Below are positions 1 to 64,000 of a stretch of DNA of 64,000 nucleotides, one piece after another; position 1 is the stretch's first letter, and every line of letters begins with the position of its first letter. Origin of the DNA: Spiribacter halobius (GTDB taxonomy: Bacteria; Pseudomonadota; Gammaproteobacteria; Nitrococcales; Nitrococcaceae); assembly GCF_020883455.1 (NCBI RefSeq), contig NZ_CP086615.1, forward strand, positions 2,914,001-2,978,000, given 5' to 3'. The notes under the pieces are model-generated. The model saw only the letters and a program-made list of their open reading frames with translations. It had not been told where the DNA came from and ran no database searches. Both the position numbers and the translations under genes were made by a program.

Positions 1-252
1 GCGCACGAGAAAGCCGGTAACGCGTATGCGGCTGCCGGCCGCCAGCTCGGCGAGCACCCCGGCCGCCGCCTCGCCCGCGGCGCGCACGCCGACGCGGAAG
101 CGGATCGCGCGCGGGACCCCGGCCTCGGCCTGTTCGGAGTCATGCTCCAGCAGGCAGCGGGCAATGGGCACACCGGCCGGGGAATGCCGCACCATGGGCG
201 GGTCGACCAGCACGCCGGTCAGCCGCACGCGGTTCTCGGCCTCCCCGTCCAC
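1..252 (-). CDS. priB: Primosomal replication protein N, partial
   Basis: Encodes the single-strand-binding OB-fold primosome protein that helps restart stalled forks with PriA. The window holds 84 codons from a GTG start; the 3' end runs off the left edge. The N-terminus reads MDGEAENRVRLTGVLVD, followed by an OB-fold-like pattern (PAGVPIARCLLEH, then RFRVGVRAAGE). It starts 10 bp after the rpsF stop, and rpsF-priB-rpsR is the standard gammaproteobacterial order, so rpsR probably lies just outside. The start was chosen because VDGEAENRVRL aligns with known PriB N-termini; there is no strong ribosome-binding site, which suggests coupling to rpsF. Confidence 0.85.
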   Translation of the reverse strand, partial: MDGEAENRVRLTGVLVDPPMVRHSPAGVPIARCLLEHDSEQAEAGVPRAIRFRVGVRAAGEAAAGVLAELAAGSRIRVTGFLVR

Positions 253-262
253 GCCGGCGCCG

Positions 263-712
263 TCAGGCGTCGTCGCCGGCCGGCGCCTCGCGCCGCTCGC
301 GGGGCTCGCGCTCCTCCCGCGGCTCGCGGTCGTCGTCATCGTCGCCCCGGCGACGCTCGCCGCGGGCAGGGCGGTCATCGTCACGCTTGTCGTCATTGCT
401 CTTGGCAAGCGGCGACGGCTCGGTGTCCGGCCCCGGGCGCGAGAGCACCAGGTTGCGGATGACGGCGTCGTTGAAGCGGAACATGGACTCGAGCTCGTCG
501 ATGTCCTCGGGCCGGCACTCCACGTTCATCAGCACGTAGTGCGCCTTGATGAGCTTCTTGATCGGATAGGCGAGCTGGCGCCGCCCCCAGTCCTCGAGGC
601 GATGGATGGTACCGCCGTTGCCCTCGATGAGCCCGCGGTAGCGCTCGATCATCGCCGGCACCTGGTCGCTCTGGTCCGGGTGGACCATGAACACGATCTC
701 GTAATGTCGCAT
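263..712 (-). CDS. rpsF: 30S ribosomal protein S6
   Basis: Small-subunit protein that pairs with S18 on the 16S platform. 149 aa, starting [19 protein letters not shown], the S6 signature. The folded domain covers about residues 1-100, including [19 protein letters not shown]. Residues 100-149 form a highly charged Asp/Glu/Arg tail, longer than in most S6 proteins and plausibly a target for RimK-type modification (inference). A clear AAGGAG lies 5 bases before the ATG. It is the first gene of the rpsF-priB operon. Confidence 0.97.
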
Positions 713-1019
713 TTCGACTCCTTACGGTTGATCCGGCCGTCCCACCGGCCGGCAAAAGCCGCCCGCCGTCGGCGGGAGGCAAGGAGGGGCACGCCGGTTA
801 CCCGATGCGGAACCTGGCGAGCCGCGCAGTCTATCCCGGGTCGGGGTGCCAGGCAAACCCTCGTGCTCGGCGTGCCGTTCAAAGTTCCTGGTTCAAAGTT
901 CAAAGAGCGCCCCGTGCTCCGTCGCAGGCACCAAGGCGTTCAATCCCCACCCTCGGCAGCCGGCATGTCGGCAGCCGCCTGCGGCGGGCACCGACCTGAC
1001 GTCTTTGAACCTTGAACTT
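713..1019. other. Intergenic region rpsF-rlmB
   Basis: 307 bp with no supportable gene. It contains the rpsF leader hairpin and most of an inverted heptamer-repeat element (877-1031). Confidence 0.6.
733..752 (-). promoter_or_regulatory. Leader hairpin upstream of rpsF
   Basis: A perfect 7-bp inverted repeat (CCGGCCG, 6-nt loop, CGGCCGG) lies just before the rpsF ribosome-binding site. S6:S18 leader regulation is known in this operon, so the hairpin could be that element. I cannot confirm its conserved bulged CCG, so the functional call is weak. Confidence 0.3.
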
Positions 1020-1031
1020 TCACCCTTGAAC
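877..1031. repeat. Inverted heptamer-arm intergenic repeat, copy A
   Basis: Left arm 877-905 is built of TTCAAAG units; right arm 1003-1031 carries the complementary CTTTGAA/CTTGAAC units in inverted orientation. The arms enclose a 97-bp GC-rich core. The right arm overlaps the end of rlmB, supplying its last codons (VQG) and stop. Similar architecture recurs at 4388-4512, 58213-58317 and, split by the prophage, at 17933-17959 with 57114-57145. Confidence 0.7.
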
Positions 1032-1787
1032 TCGCCGCTGCACAGCAGCGGCGCGCTGCCTCACCGCCTCGTAAAGCATCACCCCCGCCGCCACCGAGAC
1101 GTTCAGGCTCTCCACCCGGCCGGCCATGGGGATGGCCACGAGCTGGTCGCAGGCCTCGCGGGTGAGGCGGCGGAGGCCGTTTTCCTCCGCGCCGAGGACC
1201 AGCGCGAGGGAGCCGGTCAGGTCGGTGTCGTAGAGGGAGGCGGCGGCGGTGTCGGCGGCCCCCACCAGCCAGATGCCGCGCTCGCGCAGGTCGCGCAGGG
1301 CGCGGGCGAGGTTGGTGACCTGGAACAGCGGCAGGGTCTCGGCAGCGCCGGCGGCGACCTTGTGCACCGCCGGCGTGAGCCCCGCGGCGCGATCGCGCGG
1401 GGTGATGACCGCATCCACCCCGGCCCCTTCCGCGGTACGCAGACAGGCGCCGAGATTGTGCGGGTCCTGGACCTGATCCAGCACCAGCAGGAACGGCGCC
1501 CGCGCCAGGCCGTCAAGCAGCTGCGCGAGCTCGTCGTCCCCCCGCGGCGGCGGGCCGCGGTAGCGAATGGCCACGCCCTGATGGGCGTCACTGCCGGTAA
1601 GCCGGTCGAGCTCGCGCCGCTCCACCTCGTGCACCGGGCAGCCCAGGCCCTGGAGCTGGCGGCGCAGCCGCTGCATGCGGCCATCCCGCCGGCGCCGCTC
1701 GACCCAGGCCTCAACAACCCCAGCGGGCTCGTAGCGCACCGCCGCCTGCACCGCGTGCAGGCCGTGGATCAGATCGTCCTGGCTCAT
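1020..1787 (-). CDS. rlmB: 23S rRNA (guanosine-2'-O)-methyltransferase RlmB
   Basis: SpoU/TrmH-family SAM-dependent enzyme that 2'-O-methylates G2251 of 23S rRNA. 255 aa. An N-terminal RNA-binding domain (residues 1-80, MSQDDLIHGLHAVQAAV) is followed by the knotted SpoU domain, with DQVQDPHNLGACLRTAEG, VLGAEENGL and the C-terminal motif IPMAGRVESLNVSVA. The ATG overlaps the rnr stop by 4 bases (ATGA), indicating translational coupling; rnr-rlmB is the conserved pair. The last codons lie in an intergenic repeat arm. Confidence 0.96.
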   Translation of the reverse strand: MSQDDLIHGLHAVQAAVRYEPAGVVEAWVERRRRDGRMQRLRRQLQGLGCPVHEVERRELDRLTGSDAHQGVAIRYRGPPPRGDDELAQLLDGLARAPFLLVLDQVQDPHNLGACLRTAEGAGVDAVITPRDRAAGLTPAVHKVAAGAAETLPLFQVTNLARALRDLRERGIWLVGAADTAAASLYDTDLTGSLALVLGAEENGLRRLTREACDQLVAIPMAGRVESLNVSVAAGVMLYEAVRQRAAAVQRRVQG

Positions 1788-4096
1788 TCGCTCCGGCGGC
1801 GGCGCCCGCGACGGTTGCCGCGCTTGCCCGGCGGGCCACCGCGGCGGCGGCCGCCCTCGCGGCGCTTGATCTCGGAGCCCTCCAGCACCTCGCCGTTGGG
1901 GCCGAGGGGATGGGCCACGGGATCGAAGTCGAGCTTGCGCTCGTCGATGTCCACCCGGGCCACGCGCACGCGAATGCGGTCGGCGAGCTTGTACTCCTTG
2001 CCGGTGCGCTCCCCGGTGAGGCGATGGCCGACGGGGTCGAAGTGGAAGAAGTCCTGCTCCAGGTTGGTGATGTGGATCAGGCCGTCCACGTAGAGCTGGT
2101 CCAGCTCCACGAACAGGCCGAAGGAGGTGACGCCGCTGATCACCCCGTTGAACTCGTTGCCCACCTGGTTGGACATGTACCGGCACTTGAGCGTCATGGT
2201 GGCGTCGCGGGTGGCCTCCTCCGCACGCCGGTCGGTCATGGTGCAGTGCTCGCCGAGGGTGATCAGCTGGTCCTCGTGATACTCGAAGGTGTCCGGCTTG
2301 GCCCCGCTCAGGATGTGCTTGATCGCCCGATGGACGATGAGGTCCGGATAGCGGCGGATGGGCGAGGTGAAGTGGGCGTAGGCGTCCAGGGCGAGGCCGA
2401 AGTGGCCGCCGTTGTCCGGCCGGTACTCGGCGGCCATCATCGAGCGCAGCATCACCGTCTCGATGAGGTGGCGATCCGGGCGGTTGCGCACCCGCTGCAT
2501 CAGCTTGGCGTAGTCCTTGGGCGAGGGCTCCTTGCTCACCTCGAGGCGCAGGCCGGTCTGGGCCACGAACTTGCGCAGGTTCTCCAGGCGATCCTCGCTC
2601 GGCGGCTCGTGCACACGGTACAGAGCGGGGATGCGGTGGCGGCGCAGGAAGCGGGCCGTGGCCACGTTGGCCTTGACCATGCATTCCTCGATCAGCTTGT
2701 GGGCATCGAGGCGCTCGGCGGGGTGGATGGCGAGCACCTGGCCCTGGTCGTCGAACTCGATCACCGACTCCGAGGTGTCGAAGTCGATGGCGCCGCGGCG
2801 CTCGCGCTCCTTGCGCAGGGCCCGGTAGACCTGGAAGAGATGATCGATGTGCTTGAGCACGCCGCGGTGCCTGCGCCGCAGCGACGGATCGCGGCGATGG
2901 TGGATGGCGTCGGCATCCTCGTAGGTCAGGCGCGCGGCGGAGTTCATCACGCCCTCGTAGAAGCGCGAGCGCCGCAGCTGCCCCTCGCGGCCGATCTGCA
3001 TCTCGCAGACCATGCACAGCCGGTCCACCTTCGGGTTCAGCGAGCACAGGCCGTTGGAGAGCACCTCCGGCAGCATCGGCACGACGTTGCGCGGGAAGTA
3101 CACCGAGTTGCCGCGCTCGGCGGCCTCGGCGTCCAGCGCCGTCCCCGGACGCACGTAATGGGCGACGTCGGCAATGGCGACGATGAGCTTCCAGCCGGTG
3201 GCGGTGGGCTCGCAGTAGACGGCATCGTCGAAGTCCCGGGCATCGGCGCCGTCGATGGTCACCAGCGGCAGCTGGCGCAGGTCCTTGCGGCCGGCCTTGG
3301 CCGGCTCCGGGACCTCCTCCCCGAACTCGCGGCTCTCGCGCAGCACGGCCGCCGGGAACTCCACGGGTATGCCATGCACGCTGGCGGCGACGTCGATCTC
3401 GCTGCCCGGCTCGATATGCTCGCCGAAGACCTCGATCACCCGGCCGATGGGCTGGCGGCGGCGGGACGGCTGGCTCAGCACCTCCGCCACCACGAGCTGG
3501 CCGTCCTTGGCCTCGCCGCGATAATCCGGCGGGATGATCAGGTCCTGGTGCAGGCGCTTGTTGTCCGGGACCACGAACCCGATGCCGCTCTCCTCGAAGT
3601 AGCGTCCGGTGATCTGCTCGTTGGCCCGCTCCAGCACGTCCACCAGCTCGCCGGCGGGCCGGCCCTGGTCATCCAGGCCGACGATGCGCACCACGATGCG
3701 GTCGCCATTGAGGAGGCTGCGCATCTCCCGGGGCGAGAGGTAGACCGGGTCACCGGGCCGGTCCGGGCGCAGCATGCCGCTGCCGTCGGGCCCGGCGCGG
3801 ACCCGCCCGCGCACCAGATCCTCGTTGTCCACCACCACGTAGCCGCCACGGCGGTTGCGCACCACCTGGCCGTCCCGCTCCATCGCCCGCAGGCGCCGGC
3901 GCAGCCCTTCCAGCGCATCCTCGTCGGTGAGGCCGAAGAGCTCGGCGAAGTCCTTGCGGGAGAGGGGCTTGCGCTGCTGCTGCAGCTGCTCGAGGAGGAA
4001 CTCACGGCTGGGTACGGGCTGGCCGTACTTCTCGCGCTCCCGGTCCAGGTAGGGATCCTTGGCTGGATCGGCGCCGCGCGTGGGGTCTTTTGGCAT
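1784..4096 (-). CDS. rnr: Ribonuclease R
   Basis: Processive 3'-5' exoribonuclease that degrades structured RNA and works in rRNA quality control and trans-translation. 770 aa, slightly shorter than the E. coli enzyme. Order: N-terminal winged helix (about 30-90), cold-shock OB folds (about 90-250), RNB catalytic domain with DGADARDFDDA (282-292) carrying the Mg-binding aspartates, then an S1 domain near 640-725 and a short basic tail ending RGRRRRSE. It is the first gene of the rnr-rlmB operon. Confidence 0.97.
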   Translation of the reverse strand: MPKDPTRGADPAKDPYLDREREKYGQPVPSREFLLEQLQQQRKPLSRKDFAELFGLTDEDALEGLRRRLRAMERDGQVVRNRRGGYVVVDNEDLVRGRVRAGPDGSGMLRPDRPGDPVYLSPREMRSLLNGDRIVVRIVGLDDQGRPAGELVDVLERANEQITGRYFEESGIGFVVPDNKRLHQDLIIPPDYRGEAKDGQLVVAEVLSQPSRRRQPIGRVIEVFGEHIEPGSEIDVAASVHGIPVEFPAAVLRESREFGEEVPEPAKAGRKDLRQLPLVTIDGADARDFDDAVYCEPTATGWKLIVAIADVAHYVRPGTALDAEAAERGNSVYFPRNVVPMLPEVLSNGLCSLNPKVDRLCMVCEMQIGREGQLRRSRFYEGVMNSAARLTYEDADAIHHRRDPSLRRRHRGVLKHIDHLFQVYRALRKERERRGAIDFDTSESVIEFDDQGQVLAIHPAERLDAHKLIEECMVKANVATARFLRRHRIPALYRVHEPPSEDRLENLRKFVAQTGLRLEVSKEPSPKDYAKLMQRVRNRPDRHLIETVMLRSMMAAEYRPDNGGHFGLALDAYAHFTSPIRRYPDLIVHRAIKHILSGAKPDTFEYHEDQLITLGEHCTMTDRRAEEATRDATMTLKCRYMSNQVGNEFNGVISGVTSFGLFVELDQLYVDGLIHITNLEQDFFHFDPVGHRLTGERTGKEYKLADRIRVRVARVDIDERKLDFDPVAHPLGPNGEVLEGSEIKRREGGRRRGGPPGKRGNRRGRRRRSE

Positions 4097-4190
4097 GGGG
4101 AGATGGACTTCCGGATGGAGCGTGGGTTGTCAAGAGTGAGCGCAGGATACGTCATCGCCTGTTTCCTGCAAACGCCGACGCGACGCGCCG

Positions 4191-4219
4191 TTGACACCCC
4201 CCTGCCCCGACTGTAATCT
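4191..4219 (+). promoter_or_regulatory. Sigma-70 promoter of tRNA-Leu
   Basis: TTGACA (4191-4196), a 17-bp spacer and TAATCT (4214-4219) lie 34 bp upstream of the tRNA. Spacing and hexamers are near consensus, and the GC-rich region after the -10 fits stringently controlled stable-RNA promoters. Confidence 0.8.
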
Positions 4220-4252
4220 CTGCGCCGCTGTGCCGGGGGCTCCCCGCACAAC

Positions 4253-4339
4253 GCCGAGGTGGCGGAATTGGTAGACGCGCTAGCTTCAGGTGCTAGTGGG
4301 CGAAAGCCCGTGGAGGTTCAAGTCCTCTCCTCGGCACCA
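4253..4339 (+). tRNA. tRNA-Leu(CAG)
   Basis: 87-nt class II tRNA including an encoded CCA. The acceptor arm GCCGAGG pairs with the 3' CCTCGGC. The anticodon loop TTCAGGT gives anticodon CAG. It has a long variable arm (GTGGGCGAAAGCCCGT region) and a TTCAAGT T-loop. A strong terminator follows directly. Confidence 0.97.
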
Positions 4340-4384
4340 GACATGAAAAAAGCGGGCCTTGAGCCCGCTTTTTTCATGTCTGGT
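4337..4384 (+). terminator. Bidirectional terminator after tRNA-Leu
   Basis: A perfect 21-bp inverted repeat (4337-4357 with 4363-4383) and a 5-nt loop. The GC-rich inner stem (GCGGGC/GCCCGC) is flanked by A6 on the left and T6 on the right, so it reads as an intrinsic terminator on both strands. Confidence 0.85.
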
Positions 4385-4387
4385 GCA

Positions 4388-4512
4388 GTTCAAAGTTCGA
4401 AGTACAAAGTTCAAAGACGGCCTCCGCAACGCATTGAAGCGCGAACGGCGCCGGAGTCCGCCGCGAGCGTTTCGGTGGGAGCCTTTGAACTTTGACCTGA
4501 GAACTCCGAACT
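4388..4512. repeat. Inverted heptamer-arm intergenic repeat, copy B
   Basis: Left arm 4388-4416 (TTCAAAG-type units) and inverted right arm 4483-4512 (CTTTGAA/TTTGACC units) enclose a 66-bp GC-rich core. Same design as copy A, and even the heptamer is shared. It lies between the tRNA-Leu terminator and the purA 3' hairpin. Confidence 0.7.
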
Positions 4513-7073
<2,561 letters not shown>

Positions 7074-7092
7074 GTCGTTTCCCCTGCCCCGC

Positions 7093-7278
7093 TCAGCGGA
7101 CGAGATAGAGCAGCAGCAGCCCCGCAAGCATGGTCACGAGACCCGTGGTGCGCAGGGTCTTGTCGTTGTGCTGCACGATCTGGAACAGCGCACGCCGCAT
7201 CCCCCGCGGGCTCAGGAACGGCAGGATACCCTCGATCACCAGCAGCAGGGCGAGCGCCGTCAGCAGATCTTGAATCAT
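7093..7278 (-). CDS. DUF2065 (YjeT-type) small membrane protein
   Basis: 61 aa, MIQDLLTALALLLVIEGILP. Two hydrophobic segments (about 5-22 and 46-60) flank a short basic loop (PRGMRRALFQIVQHNDK), the DUF2065 pattern. Function is unknown. In E. coli and relatives the gene also lies between hflC and purA, so position supports the call. Confidence 0.88.
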   Translation of the reverse strand: MIQDLLTALALLLVIEGILPFLSPRGMRRALFQIVQHNDKTLRTTGLVTMLAGLLLLYLVR

Positions 7279-7336
7279 GGGGATCCCGGTGGCCGACCCG
7301 ATGGGCGGCACGGGGGCCGCCCATCGGGTCGGGGAT

Positions 7337-8212
7337 TCACTGGTCCAGGGTTTCGACCTGGTCGAAGTAGCGGAAGAACTCGGAGTCCGGCGAGAGAATG
7401 AGCAGGTCGTCCTCGTTGGAGAACGTCTGCTCATAGGCGCCCAGGCTGCGGTAGAAGCGATAGAACTCGCGGTCGCCGCTGTAGGCGTCCGCGTAGATCT
7501 CGGTCGCCCTCGCGTCGGCCTCACCACGCATCATCTCGCCCTCGCGCCGGGCCTCGGCGACGATCACCGAGCGCTCGCGATCCGCCTCGGCGCGAATGCG
7601 GGTGGCCTGCTCCTGGCCCTCGGCCCGGAATTCCCGGGCGACCCGCTCCCGGGCCGACACCATGCGGTTGTAGACCGACTCGCTCACCCCCTCCGGCAGG
7701 TCCACCCGGCGGATGCGCACGTCAAGGACCTGAATGCCGAGGGAAAGCCCGGCGGCTCCCGCCTGCTCGGTGAGGATGTTCATGATCTCGGCGCGGTCGC
7801 CGGAGATCACGTCCTGCACCGTGCGCCTGCCGAACTCGTTGCGCAGCCCGTCCTGGATGATCTCCGAGAGCCGCAGGTTGGCGCGGCGCGGATCGGCGCC
7901 GACGGTGACGTAATAGCGCTCGACATCGCCAACCCGCCATTTCACGAACGAGTCCACGATCACGTTCTTCTGCTCGATGGTGAGGAAGCGCTGGGGCTCC
8001 TCGTCCAGGGTCTGCACCCGGGCGTCCACCTTGCGGACGTTGTTGACGAAGGGGATCTGGAAGTAGAGCCCCGGCTCGAAGTCGGTGCGCACCACCTCGC
8101 CCAGCCGGAATTTCAGCGCCTTTTCAGTCTCGTGCACCTGGAAGGCACCGAAGTACAGGCCTCCCAGAACCAGCACGACGATCACGCCGACGACGGAGAG
8201 GATTCGATTCAT
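7337..8212 (-). CDS. hflC: FtsH-regulating membrane protein HflC
   Basis: Stomatin/prohibitin (SPFH) protein that with HflK forms the periplasm-facing cage around the FtsH protease. 291 aa. One N-terminal membrane anchor (residues 4-22, ILSVVGVIVVLVLGGLYFG), the SPFH domain with PGLYFQIPFVNNVRKVDAR, and a long charged helix (about 190-250) rich in Arg/Glu/Ala. Its ATG shares one base with the hflK stop. Confidence 0.96.
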   Translation of the reverse strand: MNRILSVVGVIVVLVLGGLYFGAFQVHETEKALKFRLGEVVRTDFEPGLYFQIPFVNNVRKVDARVQTLDEEPQRFLTIEQKNVIVDSFVKWRVGDVERYYVTVGADPRRANLRLSEIIQDGLRNEFGRRTVQDVISGDRAEIMNILTEQAGAAGLSLGIQVLDVRIRRVDLPEGVSESVYNRMVSARERVAREFRAEGQEQATRIRAEADRERSVIVAEARREGEMMRGEADARATEIYADAYSGDREFYRFYRSLGAYEQTFSNEDDLLILSPDSEFFRYFDQVETLDQ

Positions 8213-9447
8213 CAGCGCGTCTCCCGCATCCGCAGGCGGCTGTTGCTGGTGCTGCTGCCGCCGCTGCTCTGGTTGCCGGCGGCGGAACCGCCAGCGCGTG
8301 CGCTCTCACCCTGGGAGCCGGAGCCCTCACCGCCGCTCGAGCCCGAGCGGAGCATGCGGTCGAGCGGCAGGTACATGAGCGGCTGGCTGGAATCGACGTC
8401 GATCAGCACCTTGCCGCTTCTGCCGAGCACCCGCTCCATGGTGTCCAGGTAGAGCCGGTCGCGGGTGACGTCCGGTGCCTGCCGGTACTCGGCCACCAGC
8501 TGGGTAAAGCGGCTGGCGTCACCTTCGGCGCGGTTCACCACCTCCGCCTGGTAGGCCTGGGCCTGCTCCAGGATCTGTGCCGCCTGGCCCTGGGCCTGCG
8601 GAATCACCTCGTTGCGGTAGGCCTCGGCCTGATTGATCAGCCGCTCGCGATCCTCGCGTGCCTGGATGGCATCGAGGAAGGCGTCCTGGACCTGCTCCGG
8701 CGGCTGCACGTCCTGGATCACCACGGCCACGACTTCGATGCCGGCGAAGTAGGCGGACATTACCTCCTCCACCAGCTCCCGGGTGCGGTTGGCCACCTCG
8801 GCCCGTCCCTCGGTGAGGACGAAGTCCATGTTGCGCTTGCCCACGATCTCGCGCAGGGCGCTCTCGGTGACCTCCTTGAGGGTCTGCTCGGGATTGACGA
8901 ACTCGAACAGGAACTGCGCCGGATCCCCCACCTCGTACTGCACCGCGAGCTGGACGTTCACGATGTTCTCGTCCTCGGTGAGCATCAGCGCCTCGGAGAG
9001 CACCGGGCGTGTCTGGTTGGGCGCCACCGCGTCGTAGCCGACCGTGATGGTCCGCCGCTCGGAGACGTTGACCGTCTGCACCGACTCGATCGGATAGGGC
9101 AGATGCCAGTGCGGCCCGGGCTGGTCGGTGCGGACGTAGTCACCGAAGCGGGTCACCACGCCACGCGTGCCCTCGTCGACGATGTGGATGCCGGAGACGA
9201 GCCAGCCGAGGACGAGAAGACCGACGATGACGCCGACCCCCTTGGCCCCAGGGCCGCCGCCACCACCGCCACTCTGCTCGCCATCGCCGCCACGGCGACC
9301 GCCGCGGCCGCCGAACAGGCCTTCCAGCCGCGAGCGCAGCTTGCGGATCACCTCGTCCAGGTCCGGCGGCCCTTGATTGCCGCGCCCCCCGCCGCCGCCA
9401 CCGCTCCAGGGGTCGCGGTTGCCACCGCCGGGTTCATTCCACGCCAT
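8212..9447 (-). CDS. hflK: FtsH-regulating membrane protein HflK
   Basis: SPFH partner of HflC. 411 aa. The N-terminal 75 residues are Gly/Arg-rich and cytoplasmic (EPGGGNRDPWSGGGGGGRG). A single membrane segment (about 76-94, GVIVGLLVLGWLVSGIHIV) precedes the SPFH domain (IVDEGTRGVVTRFG onward), then a helical stretch with QAQGQAAQILEQAQAYQAEV and a Ser/Gly-rich C-terminus. Operon order hfq-hflX-hflK-hflC is conserved. Confidence 0.96.
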   Translation of the reverse strand: MAWNEPGGGNRDPWSGGGGGGRGNQGPPDLDEVIRKLRSRLEGLFGGRGGRRGGDGEQSGGGGGGPGAKGVGVIVGLLVLGWLVSGIHIVDEGTRGVVTRFGDYVRTDQPGPHWHLPYPIESVQTVNVSERRTITVGYDAVAPNQTRPVLSEALMLTEDENIVNVQLAVQYEVGDPAQFLFEFVNPEQTLKEVTESALREIVGKRNMDFVLTEGRAEVANRTRELVEEVMSAYFAGIEVVAVVIQDVQPPEQVQDAFLDAIQAREDRERLINQAEAYRNEVIPQAQGQAAQILEQAQAYQAEVVNRAEGDASRFTQLVAEYRQAPDVTRDRLYLDTMERVLGRSGKVLIDVDSSQPLMYLPLDRMLRSGSSGGEGSGSQGESARAGGSAAGNQSSGGSSTSNSRLRMRETR

Positions 9448-9580
9448 TGAGTGCTCTCCAGCTTCGGAGTGTTGCCGCCGCCGGGGTCGGCGCCCTGCCG
9501 GGCGCCTCGCCGGGCCCAGGGGGCGGCGGAGGTTGACGGGGATCCCGTCCCTGCGGAACGGAACAAGCAGCCGCCGGATT

Positions 9581-10966
9581 CTAATGAGCGTTGACCGCTT
9601 CAGGCAAGGCGGGTTCGGCCATCGGCTCGAGCTGCGCGCTCAGACCTTCGTGGCGGTAGAGGCGTTCCAGCTCCCGGCGGGGCAGCACCACGGCCAGGCG
9701 CACGCCCCCGGTGTCGGTGATCGTCTCCTCCAGCACCTCGCCGAGCTGGTAGAAGCGAGCCCGCAGTCGCCCCTCGCCCGGGCCGAGCTCGACCACGCCC
9801 CGCGCCTGTGCCGCGCTGAGGCGTTCACTGATGGCGGTAATGAGCGCCTCGATGCCGGCGCCGCTGGCGGCCGACAGCCACACCGCCACCGGTCGGCCGC
9901 TGTCGTCGCGCTCCACATGGGGGTCGCCGCCGGTGAGGTCGACCTTGTTATAGACCCGCAGCTGGGGCACCTCGTCGGCGCCCAGCTCGGCGAGGACGGC
10001 ATCCACCTCGGCAGCGTTGTCGTCGCGGCCGGGGTCGGAGGCGTCGATGACGTGCAGCAGCAGCTCGGCCTCCACCACCTCTTCCAGGGTGGAGCGGAAG
10101 GCCGCGACCAGCTGCGGCGGCAGATCGCGGATGAAGCCGACGGTATCGGCCAGCACCGCGGCCTCGCCGCCCGGCAGATCGAGCCGGCGCAGCGTGGTAT
10201 CCAGCGTGGCGAAGAGCTGATCGGCCACGTAGACGCCCGCCTCGGCCACCCGGTTGAACAGCGTCGACTTGCCGGCGTTGGTGTAGCCGACCAGCGAAAT
10301 CGCCGGCAGCTCCCGGCGCCGGCGGGCCTGGCGGCCCTGCTCGCGCTGGCGGCGCACGCGCCCGAGACGCTTCTCCAGCTGCTTGATCCGACCGCCGAGC
10401 AGGCGGCGGTCCATCTCGAGCTGGGTCTCGCCCGGGCCGCGCAGGCCGATGCCGCCCTTCTGCCGCTCCAGATGCGACCAGCCGCGCACCAGGCGGCTCG
10501 CGATATGGCGCAGCTGGGCGAGCTCCACCTGCAGCTTGCCCTCGTGGGAGCGGGCGCGCTGGGCGAAGATGTCGAGAATGAGGCCGGTGCGGTCGAGCAC
10601 GCGGCACTCGAGCTCGCGCTCGAGGTTGCGCTCCTGGGCGGGGCTCAGGGCGTGGTTGACCAGCACCAGATCGCCGCCGGCGTCGGCCAGCGCCGCACGG
10701 ATCTCCGCCACCTTGCCGGGGCCAACGAAGGTCCGCGGATCCGGGGCGCGCCGGCGGCCGTACAGACGCCCGACCACTTCCGCCCCGGCCGAGGCGGCCA
10801 GCGCCTCGAACTCGGAAAGCGCCTCCGCCGGATCGGTGCGGCCGTCTTCAGGCTGCACCAGCAGTGCCCGCTCGCCGCCCTCGGGGCGCTCGAACAGCTG
10901 CGCGGGCGCGGTGGCAGCGCCCGGCGCGCTGCCGCTATTCGTTGCCGGGTTCCTGGGCGCGCTCAT
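9581..10966 (-). CDS. hflX: Ribosome-associated GTPase HflX
   Basis: Splits stalled or heat-damaged 70S ribosomes. 461 aa. Order: HflX N-terminal domain (RKAP-like [10 protein letters not shown] near 80-90), helical linker with [18 protein letters not shown] (172-189), then the G domain with G1 GYTNAGKST (227-235), G3 [10 protein letters not shown] (274-283) and G4 YNKVDL. The first 24 residues ([16 protein letters not shown]...) overlap the end of hfq by 32 bases and look unconserved; E. coli HflX begins near LFERPEGGE, so the true start could be slightly downstream. Confidence 0.95.
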
Positions 10967-11186
10967 CCTGAAGGAGAGGCCTCACGTTGCGCGACGGCAC
11001 GATGGTGGAGATGGCGTGCTTGTACACCATCTGACTGACGCTGTTGCGGAGCAGGATGACGAACTGGTCGAACGACTCCACCTGACCCTGCAGCTTGATG
11101 CCGTTGACCAGATAGATGGACACCGGGATCTTCTCCTTGCGCAGGGCGTTGAGGAACGGCTCCTGTAGTGACTGCCCTTTGGCCAT
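10935..11186 (-). CDS. hfq: RNA chaperone Hfq
   Basis: Hexameric Sm-like protein pairing small RNAs with mRNAs. 83 aa, with [20 protein letters not shown], Sm1 ([20 protein letters not shown]), Sm2 ([12 protein letters not shown]) and a short acidic tail ending EPGNE. AAGGAG sits 8 bases before the ATG. Upstream on the same strand is an AAC-repeat tract (11214-11227) that could bind Hfq itself. Lies between miaA and hflX as in E. coli. Confidence 0.98.
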
Positions 11187-11309
11187 CTCGGTGACTCCTT
11201 GCTCTCACGAGGCCTGTTGTTGTTGTGCCCGGCGTCCTGATGATCCATCCCATCAGGGCGCCGGGCAGGGGCGCTGGCACCTTCCACCGCCATGCTCCCG
11301 GTATTGGGG

Positions 11310-12248
11310 TCACTCTAGCATGCGCGCAAGATGTTCCCGAACCCGATTTTGCAGCGCCGCATCGTCGCCGTCGAACCACGTGACCGCCGCCTCCCGGCGC
11401 AGCCAGGTGAGCTGCCGCTTGGCGAACCGGCGGGTCGCCGCCGCCCCGCGTTCGAGCAATGTCGCGCGATCGTAGGCCCCCTCCAGATACTCCCAAACCT
11501 GACGATACCCCACCGCCCGCAGCGCCGGCAGCTCGGGGCCGAGGTCGCCGCGTGCCCGCAGGCCCGCCACCTCCTCGATCAGCCCCTGCTCCAGCATGCG
11601 CCGGAAGCGCTCGCCGATGCGCCGATGCAGGACCGTGCGCTCCGGTGGAGCGATTGCCAGTTTGACGGGTCGCCCGGGTGATCGTTCCTGCCCCCTGCGC
11701 GCAAGCAGCGTGCTCGGGGCCTCGCCGGTGAGGGCGTGGACCTCAAGCGCCCGCTGGATGCGCTGGGCGTCGCGGGGATGCAGGCGGGCCGCGGTGGCCG
11801 GATCCACCGCCGCGAGCCGGCGATGCAGGGCCGGCCAGCCGTCGGCGGCGGCCTCGGCCTCGAGCCGCAGGCGCACCCCCGGATCCGCCGCCGGCAGCGG
11901 CGAGAGGCCCTGCAGCAGGGCCTGGAAGTAGAGCATGGTGCCGCCGACCAGCAGCGGAATCCGGCCCTCCCGCCGCACGGCGGCGATGGCGGCCAGGGCA
12001 TCGTCGCTAAAGCGCGCGGCGGAGTAAGCCTCGGCCGGGTCGGCGATATCGATCAGCCAGTGCGGCGCCCGGGCCAGCACGGCGGGCGAGGGCTTGGCGC
12101 TGCCGATATCGAGCCCGCGGTAGACCATGACGGAATCCACGCTGATCAGGCCGAAGCGGCCGGTCTCCGCCAGGGCCACGGCGAGCTCGGTCTTGCCCGC
12201 GGCGGTGGGGCCCATGAGGCAGACCAGGGGGGCGTCGGTGTCGGCCAT
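11310..12248 (-). CDS. miaA: tRNA dimethylallyltransferase MiaA
   Basis: Adds dimethylallyl to A37 of UNN-decoding tRNAs. 312 aa from ATG 12248. P-loop GPTAAGKT at residues 13-20, DSVMVYRGLDIGSAKPS motif near 40, DIADPAEAYSAARF, VGGTMLYFQALLQGL, RIQRALEV and the C-terminal RRFAKRQLTWLR motif. Ends 5 bases before the mutL stop side; order mutL-miaA-hfq is conserved. Confidence 0.97.
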   Translation of the reverse strand: MADTDAPLVCLMGPTAAGKTELAVALAETGRFGLISVDSVMVYRGLDIGSAKPSPAVLARAPHWLIDIADPAEAYSAARFSDDALAAIAAVRREGRIPLLVGGTMLYFQALLQGLSPLPAADPGVRLRLEAEAAADGWPALHRRLAAVDPATAARLHPRDAQRIQRALEVHALTGEAPSTLLARRGQERSPGRPVKLAIAPPERTVLHRRIGERFRRMLEQGLIEEVAGLRARGDLGPELPALRAVGYRQVWEYLEGAYDRATLLERGAAATRRFAKRQLTWLRREAAVTWFDGDDAALQNRVREHLARMLE

Positions 12249-12253
12249 GCCGC

Positions 12254-14104
12254 TCAGCGGCCGCGCAGGAACAGGCGGTCGAGGTCGGCCATGCTGAGCC
12301 GCGTCCAGGTGGGGCGGCCGTGATTGCACTGGTCGATATTCGGGGTGCGCTCCATCTCCCGCAGCAGGCCGTCCATCTCCTCCCGGGTCAGGCGACGGTT
12401 GGCGCGGACCGAACCGTGGCAGCCCATGGTGGCGAGCACGCCGAGCAGCGCCTCCTGCACCCGGTGGCTGTCGCCGAGCTCGGCGAGGTCGGAGAGGACG
12501 TCGCGCACCAGCGCCTCGGGGTCCGCCGCCGCGAGCAGCGCAGGCACCTCGCGGACCCGCAGCTGCTCGGGCCCGGCCCGGTCCACCTCGAAGCCGAGGG
12601 CGCGGAAGGTGTCGCCGGCGGCTTCGGCGAGCTCGGCGGTGGCAGGCGTCACTGCCAGCGTCACCGGCACCAGCAGGGGCTGGCGGGCGATGCCGTCGGC
12701 CTCGAGCTGGCGCTTCAGCCGCTCGTAGACCACCCGCTCGTGGGCTGCGTGCATGTCCACCAGCACCAGGCCCTGCTCCGTCTCGGCCAGGACGTAGACA
12801 CCATGCAGCTGCGCCAGGGCGTGGCCGAGCGGCGGTGCGGCGCCCGCAGGCGCTGCCGGGGCCTGCGCCGTGGCCGCCGCGGACGCGGCCGGCCCGTACA
12901 GGGCCCGGGCCTCTGCCACCGGCAGGCCGAGGGCGTGCTGACGGGGCGCCGGCGCCCCTGCTGCCGGCACGCCCGCACGTGACGGCATCGCCGGCTGCAG
13001 CATGCCCGGCGCCTGCCCGTGCCCCGGCGCCGCTACATCCGCCCCGTCATCCGCCGCGGCCGGCGCCCCGGCGCCGCCCTCCGCCAGGGCCCGCTGCACC
13101 TGGCGATGCAGCACGTCGAACACCAGCCGCCCCTCGCGGAAGCGGACCTCGTGCTTGGTGGGATGGACGTTCACGTCCACCTGCTCCGGGTCCATGGCGA
13201 GATAGAGCACGTAGGCCGGGTAGCGGTCCTTGAACAGGACGTCCGCATAGGCGCGGCGCAGCGCCTGGGCCACCAGGCGATCGCGGATCATGCGGCCGTT
13301 GAGATAGACATACTGCAGATCGGCCTGGGCCCGGGCGGCGGTGGGGAGGCCGAGCCAGCCGCTGAGGCGCAGCCCGGCGGCCTCGCAGTCGAGGCGCAGG
13401 GCGCGGGTGGCGAAGTCCTCCCCCAGCAGCTCGGTGAGCCGGCGCCGGGTGCCGGCGTCGTCCTCCGCGGCGCCGAGCTGCAGCACGGCGCGGCCGTTGT
13501 GCCAGAGCGAGAAGGCGACGTCCGGCCGGGCCAGCGCCATGCGCCGCAGCAGCTCGTGGACGTGCCGGAACTCGGTTCGGTCCGTGCGCAGGAACTTGCG
13601 CCGCGCCGGGACGTTGTGGAAGAGATCCCGCACCTCGACCGTGGTGCCCGGCGGGTGCGGCGCCGGCGCCGGATCGGCCGCCTGGGCGCCCTGCCCGGCC
13701 TCCAGGCGATGGCCGTGGTCCGCGCCGGCGGCGCGGGAGGTGAGCTGCAGCCGCGCCACCGAGGCGATGCTCGGGAGGGCCTCGCCGCGAAAGCCGAGGC
13801 TCGCGATGTGGGCCAGGTCGGCGAGCTCGCGGATCTTGCTGGTGGCGTGCGAGGCCACGGCCTCACGCAGATCCTCGGGCGGCATGCCGTGGCCGTCGTC
13901 GCGCACGCGGATCAGGCGCTTGCCGCCCCCCTCCACGGCCACCTCGATGCGCCGGGCACCGGCGTCCAGAGCGTTCTCCAGGAGCTCCTTCACCACCGAG
14001 GCCGGGCGCTCGATGATCTCGCCGGCGGCGATCTGATTGACCAGCTCCGGCGGCAGGCGGCGGACGCGCGGTATTGTCGGGGCGGCATCGGACATGGCCG
14101 CCAT
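12254..14104 (-). CDS. mutL: DNA mismatch repair protein MutL
   Basis: Matchmaker ATPase linking MutS mismatch recognition to strand excision. 616 aa. GHKL ATPase motifs: GEIIERPASVVKELLENALDAGA, DDGHGMPPEDL, ATSKI, LGFRGEALPSIASV. The central transducer domain has VNVHPTKHEVRF; the linker (about 340-420) is Ala/Pro-rich; the dimerisation domain has VDMHAAHERVVYE. It lacks the endonuclease DQHA(X)2E(X)4E motif, consistent with a MutH-type system. ATG 14104 has GAGG 8 bases upstream; a second ATG at 14095 is possible. Confidence 0.96.
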   Translation of the reverse strand: MAAMSDAAPTIPRVRRLPPELVNQIAAGEIIERPASVVKELLENALDAGARRIEVAVEGGGKRLIRVRDDGHGMPPEDLREAVASHATSKIRELADLAHIASLGFRGEALPSIASVARLQLTSRAAGADHGHRLEAGQGAQAADPAPAPHPPGTTVEVRDLFHNVPARRKFLRTDRTEFRHVHELLRRMALARPDVAFSLWHNGRAVLQLGAAEDDAGTRRRLTELLGEDFATRALRLDCEAAGLRLSGWLGLPTAARAQADLQYVYLNGRMIRDRLVAQALRRAYADVLFKDRYPAYVLYLAMDPEQVDVNVHPTKHEVRFREGRLVFDVLHRQVQRALAEGGAGAPAAADDGADVAAPGHGQAPGMLQPAMPSRAGVPAAGAPAPRQHALGLPVAEARALYGPAASAAATAQAPAAPAGAAPPLGHALAQLHGVYVLAETEQGLVLVDMHAAHERVVYERLKRQLEADGIARQPLLVPVTLAVTPATAELAEAAGDTFRALGFEVDRAGPEQLRVREVPALLAAADPEALVRDVLSDLAELGDSHRVQEALLGVLATMGCHGSVRANRRLTREEMDGLLREMERTPNIDQCNHGRPTWTRLSMADLDRLFLRGR

Positions 14105-14150
14105 TATGGTGACCTCGCCCGCATCCGTCACCGATCCGCGGCTGCGGGCT

Positions 14151-14196
14151 AGGAGTCTGCGCCGTAGAACGTCTCCCGGCTGCGGCGCAGACTCCT
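14151..14196. terminator. 14-bp hairpin between amiC and mutL
   Basis: 14151-14164 and 14183-14196 are perfect inverted complements around an 18-nt loop. It lies 2 bases beyond the amidase stop and 46 bases before the mutL start. No U-run, so possibly a pause, rho-assisted terminator or REP-like hairpin. Confidence 0.5.
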
Positions 14197-14198
14197 GG

Positions 14199-15464
14199 TC
14201 AGGGGATTTGCAGGGTGCGCCCGGCCATGATGATGTCGTCGTCGAGGCCGTTGGCCTCGCGCAGGGCACTCACCGAGATACTATGCCGGCGCGCGATGCC
14301 GGAGAGGGTATCGCCGCGGCGCACCGTGTACTCGCCGCCGGCAAGGCGCAGCGCCGGCATGTGGTTCCGGGCATAGTCGCGCAGGCCCTCGAACAGCGCC
14401 TGGGCGAGCCGTTCCTGGTAGGCATCCGAGCGCAGACGCCGCTCCTCCTCGGGGTTGGAGATGAAAGCCAGCTCCACCAGCACCGAGGGGATGTCCAGCG
14501 ACTTCAGCACGGCAAAGCCGGCCTTCTCGACGCGGCCGCCGTGGACATCGCCCACGCCGGCCAGCTGCCCGAGCAGGGCCTCGGCGAGCCCGGTGCTGGC
14601 CTCGATGGTGGCGGCCCGGGAGAGATCCAGCAGCACGCTGGCGAGCTGGTCGTCCTTGTCCTCCAGCGAGACACCCCCGATGCGGTCCGCCCGGTTTTCG
14701 CTGCGCGCCAGCATGCGCGCCATCTCGCTGGAGGCGCCGTTCTCGGAGAGCACGAACACCGAAGAGCCGCGCACCGTGCGCTGGTGGAAGGCATCGGCAT
14801 GCAGGGAGAGGAACAGGTCGGCATTGGCCTCGTGAGCCTTCACCGTGCGCTCGCGCAGGCCGATGTAGTAGTCGCCATCGCGGATCAGCACCGCGCGTAT
14901 GCCGGGCTGGCGGTCCACCAGCGCCGCGAGGCGTCGCGCCACGCTCAGCACGACGGTCTTCTCCAGCGTCCCCGCGGCACCGATGGCGCCCGGATCCTCG
15001 CCGCCGTGGCCGGCATCGATGGCGACGACGAAGGCGTCCCGGCTGTCGGCGGCGGTCTTCACCGGCGCCTCGCTGCCTCGGGGGCGCTCCAGATCCACCA
15101 CCAGACGATGGCCGTAGGTCTCGTTCGGGCGTACCAGGAAGGTCTTGGGATCGCTCTCCTGGTTGAGATCGAGCACCACCCGCACGCCATCGCCGCGGCG
15201 TCCGGTGCGGATGCGCTGCAGCGGGCCCTCGTCGCGGATGCCGTCCACCAGGGCCGAATCGAGCCGCGTGTCGGCAAGGTCGAGCACCACCCGCTGTGGA
15301 TCTTTCAGGGTGAACACACGGTGCTCCGGCGGCGCCGTGAGATCGAGCACGATGCGGGTGCCGTCCGGGCCGGTCCAGGTGCGGACGTCCCTCACGACGA
15401 CCTCCGCAGCCGCCAGCCCGGGCAGAACGAGCAGCAACAGCAGCACGAGCCGGATTCTGTTCAT
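14199..15464 (-). CDS. amiC: N-acetylmuramoyl-L-alanine amidase (AmiC-type)
   Basis: Periplasmic zinc amidase that cuts septal peptidoglycan for daughter-cell separation. 421 aa. Signal peptide (residues 1-20, MNRIRLVLLLLLVLPGLAAA), AMIN targeting domain (about 22-125), Amidase_3 domain (about 145-365) with zinc motif AIDAGHGGEDPGA (148-160), LFLSLHADAF and VELAFISNPEEE, then one LysM domain (about 375-420, YTVRRGDTLSGIARRH). The LysM domain makes it AmiB/AmiC-like; the exact paralogue name is uncertain. Confidence 0.93.
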   Translation of the reverse strand: MNRIRLVLLLLLVLPGLAAAEVVVRDVRTWTGPDGTRIVLDLTAPPEHRVFTLKDPQRVVLDLADTRLDSALVDGIRDEGPLQRIRTGRRGDGVRVVLDLNQESDPKTFLVRPNETYGHRLVVDLERPRGSEAPVKTAADSRDAFVVAIDAGHGGEDPGAIGAAGTLEKTVVLSVARRLAALVDRQPGIRAVLIRDGDYYIGLRERTVKAHEANADLFLSLHADAFHQRTVRGSSVFVLSENGASSEMARMLARSENRADRIGGVSLEDKDDQLASVLLDLSRAATIEASTGLAEALLGQLAGVGDVHGGRVEKAGFAVLKSLDIPSVLVELAFISNPEEERRLRSDAYQERLAQALFEGLRDYARNHMPALRLAGGEYTVRRGDTLSGIARRHSISVSALREANGLDDDIIMAGRTLQIP

Positions 15465-15939
15465 GGACGTTCCCCCACGCGGCGCCTCTCCTGGGCGTGG
15501 CATAAGGCCCGCCGTTCCCCGCCCAGCCAGCCCGGATGTCTCACCGCCGGGCGGCGGCGGGCCCGTCGGGGACCAGTACACAGCCCCGGCTCTGAACCGC
15601 GGCTGAATGCGCCGGTGCCCGCCAGGCCGTCTTTCCTGACTCTCCGCGGTTGCGGGGGCGCATCGGTAAGAAAGACGGCCCGGTAGTATACCGTCAGTAA
15701 GACACACTGCGCGCGGATTTTCAACAATAATCCAAGCACAAATAGCGGGATAAGTGGATAACTTGGCAAACCGCGTGAGCCGAGGGCACAGGTGGTGGAG
15801 GCCCGCGCCGGCCAAGGGTTGCCGATCCTGTCCATCGCACTGTCCGGTCTCGGAGCCGCGGAGCAGGGACCCGCACCCATGCAGGCCCACGCCCACACGG
15901 GCCCGCTGAGACCTCACACCAGTTTCAATTCGGTTGGCG
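15465..15939. other. Intergenic region amiC-tsaE
   Basis: 475 bp with no supportable gene. Positions 15680-15780 are markedly AT-richer than the surroundings and include a minus-strand -10-like TATACT (15685-15690) without a convincing -35, so this may hold the amiC promoter. A single DnaA-box-like TTATCCACT (15753-15761, minus) is present. Confidence 0.4.
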
Positions 15940-16395
15940 TCAGCCGGCCAGCGCCCGCCACGGGCCCGGGGCACCGCCGGCGGCGGTCAGCATGGCGCGG
16001 CGCCCGCCGGCCATCGGCTCGAGCCGCACGCTGAGCAGCGGCGCCGGCAGCACGCCCTCCCCCCGCTCCGGCCATTCCACCAGCAGCAGCCCCTCCGCGG
16101 TAAGCTCGCGGAGGCCGATGTACTCGAGCTCCTCCGGGTCGCCCAGGCGGTAGAGGTCGAGGTGGAAGACGCGCGCGCCCGAGCCGATCGCATAGGGCTC
16201 CACCAGGGTGTAGGTGGGGCTGCGTACCGGGCCGTCGTGCCCGGCCGCCCGCAGCAGCCCCCGGACCAGGGTGGTCTTGCCGGCGCCCAGATCCCCCACC
16301 AGGTGCACGCTGCCGCGCGCCGGCAGGCTCTCCGCCAGCCGCGCGCCCAGCGCCTCGGTGGCGGCCGCGTCCGCCAGCTCCACGACCCGGCTCAA
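15940..16395 (-). CDS. tsaE: tRNA threonylcarbamoyladenosine biosynthesis ATPase TsaE
   Basis: ATPase partner of TsaB/TsaD in t6A37 synthesis. 151 aa. P-loop GDLGAGKTT at 34-42, SPTYTLVEPY, FHLDLYRLGDPEELEYIG and LVEWPERGEGVLP. The TTG start at 16395 overlaps the nnr stop (TTGA); it was chosen because MSRVVELADAAATEALGARL aligns with E. coli TsaE from residue 2. Confidence 0.95.
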   Translation of the reverse strand: MSRVVELADAAATEALGARLAESLPARGSVHLVGDLGAGKTTLVRGLLRAAGHDGPVRSPTYTLVEPYAIGSGARVFHLDLYRLGDPEELEYIGLRELTAEGLLLVEWPERGEGVLPAPLLSVRLEPMAGGRRAMLTAAGGAPGPWRALAG

Positions 16396-17873
16396 GCGGG
16401 ATTCACCACGGTGCGCAGCGCGGCAAACAGATCGCCGGCGAGCAGGCCGCGCTCGCCCCCCGCCGCCGCGGCGCGGTCGGCGGCGGTGGCATGCACCAGC
16501 GCGCCGGCGGCCGCCGCCTCGAACGCCGTCAGCCCCTGTGCCAGCAGCGCGGCGACAACCCCGGTGAGCACGTCACCCATGCCGCCGCTCGCCATGCCCG
16601 GGTTGCCGGCGGCGCAGACCGCACAGCGCTCGACGTCCGCCACCACGGTGCCGGCGCCCTTCAGCACCACCGCAGCGCGGTAGCGGCGGGCGATCTCCTG
16701 CGTCGCGGCGAATCGGTCCTGCTGGATGCTCGTCGTGTCCGTATCGAGCAGGCGGGCTGCCTCGCCGGGGTGCGGCGTCAGCACCCGCGGGCCGTCGGGC
16801 AGTGCCATCCCGGCCGACAGCAGACTGAGGGCGTCAGCGTCCAGAACCAGCGGCAGCCCCGCAGCCAGGGCCTCCGCGAGCAGCGCCCGCCCCCATGGGC
16901 CGGTGCCGAGCCCGGGGCCGCAGGCGAGCACCGTGGCCCGCTCCAGCAGGGGGGCGAGGGACTCGCCCTCCTCCACGCCCCGCACCATGAGCTCCGGACG
17001 CGCGGCGAGCACGGCCGGGACATGCGCCGGCCGTGTCGCGACGCTCACCAGCCCCGCCCCGGTACGGCCCGCCGCCTCGGCGGCGAGGCGCGCGGCACCG
17101 CCCATGCCGTGGTCGCCCCCCACCACCAGCACATGCCCGAACCGGCCCTTGTGCGCGGTCCGCTCCCGCGGCGGCAGCCGATCCCGCAGCCAGCCGTCAC
17201 CGAGCAGCCGCGCCACGGGTGCCGGCGCATCGTAGACGCCCGGCGGCACCTGCAGGTCGTCGAACACCACCTCGCCGGTGTATGCCGGCGCGTCGCCCGT
17301 GAACAGCCCCTGCTTCAGACCGATGAAGGTCGGCGTCAGCGCGGCGCGAACGGCCACGCCCAGGACCGCGCCGGTCCGTGCGCTCAGCCCCGAAGGTACG
17401 TCCACCGCCAGCACCGGTCGGCCGGCAGCGTTGACGGCCGCAATGACCTCCCCAAGCTCTCCCGCCACAGGCCGGTCGAGGCCGGTGCCGAGCAGGGCGT
17501 CCACGACGAGGTCCGCACCGGCGAGATGTTCCGCATCGAAGGCCGTCGGCTCGAGCTGCTCACCGGCGCCACGGGCGGCCGCGGCGGCGCTGCCCTTCAG
17601 TCGCTCGATGGGCACCAGCGGGCAGAGGGTCACTTCCAGCCCGTCCTGGTGCGCGCGCCGGGCGATGACGTAGCCGTCGCCGCCATTGTTGCCGCCGCCA
17701 CAGAGCACCAGCAGCCGCCGTGCGTCCGGGAAGCGCCGCCGCAGCAGGCGGTAGGCGCTGGCCCCTGCCCGCTCCATCAGCTGCTCGCCGGGCAGCCCAT
17801 AGTCCTCTATGGCACGGCGGTCGAGCTCGCGCACCTGCTCGGGGGTGTAGAGGGCGTCAGGCAGCTCGCTCAT
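16392..17873 (-). CDS. nnr: Bifunctional NAD(P)H-hydrate epimerase / ADP-dependent dehydratase
   Basis: Repairs hydrated NAD(P)H. 493 aa. N-terminal epimerase domain (about 1-215) with LCGGGNNGGDGYVIARR and DALLGTGLDRPV; C-terminal ribokinase-like dehydratase (about 225-490) with VVGGDHGMGGAARLA, LACGPGLGTGPW, LTPHPGEAARLL and NPGMASGGMGDVLTG. ATG 17873 (MSELPDAL) is chosen over a GTG 12 bases upstream. In E. coli the divergent neighbour is queG; here the prophage separates them. Confidence 0.95.
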   Translation of the reverse strand: MSELPDALYTPEQVRELDRRAIEDYGLPGEQLMERAGASAYRLLRRRFPDARRLLVLCGGGNNGGDGYVIARRAHQDGLEVTLCPLVPIERLKGSAAAAARGAGEQLEPTAFDAEHLAGADLVVDALLGTGLDRPVAGELGEVIAAVNAAGRPVLAVDVPSGLSARTGAVLGVAVRAALTPTFIGLKQGLFTGDAPAYTGEVVFDDLQVPPGVYDAPAPVARLLGDGWLRDRLPPRERTAHKGRFGHVLVVGGDHGMGGAARLAAEAAGRTGAGLVSVATRPAHVPAVLAARPELMVRGVEEGESLAPLLERATVLACGPGLGTGPWGRALLAEALAAGLPLVLDADALSLLSAGMALPDGPRVLTPHPGEAARLLDTDTTSIQQDRFAATQEIARRYRAAVVLKGAGTVVADVERCAVCAAGNPGMASGGMGDVLTGVVAALLAQGLTAFEAAAAGALVHATAADRAAAAGGERGLLAGDLFAALRTVVNPA

Positions 17874-17932
17874 GGCATTACGCACCGTCGCGTCTGCAGG
17901 GCAGCGTGGGACACTTGCCGGCGAATCACGCT

Positions 17933-17959
17933 GAGTTTCGAGTTTCGGGATTCAAGTTT
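17933..17959. repeat. Inverted heptamer-arm repeat, copy D, left arm
   Basis: A run of TTTCGAG/TTTCGGG/TTCAAG units whose complement lies at 57114-57145, on the far side of the prophage. Bringing the flanks together restores an element like copies A-C, with an approximately 90-bp core in the nnr-queG gap. Positions 17958-17959 are also the end of the reverse transcriptase stop codon. Confidence 0.6.
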
Positions 17960-19091
17960 ACAGTGCCTGCATACCGATGGGCTCGGCGCACTGCCCGCTG
18001 TAACGCGCCACGTTGATTGCGACAGCGCGCCACGTTGATTGCGACACCGTAGCAGTGCCCTGTAAAGGCCGCTGAAAGACGGCTGCACCGAGGAGCTGGC
18101 GGCGGAGGTTCTCGGTGTCGGCGTGCTCGGCGTGAGCCACCCACGAGGCGATGCGCTGGCGGACCTCGGGGAGGGTGATCTCGCCACAGGCATAGCGCCA
18201 CTGTAGCTCGCGCAGGCGGGCCTTCATGCGGCGGATGGAGTCGCGGCGCAGGAGGCGCTTGTGGGCCCAGATGCGGTAGCCGAGGAAGTTCACGCCGCGG
18301 GTGGCGGGCAGGACGCTCGTCTTGCTGAAGCGCAGCCCCAGGCTCGCGAGATTGGTTTCGAACGCGGCGCGCACCTGGAGCGCCTCGGTACGGCTCCTCA
18401 CCAGCACCACCATGTCGTCCATGTAGCGCGCGTAGCGACGCAGGCGCAGATCCCGCTTCGCCCACTGGTCGATGCGGTTGCCGACGAGATTGGCGATCCA
18501 CTGGCTGGTGAGGTTGCCCACCGGAATACCGCAAGGGTCGAGCTCGTCCGTGCCCGCGGTGCTCTGGATGATGCGGTCCAGGAGCAGGAGCGTGTCGGGG
18601 CAGCGGATCTTGTCGCGCACCACGGCCCGCGCGAGGCTGTGGCGGATCGAGGGGAAGTACTTGCTCACGTCCATCTTAAGCACCCACACCGGGCCGGTCG
18701 CCTGCATGCCGCGCAGCCACGACTGCACCCGGTTCGCGCCCGCGTGCGTGCCCTTGCCGACGCGGCAGGCGAAGCTGTCGGCGATCATCGCGCGGTCCCA
18801 GATCGGCCCGCAGACGCTGCAGATGGCGTGCTGCGCCACGCGATCGCGGTAGGGCGCGGCGAGGATCTCCCGGCGCTTCGGCTCGTACACCTCGAACGCG
18901 CGATAGCGGCCCGGCTGATAGGTGCCCCAGAGCATCTCCATTTGCAGCCGGCCGAGCTCCTCCCACAGCTGTGCTTCAAAGGCGAGTATCTCGTCGCGAT
19001 TGCGCTTGCCGAGGCGCGCCTTTCGGTGGGCCGATATGAGGTTGCCCCAGTCGACGATCTGCCCAATTAGCCGCTTGTGTTTCGCACCCAT
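17958..19091 (-). CDS. DGR reverse transcriptase
   Basis: Copies the template repeat with adenine-specific errors to diversify the variable protein. 377 aa. AAGGAG lies 5 bases before ATG 19091. RT motifs: VLKMDVSKYFPSIRH (137-151), the DGR-type motif GIPVGNLTSQW (188-198, with SQ where group II introns have SP), catalytic RYARYMDDMVVL (219-230) and GVNFLGYRI (266-274). There is no maturase or endonuclease domain. The frame passes through both R1/R2 sites and the phage end; residues 365-377 and the stop are host-encoded. The normal C-terminus is therefore uncertain. Confidence 0.95.
   Translation of the reverse strand: MGAKHKRLIGQIVDWGNLISAHRKARLGKRNRDEILAFEAQLWEELGRLQMEMLWGTYQPGRYRAFEVYEPKRREILAAPYRDRVAQHAICSVCGPIWDRAMIADSFACRVGKGTHAGANRVQSWLRGMQATGPVWVLKMDVSKYFPSIRHSLARAVVRDKIRCPDTLLLLDRIIQSTAGTDELDPCGIPVGNLTSQWIANLVGNRIDQWAKRDLRLRRYARYMDDMVVLVRSRTEALQVRAAFETNLASLGLRFSKTSVLPATRGVNFLGYRIWAHKRLLRRDSIRRMKARLRELQWRYACGEITLPEVRQRIASWVAHAEHADTENLRRQLLGAAVFQRPLQGTATVSQSTWRAVAINVARYSGQCAEPIGMQAL
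17994..17998. repeat. 5-bp target-site duplication, left copy
   Basis: CCCGC directly abuts the first TG of the prophage and is repeated exactly at 57059-57063 after the terminal CA. Five-base duplications are the hallmark of Mu-type transposition. Confidence 0.88.
17999..18046. repeat. Phage right end with tandem transposase-binding-type sites (R1, R2)
   Basis: After the terminal TG come two identical 21-bp units, 18004-18024 and 18026-18046, with a 22-bp period; each ends TTGCGACA. Measured from the end they finish at +26 and +48, matching the known R1/R2 layout of Mu. The left end has a related site at the same distance (ends +26, ACGACA). Confidence 0.75.
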
Positions 19092-19260
19092 TCTCGCTCC
19101 TTGAAAAGGGCGCCCGGCCAGGGTTTTCGCGCACGCTACTCGCGCTGACCGGGCTTTCGTCTTCGGCCCGGCTTGCGGCCGGGACCAGGACGGAACGGCT
19201 GACCCCTGTGGGGATCTCAGGTGACGGCGACCGCGGCGCCGCCCTCTCTGGGTAGTCGGG

Positions 19261-19390
19261 TCACAGACGCAGCGCAGGCCCACATTGCCATTCGCGTTCC
19301 ACGGATTCGCATTCAAGTTGAGGCAGCGCGCACCGGCGTGCACGCCCTCGTCGAATTTGCCGCCGCCAATGAAGCAGCGCCAATCGGCGT
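19261..19390 (-). repeat. DGR template repeat (TR)
   Basis: 130 bp between avd and the RT gene, matching VR at 19784-19913. On the coding strand it contains AAC/AAT/GAT/ATT codons at the variable positions, the usual DGR design because adenine-mutagenised AAY gives many residues but no stop. Homology starts in the TGTGAC at the 3' end and stops abruptly after ACGCCG at the 5' end. Confidence 0.96.
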
Positions 19391-19417
19391 CGAAACCCGC
19401 TCCGCCCTTTGCAACGA

Positions 19418-19777
19418 TCACTTCAGGCGCTGCCGCCAGGCGCCGACCATCGCTCCGATCTCGGAGAGCTGCCCGGCGGCCTCGCCCACTCGCTTCGCGC
19501 CCAGCAGCCGGCGCTCGGCGCCGTGCCGCAGGAGCGCATGAAGATACCGGATCTGCTCGTCGGCCCGATAGACCTTGCTCTTCTGGCCGCTCGTCGCCGC
19601 CTCGATGAGGCGCCGCACGAGCTCCCAGAGGGCGGCCTCGAGCCGGACCGCGAAGCGGTAGCGCTGGTGCTTCGGGATCCGGTCGATCTGCGGGCCGAGG
19701 TCGGCGATCAGCCGCTCGGCCTTGCTCACGACCACGAGGCCCCGCTGCCGCGGGACCTCTTCAGGGCGCCAGGTCAC
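19418..19777 (-). CDS. avd: DGR accessory variability determinant (Avd)
   Basis: Four-helix-bundle protein that binds the RT and TR RNA and is required for mutagenic homing. Up to 119 aa, basic. The family pattern is present: RIPKHQRYRFAVRLEAALWEL, EAATSG, IRYLHALLRHGAERRLLG and EIGAMVGAWRQ at the C-terminus. A GTG at 19777 overlaps the target-gene stop (GTGA). A later GTG in GLVVVSKAERL would place the start after the VR-proximal hairpin and is an alternative. Confidence 0.88.
   Translation of the reverse strand: MTWRPEEVPRQRGLVVVSKAERLIADLGPQIDRIPKHQRYRFAVRLEAALWELVRRLIEAATSGQKSKVYRADEQIRYLHALLRHGAERRLLGAKRVGEAAGQLSEIGAMVGAWRQRLK
19736..19759 (-). promoter_or_regulatory. GGCA-tetraloop hairpin downstream of VR
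   Basis: On the coding strand, GAGGTCCCGC, loop GGCA, then GCGGGGCCTC: a 10-bp stem with one G-T wobble. It begins 24 bp after VR. In other DGRs a hairpin or cruciform with a GRNA tetraloop just downstream of VR stimulates homing; GGCA fits that consensus. It also overlaps the 5' part of avd. Confidence 0.65.
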
Positions 19778-20817
19778 AGGGCGTCACAGACGCAGCGCAG
19801 GCCCACACCGCCATTCGCGCCCCACGGATTCGCAGGCAAGAAGAGGCAGCGCGCACCGGCGTGCACGCCCTCGCCGAAGTTGCCGCCGCCAAGGAAGCAG
19901 CGCCAACCGGCGTGATAGACCTCGCCACGGGCAAAGGCCGAATCCTGCCCGACGTCGACGACCGTGCGATCCCAGGCAAACGTGCCGCCCAAATCGATTT
20001 GGTTATCCAGCCAGTCCCACAGGTTCCCAACGGCGTCCACGACGTTGAACATGCTCACCGCCTTGGCGACGCCGCCCGCGGTGGTCGGGCCGGTGTTGCT
20101 GGTATCCGACCAGGCGGTGTCGTTGTTGGCGTCCGCGCCCTGGGGCGCGCCCACGGCGTAGGTGAGGAACTCCTCGACGGTCGGCAGGCGCTTGCCGGCG
20201 TTGCGGGCGAGCACATGGAAGTCGACCCTGGCGTACACGTCGTCCTTGATCAGCGTCGCCCCGTACTGGCTCACCGGCACGTTCTCCGGCCAGGTGCCGC
20301 TGCCCTCGCTGTTCAGGTAGATGTCCACCCACAGCCGCCCCGGCACGACCTCCACCATGCCGCTCGGGTCGCACTTCGGGCGGTGCTGCAGGTCCCACAC
20401 CGAGTTCGGCACGATCTGAGTCGCCGGCGAGTAGGCGCTGTCGTAGCGCTCCGCCACCGGGCGCACGCGGCCGTAGTGGAAGCCGCCGATCTTGCGGCTG
20501 GTGCCCGCCGTGTAGCCGGAGGGCACGGTCGAGTTCTTGCTCGCCAGCCACTGCGCGGTGCCGGAGGGGTCCGTGACGGCATAGATGTAGATGTCATCGC
20601 CGAGGGCCAGCGCGTCAAAGGTGCCATCGTTGTTGCCAGCCCCGAGCGGATCCCAGTCTGTCTGCGGCGCGAGCACGTACCCCTGGCTATTGCCGCCGAT
20701 GTTGGCCATGCCCTCGGGCAGGTTCAGGGTGTCGCCCGTGCCCTTCTCGATGTGCCCCATCAGGGCGATGAACCCCGCGGCCTGCGCGGGGAGGATGATG
20801 CGGTCGCCGGATGCCAT
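19774..20817 (-). CDS. DGR variable tail protein with C-type-lectin / FGE-like fold
   Basis: 347 aa, probably the receptor-binding protein at the tail-fibre tip. The N-terminal 140 residues are Gly/Asp-rich and fibre-like. The C-terminal half has formylglycine-generating-enzyme landmarks: GKRLPTVEEF, FNVVDAVGNLWDWLDN, AGWRCFLGGGNF and the ending VGLRCVCDAL. This fold displays DGR diversity in Mtd and TvpA. Stop overlaps the avd GTG. The current VR state is one phenotype of a diversified family. Confidence 0.9.
   Translation of the reverse strand: MASGDRIILPAQAAGFIALMGHIEKGTGDTLNLPEGMANIGGNSQGYVLAPQTDWDPLGAGNNDGTFDALALGDDIYIYAVTDPSGTAQWLASKNSTVPSGYTAGTSRKIGGFHYGRVRPVAERYDSAYSPATQIVPNSVWDLQHRPKCDPSGMVEVVPGRLWVDIYLNSEGSGTWPENVPVSQYGATLIKDDVYARVDFHVLARNAGKRLPTVEEFLTYAVGAPQGADANNDTAWSDTSNTGPTTAGGVAKAVSMFNVVDAVGNLWDWLDNQIDLGGTFAWDRTVVDVGQDSAFARGEVYHAGWRCFLGGGNFGEGVHAGARCLFLPANPWGANGGVGLRCVCDAL
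19784..19913 (-). repeat. DGR variable repeat (VR)
   Basis: 130 bp at the 3' end of the target gene, covering residues about 302-345. Relative to TR it carries 6 A-to-G, 4 A-to-C and 2 A-to-T changes and no others. Changed residues are 304, 309, 313, 315, 326, 328, 333 and 337 (D-G, I-L, K-N, D-G, N-F, N-P, N-G, N-G). Confidence 0.96.
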
Positions 20818-21149
20818 CAGCTGCTCTCCACGGTCGCGATGAGGTCATCCACCTCGGCCTCGGTGAAGCCCAGGCGGTGGATCAGTGCGTTCGGGTCGTC
20901 GGTGAGCCGGTGCTGGCGCCGGATGCCCTCCTCGTCGGTGAGCACGAGGTACTCCGGCTCCGGACCGTCCGGCTCCTCGCTCTCGGCGAGCGTGCGGTCG
21001 AAGGTGTAGGCCTTCTGGCGCTCCTTCAGCCCGCGCAGGAACGCGAGCCCCCGGCGCTTGTTGTCCTCGGTCGCCCAAGGCGTGCCGAGGAAGCTCACCA
21101 GGTACTCGACGTCGTAGCGGGTGGAGATGGTCTTGGGGTAGCCGTACAT
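20817..21149 (-). CDS. Hypothetical tail-region protein (110 aa)
   Basis: MYGYPKTISTRYDVEYLVSF; acidic C-terminus with a helical end, GFTEAEVDDLIATVESS. I do not recognise a family. ATG overlaps the upstream stop (TCA/CAT junction at 21149), and its own stop shares a base with the variable-protein start, so it is co-translated with the DGR target. Position suggests a fibre-attachment or assembly role (inference). Confidence 0.75.
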   Translation of the reverse strand: MYGYPKTISTRYDVEYLVSFLGTPWATEDNKRRGLAFLRGLKERQKAYTFDRTLAESEEPDGPEPEYLVLTDEEGIRRQHRLTDDPNALIHRLGFTEAEVDDLIATVESS

Positions 21150-21457
21150 CAGACCTCCTCGAGTGCAAGCACGCCATCGACGACGATCACGCGGTAGTGC
21201 GTGCCCGCCTGCTCCTGGTCCTCGTGCTCGTGCACCGCGCGGCTGAGCTGGTCGAGGTCGGTGTGGTCGGGCGTGCGGCCCTTGTAGGTGATCACCCGGC
21301 GCAGCGCTTCGGTGACCATGTGATACCAATAGGCACCCGGTCTAGTCGCCGGGATGCCCTGCGTGGGATTGCCATCAGTGGGATACCCCACCGACGGATC
21401 CGTGAAGACGGCGGGTGCGGACGCTGCGGCGTCGCTTTCCCAGACTCTGTCGACCAT
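21149..21457 (-). CDS. Hypothetical tail-region protein (102 aa)
   Basis: MVDRVWESDAAASAPAVFTD; a Pro/Gly-rich N-terminal half and HTDLDQLSRAVHEHEDQEQ followed by a short beta-rich end (YRVIVVDGVLALEEV). Unrecognised. Sits between gp48 and the DGR target, where tail-fibre genes normally start, so it may be a short fibre or adaptor. Confidence 0.72.
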   Translation of the reverse strand: MVDRVWESDAAASAPAVFTDPSVGYPTDGNPTQGIPATRPGAYWYHMVTEALRRVITYKGRTPDHTDLDQLSRAVHEHEDQEQAGTHYRVIVVDGVLALEEV

Positions 21458-21475
21458 GACTCTCTACAGCCTCCG

Positions 21476-22057
21476 TTATCCGTAGGCGAACAGCACGTCG
21501 GTGTGGGCCGGCTTGAAGCGCTCGATCACGCACTCGAGGCGCTCGTTGCCCCAGGTGGCGAGGGGCTCGTCCACGGTGCCGGCGACGGTGAGGTAGGTGA
21601 CCGTCGACTCCGGCGAGCGCACGGTCCAGGCCCAGCGCCAGGTGTCACCCTTGATCGGGTGCGCCACGTCGTCGGCCACCGTATGCGGGTGGTGCTCCTC
21701 GATGGTGATCTCGTAGCCGAGCGCGGCCGCGAGCTCGACGTAGTAGTTGCGGCTCTGGCCGCCGGTGCCGATGAGCACGCGCACGAGCGCGGCGCGGCGC
21801 TCCTCGAGCGTCTGCTCGCCCGGCACGCAGGGATCGGGCAGGCCGGCGACGCGCTCCCAGTCGGCGAGCAGCTCGTAGGTGGTGCGGACGTCGGCTTCGT
21901 CGCGGAGCGTCTCGGCGCGGCCATCGGCCCGGGCGAGCTCGCCGGCGAGGGCCTCGAGCAGCTGCTGCCAGCGGCTGTCGGCGTCCGCGGGCAGCGCCTG
22001 ACCCGGGGGCAGCAGTGCGTGGAGCGCCCGGCGGTAGTCATCGCGCGTCAGAGCCAC
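21476..22057 (-). CDS. Mu gp48-like baseplate protein (DUF2313/YmfQ)
   Basis: 193 aa. Opening VALTRDDYRRALHALLPPGQA and LADWERVAGLPDPC are typical of the DUF2313 family that connects baseplate wedge and tail fibre in Mu-like phages. GTG start overlaps the gp47 stop by 10 bases. Confidence 0.85.
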   Translation of the reverse strand: MALTRDDYRRALHALLPPGQALPADADSRWQQLLEALAGELARADGRAETLRDEADVRTTYELLADWERVAGLPDPCVPGEQTLEERRAALVRVLIGTGGQSRNYYVELAAALGYEITIEEHHPHTVADDVAHPIKGDTWRWAWTVRSPESTVTYLTVAGTVDEPLATWGNERLECVIERFKPAHTDVLFAYG

Positions 22058-23106
22058 GTAATCACCCCGAGCACGGCGATCTCATTGATCGTGTGGGTGA
22101 CGTCCCCGGTCGGGCTCTGCAGCTCGTGGCGGCTCTCGCCGGCGGCGACGTAAATCACCCCGGAGAGCTGCTCGCGGTAGATGGTGCCGCCCGGCTCGGC
22201 GACGCGGGCGAAGAAGTCGTTCAGCGCGTCGGTGACGCGCTCGCGCACCTCGGTGCTGTCCGGCGTGAGCTTGATGGAGAGATCGAGCGGCGCCTCGGTG
22301 GGGGCCACCACGTAGAAGCCGGCCGTGACCGGGCGCTCGGCGTCGATGTAGTCCTCGATGGCGCCGGTCACCTCGGCCGGCGGGGTGATCGGGTCGAGCT
22401 CGTCGCAGACCGCGCGCACGGTGACGGTGCCGGGGTCGGTCTCCTGCGGATAGACCCAGGCGCGGGTCACGTCCGGGTGCGCCTCGAGCGCCCAGCGCTC
22501 GTAGTCGTCGCGGCTGCCGCCGTGCGGGCGGCGGCGGATGCGCTCGAGCAGCCGCTCGCGCAGGCGCGCGTCGCCCTCCTCGTCGGCGCCGCCGGTGAGC
22601 CCGCCGGCGGCCACCACCGCCTCGCTGTCGATGCCGGTGACGGCCGTGAGCAGGCGCAGCGTAGCGCCCTCGGCGAGGTTGCCATCCGCCCCAGCCTCAA
22701 CGGCAGTGACGGCCACCGTGCCGGTGCCGGCCGCATCGAGGGTGAGCGTCGTGTCGGTGGTGTAGGTCTGCCCGGCGTCGGACTCGAGCTCGATGCCCGC
22801 GGGGAGCTCGGCGCCGGCGGAGCCGGTGACGTCCACATTGCCCGCTGCCGGGACCGCCGCTGCGCGGCTCAGTCCCCAGATGCCGGCCCAGCGCTCCAGG
22901 TGCTCGGCCTCGGCCGTGTCGATCATCAGCTGGCGGGCGAGCCAGTCGAGGTAGCCGTAGAGCCCCTGCACCGCGCCCGCCTCGGCGCTCGCGAGCACGC
23001 CGAGCAGCGAGCGGCGCAGCTCCGGCTGCGCGCCGGGCAGCCGCGCGCGGATGTCGGCGCGGATCCGCTCTATGAGCTGCTCGAGCGTGGGGCTCTGCCA
23101 GGGCAT
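22048..23106 (-). CDS. Baseplate J-like protein (Mu gp47)
   Basis: 352 aa. Baseplate wedge component. Landmarks: MPWQSPTLEQLIERIRADI, WGLSRAAAVPAAGNVDVTG, GADEEGDARLRERLLERI, GGSRDDYERWALEAHPDVTRAWVYP. The ATG overlaps the gp46 stop. Same relative position as in Mu. Confidence 0.92.
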   Translation of the reverse strand: MPWQSPTLEQLIERIRADIRARLPGAQPELRRSLLGVLASAEAGAVQGLYGYLDWLARQLMIDTAEAEHLERWAGIWGLSRAAAVPAAGNVDVTGSAGAELPAGIELESDAGQTYTTDTTLTLDAAGTGTVAVTAVEAGADGNLAEGATLRLLTAVTGIDSEAVVAAGGLTGGADEEGDARLRERLLERIRRRPHGGSRDDYERWALEAHPDVTRAWVYPQETDPGTVTVRAVCDELDPITPPAEVTGAIEDYIDAERPVTAGFYVVAPTEAPLDLSIKLTPDSTEVRERVTDALNDFFARVAEPGGTIYREQLSGVIYVAAGESRHELQSPTGDVTHTINEIAVLGVITWL

Positions 23107-23555
23107 CAGAGGGCCTCCCAGACGTAGTCGTAGCGCTGCTCGACGGTGCCGCCGCCGCGGCGGCGGATCACCACCCGGAGGGTCAGCCACTCGGCGCGGA
23201 AGTCCTCGGCGGTGACCTCCACGCTCTCGGCGATGCCGTCATCGACGAGCCACTGCAGCGCCTCGCGTGCATAAGCCTCGGCCTGGCGGGCCACCGCGGG
23301 GAGCTCCTTCTCGCGCGCGAGCAGCCAGAGTCGCGAGCCGATGAGATCCTCCGACGGCTCGGACCAGGCGTCCGCCCACCAGCCGCGGCGGTCGCTACCG
23401 CCGTCGGGTAGCTCGTCGTCGGTATCGGCGCGGCGGTCGGTGAGCAGCGAGAGCACCACCGCGGTGCGCGGGCTCTCCTCGGCGGCGAGGTCGCCCGCCT
23501 CGAGGGCGATGTCCCGCCGGCCGTCGGCGTCCTGGATGAGGGCGATGTCGGTCAC
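23106..23555 (-). CDS. Mu gp46-like tail protein
   Basis: 149 aa. MTDIALIQDADGRRDIALEA, SDRRGWWADAW and GSRLWLLAREKELP are hallmarks of the gp46 family (related to phage W/gp25 baseplate function). Overlaps gp45 by 4 bases (ATGA). Confidence 0.9.
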   Translation of the reverse strand: MTDIALIQDADGRRDIALEAGDLAAEESPRTAVVLSLLTDRRADTDDELPDGGSDRRGWWADAWSEPSEDLIGSRLWLLAREKELPAVARQAEAYAREALQWLVDDGIAESVEVTAEDFRAEWLTLRVVIRRRGGGTVEQRYDYVWEAL

Positions 23556-24148
23556 TTCGCCACCCCCGTATCCTCGGTGCCCGACTGCACGCTGCCGTGC
23601 ACGTGCTGCTGCAGGCTGATCGCGCCCGCCTTCACGTCGCCGCCGGCGTCGATCGCGCCCTGCACGCTGAGGTCTCCGGTGACGGTGACGCTCGGGCTGT
23701 CGAGCGTCACCGAGGTGGTGGCCTGCACCGTCGCCGTGTCGCAGTCGGCCACCACATCGGGGGCGGTGACGTGCACCTGAGCGCCGCTGATGACCTCGAT
23801 CACCCGCCCGCGCCGCATGCGGATCTCGTCACCCTCGTCGGTGTAGATCGCCACCTCGCCGGGCTGCTGGTCACGGCGGCGGTGGCGGCGGTCGTCCACG
23901 GCCACGGCCACCAGGTGCCCCCGAGCGCCGCCGACGGCGGCCGCGATCGCCTCGGCGCCCTCGAGCGGCCGGGAGCTGAAGCCGTACTCCTGGAAGCGCT
24001 CCATACGGGCCGTTTCACCGGCCAGCAGGCTCACTTGCACGACCTGGAGGCGCCGGGCGTCGTCACTGCGCCCGATCACCCCGCGGGAGACGATCAGCCG
24101 CAGCCGCCGCCAGATGGGCGCGAGCAGGCGCTCGAGCGTCTCCCTCAT
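23552..24148 (-). CDS. Baseplate assembly/spike protein (Mu gp45)
   Basis: 198 aa. N-terminal OB-like region with SRGVIGRSDDARRLQVVQVS, YGFSSRPLEGAEAI and GEVAIYTDEGDEIRMRRG, then a repetitive beta-helix-like tail rich in V/T/D (VTLDSPSVTVTGDLSVQGAI) ending with HVHGSVQSGTEDTG. This is the membrane-piercing spike. ATG 24148 overlaps the gp44 stop; a GTG 6 bases upstream is possible. Confidence 0.92.
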   Translation of the reverse strand: MRETLERLLAPIWRRLRLIVSRGVIGRSDDARRLQVVQVSLLAGETARMERFQEYGFSSRPLEGAEAIAAAVGGARGHLVAVAVDDRRHRRRDQQPGEVAIYTDEGDEIRMRRGRVIEVISGAQVHVTAPDVVADCDTATVQATTSVTLDSPSVTVTGDLSVQGAIDAGGDVKAGAISLQQHVHGSVQSGTEDTGVAK

Positions 24149-25185
24149 CCCCACGCCTCCTGCTCCGGCTGGGGCTCAGGCTCCGCCTCGATGTCCCACG
24201 CCTCCTGCGGCACCACGCGCAGCTCCGTGCGCTCCCCCTGGTCGTCCAGGCGGAATAGCACCCCCTCGATCAGCCGCCAGGCGTCGACGCCGAGCCAGGG
24301 GTCGCGCACCTGGACGAGATCGCCCGGGCGCCAGAGGCTCTCGCGATGCCGCCAGTGCGCGACCGTGTAGGTCACCCCGCGGCCGCGGGCGCGGCGCTTG
24401 CGCCCCTCCCACTCGGCACGCTGCCGGCAGCTCGCGGAGTCGACGGCGGTATCCGCCAGCACGAGCATCGGCCGGTAGCGGATGCCCGTATCCTCCGCGA
24501 CGCCGTCAGGTCGCCGGGCAGAGTCGCCGCTCTGCCAGTCCTCAAGGGCGGGCTCCTGCCCCTCCACGATCACCCGCGAGAACCGATCCCGCACGCTGAA
24601 CCGCCCGGCACCCGAGCGGATGTTCTCGCCGAGCACCAGCGCCTCGCGCAGCCGCGAGCGCGGCGGGCGGGTGATCACGAGCCGCCCCTGCGGGTCGGTC
24701 ACCAGCAGCACCGCGCGGTAGCGCGCGAGCTGCTCGAGCGCCTCGTGGTAGGGCTGCCCCGGCTCCACAGCGGGCCGGCGCAGCGGCTCGCCGGTGTCCA
24801 CCTCGACCACCACCTCGATGCCGAAGGGCTCGGCAATCTCCCGGGCCACCTGCTCGAGGCGGCGCGGCTGCTCCCAGGTCTCGCGCCGCCCGGCGCAGTC
24901 CACCAGGTCCGCCGTTAGCGAGCGCCCGGAGACGACGATGCTGTGCTGCTCGGCGTCGTAGCTCGGCAGCACGTCGTCGACGTGCCCGGTGATCACCCGC
25001 TCGCCGTCGATCTCCACCGTGCAGGCCGCGCCGGCCTGGATCGGCCGCGGCGCCTGGCCCTCGGCCCAGCGCTCGGTGAGCGATAGCTCGAAGCGGTCCG
25101 CCACCTGGTCGAGGCCGCGGCGGATCTCCACCTCGGTCCAGCCGCGGTGGCGGGTGCCGCCGATGACGAGCGCGAGCTCACTCAC
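24145..25185 (-). CDS. Baseplate hub protein (Mu gp44, gpD/gp27-like)
   Basis: 346 aa. VSELALVIGGTRHRGWTEVE, FELSLTERW, GHVDDVLPSYDAEQHSIVVSG and VYHEALEQLA-type segments match phage late-control D-like hubs. The GTG start overlaps gp43 by 8 bases. The C-terminus is Glu/Pro-rich (EAEPEPQPEQEAWG). Confidence 0.9.
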   Translation of the reverse strand: MSELALVIGGTRHRGWTEVEIRRGLDQVADRFELSLTERWAEGQAPRPIQAGAACTVEIDGERVITGHVDDVLPSYDAEQHSIVVSGRSLTADLVDCAGRRETWEQPRRLEQVAREIAEPFGIEVVVEVDTGEPLRRPAVEPGQPYHEALEQLARYRAVLLVTDPQGRLVITRPPRSRLREALVLGENIRSGAGRFSVRDRFSRVIVEGQEPALEDWQSGDSARRPDGVAEDTGIRYRPMLVLADTAVDSASCRQRAEWEGRKRRARGRGVTYTVAHWRHRESLWRPGDLVQVRDPWLGVDAWRLIEGVLFRLDDQGERTELRVVPQEAWDIEAEPEPQPEQEAWG

Positions 25186-26335
25186 CGAGCACCTCCAGCT
25201 CCGTGCCCCCGGGCACCGCGCCCGGGTGGCGGATGCGGTTGCGGCGCACGATCTCGTCGGCCCTGCGGCCGTCGCCGTAGAGGCGCTGGGCGATGACCAG
25301 CGCCGGCAACGTCGCGGCCGGGGTGTAGTCGGTGAGCTCAGGCAGGGCCGCGCCGCGCTCGCGCAGGTCCTGCACGGCCGCCGCGCGGAGCTCCGCGAGC
25401 GCGCTCGCCACCACCGGCGGCGGGGGCGGGTCGGACTCGAGCTGCGTGGGCAGCCCGCCGTGCACGGTCTCGAGCGCCGAGACGGCATCCTGGCGGGTGT
25501 CGTAGCTCCAGGTGGCGCTCGCCGCCGCGCTCTCCACCGCCGCGCCCCGGCGCACCAGGCGCACGGCCGCGGTCTGTGCCTCGGCCTGCTTGCGCGCGCC
25601 CTCCGGCGCGGTGGCCGAGGCGGTGTCGGTCTCCCCGGCGGAGAAGAGGTTCTCGTAGATGAGCAGCGCCCGCTGCGGCTCCGTGATCCGGTCGCCCACC
25701 TCGGCGAGGCTCTCCAGCACCTGGGCGCCGAGCTCCGCGGGCGAGCGGATGAGCTCCGCCACCGGGCCGGCCACACCGCCCACGGACTCCTCGACGGCAC
25801 TGAGCGCGTCCTGCAGCGCGCGCTCGATGGTGGCCACGCGGTCGGTGGCGAGGTCGAGGACGTCGTAGTGGGCCTCGAAGTCCGCCAGGAGCTCCTCGCG
25901 GGCCGCGGCGGCGGCGTCACCGACGCGCGCACGGGTATCCGCCACCGCCCGAGGCAGCCGGCCGGTATCCTCGGCCTCCACCACCGTGAGCGAGACGTTG
26001 GCGATGCCGCCCTCGCGGGTGGACTCGCGCACGCGGAAGGCGGTCACCACCACGCGGCGGCGGCCGTAGTACGGGTGCACAAGCTCGCCGGCGCCGGGGC
26101 GCTCGACGGCCTCGATCAGGCGGTCGCGCTGCAGGTCGTAGTCGTCGCCGATGACGAAGGCGTCGATGGTCCACTCGCGGGTGGCGCGGCCGAGGTCCTC
26201 GGCGTAGGGCTGGTCACGCAGCGGATACTCATGCACCTGCACACGCCGCCCGGCGGAGAATCCCGGCCGCTCGACGTGGAACTCGACCCCCCGGAAGGAG
26301 CCAACCGCAGTGTCGACTCGATCACGCCAGGTCAC
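25178..26335 (-). CDS. DNA circularisation / tail protein (Mu gp43, DNA_circ_N)
   Basis: 385 aa. N-terminal domain has WRDRVDTAVGSFRGVEFHVE, RDQPYAEDLGRATREWTIDA and LVHPYYGRRRVVVTAFRV, the DNA_circ_N pattern; Mu gp43 is a tail/baseplate component. The C-terminal two-thirds are helical and alanine-rich. GTG start. A plus-strand cargo gene separates it from the tape measure. Confidence 0.9.
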   Translation of the reverse strand: MTWRDRVDTAVGSFRGVEFHVERPGFSAGRRVQVHEYPLRDQPYAEDLGRATREWTIDAFVIGDDYDLQRDRLIEAVERPGAGELVHPYYGRRRVVVTAFRVRESTREGGIANVSLTVVEAEDTGRLPRAVADTRARVGDAAAAAREELLADFEAHYDVLDLATDRVATIERALQDALSAVEESVGGVAGPVAELIRSPAELGAQVLESLAEVGDRITEPQRALLIYENLFSAGETDTASATAPEGARKQAEAQTAAVRLVRRGAAVESAAASATWSYDTRQDAVSALETVHGGLPTQLESDPPPPPVVASALAELRAAAVQDLRERGAALPELTDYTPAATLPALVIAQRLYGDGRRADEIVRRNRIRHPGAVPGGTELEVLGE

Positions 26336-26379
26336 GGTGCTAGGCTCCAGACGCAGCTGGACGAACGGAGGCGACCGTC

Positions 26380-26919
26380 ATGCGGCTCACTGCAACCCTG
26401 GCCACGGCCCTGCTGATGACTCTCTCCCTCGGGGCTATCGCAGACGAGGTCCCTATCCCCGGTAAACAGGAGCAGGTGATCCAGCTGGTCGACCTCTACG
26501 CCGAGCGCTACGCCAGCACCGATCACGACCTGCAGCGCTCCAAGCTCCGAACAGAGCGGGATCGCGCCATCGCCGAAGCGATTGGAGACGATGGCACTGT
26601 TCACGACTGGGTCGGGACGGTGATCGGCCTGCGCACCACCCGGGACGGCGCGGCCGCTGTTCTCATCGAGCTTGATGATCGTCTTGTCGTCGGTACCGCC
26701 CGTTATCGACTCGGGGACGAGCACGGCACTCTCATCGAGCAGAGCAGCCCGCTGTACGACATCCTCGCCGAGATCGAGAAGGGACAGACGGTGGTGTTCA
26801 GTGGCCGGATCGTGGGGATGCCCGACCGGCCTGAGCACGACTCGATGGAGCGAGCCGCCCTCCTGGTCAAGCTTGGATACGTGGCCGATCTGAGAGCGCA
26901 TCAGGCCTTGCCCTTTTAA
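26380..26919 (+). CDS. Secreted cargo (moron) protein, unknown
   Basis: 179 aa on the strand opposite the tail operon. GGAGG lies 8 bases before the ATG. Residues 1-21 (MRLTATLATALLMTLSLGAI) form a clear signal peptide with likely cleavage before DEVPIPG. The mature part has a helical segment, then a beta-rich OB-like stretch (DWVGTVIGLRTTRDG, VLIELDDRLVVG, TVVFSGRIVG). No family recognised. Orientation and secretion fit a lysogenic-conversion gene; envelope modification or superinfection exclusion is a guess. Confidence 0.8.
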   Translation: MRLTATLATALLMTLSLGAIADEVPIPGKQEQVIQLVDLYAERYASTDHDLQRSKLRTERDRAIAEAIGDDGTVHDWVGTVIGLRTTRDGAAAVLIELDDRLVVGTARYRLGDEHGTLIEQSSPLYDILAEIEKGQTVVFSGRIVGMPDRPEHDSMERAALLVKLGYVADLRAHQALPF

Positions 26920-26930
26920 CTCGATGCCCG

Positions 26931-28484
26931 TCACGGCATCACCCCCACCCCGAGATCCACGCCGATGTCCATGCCGCCCTCGCGCCGAAGCTCGCGGACG
27001 CGGGGGCGGCCCTCGCTGTCGATGGTGATGCGGAGCTCGCCGCCGACCCTCGCCTCCCCGGGCCCGACCGCTGCGGCGTCGTCACCCTCGAGCGTCGGCG
27101 CCCCCATCTGAGGGGCGCCCATGCCCTCCAGGCCGAGCCGGTCCTGCACCCAGTCCGGCATCCAGTCGACCAGGCTGCGCACGCGCTCCTGCAGCCAGTT
27201 GGTCATGGCGTTGAAGCGCTCGGTGATGCCGTTCCACAGCCCATTGATCCAGGCGCGCCCCACCTCCATGAGCGCCGCCGGGTCGAGGATGTCCTTGATC
27301 CAGTCGAGGGCGCCCTGGAATGCCGAGACCACGCGGCCCCAGAGCTCGGAGACGAAGTCGCTGATCGGGCCCCAGTGGCGGTAGATCAGGTACGCGGCAC
27401 CAGCCAGCGCTGCGACGCCCGCGAGGAACCAGCCGATGGGAGTCGCGAGTAACGCCACACCAAACCCCCCGATGGCGATGCCCAGCTGGGTGATGGCGAG
27501 GATGAGCGGCCCGGACACAATGGCCGCTGCGACCAGCGCTAGGCGCCCCCAGCCGCCCATGCGCTCGGCGGCCCAGCTGAGCGCCCCGGAGACCTGCAGG
27601 ACGACAGACCAGAAGCGGCGCAGCCCCTGCATGATCCGCTCGGTGATCACCTCGCGGTTCGCCTGGATGAGCTCGCGGGTGCGCTCGAGCCAATCGGTGA
27701 CGGCCGGGAGCAGCTCGCGCACCACGGCGATGCGCAGCCCGAAGAGGGTGCGGCGGAAGGCGGTCATGTTGTCGGTGTAGTCGACGGCCTTGCGCGCGAA
27801 GGCCTCGTCCATGACGACGCCGGCCTCGTGTGCCTCACGGGCCATGCGGCGCAGCCCCTCGGAGCCGTCCTCGAGCATCTGCAGGACCGCCACGCCCTCG
27901 GAGTCGAAGAGCTTGAAGGCGGCGCGCACGCGCAGCGCCGGATCCTCGATCTCGGCGAGGGCGTCCGCCACCTCGGGGAAGAGCTCCGTGGTCGGCCGGA
28001 TGTTGCCGTTGGTGTCCCGCAGCTGGATGTTGAGGAACCGGAGCGCCCCCTCGGCCTCGCCGGTGCCGTTCGCGGCCTCCGCCGCGCGCCGGGTGAAGCG
28101 CTGCAGCGCCATATTGAACGTGCTCTGCCGCACCCCGGAGAGCTCGGCGGCGTACTGCCACTCCTGGAGCGTCTCGACGTTGATGCCAAGGCGGTCCGCC
28201 GTCTTCACCGCGGCGTCGGCCGCGTCGGTGACGCTCGCGACGAGCCGCTCGAACCCCCACACCGCACCCGCGGCCGCGCCGCCGGCGAGCGCGAGCCGTC
28301 GCGTGAGCCGCCCGGCGCTGCTCAGCACGTTGCTGAAGCCCTCGCCGACCGCCACGGCCGAGCGGCGCAGGCGCTGCAGGCCGGCGGACTGGGCGAGCCG
28401 GCCGAAGCGGCGCTGGATGCGTTGGACCGGACGCGAGATCCGGTCCACCAGGTCGAGGATGACGCTTGCCTTGAGCTCAGCCAC
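26931..28484 (-). CDS. Tail tape measure protein (Mu gp42)
   Basis: 517 aa, so a rather short tail. Starts VAELKASVILDLVDRISRPV, then long helical segments and a hydrophobic zone (about 325-375, with IVSGPLILAITQLGIAIGG and GWFLAGVAALAGAAYLIYR). C-terminus is polar and Gly-rich. GTG start overlaps the gp41' stop. Confidence 0.92.
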   Translation of the reverse strand: MAELKASVILDLVDRISRPVQRIQRRFGRLAQSAGLQRLRRSAVAVGEGFSNVLSSAGRLTRRLALAGGAAAGAVWGFERLVASVTDAADAAVKTADRLGINVETLQEWQYAAELSGVRQSTFNMALQRFTRRAAEAANGTGEAEGALRFLNIQLRDTNGNIRPTTELFPEVADALAEIEDPALRVRAAFKLFDSEGVAVLQMLEDGSEGLRRMAREAHEAGVVMDEAFARKAVDYTDNMTAFRRTLFGLRIAVVRELLPAVTDWLERTRELIQANREVITERIMQGLRRFWSVVLQVSGALSWAAERMGGWGRLALVAAAIVSGPLILAITQLGIAIGGFGVALLATPIGWFLAGVAALAGAAYLIYRHWGPISDFVSELWGRVVSAFQGALDWIKDILDPAALMEVGRAWINGLWNGITERFNAMTNWLQERVRSLVDWMPDWVQDRLGLEGMGAPQMGAPTLEGDDAAAVGPGEARVGGELRITIDSEGRPRVRELRREGGMDIGVDLGVGVMP

Positions 28485-28892
28485 GGTTGTGCTTCCTCAG
28501 CCGCTTCGCCCGCTCCTGCCACCAGCGCAGCTCCTGGACGTCCATCTCCCAGAGCTCCGAGGGCGGGAAGTGGAAGACATAGGCGATCACCCCGACGACG
28601 TCGGCCCAGTCCCCGGGGACCCCGACAAAGGGCCGGCCAGGGCCTCCGTGACCGCCTCGACGTCGGCGCTGTCGAGCTCGTCCACGGCCGCCTGGGGCAG
28701 CCCCGTCATGGCCATGACGAGCGCGAGCACCTTGCCGATCTCGCCTTTCGCCTGGTCCATCGCCCGCAGGTGCTTGGCCTTGATGCGAGGGGGCAGGCGC
28801 AGCTCCTCGAGCGTGCGCTCGCCACCGCCCTCGAACTTGTCCGCGGTGTAGGTGACGGGATGCTTGAGCTGGATGACGATCTCCTCGCTCAT
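28477..28892 (-). CDS. Tail assembly chaperone gp41-gp41' frameshift product
   Basis: A -1 shift at CCCTTTG (28626-28632), in phase as C CCT TTG, would join the first 89 residues of gp41 to a 49-residue extension that stops at 28477. The extension contains VIAYVFHFPPSELWEMDVQE, the signature of P2 E'-type tail proteins, and has no start of its own. Product 138 aa. It is the analogue of lambda G-GT. Confidence 0.75.
28587..28892 (-). CDS. Tail assembly protein gp41 (E-like)
   Basis: 101 aa, MSEEIVIQLKHPVTYTADKF, TLEELRLPPRIKAKHLRAMD, matching the phage_TAC/E family. It precedes the tape measure and ends after the slippery heptamer. Stop at 28587. Expressed as the major chaperone form. Confidence 0.88.
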   Translation of the reverse strand: MSEEIVIQLKHPVTYTADKFEGGGERTLEELRLPPRIKAKHLRAMDQAKGEIGKVLALVMAMTGLPQAAVDELDSADVEAVTEALAGPLSGSPGTGPTSSG

Positions 28893-28896
28893 GACG

Positions 28897-29253
28897 CTAC
28901 ACCCGCTCCAGGCCCATGCCGGAGAAGTTGAGCGCGAAGGTGCCCGCGCTCGCATCGAGCTCCGGCGGCTCGGTGACGAAGGCCTCGCGCATGAGGTAGG
29001 TCACCCCGGTGTCCGTCTCGAAGAGCACGCTCGCGGCGGTGATGCCGGCGAGCTGCACGATGTCGGTCTCGCCGGTGTGCTGGACGGTCACCTGGATGCT
29101 CGGGGCGACCGGGTTCTCCTTGTAGCCCTGGACGCCCCTCGGCCCGAGTTGCGCCTCGCGCTCGACGCCGCCGACGTTGAGCGTCGCCCCCACCTCGGAG
29201 AGCAGCTCCTCGCCGTCGACGCGGACGGTGGCCTTGCCGGTGATCTGGGTCAT
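28897..29253 (-). CDS. Tail tube protein (Mu gpM)
   Basis: 118 aa. MTQITGKATVRVDGEELLSE, ATLNVGGVEREAQLGPRGVQGYKE and MREAFVTEPPELDASAG match phage tail tube (Mu M) proteins. Lies directly after the sheath gene as expected. Confidence 0.92.
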   Translation of the reverse strand: MTQITGKATVRVDGEELLSEVGATLNVGGVEREAQLGPRGVQGYKENPVAPSIQVTVQHTGETDIVQLAGITAASVLFETDTGVTYLMREAFVTEPPELDASAGTFALNFSGMGLERV

Positions 29254-29282
29254 GTCTGCAATGCCTCCTCAAGGGGCCTTGA

Positions 29283-30764
29283 TCAGCGCCGGAACTGCGT
29301 CTGCATGGCGTGGACGCGGTAGCCGGAGACGAGCTGCGGGCTGTCGATGACGTTGAGCCGGTTGGGGTCCTCGGGGTCGATGTTGGCGGTGAGGCTCTCC
29401 GCGTAGCCCTCGTAGTCCTGCACCCAGCCGAAGCCGATCATCGTGCGGTAGAGCCCGAGGAGCTCGGCCTTGATGATCTTGGGCGTGGCGATGGGCTGGC
29501 CGGCGCCGTAGAGGCTCGCGTCGGCGTCGCCGGCGAGCTTGTGCCTCGGATATTTGCGCAGGATCATGCTGCGCTGCTCGAAGCGGATGCGCTCGAGGGT
29601 CTCCGGCACCTGGATGTCCAGGTAGGCGTCGCTCGCGATGCCCGCGGCGTTCTCCTGGTACATGGTGATCTGGCGCTCGATGCGCACGGTGCCGTCGGTG
29701 GCCACGCGGTAGGTCGAGATCCCGTCGTAGAGCAGCAGGTTGCGCTCGCTGTCGGTGAAGCGGTCGGCCTCGGCCGGGCCCATGAGCCCCGGGAGCTCCA
29801 GGGTCTGCAGCGGGCGCGCTGGGTCGATGGCGAGCGCGCGGGCGCCGGCGGCGGCGTTGGTGGCCGCCCACAGCCACGTGGGGCTGACCGCGATGCCGGT
29901 GCCCATGCAGGTGACGTGCGGGCTATTGCGCGCGCTCCCGAAGGTGCCGGTCTCGCTGTGCGTGCCGCGGTAGGCGGTAAAGGCGCGGCCGCCGATCTGG
30001 CGCATCGGACCCCAGCGGTCGTCGAGCTCGGCCTCGAGGGCGTCGAGGTTCGCCGAGTCCGTGTAGGGGCAGGCGATCCAGTTCCACCACTCGTCGCCCA
30101 TCACCGGGATGGCGGTGCCGAGATCGGGGTTGGCGCTGCCGCCGGCCATGTCCGTGATGGTGAACGTGACGCCGCTCACCCCGTCCTCGCCGCGGGCACT
30201 GAGGCGCACGTCGATGTCGTTGCCGGTCTCGCCGGCCCAGCGTGCGGTGAGGTCCACCTGCTCGGGCACGGTGCCGTTGACCGCGGCGGTGACCGGCAGG
30301 CGGGTGTCGGCGTTGATCTCGTCGACGATGGCCTGGGCGATGGTGCTCGCGGTGTCCGCGGCAGCCACACCCACGCGCACCCGGTAGCCCGCGATGTAGA
30401 GCGCGAGCGTCCCGGAGGTGTTGGCAGTGCCGGCGACGGTGATGTCGCCCGCCGCCTTGACGGCCGTGCCGTCGTCGTCCAGGGCGATCGCCCAGGTCTC
30501 AAGGTAGGGGGCGGCGCTCAACGTGGCGCGCAGCATCTCGGCGAGCATGGATCCGCGGCCGTAGAGCCGCTCGGCCTGCTCGGCGGAGGTCACGCGGTCG
30601 AGCTCGAGCGCGGCGCGCTCGCCGGCGGCGAGGCGCTGGCCGAAGACGAGCAGCTTGCCCTGGAAGGCGCTCGAGCCCGCGAGGCGGGAGTCGAACTCGA
30701 TGTAGACGCCGGGGATGCGCAGCGCCGCGGGGATCGAACTGAAGGCTCCGGAGCTGATGGTCAT
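29283..30764 (-). CDS. Contractile tail sheath protein (Mu gpL)
   Basis: 493 aa. FSSIPAALRIPGVYIEFDSR, GKLLVFGQRLAAGERA, ITMYQENAAGIASDAYLDIQ and LERIRFEQRSMILRKYPRHK are typical of gpL sheaths. It proves a contractile (myovirus) tail. Confidence 0.95.
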   Translation of the reverse strand: MTISSGAFSSIPAALRIPGVYIEFDSRLAGSSAFQGKLLVFGQRLAAGERAALELDRVTSAEQAERLYGRGSMLAEMLRATLSAAPYLETWAIALDDDGTAVKAAGDITVAGTANTSGTLALYIAGYRVRVGVAAADTASTIAQAIVDEINADTRLPVTAAVNGTVPEQVDLTARWAGETGNDIDVRLSARGEDGVSGVTFTITDMAGGSANPDLGTAIPVMGDEWWNWIACPYTDSANLDALEAELDDRWGPMRQIGGRAFTAYRGTHSETGTFGSARNSPHVTCMGTGIAVSPTWLWAATNAAAGARALAIDPARPLQTLELPGLMGPAEADRFTDSERNLLLYDGISTYRVATDGTVRIERQITMYQENAAGIASDAYLDIQVPETLERIRFEQRSMILRKYPRHKLAGDADASLYGAGQPIATPKIIKAELLGLYRTMIGFGWVQDYEGYAESLTANIDPEDPNRLNVIDSPQLVSGYRVHAMQTQFRR

Positions 30765-30767
30765 GCC

Positions 30768-30968
30768 TTACTCCTTGCTCTCGGCCTTGCTGGGCTTGCG
30801 GGGCGGGCGCGCCTCGACGACGTCGCCGTCGCGCAGGCGCCGGCGCCAGTAACTGGTGAGCGCGACGCGCTCGCCCTCGGCGGCGAGCACGCGGCCGTCG
30901 GGCTTGCGCACCTGCAGGCCGTCGCGGGGTTTGAGGTAGCTCTCCTGCACGGTGTGCCTCCTGGTCAT
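30768..30968 (-). CDS. DUF2635 protein (Mu gp38)
   Basis: 66 aa. YLKPRDGLQVRKPDGRVLAA and YWRRRLRDGDVVEA match DUF2635, a small conserved protein always before the sheath gene. Overlaps the upstream gene by 4 bases. Confidence 0.88.
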   Translation of the reverse strand: MTRRHTVQESYLKPRDGLQVRKPDGRVLAAEGERVALTSYWRRRLRDGDVVEARPPRKPSKAESKE

Positions 30969-31516
30969 TGCGGCAGGTCGACCTGGTCGACCGCGTCGGG
31001 GTCGTCGGCGCCGCCCACCTGGTGGGTGGCGTGGTAGGTGGTGAAGGCGTCGAGCGTGTTGACGTCGAGCGGCGGGGGGAAGGTCATCGCCAGGCGGTAG
31101 GCCGCGCCGTAGACCACCACGCCCTCCTTGTCGAAGCGATCGGAGTAGAGGTTGTCGATGGACTCGAGCGCGAGCGTGCCCACGCCATCCACCGTCAGCC
31201 CGTGCACCCCGGGCACCACGCGCTCGAGGAGCTCGTAGGCGCCCACCTGGCGGCTGTTGCCCCGGCGGCGCTCACGCTCGCCGCTCGCGTGCCCCGTGAC
31301 CACGTACACGACGTAGCGCGCCGAGGCCCTGGGCTGGTTGGCGTTGCCCTCGGCACGCGCGCTCGACCAGGCGACGTAGATGCCCGGCACCCGGCGCAGC
31401 GCGGCGCGCAGCGTGCGCTCGTCCCAGCGCCCGGGCAGGTCCTCGATGCTCTTGACGTACTGCCCGACCACCGTCTGGCAGCGCGCGATGATGGCGTCCT
31501 CGACTTCGGCCAGCAC
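30965..31516 (-). CDS. DUF1834 protein (Mu gp37)
   Basis: 183 aa. MLAEVEDAIIARCQTVV opening, RYVVYVVTGHASGERERRRG, and TVDGVGTLALESIDNLYSDR match the gp37 tail-completion family. Ends with an acidic, Val/Asp-rich stretch (GGADDPDAVDQVDLPQ). Confidence 0.9.
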   Translation of the reverse strand: MLAEVEDAIIARCQTVVGQYVKSIEDLPGRWDERTLRAALRRVPGIYVAWSSARAEGNANQPRASARYVVYVVTGHASGERERRRGNSRQVGAYELLERVVPGVHGLTVDGVGTLALESIDNLYSDRFDKEGVVVYGAAYRLAMTFPPPLDVNTLDAFTTYHATHQVGGADDPDAVDQVDLPQ

Positions 31517-31517
31517 C

Positions 31518-31931
31518 TCAGAACCCCTTCAGCGCGTCGTCGTCGAACTCGCGCCGGCCCGCCTCGTACGCCGGCGAGCCGCCGGTGGTCGTGGCCGGCG
31601 CCTCGGCGCCGAGCGTGGCCTCGCCGCGGGAGACCGCGCGCAGCCAGCTCACCGCCTCCTCGTGGCGCTTGCGTACCTCCTCGGTGGCGCGGTCCTCGTA
31701 GAGGAAGTAGCGCGCGAGGTTGCAGGCCACGCGCTCCAGGACGGCCGGCACCGGATCGAGCGGCAGGCTCACCCGGCGGCCGATGTAGCTGTCGATGAGC
31801 GAGGCGGCGTCCGCCAGCGCCCCGTCAACCACCTCGGTGTCGATGACGCCGTCGTTGTCGCGATCGGCGAGGTCGAGCAGCTCGCCCTCGCCGAACCGGC
31901 GCACCAGGTCGTCCTGGGTGGCGTAGCTCAC
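31518..31931 (-). CDS. DUF1320 protein (Mu gp36)
   Basis: 137 aa. MSYATQDDLVRRFGEGELLD, ALADAASLIDSYIGRRVSLP and ERVACNLARYFLYED define the gp36 head-tail connector family. ATG overlaps the upstream stop by 4 bases. Confidence 0.92.
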   Translation of the reverse strand: MSYATQDDLVRRFGEGELLDLADRDNDGVIDTEVVDGALADAASLIDSYIGRRVSLPLDPVPAVLERVACNLARYFLYEDRATEEVRKRHEEAVSWLRAVSRGEATLGAEAPATTTGGSPAYEAGRREFDDDALKGF

Positions 31932-32308
31932 TCGCCGCTACCCCCGGCCTGCTGCTCCTGGTACTCCGCCCACGCGGCGTCGCGCTCCTTGGCGGAGACG
32001 CTCTCGATGCCGCTCACGGTGGCGAGGGCGTCGCACTCGGGCTTGCCGCCCTTGGTGAAGTGCGCCTCGTTCTCCGGGTCGAGCTCGGCGATGGCGGCGA
32101 CCAGGCGCGCGTGGCGCTCAGCCTCGGCCGGCGGCTCCTCGGTGCCGCTCGCGGCCGCGGCGCCGCCCTTGGGCTCGCGCAGCGCGCCGATCTCGAGCAG
32201 CGGCCGGGCAGCTCGCTCGGTCATCTCGACCGGGTCGCCGACGCCGTAGCGCTCGCCGTCGTGGCGGAGCGGGGTGGCGACCTCAAAGGTGCGGGTGTCG
32301 TTGCTCAC
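31928..32308 (-). CDS. Hypothetical head-region protein (gp35-like position)
   Basis: 126 aa. N-terminal beta segment (TFEVATPLRHDGERYGVGDP), charged middle, and a C-terminal helical part FTKGGKPECDALATVSGIES, a sequence pattern I associate with Mu-like head-region proteins. Family call is tentative; the position between capsid and gp36 is standard. Confidence 0.7.
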   Translation of the reverse strand: MSNDTRTFEVATPLRHDGERYGVGDPVEMTERAARPLLEIGALREPKGGAAAASGTEEPPAEAERHARLVAAIAELDPENEAHFTKGGKPECDALATVSGIESVSAKERDAAWAEYQEQQAGGSGE

Positions 32309-32336
32309 GCTGCCTCCTGGATGTTTCTGTCGGCCG

Positions 32337-32406
32337 GGCCGGGGATGGGCGGCCCCGGCCTGCCGTTGCTCCTTCCGGCCTGGCGCCGCCGCCCCAGCGC
32401 CAGGCC
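32337..32406 (-). terminator. Double hairpin downstream of the capsid gene
   Basis: Two GC-rich perfect stems in tandem: 32337-32344 with 32353-32360 (8 bp) and 32377-32386 with 32397-32406 (10 bp). They fill the 128-bp gap after the capsid stop. No U-run, so more likely an mRNA-stabilising or attenuating structure that raises capsid expression over downstream genes. Confidence 0.5.
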
Positions 32407-32436
32407 GTCCGACGGAGCCGCTCAGCGGTGTCCCGC

Positions 32437-33369
32437 TTACGCCACGGCGTTCTGGATGAGGAACCCGGACTCGATGCCCGAGAGCACGGGGGCGCGCTCG
32501 TAGGTCACCGGGTACATCCAGGACTTGGCGTTGCGCTCGTTGTAGGGCTCCTCGACCACCGGGTGGCCCCGGAGCGTGTAGGTGTAGCCGTAGCTCGGCA
32601 TGCGGCGGCTGGTGATCTGCTCGGGCACGTACGCCAGCACCACGTCCTTGCCCCAGACGTCGGTCATCTGGGTGGCGCCGTCGCCGAGGTAGACGGCGTC
32701 ACCCACCGCGACCCGGCGCAGGCCCCAGAGGCGGGCGATGAGCTCCACGGTCACCGAGTCCGAGCTCGTGTACTTGACCCGGTCGACGATCTTCGGGTGC
32801 TCGGCGAGCTGGGCGAACACCGCGGCGCTGATCACCGCCACGTTCGGGCGCATGCCCACGGCCTGGCGCACGGTCTCCTTGTAGTCGCGCACCTGGGCGG
32901 AGGGATCGCTCGAGCCGTCGGACCACTGGTCGGTGCCGGAGAGCGCGGTCTTGTGGCTGGTGCTGTAGTTGTTGGCGTCGCGGGCGAGGTCGGCCTGCTC
33001 GATCTCGAGCGCGAGCGAGAGGATCTCCATCGTCTCGCTGGCGGCCTCGCGCCCGAGGTCGATGCCGGGCACCTGGTTGGCGTCCTCCATGTGCTCCCAG
33101 GGCACCATGCCCTCGAGCGCGTCCTGCACGAGCGCGAAGGGCTTGCCCTCGTAGCCGAACTGCACGCGCGCGGTGCTCGCGCCCGGGGCCCGGCGGGTCT
33201 TGTAGCGCCGGAAGCTCTCCTGGCCGAACTCGATGATCTGGCCGCCGCGCTGGCGCACCGGCACCCGCGGGAAGAGCACGCTGCCCACGCGCTCCGGGTG
33301 CGAGTAGCCCTGGGCGACCTCGGTGAGGATCGGGTTGATGACCCGGGCCTGGCTGGTGTTCATGGGCAT
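32437..33369 (-). CDS. Major capsid protein
   Basis: 310 aa. MPMNTSQARVINPILTEVAQ, VGSVLFPRVPVRQRGGQIIE, DQWSDGSSDPSAQVRDYKET and MRPNVAVISAAVFAQLAEHP are typical of HK97-fold capsids of this group (not closely Mu gpT-like by eye). AAGGAG lies 10 bases before the ATG, in keeping with high expression. Confidence 0.88.
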   Translation of the reverse strand: MPMNTSQARVINPILTEVAQGYSHPERVGSVLFPRVPVRQRGGQIIEFGQESFRRYKTRRAPGASTARVQFGYEGKPFALVQDALEGMVPWEHMEDANQVPGIDLGREAASETMEILSLALEIEQADLARDANNYSTSHKTALSGTDQWSDGSSDPSAQVRDYKETVRQAVGMRPNVAVISAAVFAQLAEHPKIVDRVKYTSSDSVTVELIARLWGLRRVAVGDAVYLGDGATQMTDVWGKDVVLAYVPEQITSRRMPSYGYTYTLRGHPVVEEPYNERNAKSWMYPVTYERAPVLSGIESGFLIQNAVA

Positions 33370-33398
33370 GGTGAGTCAGCTCCTTCGCTCTGGGCCGC

Positions 33399-33809
33399 TT
33401 AGCGCAGCAGCACTTCGATGAACTCGCCCGCGGCGCTCGCCGACTCCAGGGCGTGACCGATGACGTACTCCGGCATCTCGCCGCCGGCGAGGATTGCGCC
33501 GTTGGCCGCGGTACTGGTGACCGAGGTGGCGCCGGAGGGGATGTTGATCTCGCCGGTGGAGGGGATCGCGCGCCCGGAGGCGTCGACGATGATGGCGTCC
33601 CCGACGGCGATAGCAGCGCCGGACTCTATGACCGCGGTGCCGAGGGCCTCGACGGTGAGCGGGTCGCCGTCGGCGGCGTCGAAGCGCGCCACGCCGGCGA
33701 CCTTTTGGCCCTGCACGGTGGCCTGGGCGCCGTCGAAGCCGACCGCGCGGCGTTCGGTGACCTGGCCGCTCGCGACCAGGCTCAAGGCGAGGATGGTAGT
33801 GCTCTGCAC
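33399..33809 (-). CDS. Capsid decoration/stabilising protein
   Basis: 136 aa, beta-rich and almost free of aromatic residues: GQVTERRAVGFDGAQATVQG, GVARFDAADGDPLTVEALGT, AIPSTGEINIPSG. Resembles DUF2190/head-decoration proteins placed between protease and capsid. Confidence 0.78.
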   Translation of the reverse strand: MQSTTILALSLVASGQVTERRAVGFDGAQATVQGQKVAGVARFDAADGDPLTVEALGTAVIESGAAIAVGDAIIVDASGRAIPSTGEINIPSGATSVTSTAANGAILAGGEMPEYVIGHALESASAAGEFIEVLLR

Positions 33810-33812
33810 GGC

Positions 33813-34940
33813 TTAGGCCTCCTGTCGCTCCACGGCGCGCACGGCCGTGATGATGTCCACCTTGTGCTGCTCGGCGTAGGCGAGCGCCTTGTGGTGCAGC
33901 GCCGCGGTGCGCGGGTCGACCTCGTAGCCGTCCGCCACCTCCAGGTCCGCCGGCACCTTGCCGCTCTCGCTCTCGCGGCGGGCGCCGCGCTCGCCGTAGT
34001 CGATCGCCTGCGGCAGGCGCTCGAGGAACTCGAGGAACCACTCGCGCGCGGGCTTCTTCACGGCTTCGGCGCCCTCGCCGAACTCGACCACCGCCTCGGC
34101 GTCCTGGGCCTCCAGGAACTCCACCAGGGCGTCGCGGTCGCGCGGCAGCACCCTGCCGGCCTCGACCAGCTTGTCCACGCGCGCGGCGTGCTCGGCGCGC
34201 CGGCGCTTCGCCTCCTCCTGGGCGATCGTCTGCTCGCGCTCGGCGAAGGCCGCCTCCTGCTCCTTGATGCGCTGCTCGCGCTCGGCAATCTCGCGCTCGC
34301 GGCGCTCAACCTCTGCCTTGTCCACGTCGGACACCTCCGTTTTCTCGCTGTACATCGGCTCGGCAACGCTCTCGGGGCGCTCCCGCTCGAGGTCCTCGAT
34401 GGCGTAATCGGGGATGACCCGGTCCGCCTCCTCCGTGCCGTGCCGGGCGATGATCCACTCGCGCAGCCGACGCAGCAGGCCGCGAAGGATCCCGACGTCG
34501 GCCTCGCCGAACTCGAAGGTCACGAGGTCGGCCTCGGCGTCGCCGAACTCCACCTGGCGCAGGCCCTTCAACGCCGGCGGCTGGGCGCCGAGGAAGCCGA
34601 GGTGGCGCAGGTAGTACACGCCGGGCTTCGGGTTGGTCTTCGCCTCGGGGTGGTAGAAGCTCGCGGAGACCTTCTTGAAGCGCCCGTCCCGGACGAGCTC
34701 GGCGAAGGCGGGATCCACCTGGCGGGGCTCGGCCTCGAGGCTGCCCTCGCTATAGGCCAGCCCGCCGACCCAGCCGTAGGCGGGCGCGTCATGCCGGGGG
34801 TGGCCGGCAACGATGGGCGCCTCGTGGAGCTCGGGGTCGTAGGCCGCGGCGGCGGCCTCGAGATCGGCCTCGCTGAACTGCAGCGACGCCCCGGACATGG
34901 CCGTGTGCCTGCCGGGGCGGAAGATCTGGATGCGCTTCAT
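33813..34940 (-). CDS. Head maturation protease with C-terminal scaffold (Mu gpI-like)
   Basis: 375 aa from ATG 34940 (GGAGG 5 bases upstream). Protease part has APIVAGHPRHDAPAYGWVGG (His 47/50) and KKVSASFYHPEA (Ser 92/94). After residue 200 comes a strongly charged coiled coil (REREIAEREQRIKEQEAAFA...), the likely scaffold. Mu makes scaffold Z from an internal start in I; MYSEKTEVSDVDK (about residue 197) is a candidate equivalent start. Confidence 0.88.
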   Translation of the reverse strand: MKRIQIFRPGRHTAMSGASLQFSEADLEAAAAAYDPELHEAPIVAGHPRHDAPAYGWVGGLAYSEGSLEAEPRQVDPAFAELVRDGRFKKVSASFYHPEAKTNPKPGVYYLRHLGFLGAQPPALKGLRQVEFGDAEADLVTFEFGEADVGILRGLLRRLREWIIARHGTEEADRVIPDYAIEDLERERPESVAEPMYSEKTEVSDVDKAEVERREREIAEREQRIKEQEAAFAEREQTIAQEEAKRRRAEHAARVDKLVEAGRVLPRDRDALVEFLEAQDAEAVVEFGEGAEAVKKPAREWFLEFLERLPQAIDYGERGARRESESGKVPADLEVADGYEVDPRTAALHHKALAYAEQHKVDIITAVRAVERQEA

Positions 34941-34955
34941 GCTGGCCTCCCGCGT

Positions 34956-35014
34956 CATGGGGGCCAGTGTGGAGAGGGCAAGCTGGGTGGGTGGCCCTGA
35001 ACGGCTTCAGGGCC
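34956..35014 (-). promoter_or_regulatory. Candidate late promoter/activator site before gene I
   Basis: Palindrome GGCCCTGAA-CGGC-TTCAGGGCC (34993-35014) and a CTGGCCCCCAT box (34956-34967 on minus) precede the protease gene. The same pair of elements precedes the lysozyme gene (44451-44492). In Mu, late promoters lie before lys and I and need an activator, so a shared activator site is plausible. Confidence 0.5.
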
Positions 35015-35025
35015 GGTAAGGTGGG

Positions 35026-35955
35026 CTAGCTCTCGGCGGGGGGATCCTCGCCGCGGGTGATGTCGAGCCGCAGCTGGCGGCCCGCGCTATGCTTCTCGAG
35101 CACCTGGAGGACCTCCGCTTCCGAGCGCATGTTACCCGAGGTGTCGATGAACTGCCTCGTGCGCATGCGCACCTTCAGCACGTCGTTCTTGCCGAAGCGC
35201 TCCTCGCCGAGGTCGATGCGGCGGAGGAAGTCCTCATCCAGGATGGCGGCGTGAAAGGTGGCGTTGCCGTCGTTGAAACGCCACTTGTTCTCCTCCTTGA
35301 ACGAGAGGCTGACCAGCTGGAGGTAGCGCTCCTCGTCGCGCTCCTCGAGCTCCTCCTGTTCCGGCGGTGGCGCGCGGAAGTAGCGCCGCTCGTCCTTGCG
35401 GATGATCTCCGGCTCCGTGTCCTGGTCGGCCTGGAAGGCGACCTGTTCTATGCCCTCCTCATCGAGCGGCTTGACCACGCCCTCCAGCCCCTTGCGCACC
35501 TCGTAGTTGCGCAGCAGCTCCAGCACCTCGGCCTCGATCTCGAAGTGGCCGTCGTCGGTCTCGATCCGGAATCGGCCGTCCTTGAGCTCGATGACACGCC
35601 GCGGCGCTCGGCCGCGGAGGCGGCGGATCGCCTTTACCAGGCCGAACGCCCCCGTGCCGCCCATGCCGAGCAGGGTGACGAGGTTGATGGCGGCGCTGAC
35701 GGCCTCGCTGTTCAGGAAGCTCGTGAGCTGCGCGGAGAGACTCTGCACGACCGAGAAGTCGATGCCGAAGCATCCGGTACGGAAGGAGGCCCGCACATTC
35801 ACCTGCACGCGCACCTGGTCGCCATTGAGCGCGGCGTTCGCCGCCTCAAGCGTGTCGCTCACGGCGATGAGCGCCGGGGCGAGTTCGCGGGCGTCGATCT
35901 CGTGCTCCTGGAGTGCCGGGCCATCGTAGGTGAGCGTGAAGTGCGCGGTGCTCAT
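35026..35955 (-). CDS. Hypothetical cargo protein, 309 aa
   Basis: Starts MSTAHFTLTYDGPALQEHEI. The N-terminal 85 residues look folded; one hydrophobic stretch follows (about 92-110, INLVTLLGMGGTGAFGLV) then RRLRGR, and a charged C-terminal domain (IELKDGRFRIETDDG, YLQLVSLSFKEENKWRF, LKVRMRTRQFIDTSGNMRSE). No enzyme motif seen. Overlaps the upstream 64-aa gene by 4 bases, and the pair sits between structural genes G and I behind its own terminator, so it reads as a moron, possibly anti-phage. Confidence 0.78.
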   Translation of the reverse strand: MSTAHFTLTYDGPALQEHEIDARELAPALIAVSDTLEAANAALNGDQVRVQVNVRASFRTGCFGIDFSVVQSLSAQLTSFLNSEAVSAAINLVTLLGMGGTGAFGLVKAIRRLRGRAPRRVIELKDGRFRIETDDGHFEIEAEVLELLRNYEVRKGLEGVVKPLDEEGIEQVAFQADQDTEPEIIRKDERRYFRAPPPEQEELEERDEERYLQLVSLSFKEENKWRFNDGNATFHAAILDEDFLRRIDLGEERFGKNDVLKVRMRTRQFIDTSGNMRSEAEVLQVLEKHSAGRQLRLDITRGEDPPAES

Positions 35956-36146
35956 CGCTCGGCCCACTCCAGGCGGCGGAGAGGCGCGGTCGAGTCGCTC
36001 ATCCTCACCTCGGCGGTATCATCGTAGAGGCCGGCCAGGCGAAAGGGGCGCGGATCGCCAGGCGCGTACGCCGGCGTGAAGTACTGACGATAGGCGCGGG
36101 TGAGCGTCGAGCCTCCGTTGCGCTCACGATGGCGATGCTGCTTCAT
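35952..36146 (-). CDS. Hypothetical small cargo protein (64 aa)
   Basis: MKQHRHRERNGGSTLTRAYR, basic N-terminus, then YFTPAYAPGDPRPFRLAGLY. No family recognised. Its stop overlaps the start of the 309-aa protein (ATGA), so the two are probably one functional unit. Confidence 0.65.
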   Translation of the reverse strand: MKQHRHRERNGGSTLTRAYRQYFTPAYAPGDPRPFRLAGLYDDTAEVRMSDSTAPLRRLEWAER

Positions 36147-36184
36147 GCCTCTACTCCCGCCGCCTGCGCTCGCGCCCGGCCCGA

Positions 36185-36212
36185 GCTATCGGATCCGGGC
36201 GACGGGGGACAA
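36185..36212 (-). promoter_or_regulatory. Possible promoter of the 35-36 kb cargo pair
   Basis: On the minus strand TTGTCC (36207-36212), 16-bp spacer, GATAGC (36185-36190), 39 bp before the 64-aa gene and just after a terminator-like structure. The -10 is poor; the arrangement, rather than the match, argues for it. Confidence 0.35.
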
Positions 36213-36239
36213 GTTACCCTACCCGTACCTCGGAGCGAA

Positions 36240-36288
36240 AACGGGGTCGCGACCGAAGGTCGCCGTTGCAGACGACCGGGACCCCGTT
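36240..36288 (-). terminator. Terminator-like structure before the cargo pair
   Basis: On the minus strand ACGGGGTC...GACCCCGT is followed by TTTTCG; inside the loop is a second hairpin GCGACC-TTC-GGTCGC. It would end head-gene transcription and isolate the cargo genes. Confidence 0.5.
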
Positions 36289-36324
36289 GCAAACCCGTTG
36301 CAAAAGCCGCCCAGTCGTTGCAAA
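36264..36324. repeat. CGTTGCA(AA) direct repeats
   Basis: CGTTGCA at 36264, and CGTTGCAAA at 36285, 36296 and 36316, within 61 bp of the 255-bp gap upstream of the cargo pair. Could be a regulator-binding array. The rest of the gap (36147-36401) holds only the terminator- and promoter-like elements listed. Confidence 0.45.
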
Positions 36325-36401
36325 GGATCGACCCTAAGCCTGGGTGCCGGAAACGGGAGATCGTCGCTCACAGCGCCTCTCCGTGGCTCGCTCCACCGCG
36401 C

Positions 36402-36845
36402 TCAGCTGAGCGGCTCGCCGAGGTAGGCGAGCAGGGTCTCCACGGCGTGGCGCTCGTCGCCCTCCGAGAGCCCGAGCCAGGGGCGGGCGGGGATGCCCCG
36501 CTCGGGGTCGCCGAAGTGGTGGGTGGCGCCGTAGACGCGGTCGGTGCCGAACTCGAGCTCCTGCGGCCCGGCATCATAGCGCAGGGTGTCGCGCAGGTAG
36601 GTGTTGAGCACCAGGATCTCGTCCTGGCGTCGGGGCTTGCGCGCGCGGTAGTCCTCGGAGAGCGGCTTCCAGGGCTCACCCGCCGGGGAGACCTGCTGGT
36701 CGAAGCGCTCGCGGTGGGAGAGCTGCAGGTCCTCGCCGATGGCGCGCATCGCGGGTGTGGCATCACCGGCGCGCTGCTCGAGCGCCCGCAGGGCGCGGCG
36801 CACGCGCTCGTCCTCGATGCGGTGCTGGAGGGTGACGCCGGCCAT
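36402..36845 (-). CDS. Virion morphogenesis protein (Mu gpG-like)
   Basis: 147 aa. MAGVTLQHRIEDERVRRALR, PWKPLSEDYRARKPRRQDEI, LVLNTYLRDTLRYDAGPQEL and FGDPERGIPARPWLGLSEGD match the phage tail-completion/virion morphogenesis family. ATG at 36845. Confidence 0.92.
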   Translation of the reverse strand: MAGVTLQHRIEDERVRRALRALEQRAGDATPAMRAIGEDLQLSHRERFDQQVSPAGEPWKPLSEDYRARKPRRQDEILVLNTYLRDTLRYDAGPQELEFGTDRVYGATHHFGDPERGIPARPWLGLSEGDERHAVETLLAYLGEPLS

Positions 36846-36949
36846 GCCAATCTCCTATACTGTCCTCAGCCTATCGCGCGGGCAGTCCCCGCCCGGACCA
36901 CCAATCCCACGCGCGAGGCGGCCACGGTGGGGCGGCGCCGTGGCTTTAC

Positions 36950-38200
36950 TCATTCCGGCCCGCGCCGGTAGAGCCGCACCCCCCGCCGGAACGCCTCCAC
37001 ATCGGCGTCGTCCTGCTCGCCCTCCGACTGGAAGGTGGTCACGCCCGACCAGCCGTCGCGCCCCCACTCGAAGACCGCCACACCAGGCTGGTCGCGGCCG
37101 GGGACGCGGAAGCGCGCCACGTAGCGCCGGCGCACCACCGGGCGCGCGGCCGCCCCGTGCCACTCGGCGGCGACCCAGATCTCGTCGGGGTCACGGATCG
37201 CCTGGGCGAGCATCGGCAGGTAGCGCTCGCGACCGCGCTTCAGCACCTTCCAGCGCCCGCGGGCGTTGCGAAACAGCGCCTCGGAGAGCATCAGCGGCTC
37301 GCCGAGCGCGTCGCGGTACACCGCCGGGCGCTCCAGGTCCGCCCCGAAGCTGGAGAGGAAGCTGCGCACGTAGGCCTCGGGGTCGAGCCCCTCCTCGAGG
37401 AGCTCGCCCTGGTAGGCGCGCGGCGCCGGGAGCTCGTCGCGCGCCCGGCGCGGCGGGAACAGCCGCTCGGGCTCGCTGCGCAGCGGCTCATCGAGCTGCG
37501 GCGGGGTCACGCCGCGGATCCGGCTCGCCCCCGGGCGGTGCTCGAAGCCCGGGTCGATGCCCTTCGGCACGCGCACCGTACGCGGGCTCGGCCCGTTCTG
37601 GCCGACGGTCTTCTCCTCCCAGTCGATCTCCGGGCCCTGCTCGGAGACCTCGAGCCCCCGCCGGCGCGCCTCCTCCGCGGAGATCGCGTACTTCTTGCAC
37701 TTGCACCCCCAGCCGTTCTTCGGCGACCACGTTTCCCACCAGGGATCGTCCAGCGGCACGACGCGGCCGTCGTGCGCCAGGTGCTCGGGGCGCGGATCCT
37801 CGCTGCCGCCGTGGCGGTAGAGCCCGTAGGGGCGCTGGCGCCGGAGCTCTGGGTCGGCCATCTGCGCCTCGCGCCCGGCGTGGTAGCTCTGCAGGAGGTT
37901 GGTCTCGTAGATCACCCGCGATCGCCAGCCGCGCTTGCCCTTGTAGGCCCAGCCGTGGCGCTCGACGATGGCGTCGAAGTCCTTGCGGAAGTCGGCGAGG
38001 GTCCTGCCCTCCTCGACCATGCGCTGGATCGAGCGCTGGAAGTCCTCGACGATCGCCATGCGGTTGGCGCCGGCGACGACGAAGGCGTGGTCGTGCTCGC
38101 GGCCGTAGACGTCCGTCCAGGCGCGGGTGGGCAGCGCGACCTTCTCGCGAAGGAACTCGATCTGCTCGCGGAAGGGCAGAGAGCCGTACTGGACCGCCAT
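36950..38200 (-). CDS. Head morphogenesis protein (Mu gp30/F) fused to a PBECR-type nuclease domain
   Basis: 416 aa. N-terminal SPP1 gp7-like domain (about 1-190): FREQIEFLREKVALPTRAWT, VVAGANRMAIVEDFQRSIQR, and GWGCKCKKYAIS. The C-terminal about 140 residues (YRDALGEPLMLSEALF, MLAQAIRDPDEIWVAAEW, RRRYVARF, VAVFEWGRDGWSGVTTFQSE) resemble phage Barnase-EndoU-ColicinE5/D-RelE-like nuclease domains found on the same phage proteins. The domain call is by pattern only. 1 base from the portal stop. Confidence 0.85.
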   Translation of the reverse strand: MAVQYGSLPFREQIEFLREKVALPTRAWTDVYGREHDHAFVVAGANRMAIVEDFQRSIQRMVEEGRTLADFRKDFDAIVERHGWAYKGKRGWRSRVIYETNLLQSYHAGREAQMADPELRRQRPYGLYRHGGSEDPRPEHLAHDGRVVPLDDPWWETWSPKNGWGCKCKKYAISAEEARRRGLEVSEQGPEIDWEEKTVGQNGPSPRTVRVPKGIDPGFEHRPGASRIRGVTPPQLDEPLRSEPERLFPPRRARDELPAPRAYQGELLEEGLDPEAYVRSFLSSFGADLERPAVYRDALGEPLMLSEALFRNARGRWKVLKRGRERYLPMLAQAIRDPDEIWVAAEWHGAAARPVVRRRYVARFRVPGRDQPGVAVFEWGRDGWSGVTTFQSEGEQDDADVEAFRRGVRLYRRGPE

Positions 38201-38201
38201 C

Positions 38202-39656
38202 TCAGCCTGCCTCCTCGAGGAGATCGTAACGGCCGGCCAGCTGGGCGGCGGCGAGTGCATCGCCCATCACCTCGGCCCAGTCGTCGACGGGCAGCTCGCT
38301 CATCCGCTCGACGAGCCGCGCCTGCAGATCCTCGAGGTTCTCGGCCTGGTCGACGATCTCCCGGATCGCCTCGATGACGGCCTCCTCGCGCGGCTGCGCG
38401 TCCTCCTCCAGGCGCTCGAGCTGCGCGGCCTGCTCCTCGCCGTCGGCGGTCGGCTCGTCCTCGGCAAAGGCCGCGCCCCCGCCGGCGCCGAGCGCAGGCC
38501 GCGGCGCGGGCTCCCACTCGTCGCCGTAGTGCTCTCGGATGTAGCGCAGCGTCGGGCGGTAGCCGAGGCGGGCCACGCGCTCGTCGCGCTCGGCGAGGCG
38601 GTTGAGATCCTCGGGCTCCTCGGTGATGCGCCACACCCGCGGCGGCCGGGCGCTCGGGTAGTTCCACTCGGTGAGCCAGCGCGCGATCTGGCGGTTGAAG
38701 CTCTCGCAGACGACGTCGGCGTCAGCCTTGATGATGTCCGCGCGCACGTCCTGCTGGGCGTCGTCGGCGCCGAGCCGCCCCGGGGTGCCCTCGACGGTCG
38801 CCACCTGGCCGAGGATCACCTTGGCGATAGCCGCGTTCATGCGGTCATAAAGGGCCGTGTAATCGGCCGTGCCGGAGCGCGCCGCCTCGATGAGCTCGAT
38901 CTCCATGTCCTCGGGGGTTACCACGCCGGTGTCGGTGTGGATCGCCCGCAGGGCGTCGAGGAGCTTCTGCTTCTCCGCCTCGGTGGCGCCCTTGCCGAAC
39001 TTGCCGTGCGCGGTGGGCTGGCCGAACTTGTCGAGGAACTTCAGCCACAGCCGGATCCCTGAGCGCTTGAAGAACACCGGCCAGTAGAGCCAGTGGCCGA
39101 GGCCGAGGCCGTAGGGCTCGTCGTCGTGATCGGCGCCGGTGCGGAAGGTCCAGAACTTGCGATCGGGCAGGAGCTCGCCGAGGGGCTGGCTCATGGTCCG
39201 CAGCCGCAGCCGGCCCTCGCCGTCGAAGCCGAAGCGCCGCCGGTCGCGCACCAGAATCTGGTCCAGCGCCACCTGGGTGCCGTCGCGCACCCACATCGGC
39301 TCGGCGACGGCGAAGCCGTAGAAGATGCCGAAGAGCATCTGCTCGGTGACCCGGTCCCAGCCGATGTGGCGCAGCTGCTCGCGGAGCATCTCGGCGGCGG
39401 CCTTGTCCTGGCGGCGGCTGCCGCCGGCCTCGACCTCCCACTCGGCGGAGACCACCGCGCGCTGGCGCTGGCCCCAGGCGGTCTTCACCTGGTCGTCGCG
39501 GTAGAGCTCGCGGTAGAGGGTGAGATCCCCGCCGCCGCGGGTGAGCAGGACGGTGTCCTGCGGCTGCATGAGCTCGAGCGGGCCGACGTAGCCGCGGGTG
39601 ATGTCGCGGCCGTCCTGGGTGCTCGCAATCTCGCGCGTCTCGGGTGCCTTGGCCAT
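38202..39656 (-). CDS. Portal protein (DUF935, Mu gp29)
   Basis: 484 aa. DITRGYVGPLELMQPQDTVL, YRELYRDDQVKTAWGQRQRA, WRRI-less but DUF935-typical FGIFYGFAVAEPMWVRDGTQ, and HWLYWPVFFKRSGIRLWLKF. Forms the dodecameric entry for DNA. Follows the terminase gene with a 3-base gap. Acidic C-terminus. Confidence 0.93.
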   Translation of the reverse strand: MAKAPETREIASTQDGRDITRGYVGPLELMQPQDTVLLTRGGGDLTLYRELYRDDQVKTAWGQRQRAVVSAEWEVEAGGSRRQDKAAAEMLREQLRHIGWDRVTEQMLFGIFYGFAVAEPMWVRDGTQVALDQILVRDRRRFGFDGEGRLRLRTMSQPLGELLPDRKFWTFRTGADHDDEPYGLGLGHWLYWPVFFKRSGIRLWLKFLDKFGQPTAHGKFGKGATEAEKQKLLDALRAIHTDTGVVTPEDMEIELIEAARSGTADYTALYDRMNAAIAKVILGQVATVEGTPGRLGADDAQQDVRADIIKADADVVCESFNRQIARWLTEWNYPSARPPRVWRITEEPEDLNRLAERDERVARLGYRPTLRYIREHYGDEWEPAPRPALGAGGGAAFAEDEPTADGEEQAAQLERLEEDAQPREEAVIEAIREIVDQAENLEDLQARLVERMSELPVDDWAEVMGDALAAAQLAGRYDLLEEAG

Positions 39657-39659
39657 CGC

Positions 39660-41189
39660 CTAGAATCCTCCGGTGTCCACGCCGCCGCCGACCGCGCCCC
39701 AGCCGGTGGCGTGCGCGCGGTAGTCGGGCGCCTCCTCGGCGTCGATCCCCGCGCGGGTGATGCCGGTGGCGCGGTAGTCGATCGGTGCACTCTCGCTGCG
39801 GCTCGCCGCGTAGGCGAGCGCACAGGCGACCGCGGCGTCGCCGTGGCGCTCGCCGGCGCCGCCGCCGGTGTTGCTCCTGGGCAGGCGCGGCACGCCGTTG
39901 ACGAGCCGCAGCGCGCGGTGGTCCTCGAGCACGTCGTCGTGCTGGGGGATGGTGATCGTGCCGTCCTCGAAGGCCGCCTTGTAGGGCGGCATGTTCTCGC
40001 GGTACCAGGACTCGCTGAACATCACCTGCTCCACCAGGCTGCCCCAGTGGTCGTGGGCGGACTCGGCGATGTAGCTGCCGTTGCCGGTGGCGTCGATCTT
40101 CACCCCGGAGAGGCGCGGCAGCCGGTCGCCGAGCGCGAAGAGCACCTGCTCCTGCTGCTTGTGCGGGACGTTGCGCAGCTCCACCAGGAGCGGGACCGTG
40201 CGATGCAGCGTCGCCCCGATCTCCATCGGCGCGAGCACGGAGAGGTGCCCGGAGCGGGCGAAGTCCATGCCGAGCACGTGGCGGCGGCTGCGGTCGAGGC
40301 CGGCGAGCAGGGGCAGGAGCTCGTCGCGGATCCAGTCCTCCATCTGCACCGCGCGGCTTGGCTCGGGCGCGGTGTTGAAGGCGCGGTCGCCCTCGAAGCG
40401 GATCACCGGCGCCTCGGCCATGCGCGGCTCCACCAGCGAGCGCGGCAGGTAGGCGCCGCCGCCCATCGCCGGCACGCAGAAGAGCTCCTCGGCCTCGTTC
40501 GGGCGGTAGCGCCGGATGAGAGCCTCCCGCCAATCGCGCTCCGCCTCGGCACTCCAGGGGCGCCCGGTCACCTGGCAGATGCGCTGGTAGAGCCCGTCGG
40601 CGAGGGCATCGTCAAGCGTCACCCGGTGCAGGGCGTAGTCCTGTCGCCCGGCGCGGATGTCGGTGACTAGCTGGTTGAACGGGTTCTCCTCGCCGTTGTG
40701 CGTGGAGATGATGTGCACCGCACCGCCCCACATGGTCATGGCGAGCGCGGCCTTGAGCAGCTCCTCGAGGTCGTCGACGAAGGCCGCCTCGTCGATCACC
40801 AGTCGCTCGCCCGGGCGGCCCTTGGAGCGCAGGTTGCGCGGGTTGCTCGAGAAGGTCTGGATCTGGTGGCCGCTGTCGAACTTGATGACGAAGGTGAGGA
40901 TCTGGCGGTCGCCCTGCTCGAGCACCGACTCCTGGATCTCGCCCGCCGCGGCCTGGAAGGCGCGCGCCCACTGCGCGCAGTCCTGGATGAAGCCCGCGGT
41001 CATCTCCTTGTCGTAGGAGATGTAGTAGACGTTGGCGCCGCCGGCGGCCGCGGCGTGCAGCACGGCATCCGCCGCCTCGGCGTAGGAGAGGCCGATCCGG
41101 CGGCTCTTCTCGATGACCTTGACCGCCGAGCGGTCCTCCACCCAGCGGCTCTGGTAGGGCAGCAGGATCGCCGCGTCGCCGGCGGCCAT
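39660..41189 (-). CDS. Terminase large subunit (Mu gp28)
   Basis: 509 aa DNA-packaging motor. Degenerate Walker A EKSRRIGLSYAEA (27-39), Walker B RLVIDEAAF (129-137) with Asp133-Glu134, coupling motif IISTHNGEENPF, and the RNase-H-like nuclease domain with GMDFARSG (307-314) and KIDATGNGSY. Starts where the gp27 stop ends. Confidence 0.95.
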   Translation of the reverse strand: MAAGDAAILLPYQSRWVEDRSAVKVIEKSRRIGLSYAEAADAVLHAAAAGGANVYYISYDKEMTAGFIQDCAQWARAFQAAAGEIQESVLEQGDRQILTFVIKFDSGHQIQTFSSNPRNLRSKGRPGERLVIDEAAFVDDLEELLKAALAMTMWGGAVHIISTHNGEENPFNQLVTDIRAGRQDYALHRVTLDDALADGLYQRICQVTGRPWSAEAERDWREALIRRYRPNEAEELFCVPAMGGGAYLPRSLVEPRMAEAPVIRFEGDRAFNTAPEPSRAVQMEDWIRDELLPLLAGLDRSRRHVLGMDFARSGHLSVLAPMEIGATLHRTVPLLVELRNVPHKQQEQVLFALGDRLPRLSGVKIDATGNGSYIAESAHDHWGSLVEQVMFSESWYRENMPPYKAAFEDGTITIPQHDDVLEDHRALRLVNGVPRLPRSNTGGGAGERHGDAAVACALAYAASRSESAPIDYRATGITRAGIDAEEAPDYRAHATGWGAVGGGVDTGGF

Positions 41190-41767
41190 CAGAGCCCCTT
41201 GAGGATGGCGTCACGCATGGCGGCCACGCCCTCGTCGGAGAGCCCGGCGCGGCGGCCGGCCTGCTCGGCGGCCTCGGCGGCCTGCTCCGCGGCCTCCTCG
41301 CGGGCCTGGCGGCGGATCTCCGCCTCGCGCTTGACGTTCTCGCTGGAGGCCTTCTCCAGGCGCGCGGCGGTGAGTGCGAGGTCCTTCAGCATGTCGATGG
41401 TGCCGGGCAGGGTCTCGGCGTCGAGCTCGCCCTCCTGGAGCTTCAGGGAGACGTCGAAGGTGAGCGAGCGCACGAGCTGGTTGATGAGGTTGCCCATCTC
41501 CCCCTCGGGGCGGGCGCCGAGTTTGCCGATCCACATGTCGGCGACCTCGCGGGCCTCGCGCATCTTCTGCCCGACCGCCTCCATGCGCACGGCGTAGCGG
41601 TTGAGGCTCGACTTCGAGAGCCGCTCCTCGTGCCCCTCGCGCTCGAGGATCTCGTTGATCTGGCGGGTCGCTTCCAGCTGTGTCACGCGCGGATCCCTCA
41701 GCAGCTCGTGGAGCTTCTCGCGGACATCGTCCGGCAGGCGGTCGATGGTCGAGGGGCGGCGGGCCAT
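41189..41767 (-). CDS. DUF3486 / small terminase-like protein (Mu gp27)
   Basis: 192 aa. MARRPSTIDRLPDDVREKLH, SKSSLNRYAVRMEAVGQKMR and FDVSLKLQEGELDAETLP are diagnostic of gp27. C-terminal half is an Ala/Glu coiled coil. It precedes gp28 as in Mu and probably acts as the small terminase. Confidence 0.93.
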   Translation of the reverse strand: MARRPSTIDRLPDDVREKLHELLRDPRVTQLEATRQINEILEREGHEERLSKSSLNRYAVRMEAVGQKMREAREVADMWIGKLGARPEGEMGNLINQLVRSLTFDVSLKLQEGELDAETLPGTIDMLKDLALTAARLEKASSENVKREAEIRRQAREEAAEQAAEAAEQAGRRAGLSDEGVAAMRDAILKGL

Positions 41768-41913
41768 CAGTGCAGCCTCCAGAGCACGTAAAGCACCGCG
41801 GCCGCGAGCACGGGCGGCCGGGTGGCGAGCCAGTAGGCACCCCACACCAGCGCCCCGGGGGAGAGCACGAGGGCGCAGCCGGTGAGCAGCAGCAGGTCGC
41901 GCAGCGTCTTCAT
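41767..41913 (-). CDS. Small two-segment membrane protein (48 aa)
   Basis: MKTLRDLLLLTGCALVLSPG, with hydrophobic segments at about 7-30 and 34-46. The ATG at 41913 lies 3 bases after the upstream stop and its stop shares a base with gp27's start, so it is embedded in the operon. Short hydrophobic genes here in Mu-like phages may be spanin or holin accessories; unproven. Confidence 0.6.
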   Translation of the reverse strand: MKTLRDLLLLTGCALVLSPGALVWGAYWLATRPPVLAAAVLYVLWRLH

Positions 41914-41916
41914 GGC

Positions 41917-42213
41917 TCAGCCTCCCGGGCGCGGGCGGGCGACGCCGGGGACACGCGCGGCGCCGGTGGCCACGTCCTCGCCGCGGGGGGTGAGGCTCGC
42001 CACCTGGACGCCGGAGCTCTCCTCGAGCTCGATCAAGCCCTGCTCCGCGAGCCAGGCGAGCTGGCTGCGCAGGGCGTCGCGCGAGACGGCGTGGCCGAAG
42101 GCGCGCAGGACGCTGCGCAGGACGTGCTCGTTGTGGCTGTAGCCGGCGTCCTCCTCGAGGGCCTGCAGGATTACCAGCCGCTGGTCCCGCGCGGCATGCT
42201 CGCTGAAGCTCAT
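41917..42213 (-). CDS. ArsR-like winged-helix phage protein (Mu gp26-like)
   Basis: 98 aa. RLVILQALEEDAGYSHNEHV, FGHAVSRDALRSQLAWLAEQ, GLIELEESSGVQVASLTPRG: the winged-helix protein found upstream of gp27 in Mu-like phages. Overlaps the upstream gene by 4 bases. Confidence 0.85.
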   Translation of the reverse strand: MSFSEHAARDQRLVILQALEEDAGYSHNEHVLRSVLRAFGHAVSRDALRSQLAWLAEQGLIELEESSGVQVASLTPRGEDVATGAARVPGVARPRPGG

Positions 42214-42584
42214 TTGCTGTCACCCCCGGAGCGCTGGAGCAGGTATTCGCTGATCATGGAGAGCTGATGGGCGATGGATCTCACTTCGCCCGTCATCTGG
42301 CGCATGTCCTGGCTGACGGTGTTGAGCCGCTCGTAGACCCGGCCGAGGTCGTGGTGCGTCGGCACGCTGGCGAGCTGCGACTCCGCGACGTCCACCCGGC
42401 GCTCGACGCTGATCACCCGGTCCCGCACACGGTCGATGCCGTCGCTCGCGCGGGTATCGACGTCGGCGATGGCGGCGGTGTTGGCCTTGCTCTTCTGGAC
42501 CAGGTGGGTGTAGAGGCCGAGCATCCCGAGGCCGGCGAGCTGCAGCGCATCCATCCAGAAGCGCATGGCGCCGTAGTCGATCAC
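42210..42584 (-). CDS. DUF2730-like phage protein (Mu gp25 position)
   Basis: 124 aa from a GTG overlapping the zinc-finger gene stop. One hydrophobic segment (about 8-24, FWMDALQLAGLGMLGLYTH) then a coiled coil (RASDGIDRVRDRVISVERRV ... QMTGEVRSIAHQLSMI). Topology fits DUF2730 and a lysis/spanin-like role is possible. An ATG at 42566 is an alternative start. Confidence 0.75.
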   Translation of the reverse strand: MIDYGAMRFWMDALQLAGLGMLGLYTHLVQKSKANTAAIADVDTRASDGIDRVRDRVISVERRVDVAESQLASVPTHHDLGRVYERLNTVSQDMRQMTGEVRSIAHQLSMISEYLLQRSGGDSK

Positions 42585-42826
42585 GCCTTCCACTGTCGCC
42601 TCCGTCGCTCGTGATCGGTCGCGCACTCCAGGCAGCGCACCGCGCGCGGCTGCGCGTCGATGCGCCGCGGGTCGATGACCTCGGCGCAGTCCAGGCAGTA
42701 GCGCACGCCGCGGTACTCGCGGGGGCGCTCGCTGCGGTCGGCGCGGATCGCCTCGAGTGCGGCCTCCCGCTCGGCCTGGGCCAGCGCCTCCGCGCGCTCG
42801 TAGTCGCGCTCGGTGAAGTCCGCCAC
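42581..42826 (-). CDS. TraR/DksA-type zinc-finger protein
   Basis: 81 aa. C4 zinc finger CLDC (44-47) and CLEC (65-68) with RYCLDCAEVIDPRRIDAQP, as in phage TraR proteins that bind the RNA polymerase secondary channel. N-terminal helix YERAEALAQAEREAALEAIR. GTG start overlaps the preceding stop by one base. Confidence 0.88.
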   Translation of the reverse strand: MADFTERDYERAEALAQAEREAALEAIRADRSERPREYRGVRYCLDCAEVIDPRRIDAQPRAVRCLECATDHERRRRQWKA

Positions 42827-43062
42827 TAGCCCCTCCGGTTCGCCCGGCGCGCCTGGCGGGCGGCCTTGGCCTTCGCGCGCGCCCGGCGCTTGCGGTAGGT
42901 GGGTTTCGTCGGCTTGGACCAGGTCGCAGGCCGCGGCGCCTGCCGGCGGCGGCGCGGCTCCGCGGCCGGGAAGAGCATCGGCCGGAGCACCCGCGCCGGG
43001 CCGGACTCCGCGCCCTGGAGCGCTTCCAGGGCCTCGTGCGAGAGGTTGTGCTGCGCCATCAT
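42826..43062 (-). CDS. Small basic hypothetical protein (78 aa)
   Basis: Starts MMAQHNLSHEALEALQGAES; C-terminal half is strongly Lys/Arg-rich (TYRKRRARAKAKAARQARRA). ATGA overlap with the holin stop. Unrecognised; nucleic-acid binding is plausible from charge alone. Confidence 0.6.
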   Translation of the reverse strand: MMAQHNLSHEALEALQGAESGPARVLRPMLFPAAEPRRRRQAPRPATWSKPTKPTYRKRRARAKAKAARQARRANRRG

Positions 43063-43631
43063 CCCTTCGCTCCGGTGAATCGGTCGGCGATCCGCTCCAG
43101 CGCCCCGCGGCCGTCCTGGCCTGCGCGCACGCGCTTGTCGCGGGAGCGGGCGGAGACGTTGATGCCGAGCACCGCAAGCGCGATGCCCCACATGGGCGTG
43201 AGCGCGGTGATGGCCTCGATGAGATCCGCAGCGTTGCCGGGGCTCGCCACCATCGCGTAGACGATGCCGCCGGTCTGCAGCGTCCAGGTGAGCGAGGCGA
43301 CGTAGCCGAACATCGGCCGCCAGCGGCGCACGAAGGCGTCGTCCGCCTGCGCCTCGGCGCGCATGGTCTGGTTGACCTGGGCGAGCCGCGCGGTCTCGGC
43401 CTCGAGCGTCATGCGCCGGAGCGAGCGCTGGTGCTCCTGCTCGAGCTGGCGCAGCTTGGCGACTGCGGCCGGATCCGTCTCGATGGCGCGGGCCACCTGG
43501 TCGGGATCCTCCTCCACGCCGAGCGCGCCGGCGATGAGGCTGCCGACGGCACCGCCGGCGGGGCCGCCGAGCGCCCCGCCGAGCAGCGGCGCGGCCTTGG
43601 CCACCGCGCCCTTGATGCTCTCCCAGTTCAT
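43059..43631 (-). CDS. 3TM-type holin
   Basis: 190 aa. Hydrophobic segments at about 16-38 (LGGALGGPAGGAVGSLIAGA), 105-128 (FGYVASLTWTLQTGGIVYAM) and 140-160 (LTPMWGIALAVLGINVSA) with RRWRPMFGY before the second: the GTA_holin_3TM pattern. Adjacent lysozyme supports a lysis cassette. Confidence 0.88.
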   Translation of the reverse strand: MNWESIKGAVAKAAPLLGGALGGPAGGAVGSLIAGALGVEEDPDQVARAIETDPAAVAKLRQLEQEHQRSLRRMTLEAETARLAQVNQTMRAEAQADDAFVRRWRPMFGYVASLTWTLQTGGIVYAMVASPGNAADLIEAITALTPMWGIALAVLGINVSARSRDKRVRAGQDGRGALERIADRFTGAKG

Positions 43632-43936
43632 GCGTCGATCCTCCGGCCGACCTTGAAGCCCCATAGGGGCGGCTCGTCCTCGCCGTGGACGGAGACCCAG
43701 GCGAGGAACCAGATCCAGTCGAGCACGCAGTCGAGCAGCGTCAGCGGCCGCCACTTCGTGCAAACGGCCGCGCCCTCCGGCTCCTCGAACGCGAACCAGC
43801 ACGGGACGAGGCCGTAGATGCGTGCGTGATGGGTGTAGCCCGAGCGCAGCGCCCGGCTCGCCGGCACGATGCCGAGCCAGCCGAGGACGCGCTCGCGCCG
43901 GCCTTGGGGCGCGGTGAGCGTGACCGGGGCGCTCAC
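43628..43936 (-). CDS. Hypothetical lysis-region protein (102 aa)
   Basis: GTG start overlaps the lysozyme stop. VSAPVTLTAPQGRRERVLGW; aromatic, weakly hydrophobic C-terminal part (LLDCVLDWIWFLAWVSVHG). Unrecognised; may sit in or at the membrane. Confidence 0.65.
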   Translation of the reverse strand: MSAPVTLTAPQGRRERVLGWLGIVPASRALRSGYTHHARIYGLVPCWFAFEEPEGAAVCTKWRPLTLLDCVLDWIWFLAWVSVHGEDEPPLWGFKVGRRIDA

Positions 43937-44439
43937 GCCGGCACCTCGCCGGTGTAGAGGAAGGCCTGCAGGCGCAGCAGCCGGTTGAACCACCCGCGCA
44001 GGAAGCGCTCCTGCGAGCTGTCGGCGACGACGATGCCGTGGTACTTGAGCGCGCGGCGGCCGAGGAGCTCTACGACGAGCACGCGCTCCGGCCAGGCCTC
44101 GACCGCAGCGAGGGTGCGCGGACCGATGATGCCGTCCACCGTGGCGCCCGCGGCACGCTGCAGCTGCCGGCACGCGGAGCCGACGCCGTGATTGACGGCG
44201 GCATCGAAGTGGGCGACACCGACCCCCGCGGGGAGCTCGTGGCAGCGGGCGGCGCGCCAGTAGTCGCGCTCGTAGAGGGCGCGGGCGTCGGCCTCGGTGA
44301 GGGTGTCGAGGTCGAGATCCGGGTAGGCGCGCTGGGAGATGCCGTACACGGTGTGCCCGCCGCGGTCGGCGGGGTCGTCGACCTCGCCGCCCTCGGCGGT
44401 GCGGATCCATTCCCAGGGGGTGTCGGGGAGCCTGCTCAT
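43933..44439 (-). CDS. Endolysin, glycoside hydrolase family 108
   Basis: 168 aa muramidase. Catalytic motif TAEGGEVDDPADRGGHTVYG (14-33) with Glu16; ALYERDYWRAARCHELPAGV; then the C-terminal peptidoglycan-binding part (VDGIIGPRTLAAVEAWPERV). No signal peptide seen, so export relies on the holin. First gene of the late region. Confidence 0.93.
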   Translation of the reverse strand: MSRLPDTPWEWIRTAEGGEVDDPADRGGHTVYGISQRAYPDLDLDTLTEADARALYERDYWRAARCHELPAGVGVAHFDAAVNHGVGSACRQLQRAAGATVDGIIGPRTLAAVEAWPERVLVVELLGRRALKYHGIVVADSSQERFLRGWFNRLLRLQAFLYTGEVPA

Positions 44440-44450
44440 GGCGTGCAGGC

Positions 44451-44492
44451 TATGGGGGCCAGCGCGGGTGGCTGACCCTGAAGCGGTTCAGG
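44451..44492 (-). promoter_or_regulatory. Candidate late promoter/activator site before lysozyme
   Basis: Palindrome CCTGAA-CCGC-TTCAGG (44477-44492) and CTGGCCCCCATA (44451-44462 on minus) 12 bp before the lysozyme ATG. The same two elements precede gene I. Spacing between them is 14 bp here and 25-28 bp there. Confidence 0.5.
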
Positions 44493-44514
44493 CCGCCCGA
44501 GTATGGGCGGCCTG
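44489..44514 (-). terminator. 10-bp hairpin after mor
   Basis: CAGGCCGCCC (44489-44498) pairs perfectly with GGGCGGCCTG (44505-44514). It lies between the mor stop and the late promoter candidate and could end the early/middle transcript. No U-run. Confidence 0.5.
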
Positions 44515-44552
44515 ATGGCAGGGAGGTTACGCCCGGCGCCGGGGCGCGGCAA

Positions 44553-44969
44553 CTAGCCCTCGGCGAAGAGATCCGCCTGGCTGTCGTCCTCGCTCCCGGC
44601 GCGTGCCCGGGCGCGGGCGAGCGCTAGCCAAACGGTGCGCTCGGTGACGCCGTGGCGGATGGCGAGCTGCCGGGCGCTGGCGCCGGCGTGCTTCTCCTCG
44701 AGCAGCCGCGCATCCCAGGCGCGGTGCAGGGCCGGCTTGCAGTTCGGCACGTCGATCTTCTCCCGCTCGTAGGTCGTGGCGAGCGCGCGGGCGCGCTGCA
44801 GGCCGAGCCGGCGGGCGAGCGGGTGGGCACCGGTGATGTGATCCGGCTCGGGAATGTAGAGCCGCAGCCCGCCCCAGTGGTCGACCAGGCGCATGGCCCC
44901 GTCGAGCCCGATCACCTCGGCGATCTCGAGGATGCGCTCGGGGAGATCCTGGCGCTCGGCGTCACTCAC
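44553..44969 (-). CDS. mor: Mor/C-family transcription activator
   Basis: 138 aa. GLDGAMRLVDHWGGLRLYIP, LGLQRARALATTYEREKIDV and the HTH ASARQLAIRHGVTERTVW are the Mor family signature. In Mu, Mor turns on middle and C late transcription; only one such gene is visible here, so it may drive late genes directly. GTG start overlaps the previous gene by 8 bases. Confidence 0.92.
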   Translation of the reverse strand: MSDAERQDLPERILEIAEVIGLDGAMRLVDHWGGLRLYIPEPDHITGAHPLARRLGLQRARALATTYEREKIDVPNCKPALHRAWDARLLEEKHAGASARQLAIRHGVTERTVWLALARARARAGSEDDSQADLFAEG

Positions 44970-45351
44970 CGGCCTGCGATCCTCCCTGGCTGAGTGCCTT
45001 GCGCAGCGCCGCGCGCAGGCGGCGGCTGTTGCGCTCGCGCTGCTGGCGGCTCATCTGCGGCGCGGGCAGCGCCCGGGGCTGCGGGCGCGAGGGCATCATC
45101 TCGAGCACCTGGCGGGGCGTGGGCCAGCGCTCGCAGGTCCTTCCAGCGCGCTTGAACGCCGCCTGCAGCCGGGCGGAATCGGCCTTTTCATCCCACTGCA
45201 CGGGCGCCTCCCAGAGCGCCTCACCCCAGGCCTGGGCGGTGAGCTTGATGGAGTCCCAGCCCGGGCCGCCGGGCAGGCCGATGGCGACCAGGCGCTGGAT
45301 CCCCTCGCCGACGACGGCGCGGAACCAGGGCGGCATCGGCTCATCCGCCAC
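44962..45351 (-). CDS. Hypothetical early protein (129 aa)
   Basis: GTG start. MADEPMPPWFRAVVGEGIQR, a WGEALWEAPVQW segment and TCERWPTPRQVLEMMPSRP, then a basic C-terminus. Similar proteins are common before mor in Mu-like Pseudomonas phages, where function is unknown. Confidence 0.72.
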   Translation of the reverse strand: MADEPMPPWFRAVVGEGIQRLVAIGLPGGPGWDSIKLTAQAWGEALWEAPVQWDEKADSARLQAAFKRAGRTCERWPTPRQVLEMMPSRPQPRALPAPQMSRQQRERNSRRLRAALRKALSQGGSQAGE

Positions 45352-45808
45352 GGCGCCAGTCCTCCAGATCCTGCAGGGCCTGCGCGGTGCGGCTCGCCTG
45401 GCCCTGCGGCTTGCGGCCCCCGCCGCTCTCCCGGGGCGCGATCGCCTGGCCGCCGCCGCGGGCGGCGAGGGACTCGATGACGCGCTTCAGGTACCCGTGG
45501 GAGGTGAGCGGCTTCCAGTCGCCCTCGGCGCTCTGCTTGCCACGCATGGCCTCGACGGTCTCGGAGAGCGCGGCGCCGACCAGGGCAGCGTCCTCGTGCA
45601 GCGAGAGGGCCTCGCGAGCGACGCGCAGGGCTCGCTCCCAGGCGAGCGCGCGAGTGCGGGCGCGCCAGAGGCCGAGGTAGGCGGCGAGCGGCCGGGAGAC
45701 CTCGCGGGGCAGATCCGAGAGCACGCCCATCAGCTCCCGGGCCGCCTCGTCCTCGACGGCCTGCTCGATCGAGTACTCGGCGTGGCAGGCGGGGCAACGG
45801 ATGCGCAT
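45341..45808 (-). CDS. Hypothetical early protein with N-terminal zinc motif (155 aa)
   Basis: MRIRCPACHAEYSIEQAVED has a CPAC pair; no second CxxC is present. A helical region follows (LGLWRARTRALAWERALRVA, SHGYLKRVIESLAARGGG). Unrecognised. Start at 45808 overlaps the upstream stop by one base. Confidence 0.72.
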   Translation of the reverse strand: MRIRCPACHAEYSIEQAVEDEAARELMGVLSDLPREVSRPLAAYLGLWRARTRALAWERALRVAREALSLHEDAALVGAALSETVEAMRGKQSAEGDWKPLTSHGYLKRVIESLAARGGGQAIAPRESGGGRKPQGQASRTAQALQDLEDWRRGG

Positions 45809-46002
45809 CAACCCGCTCCTCTCAGCGTTACGCGGTCGAGCAGCACGCCGCCGCTGAGGCCGGTGACGAGCACCACCCAGGTGCCGTCGGCGAGCTTCCA
45901 GGGCTCGCGGCGCAGGCGGCAGCGGTGGAGCCTGCCGATGTCGTCCAGGTACCAGACTCGGCGGCGCTCCGAGAGCGCCTGGCGGGCGGCCTGCGGGCTC
46001 AT
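45808..46002 (-). CDS. Small hypothetical protein (64 aa)
   Basis: MSPQAARQALSERRRVWYLD, then beta-rich WKLADGTWVVLVTGLSGGV. Overlaps the HNH stop by 4 bases (ATGA), so part of the operon. Unrecognised. Confidence 0.6.
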   Translation of the reverse strand: MSPQAARQALSERRRVWYLDDIGRLHRCRLRREPWKLADGTWVVLVTGLSGGVLLDRVTLRGAG

Positions 46003-46391
46003 CGCTCCACCGACTCGCAGCCGCCGAAAAGATCGGCCAGCGCCGCGCCAGCACGACGCGTGTGGTAGGCGTGCCGCTGTCTCAGCGGTGCGTCGTGGCG
46101 GTTGTGGCAGCGCTGGCAGAGCGCGGCCAGGTTCTCGGGGTGGCAATTGGCCGGGTCCGGGTCGTGCACGTGGGCGATCGTCAGCACGATGTAGGCCACC
46201 TTGTAGCCATCGTTCAGCCTCCAGCTATCTGCGACCCACTTGCTATCCGTCCACTGATCAAACTCATTCCGCCACCAGTGATTCGGCACACCGCACCACT
46301 CGCAGCGGTGTCTGGCCCGATCCAGAATCCGCGCACGGATCTCCGACCAGTCGGCTGGGTATCGGTCCCGGTTGGCTCGCAAAATTGGCAT
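45999..46391 (-). CDS. HNH endonuclease
   Basis: 130 aa. Zinc pair CEWC (30-33), core IVLTIAHVHDPDPANCHPEN with His74 and Asn87, second pair CQRCHNRHD (92-100). Complete HNH motif. Early-region location suggests a DNA-degrading or homing-type function rather than packaging. Confidence 0.9.
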   Translation of the reverse strand: MPILRANRDRYPADWSEIRARILDRARHRCEWCGVPNHWWRNEFDQWTDSKWVADSWRLNDGYKVAYIVLTIAHVHDPDPANCHPENLAALCQRCHNRHDAPLRQRHAYHTRRAGAALADLFGGCESVER

Positions 46392-46528
46392 CAGCGCCGC
46401 ACCTCAAGATGGATCACGTTGCCCTCACGGGTGACCTTGGCCCGGCGCCTCGGGCGGCGGGCCGGCCGTACGGCCGGGGCGAGCGGCACCCACACGAGGA
46501 CCGGCCAGGGCCACAGCCACCAGATCAC
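46391..46528 (-). CDS. Very small hydrophobic-basic protein (45 aa)
   Basis: GTG overlaps the gemA stop. MIWWLWPWPVLVWVPLAPAV is a Trp-rich membrane-like segment, followed by RPARRPRRRAK. Shares one base with the HNH start region. Real by operon packing; role unknown. Confidence 0.5.
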   Translation of the reverse strand: MIWWLWPWPVLVWVPLAPAVRPARRPRRRAKVTREGNVIHLEVRR

Positions 46529-47100
46529 TGCGACCTCCCGCGGCGCCGGGCGTCGTAGGTGAGCGCGGCGACCAGTCGCCGGAGCTGGTCGGGCGTGCAC
46601 CACTCGAAGCGCTCGACGCCGAACATCCGCCGGGCCATGCCGTCCGCGTAGGCGTCCGGGCGGTCGGCGGCGGCGAGCTGGGCGCGGACCTTGGCGACCA
46701 GGTCCTCCCGTGAGGCGGCCGGGCGGCTGCGCCCCTTGCGGCGCGGTCGGAAGCCGCGCTGCTTCATGTGATCCAGCACGGCGCGGCGGCCGGCCTCGTC
46801 GAGGTCCGCCGCCGAGCGCACGCGCCACACGGACCAGAGCATCGCCCGGTAGGTCTCCTCGTCGAGCCCGAGCTGCTTCTTCGCCAAATGGATCTGCGCG
46901 AGCTCGCGCCGCCGGCGATTCTCGGTGGCCCGCGCGTCCGCCTCGAGGCGCGCGGCCTGCGCCTCGAGCTCGCCGGCGCGGCGGAGCTCCTCGTGATACC
47001 CGGGCCCGTCCGCGTACTGCGCCGACTGGCGCAGCTGCCGGGCGCTCTCCCGGAGCGCGGCGGCCCGCTCGGCCGGGGGCTGCTTGGTCTGTGCGCTCAT
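46525..47100 (-). CDS. gemA: GemA-like protein (Mu gp16, DUF1018)
   Basis: 191 aa. AQIHLAKKQLGLDEETYRAM, LWSVWRVRSAADLDEAGRRA, MKQRGFRPRRKG and MFGVERFEWCTPDQLRRLV are the GemA signature; GemA modulates host gene expression and supercoiling. N-terminal 60 residues form a charged helix. Overlaps rdgC by 4 bases. Confidence 0.9.
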   Translation of the reverse strand: MSAQTKQPPAERAAALRESARQLRQSAQYADGPGYHEELRRAGELEAQAARLEADARATENRRRRELAQIHLAKKQLGLDEETYRAMLWSVWRVRSAADLDEAGRRAVLDHMKQRGFRPRRKGRSRPAASREDLVAKVRAQLAAADRPDAYADGMARRMFGVERFEWCTPDQLRRLVAALTYDARRRGRSQ

Positions 47101-47996
47101 GGCGTGAACCATCCCCGCATCGCCTCGACGAACCGCGCCAGTTCCAGCGTCATGATCGAAAAGTCCGCATCGAAGCGCTCCGCGGCGCTCTCCGGCTCGC
47201 GGTCGTCGGCGTCGTCCTGGACCACGTCCAGGAAGCGGAGCTGCTTCACCGAGAGGTCGGCATCCAGCACGCAATCGATGCGCTGATCCCATGTCAGAGC
47301 CAGCCGCCGCACGCGGTGCCCCGGCTCGATCAGCCCGCGGATCTCCGCAGTCCGCAGGTCGTGGCGCTTGACGCGGACCTCGGAACCCGCGGCGCGCGGA
47401 TCCTCGAACACGGCGGTCTCGCCAGGTTCCACGCCGGCCGGCCACTGGTCCCGGGCGATCCAGGCGGTCATCGCCTGCTGCGGGCTTGCCTCGGTCTGCA
47501 ACGGCCGGATCGGTAGGGTGCCGAGCGCCGCACGGAGGTCCTCTGTGAGCCCCTCCCCCTCGCGCCAGCTCGCGGCATCGACGACCAGAATCCGCTCCTC
47601 GGGGTCGATGTAGGCGTGCGTGCGTGTCGTCCGCGTGAAAGCGCGCGGGAGCAGCTCCAGGTAGAGCTCCTCACGCATGCGCGCCCGCTCTCGCTTGCCA
47701 AGGCGACGCTCCTGAATCTCTTCGCGGTCGGCGACGGGCTCCTCGAGCTCGTCGCGCACAACCGCAGGCGGCAGGATCCGCGCCTCCTCCTGGAGGCAGA
47801 CCATGATGCGTCCATTGGCTACATGGACCAGCGGCCGGTCGCCGCGGCCGAGCGGCGAAACCCAGCCCCGGCTCGAGCGCTCGGTACCGCCGACCGGCTG
47901 GAACTCGAAGGCGCGCAACCGGGTGTTGAGGTGGTCGGTGTGCAGCGTCCAGGTCTCAGCGAGCTCGTAGATGCAGAGGTTGCGGAACCACATCAC
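47097..47996 (-). CDS. rdgC: Recombination-associated protein RdgC, phage-borne
   Basis: 299 aa, the full RdgC length. MMWFRNLCIYELAETWTLHT, RGWVSPLGRGDRPLVHVANG, LLPRAFTRTTRTHAYIDPEE, RVRRLALTWDQRIDCVLDAD and AERFDADFSIMTLELARFVE align with E. coli RdgC throughout. It is a ring-shaped dsDNA-binding inhibitor of RecA. Next to gam, so the phage carries two DNA-shielding proteins in tandem. Confidence 0.93.
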   Translation of the reverse strand: MMWFRNLCIYELAETWTLHTDHLNTRLRAFEFQPVGGTERSSRGWVSPLGRGDRPLVHVANGRIMVCLQEEARILPPAVVRDELEEPVADREEIQERRLGKRERARMREELYLELLPRAFTRTTRTHAYIDPEERILVVDAASWREGEGLTEDLRAALGTLPIRPLQTEASPQQAMTAWIARDQWPAGVEPGETAVFEDPRAAGSEVRVKRHDLRTAEIRGLIEPGHRVRRLALTWDQRIDCVLDADLSVKQLRFLDVVQDDADDREPESAAERFDADFSIMTLELARFVEAMRGWFTP

Positions 47997-48535
47997 GCCA
48001 CCTCCTGCCGCTCGATGCGCTCGGCGTCCTGCAGCAACTGCTGCACGAGCTTGTCCACCTGGCTGTCGGTGGGCTTGATGACCACCTGGTCGTCGGTGTC
48101 TTCGACCTCGCAGCCGATGCGGCGGAGCTCGGCGACGGTGAGGTTGCCGAGGGCCTTGCGAATGGGCTCCTCCTTGACGCGGATGAGGCTGTCCGCCTGC
48201 TCGGGGAAGTGGCGGCGGATGAGGCGGACTACCTGCGCGGGATCCTCCCAGGCGATCTTGCCCTTGCCCTTGGCCATGCCGACGCGCACGCCGGCGATGA
48301 CGACGGTGCGGCGCTTGCCCTGCCAGAGCTCCGGGCGCGCCTCGACCTCGGCGCGCAGGCGGTCGTGGGCCTCGGCGACGCGGCGCACGCGGTCCTTGAT
48401 GGCCGGCGTGGCGCGGCGGGTGATGCGGTCGATCTCGTCCTGGATCTCCTGGACGAGGCCGGCGAGCTGGTCGCGCTCGCTGGCGTAGGCCTGGGTGAGC
48501 GCCTCGATGCGCTCCATCGGGGTCTCTTCACTCAT
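47993..48535 (-). CDS. gam: Gam-like host-nuclease inhibitor
   Basis: 180 aa. N-terminal coiled coil (LVQEIQDEIDRITRRATPAI) and the Gam-family core KRRTVVIAGVRVGMAKGKGK, RVKEEPIRKALGNLTVAELR, VEDTDDQVVIKPTDSQVDK. Mu Gam binds DNA ends like Ku and blocks RecBCD. Overlaps rdgC by 4 bases. Confidence 0.88.
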   Translation of the reverse strand: MSEETPMERIEALTQAYASERDQLAGLVQEIQDEIDRITRRATPAIKDRVRRVAEAHDRLRAEVEARPELWQGKRRTVVIAGVRVGMAKGKGKIAWEDPAQVVRLIRRHFPEQADSLIRVKEEPIRKALGNLTVAELRRIGCEVEDTDDQVVIKPTDSQVDKLVQQLLQDAERIERQEVA

Positions 48536-48740
48536 GCTCGGGCTCCTTCGCCTCGGCGCGGAGGCGGTCGGGGATGCGTTCGGCGAGCCAGGCGAGCTCG
48601 CTGTAGATGTGCTCGGCGCACTGCTCGGCGTGGGTGCGCTCGGGCTCAGGCAGGGCGCGGTAGTCCCGATCACCCTCGAGCTCGATGCGCACGCGCCCGG
48701 CGGAGGGCTCGTCGGTGACGGTGAGGGTGACGCTCGCCAT
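48528..48740 (-). CDS. Small early protein (70 aa)
   Basis: MASVTLTVTDEPSAGRVRIE, then EQCAEHIYSELAWLAERIP. Acidic. A common small gene before gam in Mu-like phages; function unknown. Overlaps gam by 8 bases. Confidence 0.65.
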   Translation of the reverse strand: MASVTLTVTDEPSAGRVRIELEGDRDYRALPEPERTHAEQCAEHIYSELAWLAERIPDRLRAEAKEPEHE

Positions 48741-48743
48741 GTC

Positions 48744-49007
48744 TCAGGCCCTCCGGGTGAGGTCGCGCAGGGTGAAGCCGTAGGGGTTGGCGGCCCGGGC
48801 CTCGCGGTCGAGCCGGCGAAGGCGCGCGTCGATGGCCTTCAGCACGCTGAGCTGCAGGCCGGGCACCTGGCGGGCCTGGCGGAGCTGCTCGGGCGTCATC
48901 CGGGCCACGCGCTCCTTGCGGTCCTCGGCGGAGACGGCACCCATCCAGCGGCCCTGGTACTGCCGATCGAGGAAGGGATTGGTTTCGGGGGTGTCGAAGC
49001 CTTTCAT
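48744..49007 (-). CDS. Small early protein (87 aa)
   Basis: AAGGAG lies 6 bases before ATG 49007. MKGFDTPETNPFLDRQYQGR, then a helical, basic region (MTPEQLRQARQVPGLQLSV, RRLDREARAANPYGFTLR). Unrecognised. Confidence 0.68.
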   Translation of the reverse strand: MKGFDTPETNPFLDRQYQGRWMGAVSAEDRKERVARMTPEQLRQARQVPGLQLSVLKAIDARLRRLDREARAANPYGFTLRDLTRRA

Positions 49008-49018
49008 GCGGTTCTCCT

Positions 49019-49360
49019 TCAGGTGGGCAGTCGCAGCTGCCCCTTGAGGTCGGGAAGGCTCACCTTCTTCATCGCCGCCACCTGGCGCAGCGAGCACATG
49101 GCGCGCTCGGTGAGGTAGAGGCAGGTGCGGTTGAGCTCCTCGTCGGTGGCGGCGAGGTGATAGCCCGTGCTCGGGTGGGCGCAGACGTGGTGGCCACGCT
49201 CACGCAGTTCCTGGATGGCGTGGCGCACCGCGCGCTCGTCGCCGCCCTCGCCCGGCGCACCCAGAACCTCGCGGGTGAGCTGTCGGATGCCGACACCGCG
49301 ATCGGCACCGATATGCCGGGAGAGCGCTGCGAGCACCTGGTCCGGAGTGATGGAGCTCAT
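49019..49360 (-). CDS. Winged-helix-like early protein (113 aa)
   Basis: MSSITPDQVLAALSRHIGAD, GIRQLTREVLGAPGEGGDER, AVRHAIQELRERGHHVCAHP, GYHLAATDEEL: a pattern of HTH/winged-helix seen in phage regulators. Overlaps the upstream gene by one base. Confidence 0.7.
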   Translation of the reverse strand: MSSITPDQVLAALSRHIGADRGVGIRQLTREVLGAPGEGGDERAVRHAIQELRERGHHVCAHPSTGYHLAATDEELNRTCLYLTERAMCSLRQVAAMKKVSLPDLKGQLRLPT

Positions 49361-49602
49361 CAGGCCACCTCCCTGCGGGCGCTATAGCGCTCCGCGTAAC
49401 ACGCCTTGCACATGCTCTGGAGACCGTCGGCTGCGCTCGGGACGGCAAACCAGAACTCGGTGTCCGCGGGCCAGTACTCCTCGCAGCCGCAGCAGCGCTT
49501 CTCGAGACCGTCCGGCCCGAAGATGTACTTGCCGTTGGCCAGCCGCCGCGCGAGCAGCTGGCGGCTCGGCAGCGGGCAGTAGGGCTGAATGGTCTTAGGC
49601 AC
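49360..49602 (-). CDS. Zinc-ribbon early protein (80 aa)
   Basis: Cysteine pairs CCGC (37-40) and CKAC (65-69 region) with YWPADTEFWF between, a treble-clef/zinc-ribbon arrangement (RCCGCEEYW ... MCKACYAERY). Nucleic-acid binding likely. Unnamed family. Confidence 0.7.
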   Translation of the reverse strand: MPKTIQPYCPLPSRQLLARRLANGKYIFGPDGLEKRCCGCEEYWPADTEFWFAVPSAADGLQSMCKACYAERYSARREVA

Positions 49603-49996
49603 TTCGCTCCTCCTCCTTCCGCCGCTGCTCGGCGTCGCGGACGATGCGGTGGGCGACGCTCACGCGGTCGCGGCACTGCGGGCATTCGCCGGCCACCAGG
49701 TGGTGGTCGTAGATGCCGCACCAGTCGCAGTGCCCGGCGTCGACGGAGCGCCACATCAGCCGCCGGTGGGAGCCGAGGCTGTCCACGACGGCACGCCCGT
49801 CGGCGGCCAGGGCGTGGCAGGCGCGCTCGATGCCCTCTGCGCTCGGCAGCTCCAGGGCCTCGGCGATGTCCCGCGCGGAGAGCGGCTTGCGGTGCTCTTG
49901 CAGGCAGGCGAGGACGCGACCCTGGAGGGACCCCTGGCAGAGCCGGGCGAGCTCGGCGAGGCGGGTGTCGATGTCGATGTCGCGTTCCGTGCTCAT
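49595..49996 (-). CDS. Helix-turn-helix and zinc-motif early protein (133 aa)
   Basis: N-terminal winged-helix-like part (VLACLQEHRKPLSARDIAEA, IERACHALAADGRAVVDSLG), then a C4 motif HCDWCGIYDH ... GECPQCRDR. ATGA overlap with the upstream gene. Probably a phage regulator or adaptor; not a recognised family. Confidence 0.7.
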   Translation of the reverse strand: MSTERDIDIDTRLAELARLCQGSLQGRVLACLQEHRKPLSARDIAEALELPSAEGIERACHALAADGRAVVDSLGSHRRLMWRSVDAGHCDWCGIYDHHLVAGECPQCRDRVSVAHRIVRDAEQRRKEEERSA

Positions 49997-50874
49997 GCGT
50001 CACCTCCAAGCGCCGCCTGGACGCCGTCGTGGATGCCGGTGAGGTAGCGGTAAAGGCGCTCCGCGGCCTCGCGGTCGAGCTCCAGCGGATCCCGCCCCGG
50101 CTTCTCGATGAGCAGCGTGCCGTCGGAGCGGTAGGCGTAGCGGGTGGGGCCGGTGTGCGAGGGCTTGGGCTGCTCGCGCCCGCCCTCGGTCTCCAGGACG
50201 CGCATGGAGCCCCGGGGCTCTGGTGTGACGTTGCTTCGGTGGCGCTCCGCGAACATCGAGGACACCGCCGGCGCTTCCGGTTTTGCCTCCTCGGATGAGG
50301 GCTCGGAGGCATCGTCGTAAGACTTCCAGCTGCCGGGCACGGGCGCGTCCTCGGTACGCTCCGGCTTCTGCAGCGCCGACGGGGCCTGGTCTGGCAGCCA
50401 CCACCGCCCAGGCCGGCCGCGGCGGGTGTCCGTGACGACCTCGCCTGCACGCCGCATCACCCCGAGAGCCTTGGTGGCGGACTCGGCGGGGATGGCGCTG
50501 ATCTGCTCGATCTGCTTGGTGGTGAGCCCCTCGGGATTCTCGGCGAGCAGGGCCTTGAGGCGGCGCTGCAGGCTACCGCGGCCGGTATCCGCCGGCGGGG
50601 CGGAGGCGCCATTGGACGTGCCGCCGGCGGCGCGCATAGTGGCCCGCGCCTCCCCGTCGTCCGAGATCCGGTAGGAGCGCGGCCCGTCGCAGTCCTGCTC
50701 GGCGACGACCACCTCACCCGCTTCGCGCAGGCGCTTGAGCGGCACCGCGAGGGATGCGATGCCGTCCGCCAGGTCGCAGCGGGCGGCGATCTCTCGGATG
50801 TTGAGCGGGCGGCCCGCCGCGGCGAGGACGTCTCGGACCTCGTCGGTGACCGCCTCGTAGCTCGGCGTGCTCAT
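49993..50874 (-). CDS. Early DNA-binding protein with two winged-helix-like modules (293 aa)
   Basis: Module 1 (about 1-70): DEVRDVLAAAGRPLNIREIA, LKRLREAGEVVVAEQD. Module 2 (about 100-160): LKALLAENPEGLTTKQIEQI, GVMRRAGEVVTDTRRGRPGR. A long Pro/Glu/Ser-rich linker leads to a C-terminal block RYAYRSDGTLLIEKPGRDPL. Unrecognised; regulator by architecture. Confidence 0.7.
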   Translation of the reverse strand: MSTPSYEAVTDEVRDVLAAAGRPLNIREIAARCDLADGIASLAVPLKRLREAGEVVVAEQDCDGPRSYRISDDGEARATMRAAGGTSNGASAPPADTGRGSLQRRLKALLAENPEGLTTKQIEQISAIPAESATKALGVMRRAGEVVTDTRRGRPGRWWLPDQAPSALQKPERTEDAPVPGSWKSYDDASEPSSEEAKPEAPAVSSMFAERHRSNVTPEPRGSMRVLETEGGREQPKPSHTGPTRYAYRSDGTLLIEKPGRDPLELDREAAERLYRYLTGIHDGVQAALGGDA

Positions 50875-51194
50875 GACTGCGCCCTCCGTGCGGTGAAGTC
50901 GCTGCCGCCACGGCGGTGGCGGCGGTGGTGGTGGAGCGGCTCGACGATCACCCCGCCGCGGCGCGGGCAGTCCTCGAGGCCGCGCTCGAGGCGCTGCTCG
51001 GCGGCGGTGATCTCCTGGGGCAGGATCTGCGCCGGGCACGGGCCGCCGCGGGCGGCCCACACCTGGGCCACCCGCTCGCAGGCCTGGGGCGAGCGCAGGT
51101 ACTGCTCGAGCCGGATGCCGCAGCGCGCGAGCCCGAGCTCGACGTAGCGATCGGCGTAGTGGTCGAGGTAGGCGTCGGCATAGGTGGTGCTCAC
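50871..51194 (-). CDS. Hypothetical early protein (107 aa)
   Basis: GTG overlaps the upstream stop (GTGA). STTYADAYLDHYADRYVELG, then LRSPQACERVAQVWAARGGP and a His/Arg-rich C-terminus (PLHHHRRHRRGG). Unrecognised. Confidence 0.65.
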   Translation of the reverse strand: MSTTYADAYLDHYADRYVELGLARCGIRLEQYLRSPQACERVAQVWAARGGPCPAQILPQEITAAEQRLERGLEDCPRRGGVIVEPLHHHRRHRRGGSDFTARRAQS

Positions 51195-51520
51195 TGCCGG
51201 ACCTCCCGGCGTGCGATCCACGCCTGCAGCTGCTTGTCGCTCGGATCAGCGTCGAGGGCCTCGACGTCCTCGACGTCGAAGTCGTCCTCGTCCTGGGCCG
51301 CCTCATCCTCGGCCTGCTCGAGCGCCAGGCGCGAGGCCTCCTCCTCGCTCGTGGCCGCCACGTCGAGCCGGACGGATTCACGCGAGGTGACGATGAACCC
51401 CACCTCCACGCGGTAGAGGCGTGGCGCCTCCTGTAGCGGGACCATCAGGGGCGTCTCGCCGTCGAACAGATCCGGGTGCAGCGGCCCCGGCACGTAGAGC
51501 TCTGCGGTCTGCGTGCTCAT
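51191..51520 (-). CDS. Hypothetical acidic early protein (109 aa)
   Basis: MSTQTAELYVPGPLHPDLFD, one beta-rich segment (YRVEVGFIVTSRESVRLDVA), then a very acidic stretch (EDEAAQDEDDFDVEDVEALD). Directly follows MuB. Unrecognised. Confidence 0.65.
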   Translation of the reverse strand: MSTQTAELYVPGPLHPDLFDGETPLMVPLQEAPRLYRVEVGFIVTSRESVRLDVAATSEEEASRLALEQAEDEAAQDEDDFDVEDVEALDADPSDKQLQAWIARREVRQ

Positions 51521-51523
51521 GGC

Positions 51524-52447
51524 TCACTCCCCTCCCAGGTCGGCCCAGGCCGCGCGGATGTGCTTCACGCCCGGCGTGCCGCCGGCGAACATCGCCGCCA
51601 TCGACAAGGTCTGCGTGAGCCCGCGGAGCGCGCCGGGGCGGCGGGCGATGTGGTGGGCGAGCTGGCGCGCCTCGCGCTCGTCGATGCCCCAGGCGTCCAG
51701 CAGGGCATCCACGTCGCCGTCCTTCGGGCGCCCGAGCCGCACCCGCTTGCTGATGCGGCTGAACAGCTGGGCGAAGCCCATCGAGCGGTTGCCGCCCGTG
51801 AGCTGGGAGTAGACGATCTCGTTGCCCGCGAGCACGACACCGATGCCGGCCGCGTCGTGGATCGAGCGCACGGCGTCGAGCGCCCGGTGGCAGAGGTGCT
51901 GCGCCTCGTCGATCACGAGCAGCCCCCGGGTGTCCCGCACCCGCTCGACGATGTTGTGCTCCACCTGGTGCAGCGCGCCGCTCGTGCGGATGCCGAGTGC
52001 GGCGGCGATGCGGTAGAGGATCGGGCCCGGGCGGGCCGTCGTCGGGGTGGCGGTCACCACCCACACGTTCGGGGACGCGCGCTGGTGGCGGCGGATGGCG
52101 GAGGTCTTGCCCACACCCGCGCCGCCGTAGATGCAGCTGATCGCCGAGGCCATCTGCGCATAGCTGAGCGCGGCCTGGATGGTCGTGGCGGTGGGCGTCT
52201 CCACCCAGTCCGGCGCTTCGGGGAGCTGCGTGGTGAGCTCCTGCTTGGCGCGGCGGGCGTCTAGCCAGCGGCGGAGCTTCGACTCCAGCGCCTGGACGTT
52301 GCCCTCGTAACGGCCCTTGAACCACCGCGAAATGGCGCTTGCGGACAGCCCCGCCTCGCGCGCCACGGAGCCCTGGGTGAGCTCCTCGGCCTCCATGATC
52401 CGGGCGATCTCCTCCTGGAGAGCCCCCTGCAGATGAATCACGCTCAT
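51524..52447 (-). CDS. Transposition target-selector ATPase MuB
   Basis: 307 aa (Mu B is 312). AGGAG lies 6 bases before ATG 52447. N-terminal HTH (LTQGSVAREAGLSASAISRW, 24-43), then AAA+ ATPase: Walker A GGAGVGKT (108-115), Walker B GLLVIDEAQHL (175-185), GNEIVYSQLTGGNRS. Binds target DNA, stimulates MuA and gives target immunity. Confidence 0.94.
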   Translation of the reverse strand: MSVIHLQGALQEEIARIMEAEELTQGSVAREAGLSASAISRWFKGRYEGNVQALESKLRRWLDARRAKQELTTQLPEAPDWVETPTATTIQAALSYAQMASAISCIYGGAGVGKTSAIRRHQRASPNVWVVTATPTTARPGPILYRIAAALGIRTSGALHQVEHNIVERVRDTRGLLVIDEAQHLCHRALDAVRSIHDAAGIGVVLAGNEIVYSQLTGGNRSMGFAQLFSRISKRVRLGRPKDGDVDALLDAWGIDEREARQLAHHIARRPGALRGLTQTLSMAAMFAGGTPGVKHIRAAWADLGGE

Positions 52448-52532
52448 GGCATACTCCTGCTTCGTGCTGATGCGGCCCCAGCGGGGCCGCGCTTCCCAAG
52501 GCCCGGCGGGGCTGCCACCTCGCCGGGCTTTC

Positions 52533-54527
52533 TTAGTCCTCATCCCCTCCCTGCGGCCCGATGGGTAGCTGCTGCGAGAGCAGGCGATCCGCCCTCGCGC
52601 GTACGTCGTCCTGCCAGCGCTGCCGGAACTCCTCGAGCTCGTCGTCCGGCTGTACGTCGCTGCCCACCGCGCGCTTGCGGTCCTCCCAGGCGCCGCGCAC
52701 GACGTTGGTCTGCACCGGTTCCTCGGGCTCCGGGTCGGGGAGGTAGTCGGCGGCCTCGACGGCGCTCATGCGCACCTCGGCCTCCGCCCGCTCCTTCTCC
52801 GCGCGCAGGCGGCGCTTCTGGTTGCGCGCCCACTCGCGGCCGGCGGAGGTGTCGCCGAAGCCGGCGGCGAGGATGCATTCGGCGGCGCCGATGTAGCGCC
52901 CGTCCGGCTGGTAGGCGTGGACCTCCTCGTGGAGGTGGTCCGGGTCGAAGCGCACGACGACCTTGCGCCCGGCGTACTCGATGAGCGCGTCACAGCTGTA
53001 GCGGTTGCGGCCGTGCGGGCCCTTGCTGATGCGCAGCGCCACGGTCGCGTCCTTCTGGACGGTCACCGACTCCGCCGCGAGCAGCCACATGCGCCGCTGC
53101 GCCTCGGTCGCCCGGCGGATCTTCTCGGCGTTGCGCTGGTAGGAGTCACGGAAGGCGGCGTCGAAGGAGAGCTGCCCCGCGCAGATCTCGGTCTCGCGGC
53201 CCTCGCGGGCGTTCCAGGCGCGGATCGCCTGGCGCAGCACGGCGACGAAGGTCTCCCACTCGATCGCCCGCTCGCCGTAATTCTCCGGCTTGGCGGTGAC
53301 GTCCGGGCCGGTGTAGGCACCGGAGAGGAGCTTCGGGTGCTTGTCCACGTACTCGCCGAGGCCGCCGACGCCGAAGGCGCGCTCCACCGGCTTCGCCTGG
53401 CCGTGGCCCTTGCCCTTGTGGACGCTGGTCCAGTGCACTTCGATGCCGAGCTGCGGCATCAGCCCCAGCGGGTCCTCCTCGCGCACCTTGAAGCGGTAGC
53501 GGGTGGGCACGCCGGCGGTGAGCCACTTGTTCGCCGCCGCCCGGGTGTTGTCGATCGTCGCGTGCTCGGGGATGCCGTAGTGCTCGAGCACGTCGCCGAG
53601 CGCGAGGCGGATCATGTCGCTGTGCTCGGTGCGGTCGGTCCGCCAGGCGAGGATCTTGCGGCTGTAGATGTCCTGCCAGAACCAGGTCTTCGGGCGCCCG
53701 ACGGTGCCGTCGGGGAAGCGCACGAACACGTTGTGCTGGTAGCCGTCGCCGTTGATCCAGTAGAGCGCGTGGAGGTCGCGCACCGTGCGCTGCAGCGAGG
53801 GGTAGAGTCGGAGCATGGCGTGCTCGCCCTCGCGCTTGAGCACCCGCAGCGTGCGCGGGATCTTCTGCACCCAGCGCGCGACGGTGCGCTCGCACGGCCA
53901 GGCCCAGCCGTGCGCCTTGGCGGCCTCCGCGGTCCAGTGATGGCAGCTCGCGATCGAGGGTGCCTCCTCGCGCAGGTACTGCGCCTTGAAGAACTCCCAG
54001 GCCTCGGGGCTGCACTCCGCGGTGGCGGTGCGCCCGCTGTAGCCCGGCGCGAGCGCGGCAAGCCAGTCCGCCGGGTCGTAACCCTTCACGGCCTTGAGCC
54101 AGCGGTAGAGCGTCGCGCGGTGCTCGCCGTACTCCCGGGCCACCTCCTGCACCGCGCGCGAGCGGCCGATCTCCTGGCCCACTAGGCGCTCGACGAGCTG
54201 CAGCGCCTTCAGCCGCCGTGCGGCCTCGTCCTTCACGCTTTGCGGCTTGCGGTCGAAGGCGTCCCACAGCGCCTCGCGGTCCACCGGGACCCGGCTCGCC
54301 GCAGGGCGCGTGCGCACCGGCGTCTTTGACTCCTCGAGGAAGCGCCTGAGCACCGCCACCTGGACCTCGTCGGGGAGGCTCTCCAGGGGGTAGAGCCGGC
54401 GGCGGCCGCCGCGGCCGGTGGTCTCCTCGTAGGGCCAGCCCTCGCGGGATGCTCTCCGCTTGGCGGTAGACGCATTGATCCCGAGGGAGTCGGCGATCTG
54501 CCGGACCGTGAAGGCGTGCTCCGTCAT
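52533..54527 (-). CDS. Mu-type DDE transposase (MuA)
   Basis: 664 aa, essentially the Mu A length (663). N-terminal winged-helix region (FTVRQIADSLGINASTAKRR, 6-25) and a second end-binding region (about 90-180). Catalytic core has Asp261 (INGDGYQHNVFVRF), Asp326 (ATIDNTRAA) and Glu382 (KPVERAFG), matching D269/D336/E392 of MuA. C-terminal domain (from about 560) binds MuB. ATG overlaps the upstream stop. Confidence 0.97.
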   Translation of the reverse strand: MTEHAFTVRQIADSLGINASTAKRRASREGWPYEETTGRGGRRRLYPLESLPDEVQVAVLRRFLEESKTPVRTRPAASRVPVDREALWDAFDRKPQSVKDEAARRLKALQLVERLVGQEIGRSRAVQEVAREYGEHRATLYRWLKAVKGYDPADWLAALAPGYSGRTATAECSPEAWEFFKAQYLREEAPSIASCHHWTAEAAKAHGWAWPCERTVARWVQKIPRTLRVLKREGEHAMLRLYPSLQRTVRDLHALYWINGDGYQHNVFVRFPDGTVGRPKTWFWQDIYSRKILAWRTDRTEHSDMIRLALGDVLEHYGIPEHATIDNTRAAANKWLTAGVPTRYRFKVREEDPLGLMPQLGIEVHWTSVHKGKGHGQAKPVERAFGVGGLGEYVDKHPKLLSGAYTGPDVTAKPENYGERAIEWETFVAVLRQAIRAWNAREGRETEICAGQLSFDAAFRDSYQRNAEKIRRATEAQRRMWLLAAESVTVQKDATVALRISKGPHGRNRYSCDALIEYAGRKVVVRFDPDHLHEEVHAYQPDGRYIGAAECILAAGFGDTSAGREWARNQKRRLRAEKERAEAEVRMSAVEAADYLPDPEPEEPVQTNVVRGAWEDRKRAVGSDVQPDDELEEFRQRWQDDVRARADRLLSQQLPIGPQGGDED

Positions 54528-55009
54528 TCCTCGCCCTCCCCGAAGAGATCGAGCTCCGGGGCGAGGGAGCGCGCGACGTTCTCCCGGTGGCCGGCGATGG
54601 CGCCGAGGACGCTGGTCAGCGCGCTGACGGTCTCCTCCGCGTCGGCCTGCCCGCGGTAATAGCGGGCAAGCTGGTTCACCGCCTCGTTGCAGGCGGACTG
54701 GAGCTCCAGCACCTCCTCGTCGGCCGCGGGCTTGCCGCTCGGCATGTCGACCACGAGCTTGTGCGCGCTCGCCGCCAGGTACTGCGTCACGAATGTGGCG
54801 CCCGTGGCGTGCTCGAAGGGCCGGATCAGCACCGCCGGCAAGCGGCCGCTCTCCATCCACTTATAGAGCGCCCACTTGCTCGGCAGCCCCATCAGATCGG
54901 CTACGCGATCCACCGAGAGATTCCGCCGCTCCCGCCCGTATTCCAGGCACAGCTCAATAGCGTGCCGAAGCGAGCGCGGGCTCACCCTTTTCCAATTGCG
55001 TTTACGCAT
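54524..55009 (-). CDS. Phage DNA-binding regulator upstream of MuA (161 aa)
   Basis: From ATG 55009 (GGGGG 7 bases upstream). MRKRNWKRVSPRSLRHAIEL, an HTH-like VDRVADLMGLPSKWALYKWM, then a helical C-terminus (LQSACNEAVNQLARYYRGQA). Found beside the transposase in B3/D3112-like phages. Function not established. An earlier ATG at 55033 has no ribosome site. Confidence 0.75.
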   Translation of the reverse strand: MRKRNWKRVSPRSLRHAIELCLEYGRERRNLSVDRVADLMGLPSKWALYKWMESGRLPAVLIRPFEHATGATFVTQYLAASAHKLVVDMPSGKPAADEEVLELQSACNEAVNQLARYYRGQADAEETVSALTSVLGAIAGHRENVARSLAPELDLFGEGEE

Positions 55010-55205
55010 TGGCGGCCCCCGGAAATTGCCCATCCAAAAAACGCGGCGCCTTGCGCTGGTGACGCGGGCGCTCGCCTTCTACGCTCGAAGTCGTGCGTCG
55101 CTCCTGCGCTCGAGCGGCGCATGCATCCGCCGGATTTCGGCGATCTGATGCGCCGGGCTGAGCGTTGAGAACCAGCACAGATAACGACGCAAGGGGGCTG
55201 ATCGA
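55010..55205. other. Gap between regulator and plus-strand cargo gene
   Basis: About 196 bp without a gene. I see no convincing sigma-70 promoter for the cargo gene, though it must have one on this side, since it faces away from the early operon. Confidence 0.4.
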
Positions 55206-55625
55206 ATGGATTCCCTGGGCTTTGGCGACCCGGACGTGCGTGCCGATCTCAAGGACATGTGCTGCCCTCCGATGCAGTTCATGTGGGACAACCACCTCCT
55301 CGCGCCCCGCGTGGAGTGGGAGGTGGCGAGCGGTCCGCGGCAGGCCCTTCACATGTGCTTCCTGAAGGGCTTCCGGGTGGTGCGGGCGTTCTTCTTCTTT
55401 GCGCGCGACCAGGCGCTCTACGAGTGCCCGTTCTGCCGCGCCCAGTTCGTGCGGCCGCTGGGATATCGGGACGTGGAGGCACGCCGGGGCGAGGCGGTGA
55501 GCATCCAGGCGCTGCCCCGCGGTCCGCTGGGCTACGACCCGGTGCTCAACATCCCGCGCCGGGTGCTCCAGGAGGCGCTCCTCGAGACCAAGCGCCGGGC
55601 GAAGACCTGGCCGCCGAGGGACTGA
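55206..55625 (+). CDS. Plus-strand cargo protein with CxxC (139 aa)
   Basis: AGGGGG lies 9 bases before the ATG. MDSLGFGDPDVRADLKDMCC, VVRAFFFFARDQALYECPFC, VSIQALPRGPLGYDPVLNIP, ending VLQEALLETKRRAKTW. One zinc-type CPFC pair and a CC pair. Composition and aromatic content fit a real protein. It is convergent with ner, 2 bases apart, so it interrupts the usual ner-A transcription unit. No family recognised. Confidence 0.72.
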   Translation: MDSLGFGDPDVRADLKDMCCPPMQFMWDNHLLAPRVEWEVASGPRQALHMCFLKGFRVVRAFFFFARDQALYECPFCRAQFVRPLGYRDVEARRGEAVSIQALPRGPLGYDPVLNIPRRVLQEALLETKRRAKTWPPRD

Positions 55626-55627
55626 GG

Positions 55628-55921
55628 TCATGCCGCGCCTCGGTTTTTCTGTCGCACCCCATGAGACGCGCCGCCGCCCTCCGCGCTATCCTCGGCGTAG
55701 CGGCTCGGCCAGATCGTCGCCGGCTCCAGGCCGAGGGCCGCCGCGATGATCCGCTCACCCTTCGGCCAGCGGTGGTCGAGGGCGTGCACCAGGGTGGTCG
55801 GGCTGGCATAGCCGTGATGGCGGGATAGCTTTCGGATCGACCATCCCGCCTTCCACAAGGCGGCGACGATGTCCGCGCGGTGCCAGTCGGTGGGGGCGTT
55901 TGTGTGTGCTGACTTGTTCAT
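55628..55921 (-). CDS. ner: Ner/Nlp-family early regulator
   Basis: 97 aa. DWHRADIVAALWKAGWSIRK, LSRHHGYASPTTLVHALDHR, WPKGERIIAAALGLEPATIW are the Ner signature. In Mu, Ner represses both the early and repressor promoters after induction. The 3' coding part contains GGGTGCGACAGAA, similar to the phage left-end site. Confidence 0.93.
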   Translation of the reverse strand: MNKSAHTNAPTDWHRADIVAALWKAGWSIRKLSRHHGYASPTTLVHALDHRWPKGERIIAAALGLEPATIWPSRYAEDSAEGGGASHGVRQKNRGAA

Positions 55922-56097
55922 GGCCCATGACGATACGCAGGATCGCGTGCATCGTCAACGCCGTTTTGCGTGCACCGCTTCGGGTGTCAGGCCATCCGGC
56001 TTACGGAATTCCGAATCCGCTGTTAGAACAAATACATATAGGAAGTGGTGCAGGCACCGGGAAGCGGTGCACTACTGCACCGCTTGGATAAGGTGAA
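55922..56097. promoter_or_regulatory. Repressor/Ner operator-promoter region
   Basis: 176 bp between divergent ner and repressor. A perfect 10-bp inverted repeat AAGCGGTGCA-CTAC-TGCACCGCTT (56062-56085), a second copy of TGCACCGCTT at 55971-55980, GGTGC-AG-GCACC (56047-56058), and GGTGCA again at the repressor start. The segment 56001-56045 is AT-rich; TTCCGA-18 bp-TACATA (56009-56038) is a possible repressor promoter. Confidence 0.65.
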
Positions 56098-56586
56098 GTG
56101 GTGCAGGACGAGCTCGGCGAGAGGCTAAAAGGAGCACGGATGCTGCTCGGATACACGCAATCCGGCATAGCCCGTGAGTGCGGTAGCAAGCTGCGCTCCT
56201 GGCAGGATTACGAGGCAGGCGTCCGCACGCCAGGTGCGCAGGTGATAGCGGGGCTAGCGCGGCTCGGCATTAATGCCAACTGGCTACTTACGGGAGAGGG
56301 CGAGCCGACGCTGGGCCCGATTCCTCAGTCACAAACTCAGTCCCAGGGATCGGGCTCGGGAACCCATCACACCGAAACTGCGCAGGGCATCTCAACCCAG
56401 GACCTAGCGCTCTTGGAAAATGTGATCCTGGAGATACGGCGTCAGCTGGAGCGGCGCGGCACAGAGCTCCCGCCGGAGATCGAGGCGAGGATCGCTCGGA
56501 TGGCGTTCGAGCTCTGCGCAATCCGCCGCCAGCAGCCTGTTGAGAGCACGGTCGCGAATGTCATCGAGCTCGCGGCCTATCGGTGA
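56098..56586 (+). CDS. Phage repressor (XRE-family HTH)
   Basis: 162 aa. N-terminal HTH LGERLKGARMLLGYTQSGIA, WQDYEAGVRTPGAQVIAGLA, LGINANWLLTGEGEP; then a Gln/Ser/Gly linker (about 75-95) and a helical C-terminal part. Maintains lysogeny and faces the early operon, as Mu c does. Two in-phase GTG starts (56098, 56101) follow AAGG. No protease (S24) domain. Confidence 0.9.
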   Translation: MVQDELGERLKGARMLLGYTQSGIARECGSKLRSWQDYEAGVRTPGAQVIAGLARLGINANWLLTGEGEPTLGPIPQSQTQSQGSGSGTHHTETAQGISTQDLALLENVILEIRRQLERRGTELPPEIEARIARMAFELCAIRRQQPVESTVANVIELAAYR

Positions 56587-56601
56587 CGGAATGGGGGATC
56601 C

Positions 56602-57107
56602 ATGCGAGACGAGGACCTGTCCAGGGAGATCGGCGAGCTCCTCGAGGAACACGAGCGGCCACGCGAGCGCCAGGCCCCGCTCGTCAACATCGTCGGCGAC
56701 GGCAACACGGTGATAATCGGCCCGAGGAATCGCGACCAGGAGGACGACAGCGCGCGCGACCAACAAGCCTGCAACTTAGACGGCCCCGAGCTCGAGGCCT
56801 TGAAACGCCGCATCGATGCGCTGGAAGAGTGTTTGCAAGATCCCCGCAACGCCTCCGCGCCGTCGCGCCCTCGGTCGCACCGCTACTGTCGCACACGCCC
56901 CGCCGCGCCATGTCGCCCGCGCCGTGTCGCAAACCACCCCCGCGCCCCGCGCCCGGCCGGCACGCTCGCTAAGTCCCTGATCCGATTCCCACGAAGGCCC
57001 GCGCCATCCCGCCTAATCCCGCCCACCCGTTCTGTCGTACCCTATGTGTCCCCAAGCACCCGCGCCTGCCCGCCGCAACCGCCTGGGACAGGCACCTCCG
57101 CCGGATC

Positions 57108-57135
<28 letters not shown>
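56602..57135 (+). CDS. Lysogeny-region protein whose frame crosses the phage left end
   Basis: GGGGGA 3 bases before the ATG. Residues 1-85 look real: MRDEDLSREIGELLEEHERP, PLVNIVGDGNTVIIGPR, LEALKRRIDALEECLQDP, i.e. charged helix, beta motif and coiled coil. Residues 86-177 are Pro/Arg-rich and come from the end-site array; the frame passes 57058 and stops in host DNA at 57133-57135. Functional end is unclear. Lies 15 bases after the repressor. Confidence 0.55.
56887..57058. repeat. Phage left end with transposase-binding-type sites (L1-L3)
   Basis: Read inward from the terminal TG on the minus strand: L1 ends ACGACA at +26, then TTGCGACA at +134 and GTGCGACA at +172, with GGGCGACA at +148. 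Spacing matches Mu L1/L2/L3. The right-end sites share the GCGACA core. Confidence 0.7.
57059..57063. repeat. 5-bp target-site duplication, right copy
   Basis: CCCGC, identical to 17994-17998, directly after the terminal CA of the prophage. Confidence 0.88.
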
Positions 57136-58211
<1,076 letters not shown>

Positions 58212-58212
58212 C

Positions 58213-58317
58213 GAGTTGCAAGTTGCAAGTTACAAGTTACAAGTTGAAGAGAGTCGCTGTGCCATGCCCCGGCACGACGGCTCTCGCTTGCAACTTGTTA
58301 CTTGCAACTTGCAACTG
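58213..58317. repeat. Inverted heptamer-arm intergenic repeat, copy C
   Basis: Left arm 58213-58248 (TTGCAAG/TTACAAG units), right arm 58287-58317 (CTTGCAA/CTTGTTA units), 40-bp core containing GTGCC-ATGCCC-GGCAC. It fills the gap between the convergent queG and pgi stops and may terminate both. Confidence 0.72.
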
Positions 58318-58318
58318 G

Positions 58319-59965
58319 TCACTCACGCCAGCGCCGGTATGCCGCCACCAACCCCCGTGTCGATGCGTCCGCGTTCGCCGGCGGTTCCGCCTCGCCGCGG
58401 ACGGCGGGCAGCAGGCCTTCGGCGAGCTGCTTGCCGAGCTCCACGCCCCATTGATCGAAGGAGTTGATACCCCAGAGGGTGCCCTCGACGAAGGCGCGAT
58501 GCTCGTAGAGGGCGATCAGCGCACCCAGCCGCTCGGGCGCCAGGTCTTGCAGCAGCAGCGTGTTGCTCGGGCGGTTGCCGGGGCAGACCCGGGCGGCGAC
58601 GGCGGCGTCCAGTGACTCATCGTCCGCCGCGCCGGCGGCCGTGAGCTCGGCCCGGATCTCGTCCGCGCTGCGGCCCCGCATCAGCGCCTGGCTCTGGGCG
58701 AGGAGATTGGCGGTAAGCGCCTCGGCGTCCCCGCACTCGCCGGCCACAGGGGCGGCGACGCCGATGAAGTCCACGGGCACGGTGTCGGTACCCTGGTGCA
58801 GGGCCTGGAAGAAGGCATGCTGGGAGGGGGTGCCCGTCTGACCCCAGATCACCGGCACGGTCTCCGCGGTCACCGCCTCGCCGGTGACGGTGACGGACTT
58901 GCCGTTGCTCTCCATGAGCAGCTGCTGCAGGTGTCCGGGCAGCCGCGCCAGGCGCTCGCTGTACGGCACCACGGCCTGGCTGCGCAGCCCGCAGGCGGTG
59001 GCGTTCCAGACCGAGAGCAGGCCGAGGATCACCGGCAGATTGCGCGCCAACGGTGCCTCGCGGAAGTGGCGATCCATGGCATGGGCGCCGTCCAGCAGGC
59101 TGCGGAACCGCTCCGCGCCGACGCCCAGCATCACCGACAGCCCCACCGCCGACCACAGCGAGTAGCGCCCGCCGACCCAGTCCCACATGGGCAGCGCGAG
59201 CTCCGGGTCAAGGCCGAGGGCGCGCACCCGCTCGAGGTTGGCGGTAATCGGAATCACCTGCTGCGCCACCGCCTCCGCGGAGGCAACGCCCCGGCGCAGC
59301 CAGTCCATGGCCTGGGCGGCGTTGCGCATGGTCTCGCTGGTGCCGAAGCTCTTGGAGACCACCAGCACCAGAGTGGTCTCCGGGTCGCAGCCGGCGAGCG
59401 CCCGCTCGAGCTCGACGCCGTCCACGTTGGCGACGAAGTGCACGCGTGGGCCGTCGGCCAGCGGGGCCAGCGCCTCCAGGGCGAGTCGGGGGCCGAGGTC
59501 GGAGCCGCCGATGCCAATATTGATGACATCCCGCACCGGCTTGCCGGTGGCGCCCGTGCGCTCGCCGGCGCGTACGGCGTCGGCGAGCGCGGCCATGCGC
59601 TCGACCGTTGCGTGCACGGTGGCGGCGACATCCTCGCCGGCCACCCGCAGCGGCGGACTGGCCGGCCCGCGCAGCGCCGTGTGCAGCGCCGGGCGGCCCT
59701 CGCTCGCATTCACGATTTCGCCCGTGAACAGGGCCTCCCGCCGGCTCTCCAGTCCGCGCTCAGCGGCCAGCGCGAGCAGCAGGTCCAGCGTCTCGTGGGT
59801 GATGCGGTTCTTGGAGAAATCGAGCAGGCAGCCGGGGCCGTTCGCCGAGAAGCGCTCGAAGCGCCCGGGATCGCGCTCGAAGAGCTCGCGCAGGGAGACG
59901 TCCTGCAGCGCGCGACGGTGGCGCAGCAGGGCGGTCCAGGATGGCAGGTCCTTCAGCTGTTGCAT
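58319..59965 (-). CDS. pgi: Glucose-6-phosphate isomerase
   Basis: 548 aa, standard length. GIGGSDLGPRLALEAL, FVANVDGVELERAL, SKSFGTSETMRNA, WDWVGGRYSLWSAVGLS, LMESNGKSVT, VIWGQTGTPSQHAFFQALHQ and NSFDQWGVELGKQLA cover the catalytic site (Glu in WGQTGTPSQHAF region, Lys in the C-terminal GVELGK). Glycolysis/gluconeogenesis. Confidence 0.97.
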   Translation of the reverse strand: MQQLKDLPSWTALLRHRRALQDVSLRELFERDPGRFERFSANGPGCLLDFSKNRITHETLDLLLALAAERGLESRREALFTGEIVNASEGRPALHTALRGPASPPLRVAGEDVAATVHATVERMAALADAVRAGERTGATGKPVRDVINIGIGGSDLGPRLALEALAPLADGPRVHFVANVDGVELERALAGCDPETTLVLVVSKSFGTSETMRNAAQAMDWLRRGVASAEAVAQQVIPITANLERVRALGLDPELALPMWDWVGGRYSLWSAVGLSVMLGVGAERFRSLLDGAHAMDRHFREAPLARNLPVILGLLSVWNATACGLRSQAVVPYSERLARLPGHLQQLLMESNGKSVTVTGEAVTAETVPVIWGQTGTPSQHAFFQALHQGTDTVPVDFIGVAAPVAGECGDAEALTANLLAQSQALMRGRSADEIRAELTAAGAADDESLDAAVAARVCPGNRPSNTLLLQDLAPERLGALIALYEHRAFVEGTLWGINSFDQWGVELGKQLAEGLLPAVRGEAEPPANADASTRGLVAAYRRWRE

Positions 59966-60028
59966 GCTTCCCCCTCGGCGCGGCGAGGCGCGCGTGATCG
60001 CTTGTTCGCAAGCGGTCTGCTGGCAGTC

Positions 60029-60889
60029 TCACCGGCCCTCGGCGAGGCTGACCGGGACGTTGTCCAGAATGCGCGCCTTGCCCAGACGGCCGGCACCGAG
60101 CACCACCAGCTCCCGGTCGCCAGGCCCGGGGTGCCCCAGGTCATCGGCGCGGCGGATGCTGACATAGTCCGGCGTCATGCCCGCTGCGCGCAGGGCCTCG
60201 ATGCCCTCGGCCTCGAGCACGGCCGGGTCGGCGCGCTCCGTGTGCAGGCGCTCGGCGAGATCCGAGAGTACGCGGAAGAGCACCGGCGCGCGCGAGCGCT
60301 CCGCCGCGGTGAGGTACTGATTGCGGCTGCTCATGGCGAGTCCGTCGGCCTCGCGCATGATCTCGCCGCCGACGATCTGCACCGGCAGGCTCAGGTCACG
60401 CACCAGCGTGCGGATGACCATGAGCTGCTGGTAGTCCTTGCGCCCGAAGACGGCCAGATCCGGCTGCACGATGTTCAGCAGCTTGGTGACCACCGTGGCG
60501 ACCCCGGTGAAGTGTCCCGGGCGAAAGGCCCCGCAGAGGATGTCATTGAGCTCCGGCACCTCCACCCGGGTGCGCAGCCGCGGCCCGTCCGGGTAGACCT
60601 CCTCCAGCGGCGGGGCGAAGACGACGTCGGTCTCGAGCTGGGCGAGCGCCTGGCAGTCGGCATCGAAGGTGCGCGGGTAGGCTTCGAAGTCCTCGCCGGG
60701 GCTGAACTGCGTCGGATTGACGAAGATGCTGACCACCACCCGGTCGCAGCGCTTGCGCGCCTCGTCCACCAGGGCCAGATGGCCGCCGTGCAGGTTGCCC
60801 ATGGTGGGCACGAAGCCGACCAGCTCGCGGCGTTCGCGCCAGCTGCGCACCTGCGCGCGCAGCTCCTGGGCGTGGCGGATGATATGCAT
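60029..60889 (-). CDS. panC: Pantothenate synthetase
   Basis: 286 aa from ATG 60889. Class I synthetase-like fold with HIGH-type FVPTMGNLHGGHLALV and KMSKS-equivalent MSSRNQYLTAAERSRA; FGRKDYQQLMVIRTLVRDLS. Condenses pantoate and beta-alanine. 10 bases after panB. Confidence 0.96.
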   Translation of the reverse strand: MHIIRHAQELRAQVRSWRERRELVGFVPTMGNLHGGHLALVDEARKRCDRVVVSIFVNPTQFSPGEDFEAYPRTFDADCQALAQLETDVVFAPPLEEVYPDGPRLRTRVEVPELNDILCGAFRPGHFTGVATVVTKLLNIVQPDLAVFGRKDYQQLMVIRTLVRDLSLPVQIVGGEIMREADGLAMSSRNQYLTAAERSRAPVLFRVLSDLAERLHTERADPAVLEAEGIEALRAAGMTPDYVSIRRADDLGHPGPGDRELVVLGAGRLGKARILDNVPVSLAEGR

Positions 60890-60899
60890 GGGCGATCCG

Positions 60900-61724
60900 T
60901 CAGAAGCTGTGCTCGGGTGTGGGGAACCGGCGCTCGCGCACGGCCTCGACGTAGGCGCCGATGGCGGCCTGAATGCTGCCGCCGTCGGCGAGGAAGTCGC
61001 GGGCGAAGCGCGGCGAGCGGCCCGGGGTGATGCCGAGAACGTCCTGCACCACGAGGATCTGGCCATCGCAGGCGGCGCCGGCGCCGATTCCGATCACCGG
61101 GATGGCCAGCTCCCCGGCGAGCCGCTCTCCGAGCACGGCGGGGATGCACTCCACCAGCAGCACGTCGGCCCCCGCCGCCTCCAGCTGCCGGGCTTCCGCC
61201 AGCAGGGCATCGGCGCCGGCCTCGTCACGCCCCTGCACCCGGTAGCCGCCCATCTTGTGCACCAGCTGGGGCTGCAGCCCGAGGTGGGCGCATACGGGCA
61301 CGCCGGCGCGGGCCAGGGCGGCGACGATGCCGGTCTGATCGCCGGCGCCCTCGAGCTTGACCATCTGCGCCCCGCCCTCCTTCATCAGCCGGGCGGCACA
61401 GTCCAGTGCGGCACGCTCGTCGGTGTAGCTCAGGAAGGGCATGTCCGCCACCACCAGCGCCCGCTCGCAGGCGGGCACGACGCAGCGGGTGTGGTAGACG
61501 ATGTCGTCCACGGTCACGGGCAGCGTGGTGGGCCGGCCCTGGACGACATTGCCAAGGGAGTCCCCCACCAGCACGAAGTCCACACCCGCGGCGTCCTCGA
61601 CCCGGGCGAGGCTGTAATCGTAGGCGGTCAGACAGGCGATGGGCTTGCCTTCGCTCTTCATGCGCCGCAGCCGGGACACCGTCACCGGGGCCGCCGGCCG
61701 TCGGTCCGGATTGCCGCTGTACAT
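60900..61724 (-). CDS. panB: 3-methyl-2-oxobutanoate hydroxymethyltransferase
   Basis: 274 aa. LTAYDYSLARVEDAAGVDFV, VGDSLGNVVQGRPTTLPVT, MVKLEGAGDQT, PVCAHLGLQPQLVHKMGGYR and VLGITPGRSPRFARDFL. Makes ketopantoate for CoA synthesis; first gene of panB-panC. Confidence 0.96.
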   Translation of the reverse strand: MYSGNPDRRPAAPVTVSRLRRMKSEGKPIACLTAYDYSLARVEDAAGVDFVLVGDSLGNVVQGRPTTLPVTVDDIVYHTRCVVPACERALVVADMPFLSYTDERAALDCAARLMKEGGAQMVKLEGAGDQTGIVAALARAGVPVCAHLGLQPQLVHKMGGYRVQGRDEAGADALLAEARQLEAAGADVLLVECIPAVLGERLAGELAIPVIGIGAGAACDGQILVVQDVLGITPGRSPRFARDFLADGGSIQAAIGAYVEAVRERRFPTPEHSF

Positions 61725-61936
61725 GGCACGCCTCGCTCCGCCCGTGGAGGCGCTACTCTACAGCGCACCCGTGCCGGGATTGAAGTCGCGCGGGCCGGTA
61801 AGGCCCGGGCCGAGACGGAGGCGCCAAAGAGTTCAGCCGTGGGAAGGCTCTCGCTATGCCATCGGTGCAGCGCTGGTTGTCCGCGAGGCCGTGGCCGGCG
61901 AACACGCCGTGCCATGCGCGGGGAGGGGTGGGGGCG
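61725..61936. other. Intergenic region folK-panB
   Basis: 212 bp with no recognisable gene, repeat or clear promoter. Confidence 0.4.
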
Positions 61937-62440
61937 TCACTGCCCCTCGGCAAGCGGCTCCAGACCGTCCGCCGGCACGGCGGCCAGGCGCTCACGCAGC
62001 GGGCCAATGCCGGGCAGGTGCAGATCGGGGTCGATGTCGGCCAGCGGGTAGAGGACGAAGGCGCGGGTGGCGATGCCCGGATGGGGCACGGTGAGGCGCT
62101 CGGTGCGCAGCTGCCGGTCACCGTAGAGCAGCAGGTCCAGATCCAGGGGCCGCGGCCCCCAGCGCGCGCCGGCCCGCCGCCGCCCGGCGCGGGCCTCGAT
62201 CGCCTGGAGCGCGTCGAGCAGCGGCTCGGGTCCCAGGGTCGTCGCCAGCTCGGCGACGGCATTGACGTAATGCGGCTGCCCGGGCGGGCCCATCGGCGGG
62301 TTGCGGTAGCGGCGCGAGGCCGCCACCCGGCGCGTGCCAGGCAGATCGGCCAGCGCCTCCAGGGCGCGCGTCACCTGTGCCGGCGGGTCATCGAGGTTAC
62401 TGCCGATGCCGACGAAGGCGCGCACCGTGGCCGCGCTCAT
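61937..62440 (-). CDS. folK: Hydroxymethyl-dihydropterin pyrophosphokinase
   Basis: 167 aa. FVGIGSNLDDPPAQV, SRRYRNPPMGPPGQPHYVNA, ALQAIEARAGRRRAGARWGP and RPLDLDLLLYGD motifs. Folate synthesis. The ATG overlaps the pcnB stop (ATGA), the common pcnB-folK pair. Confidence 0.96.
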   Translation of the reverse strand: MSAATVRAFVGIGSNLDDPPAQVTRALEALADLPGTRRVAASRRYRNPPMGPPGQPHYVNAVAELATTLGPEPLLDALQAIEARAGRRRAGARWGPRPLDLDLLLYGDRQLRTERLTVPHPGIATRAFVLYPLADIDPDLHLPGIGPLRERLAAVPADGLEPLAEGQ

Positions 62441-63795
62441 GTGCTGCCTCCGTCGCTCCCGCCGGTGCTGTCGTTGCTGCCCTCGCCACCACTGCTGCGG
62501 CGGCGGCGCCCGCCGCGTCGCTTGCGGCGCGGGGTGCTCGGCGGCGGGGCCTCGGCGTTGCCCTGCTGGAAGTCGGTCCACCAGCGCGCCACCTCGGCGT
62601 CGGCGAGGCCCGATTCGGCGCGCAGCAGCAGGAAGTCGTAGGCGGCGCGGAAGCGCGGATGCCCGAGCAGGCGCTGAGCGCGCTTCGGCGTGCGCCGCTC
62701 GAAGCGCGGCTGCAGGTGCCATATCTCGCGCATCGGGACGCCGAAGCGCTTGGGGATGGTGACGGTGCGCAGCTGCCGCTCCGCCGCCTCGGTGGCCGCC
62801 TGGTGCAGCAGCTGCGGCTCGCAGTCGGGTGCGAGTCGCGCTCCCGGCAGCTGGGCGAGCACCGCCGGCCAGATCAGCGCGCCGAACAGGAAGGCCGGGG
62901 TCACCGGCCGGTCCTCGTTGATGCGCTGGTCGGTATTGGCGAGGGCACGGGCGACGAAGCCGAGCAGCTCGCCGTGCTCGTCGTCATCCAGTGCCGTGTC
63001 CGTCGCCGGGAAAAGGTGCCGGAACAGGCCATGCTGGCGCAGCAGCTCGAAGGTCTGCGCACCCTGGCCGCCGAGGAAGAGCTTGAGCACCTCCTCGAAC
63101 AGGCGGGCGGCGGGGATGTCGGCGAGCAGCCCCGCCAGGCGCGGGATCGGCTCGGCGGACTCGGGGTGGATCCGGAAGCCGAGCTTGGCCGCGAAGCGCA
63201 CCGCCCGCAGCATGCGCACCGGGTCCTCCCGGTAGCGCACCTCCGGGTCCCCGATCAGCCGCAGCGTGCCCTGCTCCAGGTCGGCCATGCCGCCGACGTA
63301 GTCCACCACCGAGAAGTCGGCGATGTTGTAGTACAGGGCGTTGACCGTGAAGTCCCGCCGCAGCGCGTCCTCTTCGATGGTGCCGTAGGCGTTGTCACGC
63401 AGGATGCGCCCGTCCTCCATCAGGCGGGCGTCGTCGTCGTCCGGCTCCTCGTCCGGGTCCGGCGGCCCCTGCAGCGCCCGGAAGGTAGCCACCTCGATGA
63501 TCTCGCGGCCGAAATGCACGTGGGCGAGGCGGAAGCGGCGGCCGATGAGACGGCAGTTGCGGAAGAGGTCGTTAACCTCCTCCGGCGTGGCATCGGTGGC
63601 GACGTCGAAGTCCTTGGGCTCGCGCCCCAGGGAGAGATCACGCACGCCGCCGCCCACCAGGTAGGCGCCGTACCCCGCATTCTTCAGTCGGTACAGTACC
63701 TTGAGGGCATTGTCGCTGATGCTGGCCCGGGAGATGCGATGCTCCGAGCGCGGGATGATGACGGGTTCCCGATGGCTGGTCTGGGGATGGCTCAC
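62437..63795 (-). CDS. pcnB: Poly(A) polymerase I
   Basis: 452 aa from GTG 63795. IIPRSEHRISRASISDNALK, YLVGGGVRDLSLGREPKDFD with the catalytic Asp pair, RLAHVHFGREIIEVATFR, RRDFTVNALYYNIADFSVVD, and a Lys/Arg/Gly-rich C-terminus. The start aligns with the conserved region; an open frame extends upstream but crosses the likely promoter of tRNA-Glu. Confidence 0.93.
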   Translation of the reverse strand: MSHPQTSHREPVIIPRSEHRISRASISDNALKVLYRLKNAGYGAYLVGGGVRDLSLGREPKDFDVATDATPEEVNDLFRNCRLIGRRFRLAHVHFGREIIEVATFRALQGPPDPDEEPDDDDARLMEDGRILRDNAYGTIEEDALRRDFTVNALYYNIADFSVVDYVGGMADLEQGTLRLIGDPEVRYREDPVRMLRAVRFAAKLGFRIHPESAEPIPRLAGLLADIPAARLFEEVLKLFLGGQGAQTFELLRQHGLFRHLFPATDTALDDDEHGELLGFVARALANTDQRINEDRPVTPAFLFGALIWPAVLAQLPGARLAPDCEPQLLHQAATEAAERQLRTVTIPKRFGVPMREIWHLQPRFERRTPKRAQRLLGHPRFRAAYDFLLLRAESGLADAEVARWWTDFQQGNAEAPPPSTPRRKRRGGRRRRSSGGEGSNDSTGGSDGGST

Positions 63796-63812
63796 GGACT
63801 GGGGGTCGCCTC

Positions 63813-63840
63813 TTGTGCGTGAAAGCGGAGCGCGTATACT
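63813..63840 (+). promoter_or_regulatory. Likely promoter of tRNA-Glu
   Basis: TTGTGC (63813-63818), 16-bp spacer, TATACT (63835-63840), followed by a GC-rich discriminator, 69 bp before the tRNA. The palindromic GTATAC also gives a minus-strand -10-like TAGTAT for pcnB. Confidence 0.5.
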
Positions 63841-63909
63841 ATCAGCCCTCGCCGACGGGGTGCAGGCAGGCAGCCGTTGGCGACACAAATCGGATCCCTC
63901 CGAAATACC

Positions 63910-63985
63910 GCTCCCATCGTCTAGTGGTTGAGGACGCCGCCCTCTCAAGGCGGAAACCGGGGTTCAAATCCCCGTGGGAGCGCCA
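63910..63985 (+). tRNA. tRNA-Glu(CTC)
   Basis: 76 nt with encoded CCA. Acceptor GCTCCCA pairs with TGGGAGC; anticodon loop CTCTCAA gives CTC; T-loop GGTTCAAATCC. Confidence 0.95.
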
Positions 63986-64000
63986 GGCAGATCAAGGGGT

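Follow-up and report, generated by a model that had tools for sequence, protein, structure and literature searches.

An intact, probably working diversity-generating retroelement at the tail-operon end of a Mu-like prophage of Spiribacter halobius

Main finding

A 64,000-nucleotide stretch of the Spiribacter halobius genome (contig NZ_CP086615.1, positions 2,914,001 to 2,978,000; hereafter the window) contains a complete diversity-generating retroelement (DGR) at 17958-20817. It consists of an Mtd-family target gene, avd, a template repeat (TR) and a reverse transcriptase (RT) gene, in the order found in Bordetella phage BPP-1. In our reading the DGR is intact and probably functional, and serves to diversify the tail protein with which a Mu-like transposable prophage binds its receptor; we put the probability of this reading at about 0.93. 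The preliminary description of this DNA had placed such an element, in BPP-1 order, at the end of the tail operon of a transposable phage; all four parts are present and the setting is as described. Features lie on the minus strand unless stated otherwise.

The template and variable repeats

TR (19260..19390) and the variable repeat (VR, 19783..19913), which lies in the 3'-terminal part of the target gene, are both 131 nt long, and their ends were set by a repeat scan blind to base type. They are identical at 119 of 131 positions. TR contains 22 adenines and all 12 mismatches fall on them (hypergeometric chance 2e-11), while none of the 109 other sites has changed. Two repeats 523 bp apart could also be left by an ordinary duplication followed by drift, but because the adenine bias is one-sided, and is the same in relatives, we consider that explanation refuted and its chances negligible. 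The lack of drift at non-adenine sites argues for recent homing. Fourteen codons contain a TR adenine, so that about 3.7e12 protein variants would be possible.

A search of the 4.17 Mb genome with TR returned, besides TR and VR, only stretches of 20-28 nt at E values above 0.08. The target protein matches only itself and TR, and the MuA protein only itself; no second VR, target or MuA was found there. Eight further RT matches in the genome, with RVT_1 scores far higher than the retroelement's own RT, resemble group II introns. No Rfam family reached its gathering score anywhere in 17000-22000. The sole other record of the prophage, L009, is the window's own copy and has an identical cassette.

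Rewriting of VR in related cassettes

Diversity of VR in related genomes had been named beforehand as a test of the DGR, and it is present. In 66 non-redundant TR-VR pairs, VR differs at 784 of 1574 TR adenines and at 12 of 6838 other bases, a count that leans low since the pooled scan penalised non-adenine mismatches above adenine mismatches when placing repeat ends. The main result for the window's own pair and the direct comparisons of one VR with another are independent of that scan. The near-identical L103 and L105 (the latter a record with MuA) differ at 16 positions in 8,371 bp, 12 of them in VR and all of these at adenine sites; L110 and L111 differ at 17 in 11,395 bp, with 14 in VR, again all at adenine sites. 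In these closest pairs, then, most changes sit in VR, which as a pattern of sequence differences implies that VR has been rewritten recently in relatives.

The 119 loci examined include 118 with an Mtd-type target, some of them one genome represented twice, and one, L036, that lacks it. Before the pooled count we removed the loci with a score below 75, L011, L070 (a contig with N joins) and repeats of other records; L009, L035 and L037 were kept. The pair in L011 consists of two target-like copies with 13 mismatches, 7 of them at adenines, and so includes no TR. In L031 and L033, both outside the pooled set, every mismatch is at an adenine (16 of 16 and 15 of 15).

The target protein

The target (19774..20817, 347 aa) is predicted to be an Mtd-family receptor-binding tail protein. 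It matches Pfam PF21916 (Mtd_2nd) with E 4e-28 (98.4 bits against a cut-off of 24.6) and phrog_11262, a tail protein family, with E 1e-56, and all six PDB sequences matched by its profile are Mtd. A first structural model, built on an alignment of 17 close relatives, was discarded (pLDDT 48.5); the AlphaFold model from a 77-row alignment reaches pLDDT 94.7 and matches BPP-1 Mtd (1YU0-1YU4) with Z about 31 over 301-302 residues, the next fold scoring 15.8. The preliminary description, which had suggested structural prediction, proposed an FGE/C-type-lectin fold; the model agrees with this and makes the protein specifically an Mtd homologue.

Might the target instead be a metabolic enzyme of SUMF1/EgtB type, as a relative has been annotated, diversified by chance and with no part in receptor binding? 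Its C-terminal fold is common to FGE and EgtB structures, and there is an FGE-sulfatase Pfam match below the cut-off (20.6 against 23.3 bits). Yet FGE- and EgtB-like chains align to the model over about 130-170 residues with Z at most about 16, compared with the full-length match to Mtd; the Mtd_2nd domain is above its cut-off; and the gene sits in a tail operon with VR at its C-terminus. An enzyme is thereby made very improbable, and a receptor-binding protein, presumably carried in the virions of the prophage, is much the better reading.

Avd and the hairpin past VR

The avd gene (19418..19777) encodes a 119-aa accessory variability determinant matching Pfam PF22296 (bAvd, E 1.5e-17), phrog_3206 and the bAvd structure 4DWL (E 1.5e-4). 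Just past VR, within the first avd codons, lies a hairpin or cruciform (19736..19759) with a 10-bp stem that includes one G-T pair and a GGCA loop; 2 of 100 shuffles were equally good. According to the published account of BPP-1, a hairpin element with a GRNA loop is needed there, a consensus that GGCA fits (PMC3240598). The BPP-1 hairpin, as described, adjoins the mtd stop codon, whereas the one in the prophage lies inside avd.

The reverse transcriptase and its extended frame

The RT (17958..19091, 377 aa) matches phrog_1423 (E 2e-120) and PF00078 RVT_1 (E 3.5e-15). DGR-type RTs are marked by YxDD together with (I/L/V)GxxxSQ, and here YMDD stands at residue 223 and VGNLTSQ at 191. Its best PDB match is the BPP-1 bRT (8UB7, E 2e-67, residues 1-329 aligned), and for the RT, Avd and target alike the best solved relative belongs to the BPP-1 DGR. 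A 487-aa open reading frame at 17958-19421 is a mechanical extension, TR being open in the same frame; we put the start at ATG 19091 because relatives align from there.

The other end of the RT is unusual. The frame lacks the stop codon used by relatives, runs through both presumed transposase-binding repeats and crosses the phage tip at codon 365, so that part of that codon and codons 366-377 are host DNA. Some 31 residues are extra, the last 12 host-derived; the stops read in relatives fall at 335-356 residues, mostly 342-350.

The DGR could have been active until recently and now be dead, either through an RT that lost its stop and gained a new tail or because the prophage is defective. Apart from the extended frame, this would accord with a single assembly displaying no sign of ongoing variation. 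However, the RT keeps its motifs, and Avd, TR, the hairpin and the target are intact as well; VR has not diverged from TR at any non-adenine site, and the extra residues come after the region that aligns to the BPP-1 bRT. Moreover, the RT of L110 is likewise long (about 356 aa), and its cassette has nonetheless undergone recent rewriting of VR. We hold a recent death of the element to be unlikely, and the relatives imply that the DGR is probably still active in the prophage.

The prophage and its ends

The cassette lies at the right end of a transposable prophage (17999..57058; a length of 39,060 bp, assuming that the left tip is placed correctly). It is flanked by nnr/yjeF (16392-17885) and, on the other side, by a plus-strand gene from about 57108 which we take to be queG. 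By its gene content the prophage is a Mu-like transposable phage. It encodes a 775-aa MuA-type transposase (52533..54860; Pfam DDE_2 E 1e-98, HTH_Tnp_Mu_2, Mu-transpos_C; phrog_310), a 339-aa MuB-type transposition protein (51524..52543; Pfam Phage-MuB_C; phrog_296) and a Mu-type tail and baseplate set (Gp45, GpP, gp47, Gp48, sheath, tube), in which gp47/baseplate J (22048..23190) matches PF04865 and gp48 (21476..22057) matches Phage_Mu_Gp48.

Between gp48 and the cassette lie two small genes. One (21149..21457) encodes a 102-aa protein resembling the N-terminus of tail-fibre proteins: of its seven PHROG matches, which cover residues about 20-80, four are to tail-fibre families, and it is perhaps an adaptor. 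The other (20845..21177) stands next to the target and encodes a 110-aa protein without a match in Pfam and PHROG searches. A Gin-type invertase and an invertible fibre segment are features of Mu itself and do not define all Mu-like phages. The preliminary description held that the DGR replaces this segment; none of the three serine-recombinase (PF00239) matches in the genome falls inside the prophage. Replacement as such is suggested by position.

At the right end, the tip TTACA (17999..18003) borders two tandem 22-nt repeats (18004..18047), presumed transposase-binding sites R2 and R1; similar repeats with comparable spacing occur in L012, L014 and L035. The tip CGCGYTACA was found in 9 of 13 relatives examined, in eight directly and in L056 by another reading, the survey having covered only the last 4500 bases of that record. 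Matches in L101 and L127 were false, being RT-coding DNA only, and the tip was absent from L107 and L013.

A probable 5-bp target duplication, GCGGG, has its right copy at 17994..17998 and its left copy at 57059..57063 (no strand assigned). Its shuffle P of 0.29 is weak alone. The duplication search gave four TG/CA candidates, their repeats 4 or 5 bp long, and is not decisive by itself, and we chose GCGGG because it is paired with the right tip conserved in relatives. The left tip is probably at 57058; a left-tip motif did no better than shuffles. Among eight left regions examined for a 5-bp duplication, the window and L012 fit and L014, L102 and L105 do not; the last two records open with a start codon, the left end apparently missing. 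The match in L128 is deep inside the record and probably due to chance, and the tests of L101 and L127 rested on their false tips.

How the element may work

By analogy with BPP-1, TR RNA would be copied by an RT-Avd complex that places random bases opposite template adenines, and the cDNA would replace VR in the Mtd-like target. Two elements would set homing: the 3' part of the repeat, which is poor in adenine, and the hairpin past VR. Virions from one lysogen might then have tail tips with differing receptor specificities, and it is in this way that we would expect the DGR to affect host range.

Comparison with known systems

BPP-1 (mtd-avd-TR-brt) shares with the prophage its gene order, Mtd fold, Avd family and post-VR hairpin, with 43% identity in the RT and 31% in the target. 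An attachment site annotated in its record, with the sequence of the 3' region of a His-tRNA, sets it apart.

Much closer is Chromohalobacter phage YPCBV-1 (OP380511), reported as Mu-like with DGR genes (PMC9769972). It has the same right-end order (gp47, gp48, two small genes, target, avd, RT), with a comparably sized gene occupying the position of that for the 110-aa protein, and the same right tip. Identities are 73% for the RT, 58% for the target, 59% for MuA and 62% for MuB. The YPCBV-1 RT ends inside the phage, at 346 aa, unlike that of the prophage. Its authors named the target gene a SUMF1/EgtB antioxidant auxiliary gene, and the main text of the paper contains neither 'template repeat' nor 'variable repeat' (PMC9769972). 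In the phage sequence, 14 of 14 TR-VR mismatches are at adenines; on this evidence the gene is a DGR target, and its product is therefore most likely a receptor-binding protein.

That transposable phages can carry a DGR is already known from hankyphage, Mushu and YPCBV-1, and has been in print since 2013-2018. The Bacteroides hankyphage is described with a Mu-like transposase, 5-bp direct repeats and a DGR whose VR differs per variant and whose activity was demonstrated in culture (PMC6199706, PMC12135933). As reported, its target is a large ORF with VR at residues 2188-2225 and no sequence similarity to characterised proteins. Faecalibacterium phage Mushu is likewise a transposable phage with a DGR, in which one study found no clear VR signal (PMC5883640, PMC11792537); its RT is only about 30% identical to ours. 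Mu-like phages of Firmicutes with DGRs have been noted (Toussaint 2013). Bacillus phage BalMu-1 (NC_030945) has a transposase as well as a gene annotated as SUMF1, Avd and RT, arranged as in the prophage close to its right end, with a holin and an endolysin after the RT; the RTs are 42% identical, and the record has no match to the prophage target at E 1e-4.

The preliminary description further imagined that such a phage would be a fast host-range explorer. As far as the published accounts go, neither YPCBV-1 nor hankyphage lends support to this: among the strains challenged with YPCBV-1, its own host alone was infected (PMC9769972), and hankyphage virions gave neither plaques nor transfer in the laboratory (PMC6199706, PMC12135933).

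Implications

The prophage is a clean, nearly fully delimited new example of a transposable phage with a DGR, in a one-contig bacterial genome, and it allows the published annotation of YPCBV-1 to be corrected. An RT tree places related cassettes in phages of both kinds, those with MuA and those with a tyrosine integrase, with at least 6 changes between the two. For this tree, six genome loci took their labels from identical or near-identical viral records; four short RTs, eight identical rows and the loci L009, L036 and L070 were excluded; stops were coded X; and the window's RT was trimmed to 346 residues.

A more speculative suggestion can be made. The RT may be tied to transposition, each insertion giving it a new tail encoded by the host, by which the mutator could be tuned or silenced; the receptor-mutator cassette, for its part, would move as a single unit between phages with MuA and phages with a tyrosine integrase. 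We think this combination doubtful, at perhaps one chance in ten. Related cassettes serve phages that enter the chromosome in very different ways, so that transposition is one of several partners with which they are found.

Cassette and target protein

The cassette lies on the minus strand, where the order from 5' to 3' is gp47 (22048-23190) and gp48 (21476-22057) of the tail operon, a 102-aa protein (21149-21457) that resembles the N-terminus of tail fibres, a 110-aa protein (20845-21177), the DGR target (19774-20817), avd (19418-19777), the TR (19260-19390) and the RT (17958-19091). The VR lies at the 3' end of the target gene. Over their 131 nt, TR and VR differ at 12 positions, and all 12 are among the 22 adenines of the TR (6 changed to G, 4 to C and 2 to T; P = 2e-11). 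With target, avd, TR and RT all present and the mismatches so placed, the DGR noticed in the preliminary description is real. The TR adenines fall in 14 codons, seven of which hold at least two, and about 3.7e12 protein variants are possible.

The target had been described as an FGE/C-type-lectin-fold protein. This is right as to fold, but Mtd, the major tropism determinant of Bordetella phage BPP-1, is the closer name, because a structure model (77-sequence alignment; pLDDT 94.7, pTM 0.91) matches five Mtd variants with Z of 30.9-31.2 (rmsd 2.5-2.6, 301-302 residues aligned), whereas the next chain, CalU17, reaches Z 15.8 over 164 residues. The protein scores 98.4 bits against Mtd_2nd (cut-off 24.6), and its match to FGE-sulfatase is under cut-off; all six PDB sequences matched by a profile of 17 relatives are Mtd. 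The closest solved relatives of the RT and Avd are likewise those of BPP-1, bRT (E 2e-67) and Bbp7 (E 1.5e-4).

Directly beyond the VR, within avd, there is a minus-strand hairpin (19736-19759) with a 10-bp stem and the loop GGCA; an equally good one arose in 2 of 100 shuffles of the same stretch. The same scan recovers the BPP-1 hairpin, an element that Guo et al. 2011 report as required for homing, with a GRNA loop consensus (PMC3240598). Among 74 DGR loci, in which some genomes are counted more than once, 60 carry a G[AG][CA]A loop closed by a stem of at least 5 pairs after the VR, and the other 14 lack such a hairpin. These amount to 36 distinct hairpins, whose stem sequences vary (at position 4, for example, 26 have C-G and 10 have G-C). 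Pairs 1-5 are paired by the selection criterion; positions 6, 7, 8 and 9, which are free of it, are paired in 33, 33, 31 and 30 of the 36. Shifting one strand by a single position gives 7, 30, 32 and 14, a control that discriminates at positions 6 and 9 only.

The prophage and its ends

Besides MuA (52533-54860, minus strand) and MuB (51524-52543, minus strand), the genes recognised are those for terminase, portal, protease, capsid, sheath, tube and the Mu baseplate. A search of the prophage for the Gin family (PF00239) found no match. The right tip (17999) lies five bases beyond two tandem 22-nt repeats, and its sequence, CGCGYTACA, also occurs in 9 of 13 relatives examined. The left tip is probably at 57058, with a duplication GCGGG, which would give a prophage of 39,060 bp; taken alone, the duplication is weak (shuffle P 0.29). 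One related locus (L012) has the same end layout with the duplication CAGGT (shuffle P 0.08), and another (L014) does not fit it. The insertion is flanked on one side by nnr/yjeF and on the other by what we take to be queG.

The RT frame crosses this boundary. Among the relatives read, RTs stop after 335-356 residues, mostly 342-350. At the position of their stop region the window RT, aligned with relatives, has a gap of about 12 nt, and its frame passes both 22-nt repeats and the phage tip to end in host DNA (frame region 17958-18060). Residues 1-364 come from the phage and 366-377 from the host, with codon 365 divided between the two. This tail may be neutral, as residue 329 is the last one aligned to bRT. 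The window's own copy among the fetched loci, being the same sequence, is no independent check on it.

Rewriting of the VR in relatives

That copy (L009), the sole other one of this prophage among the loci collected, is identical over the cassette. Among 66 non-redundant TR-VR pairs, the VR differs at 784 of 1574 TR adenines versus 12 of 6838 other bases, the latter count leaning low as the scan by which the repeat ends were placed weighed more heavily against non-A mismatches. Such sequences clearly point to VR rewriting in the relatives. In 29 pairs of loci the TRs are at least 96% alike. The VRs are identical in 11, most of these apparently a single genome present in each of the two collections (L089/L090 and L125/L146 each pair two viral contigs), and in the remaining 18 they differ at 8-21 TR-adenine sites and 0-4 other sites. 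L110 and L111 show 17 mismatches in 11,395 bp, 14 of them inside the VR; L103 and L105 show 16 in 8,371 bp, 12 inside the VR. Every one of these VR mismatches is at a TR adenine, and the L105 record contains MuA.

The cassettes of Pusillimonas caeni (L054) and Bordetella hinzii (L055) are 97.5% identical over 9.4 kb; their VRs disagree at 10 of the 20 TR-adenine sites and at 1 of the 105 others. MuA is present in a viral record (L094) whose sequence equals that of L055 over the stretches compared. Different VRs thus occur in two host genera, and a change of host may lie behind this.

Other loci and the same genome

Several further observations can be mentioned. In Achromobacter pulmonis (L070, 5232-6555), on a contig with N joins, parts of the target gene are repeated with differing VR versions and a few SNPs upstream; the source is either a pair of prophages or a sequenced culture in which VRs were mixed. 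In L052 and L093 the TR lies just 155 bp from the VR with no Avd match within the locus, possibly an Avd-less variant or a deletion. RT, Avd and TR were not found within about 10 kb downstream of Mtd-family targets at eight loci (L015, L017, L018, L021, L022, L059, L060 and L062), three of them named Thalassospira; their tail tips are either fixed or served by a DGR farther away. Two target-like repeats in L011 (9761-9952 and 10872-11063) differ at 13 positions, 7 of them at A; no RT match occurs in this 43 kb record, and the repeats are perhaps two VRs of a DGR off the contig. Contig 1 of the S. halobius genome itself has seven RT matches in 506-aa frames (e.g. 652663 and 3411761), six with identical scores, which suggests a multi-copy group II intron.

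DGRs in transposable phages

We know other examples of such phages. The hankyphage, described in 2018, is Mu-like, with 5-bp repeats and a DGR, and each variant has its own VR (PMC6199706); a 2025 report finds its DGR active in culture and its virions yielding neither plaques nor transfer (PMC12135933). Mushu is a transposable phage with a DGR, whose VR gave no clear signal in one study (PMC5883640, PMC11792537), and Toussaint 2013 refers in its title to Mu-like Firmicutes phages that have DGRs.

The nearest named relative of the window prophage is Chromohalobacter phage YPCBV-1, with a host range reported as narrow (PMC9769972). Its ORF53 (OP380511, 33159-34208), which its authors described as an antioxidant auxiliary metabolic gene of SUMF1/EgtB type (PMC9769972), is the DGR target: the VR is at its 3' end, and all 14 TR-VR mismatches are at TR adenines. 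The literature library searched yielded no correction of the SUMF1 annotation; in it, the YPCBV-1 paper alone joined SUMF1 with diversity-generating retroelement.

MuA (phrog_310) and tyrosine integrase (PF00589) were both sought in 49 of 80 viral records (18 of 21 in the first set, 31 of 59 in the further one). MuA was present in 13, integrase in 17 (one under cut-off), both together in none and neither in 19, many of them fragments. An RT tree of 62 rows, 28 of them labelled and some near-copies, requires at least six changes of the MuA/integrase label, some forks being weak; the closest neighbour of the window RT (L127) is a MuA phage too (support 99/85). Because MuA and integrase phages both carry related cassettes, and because of these changes of label, this DGR is not paired exclusively with transposition. 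DGR fibre cassettes are already known to move between prophages, a kappa-like prophage of Vibrio cholerae having acquired one according to a 2012 survey (PMC3521204). A transposable phage with a DGR is likewise a known combination, of which the window holds a well-made further example.
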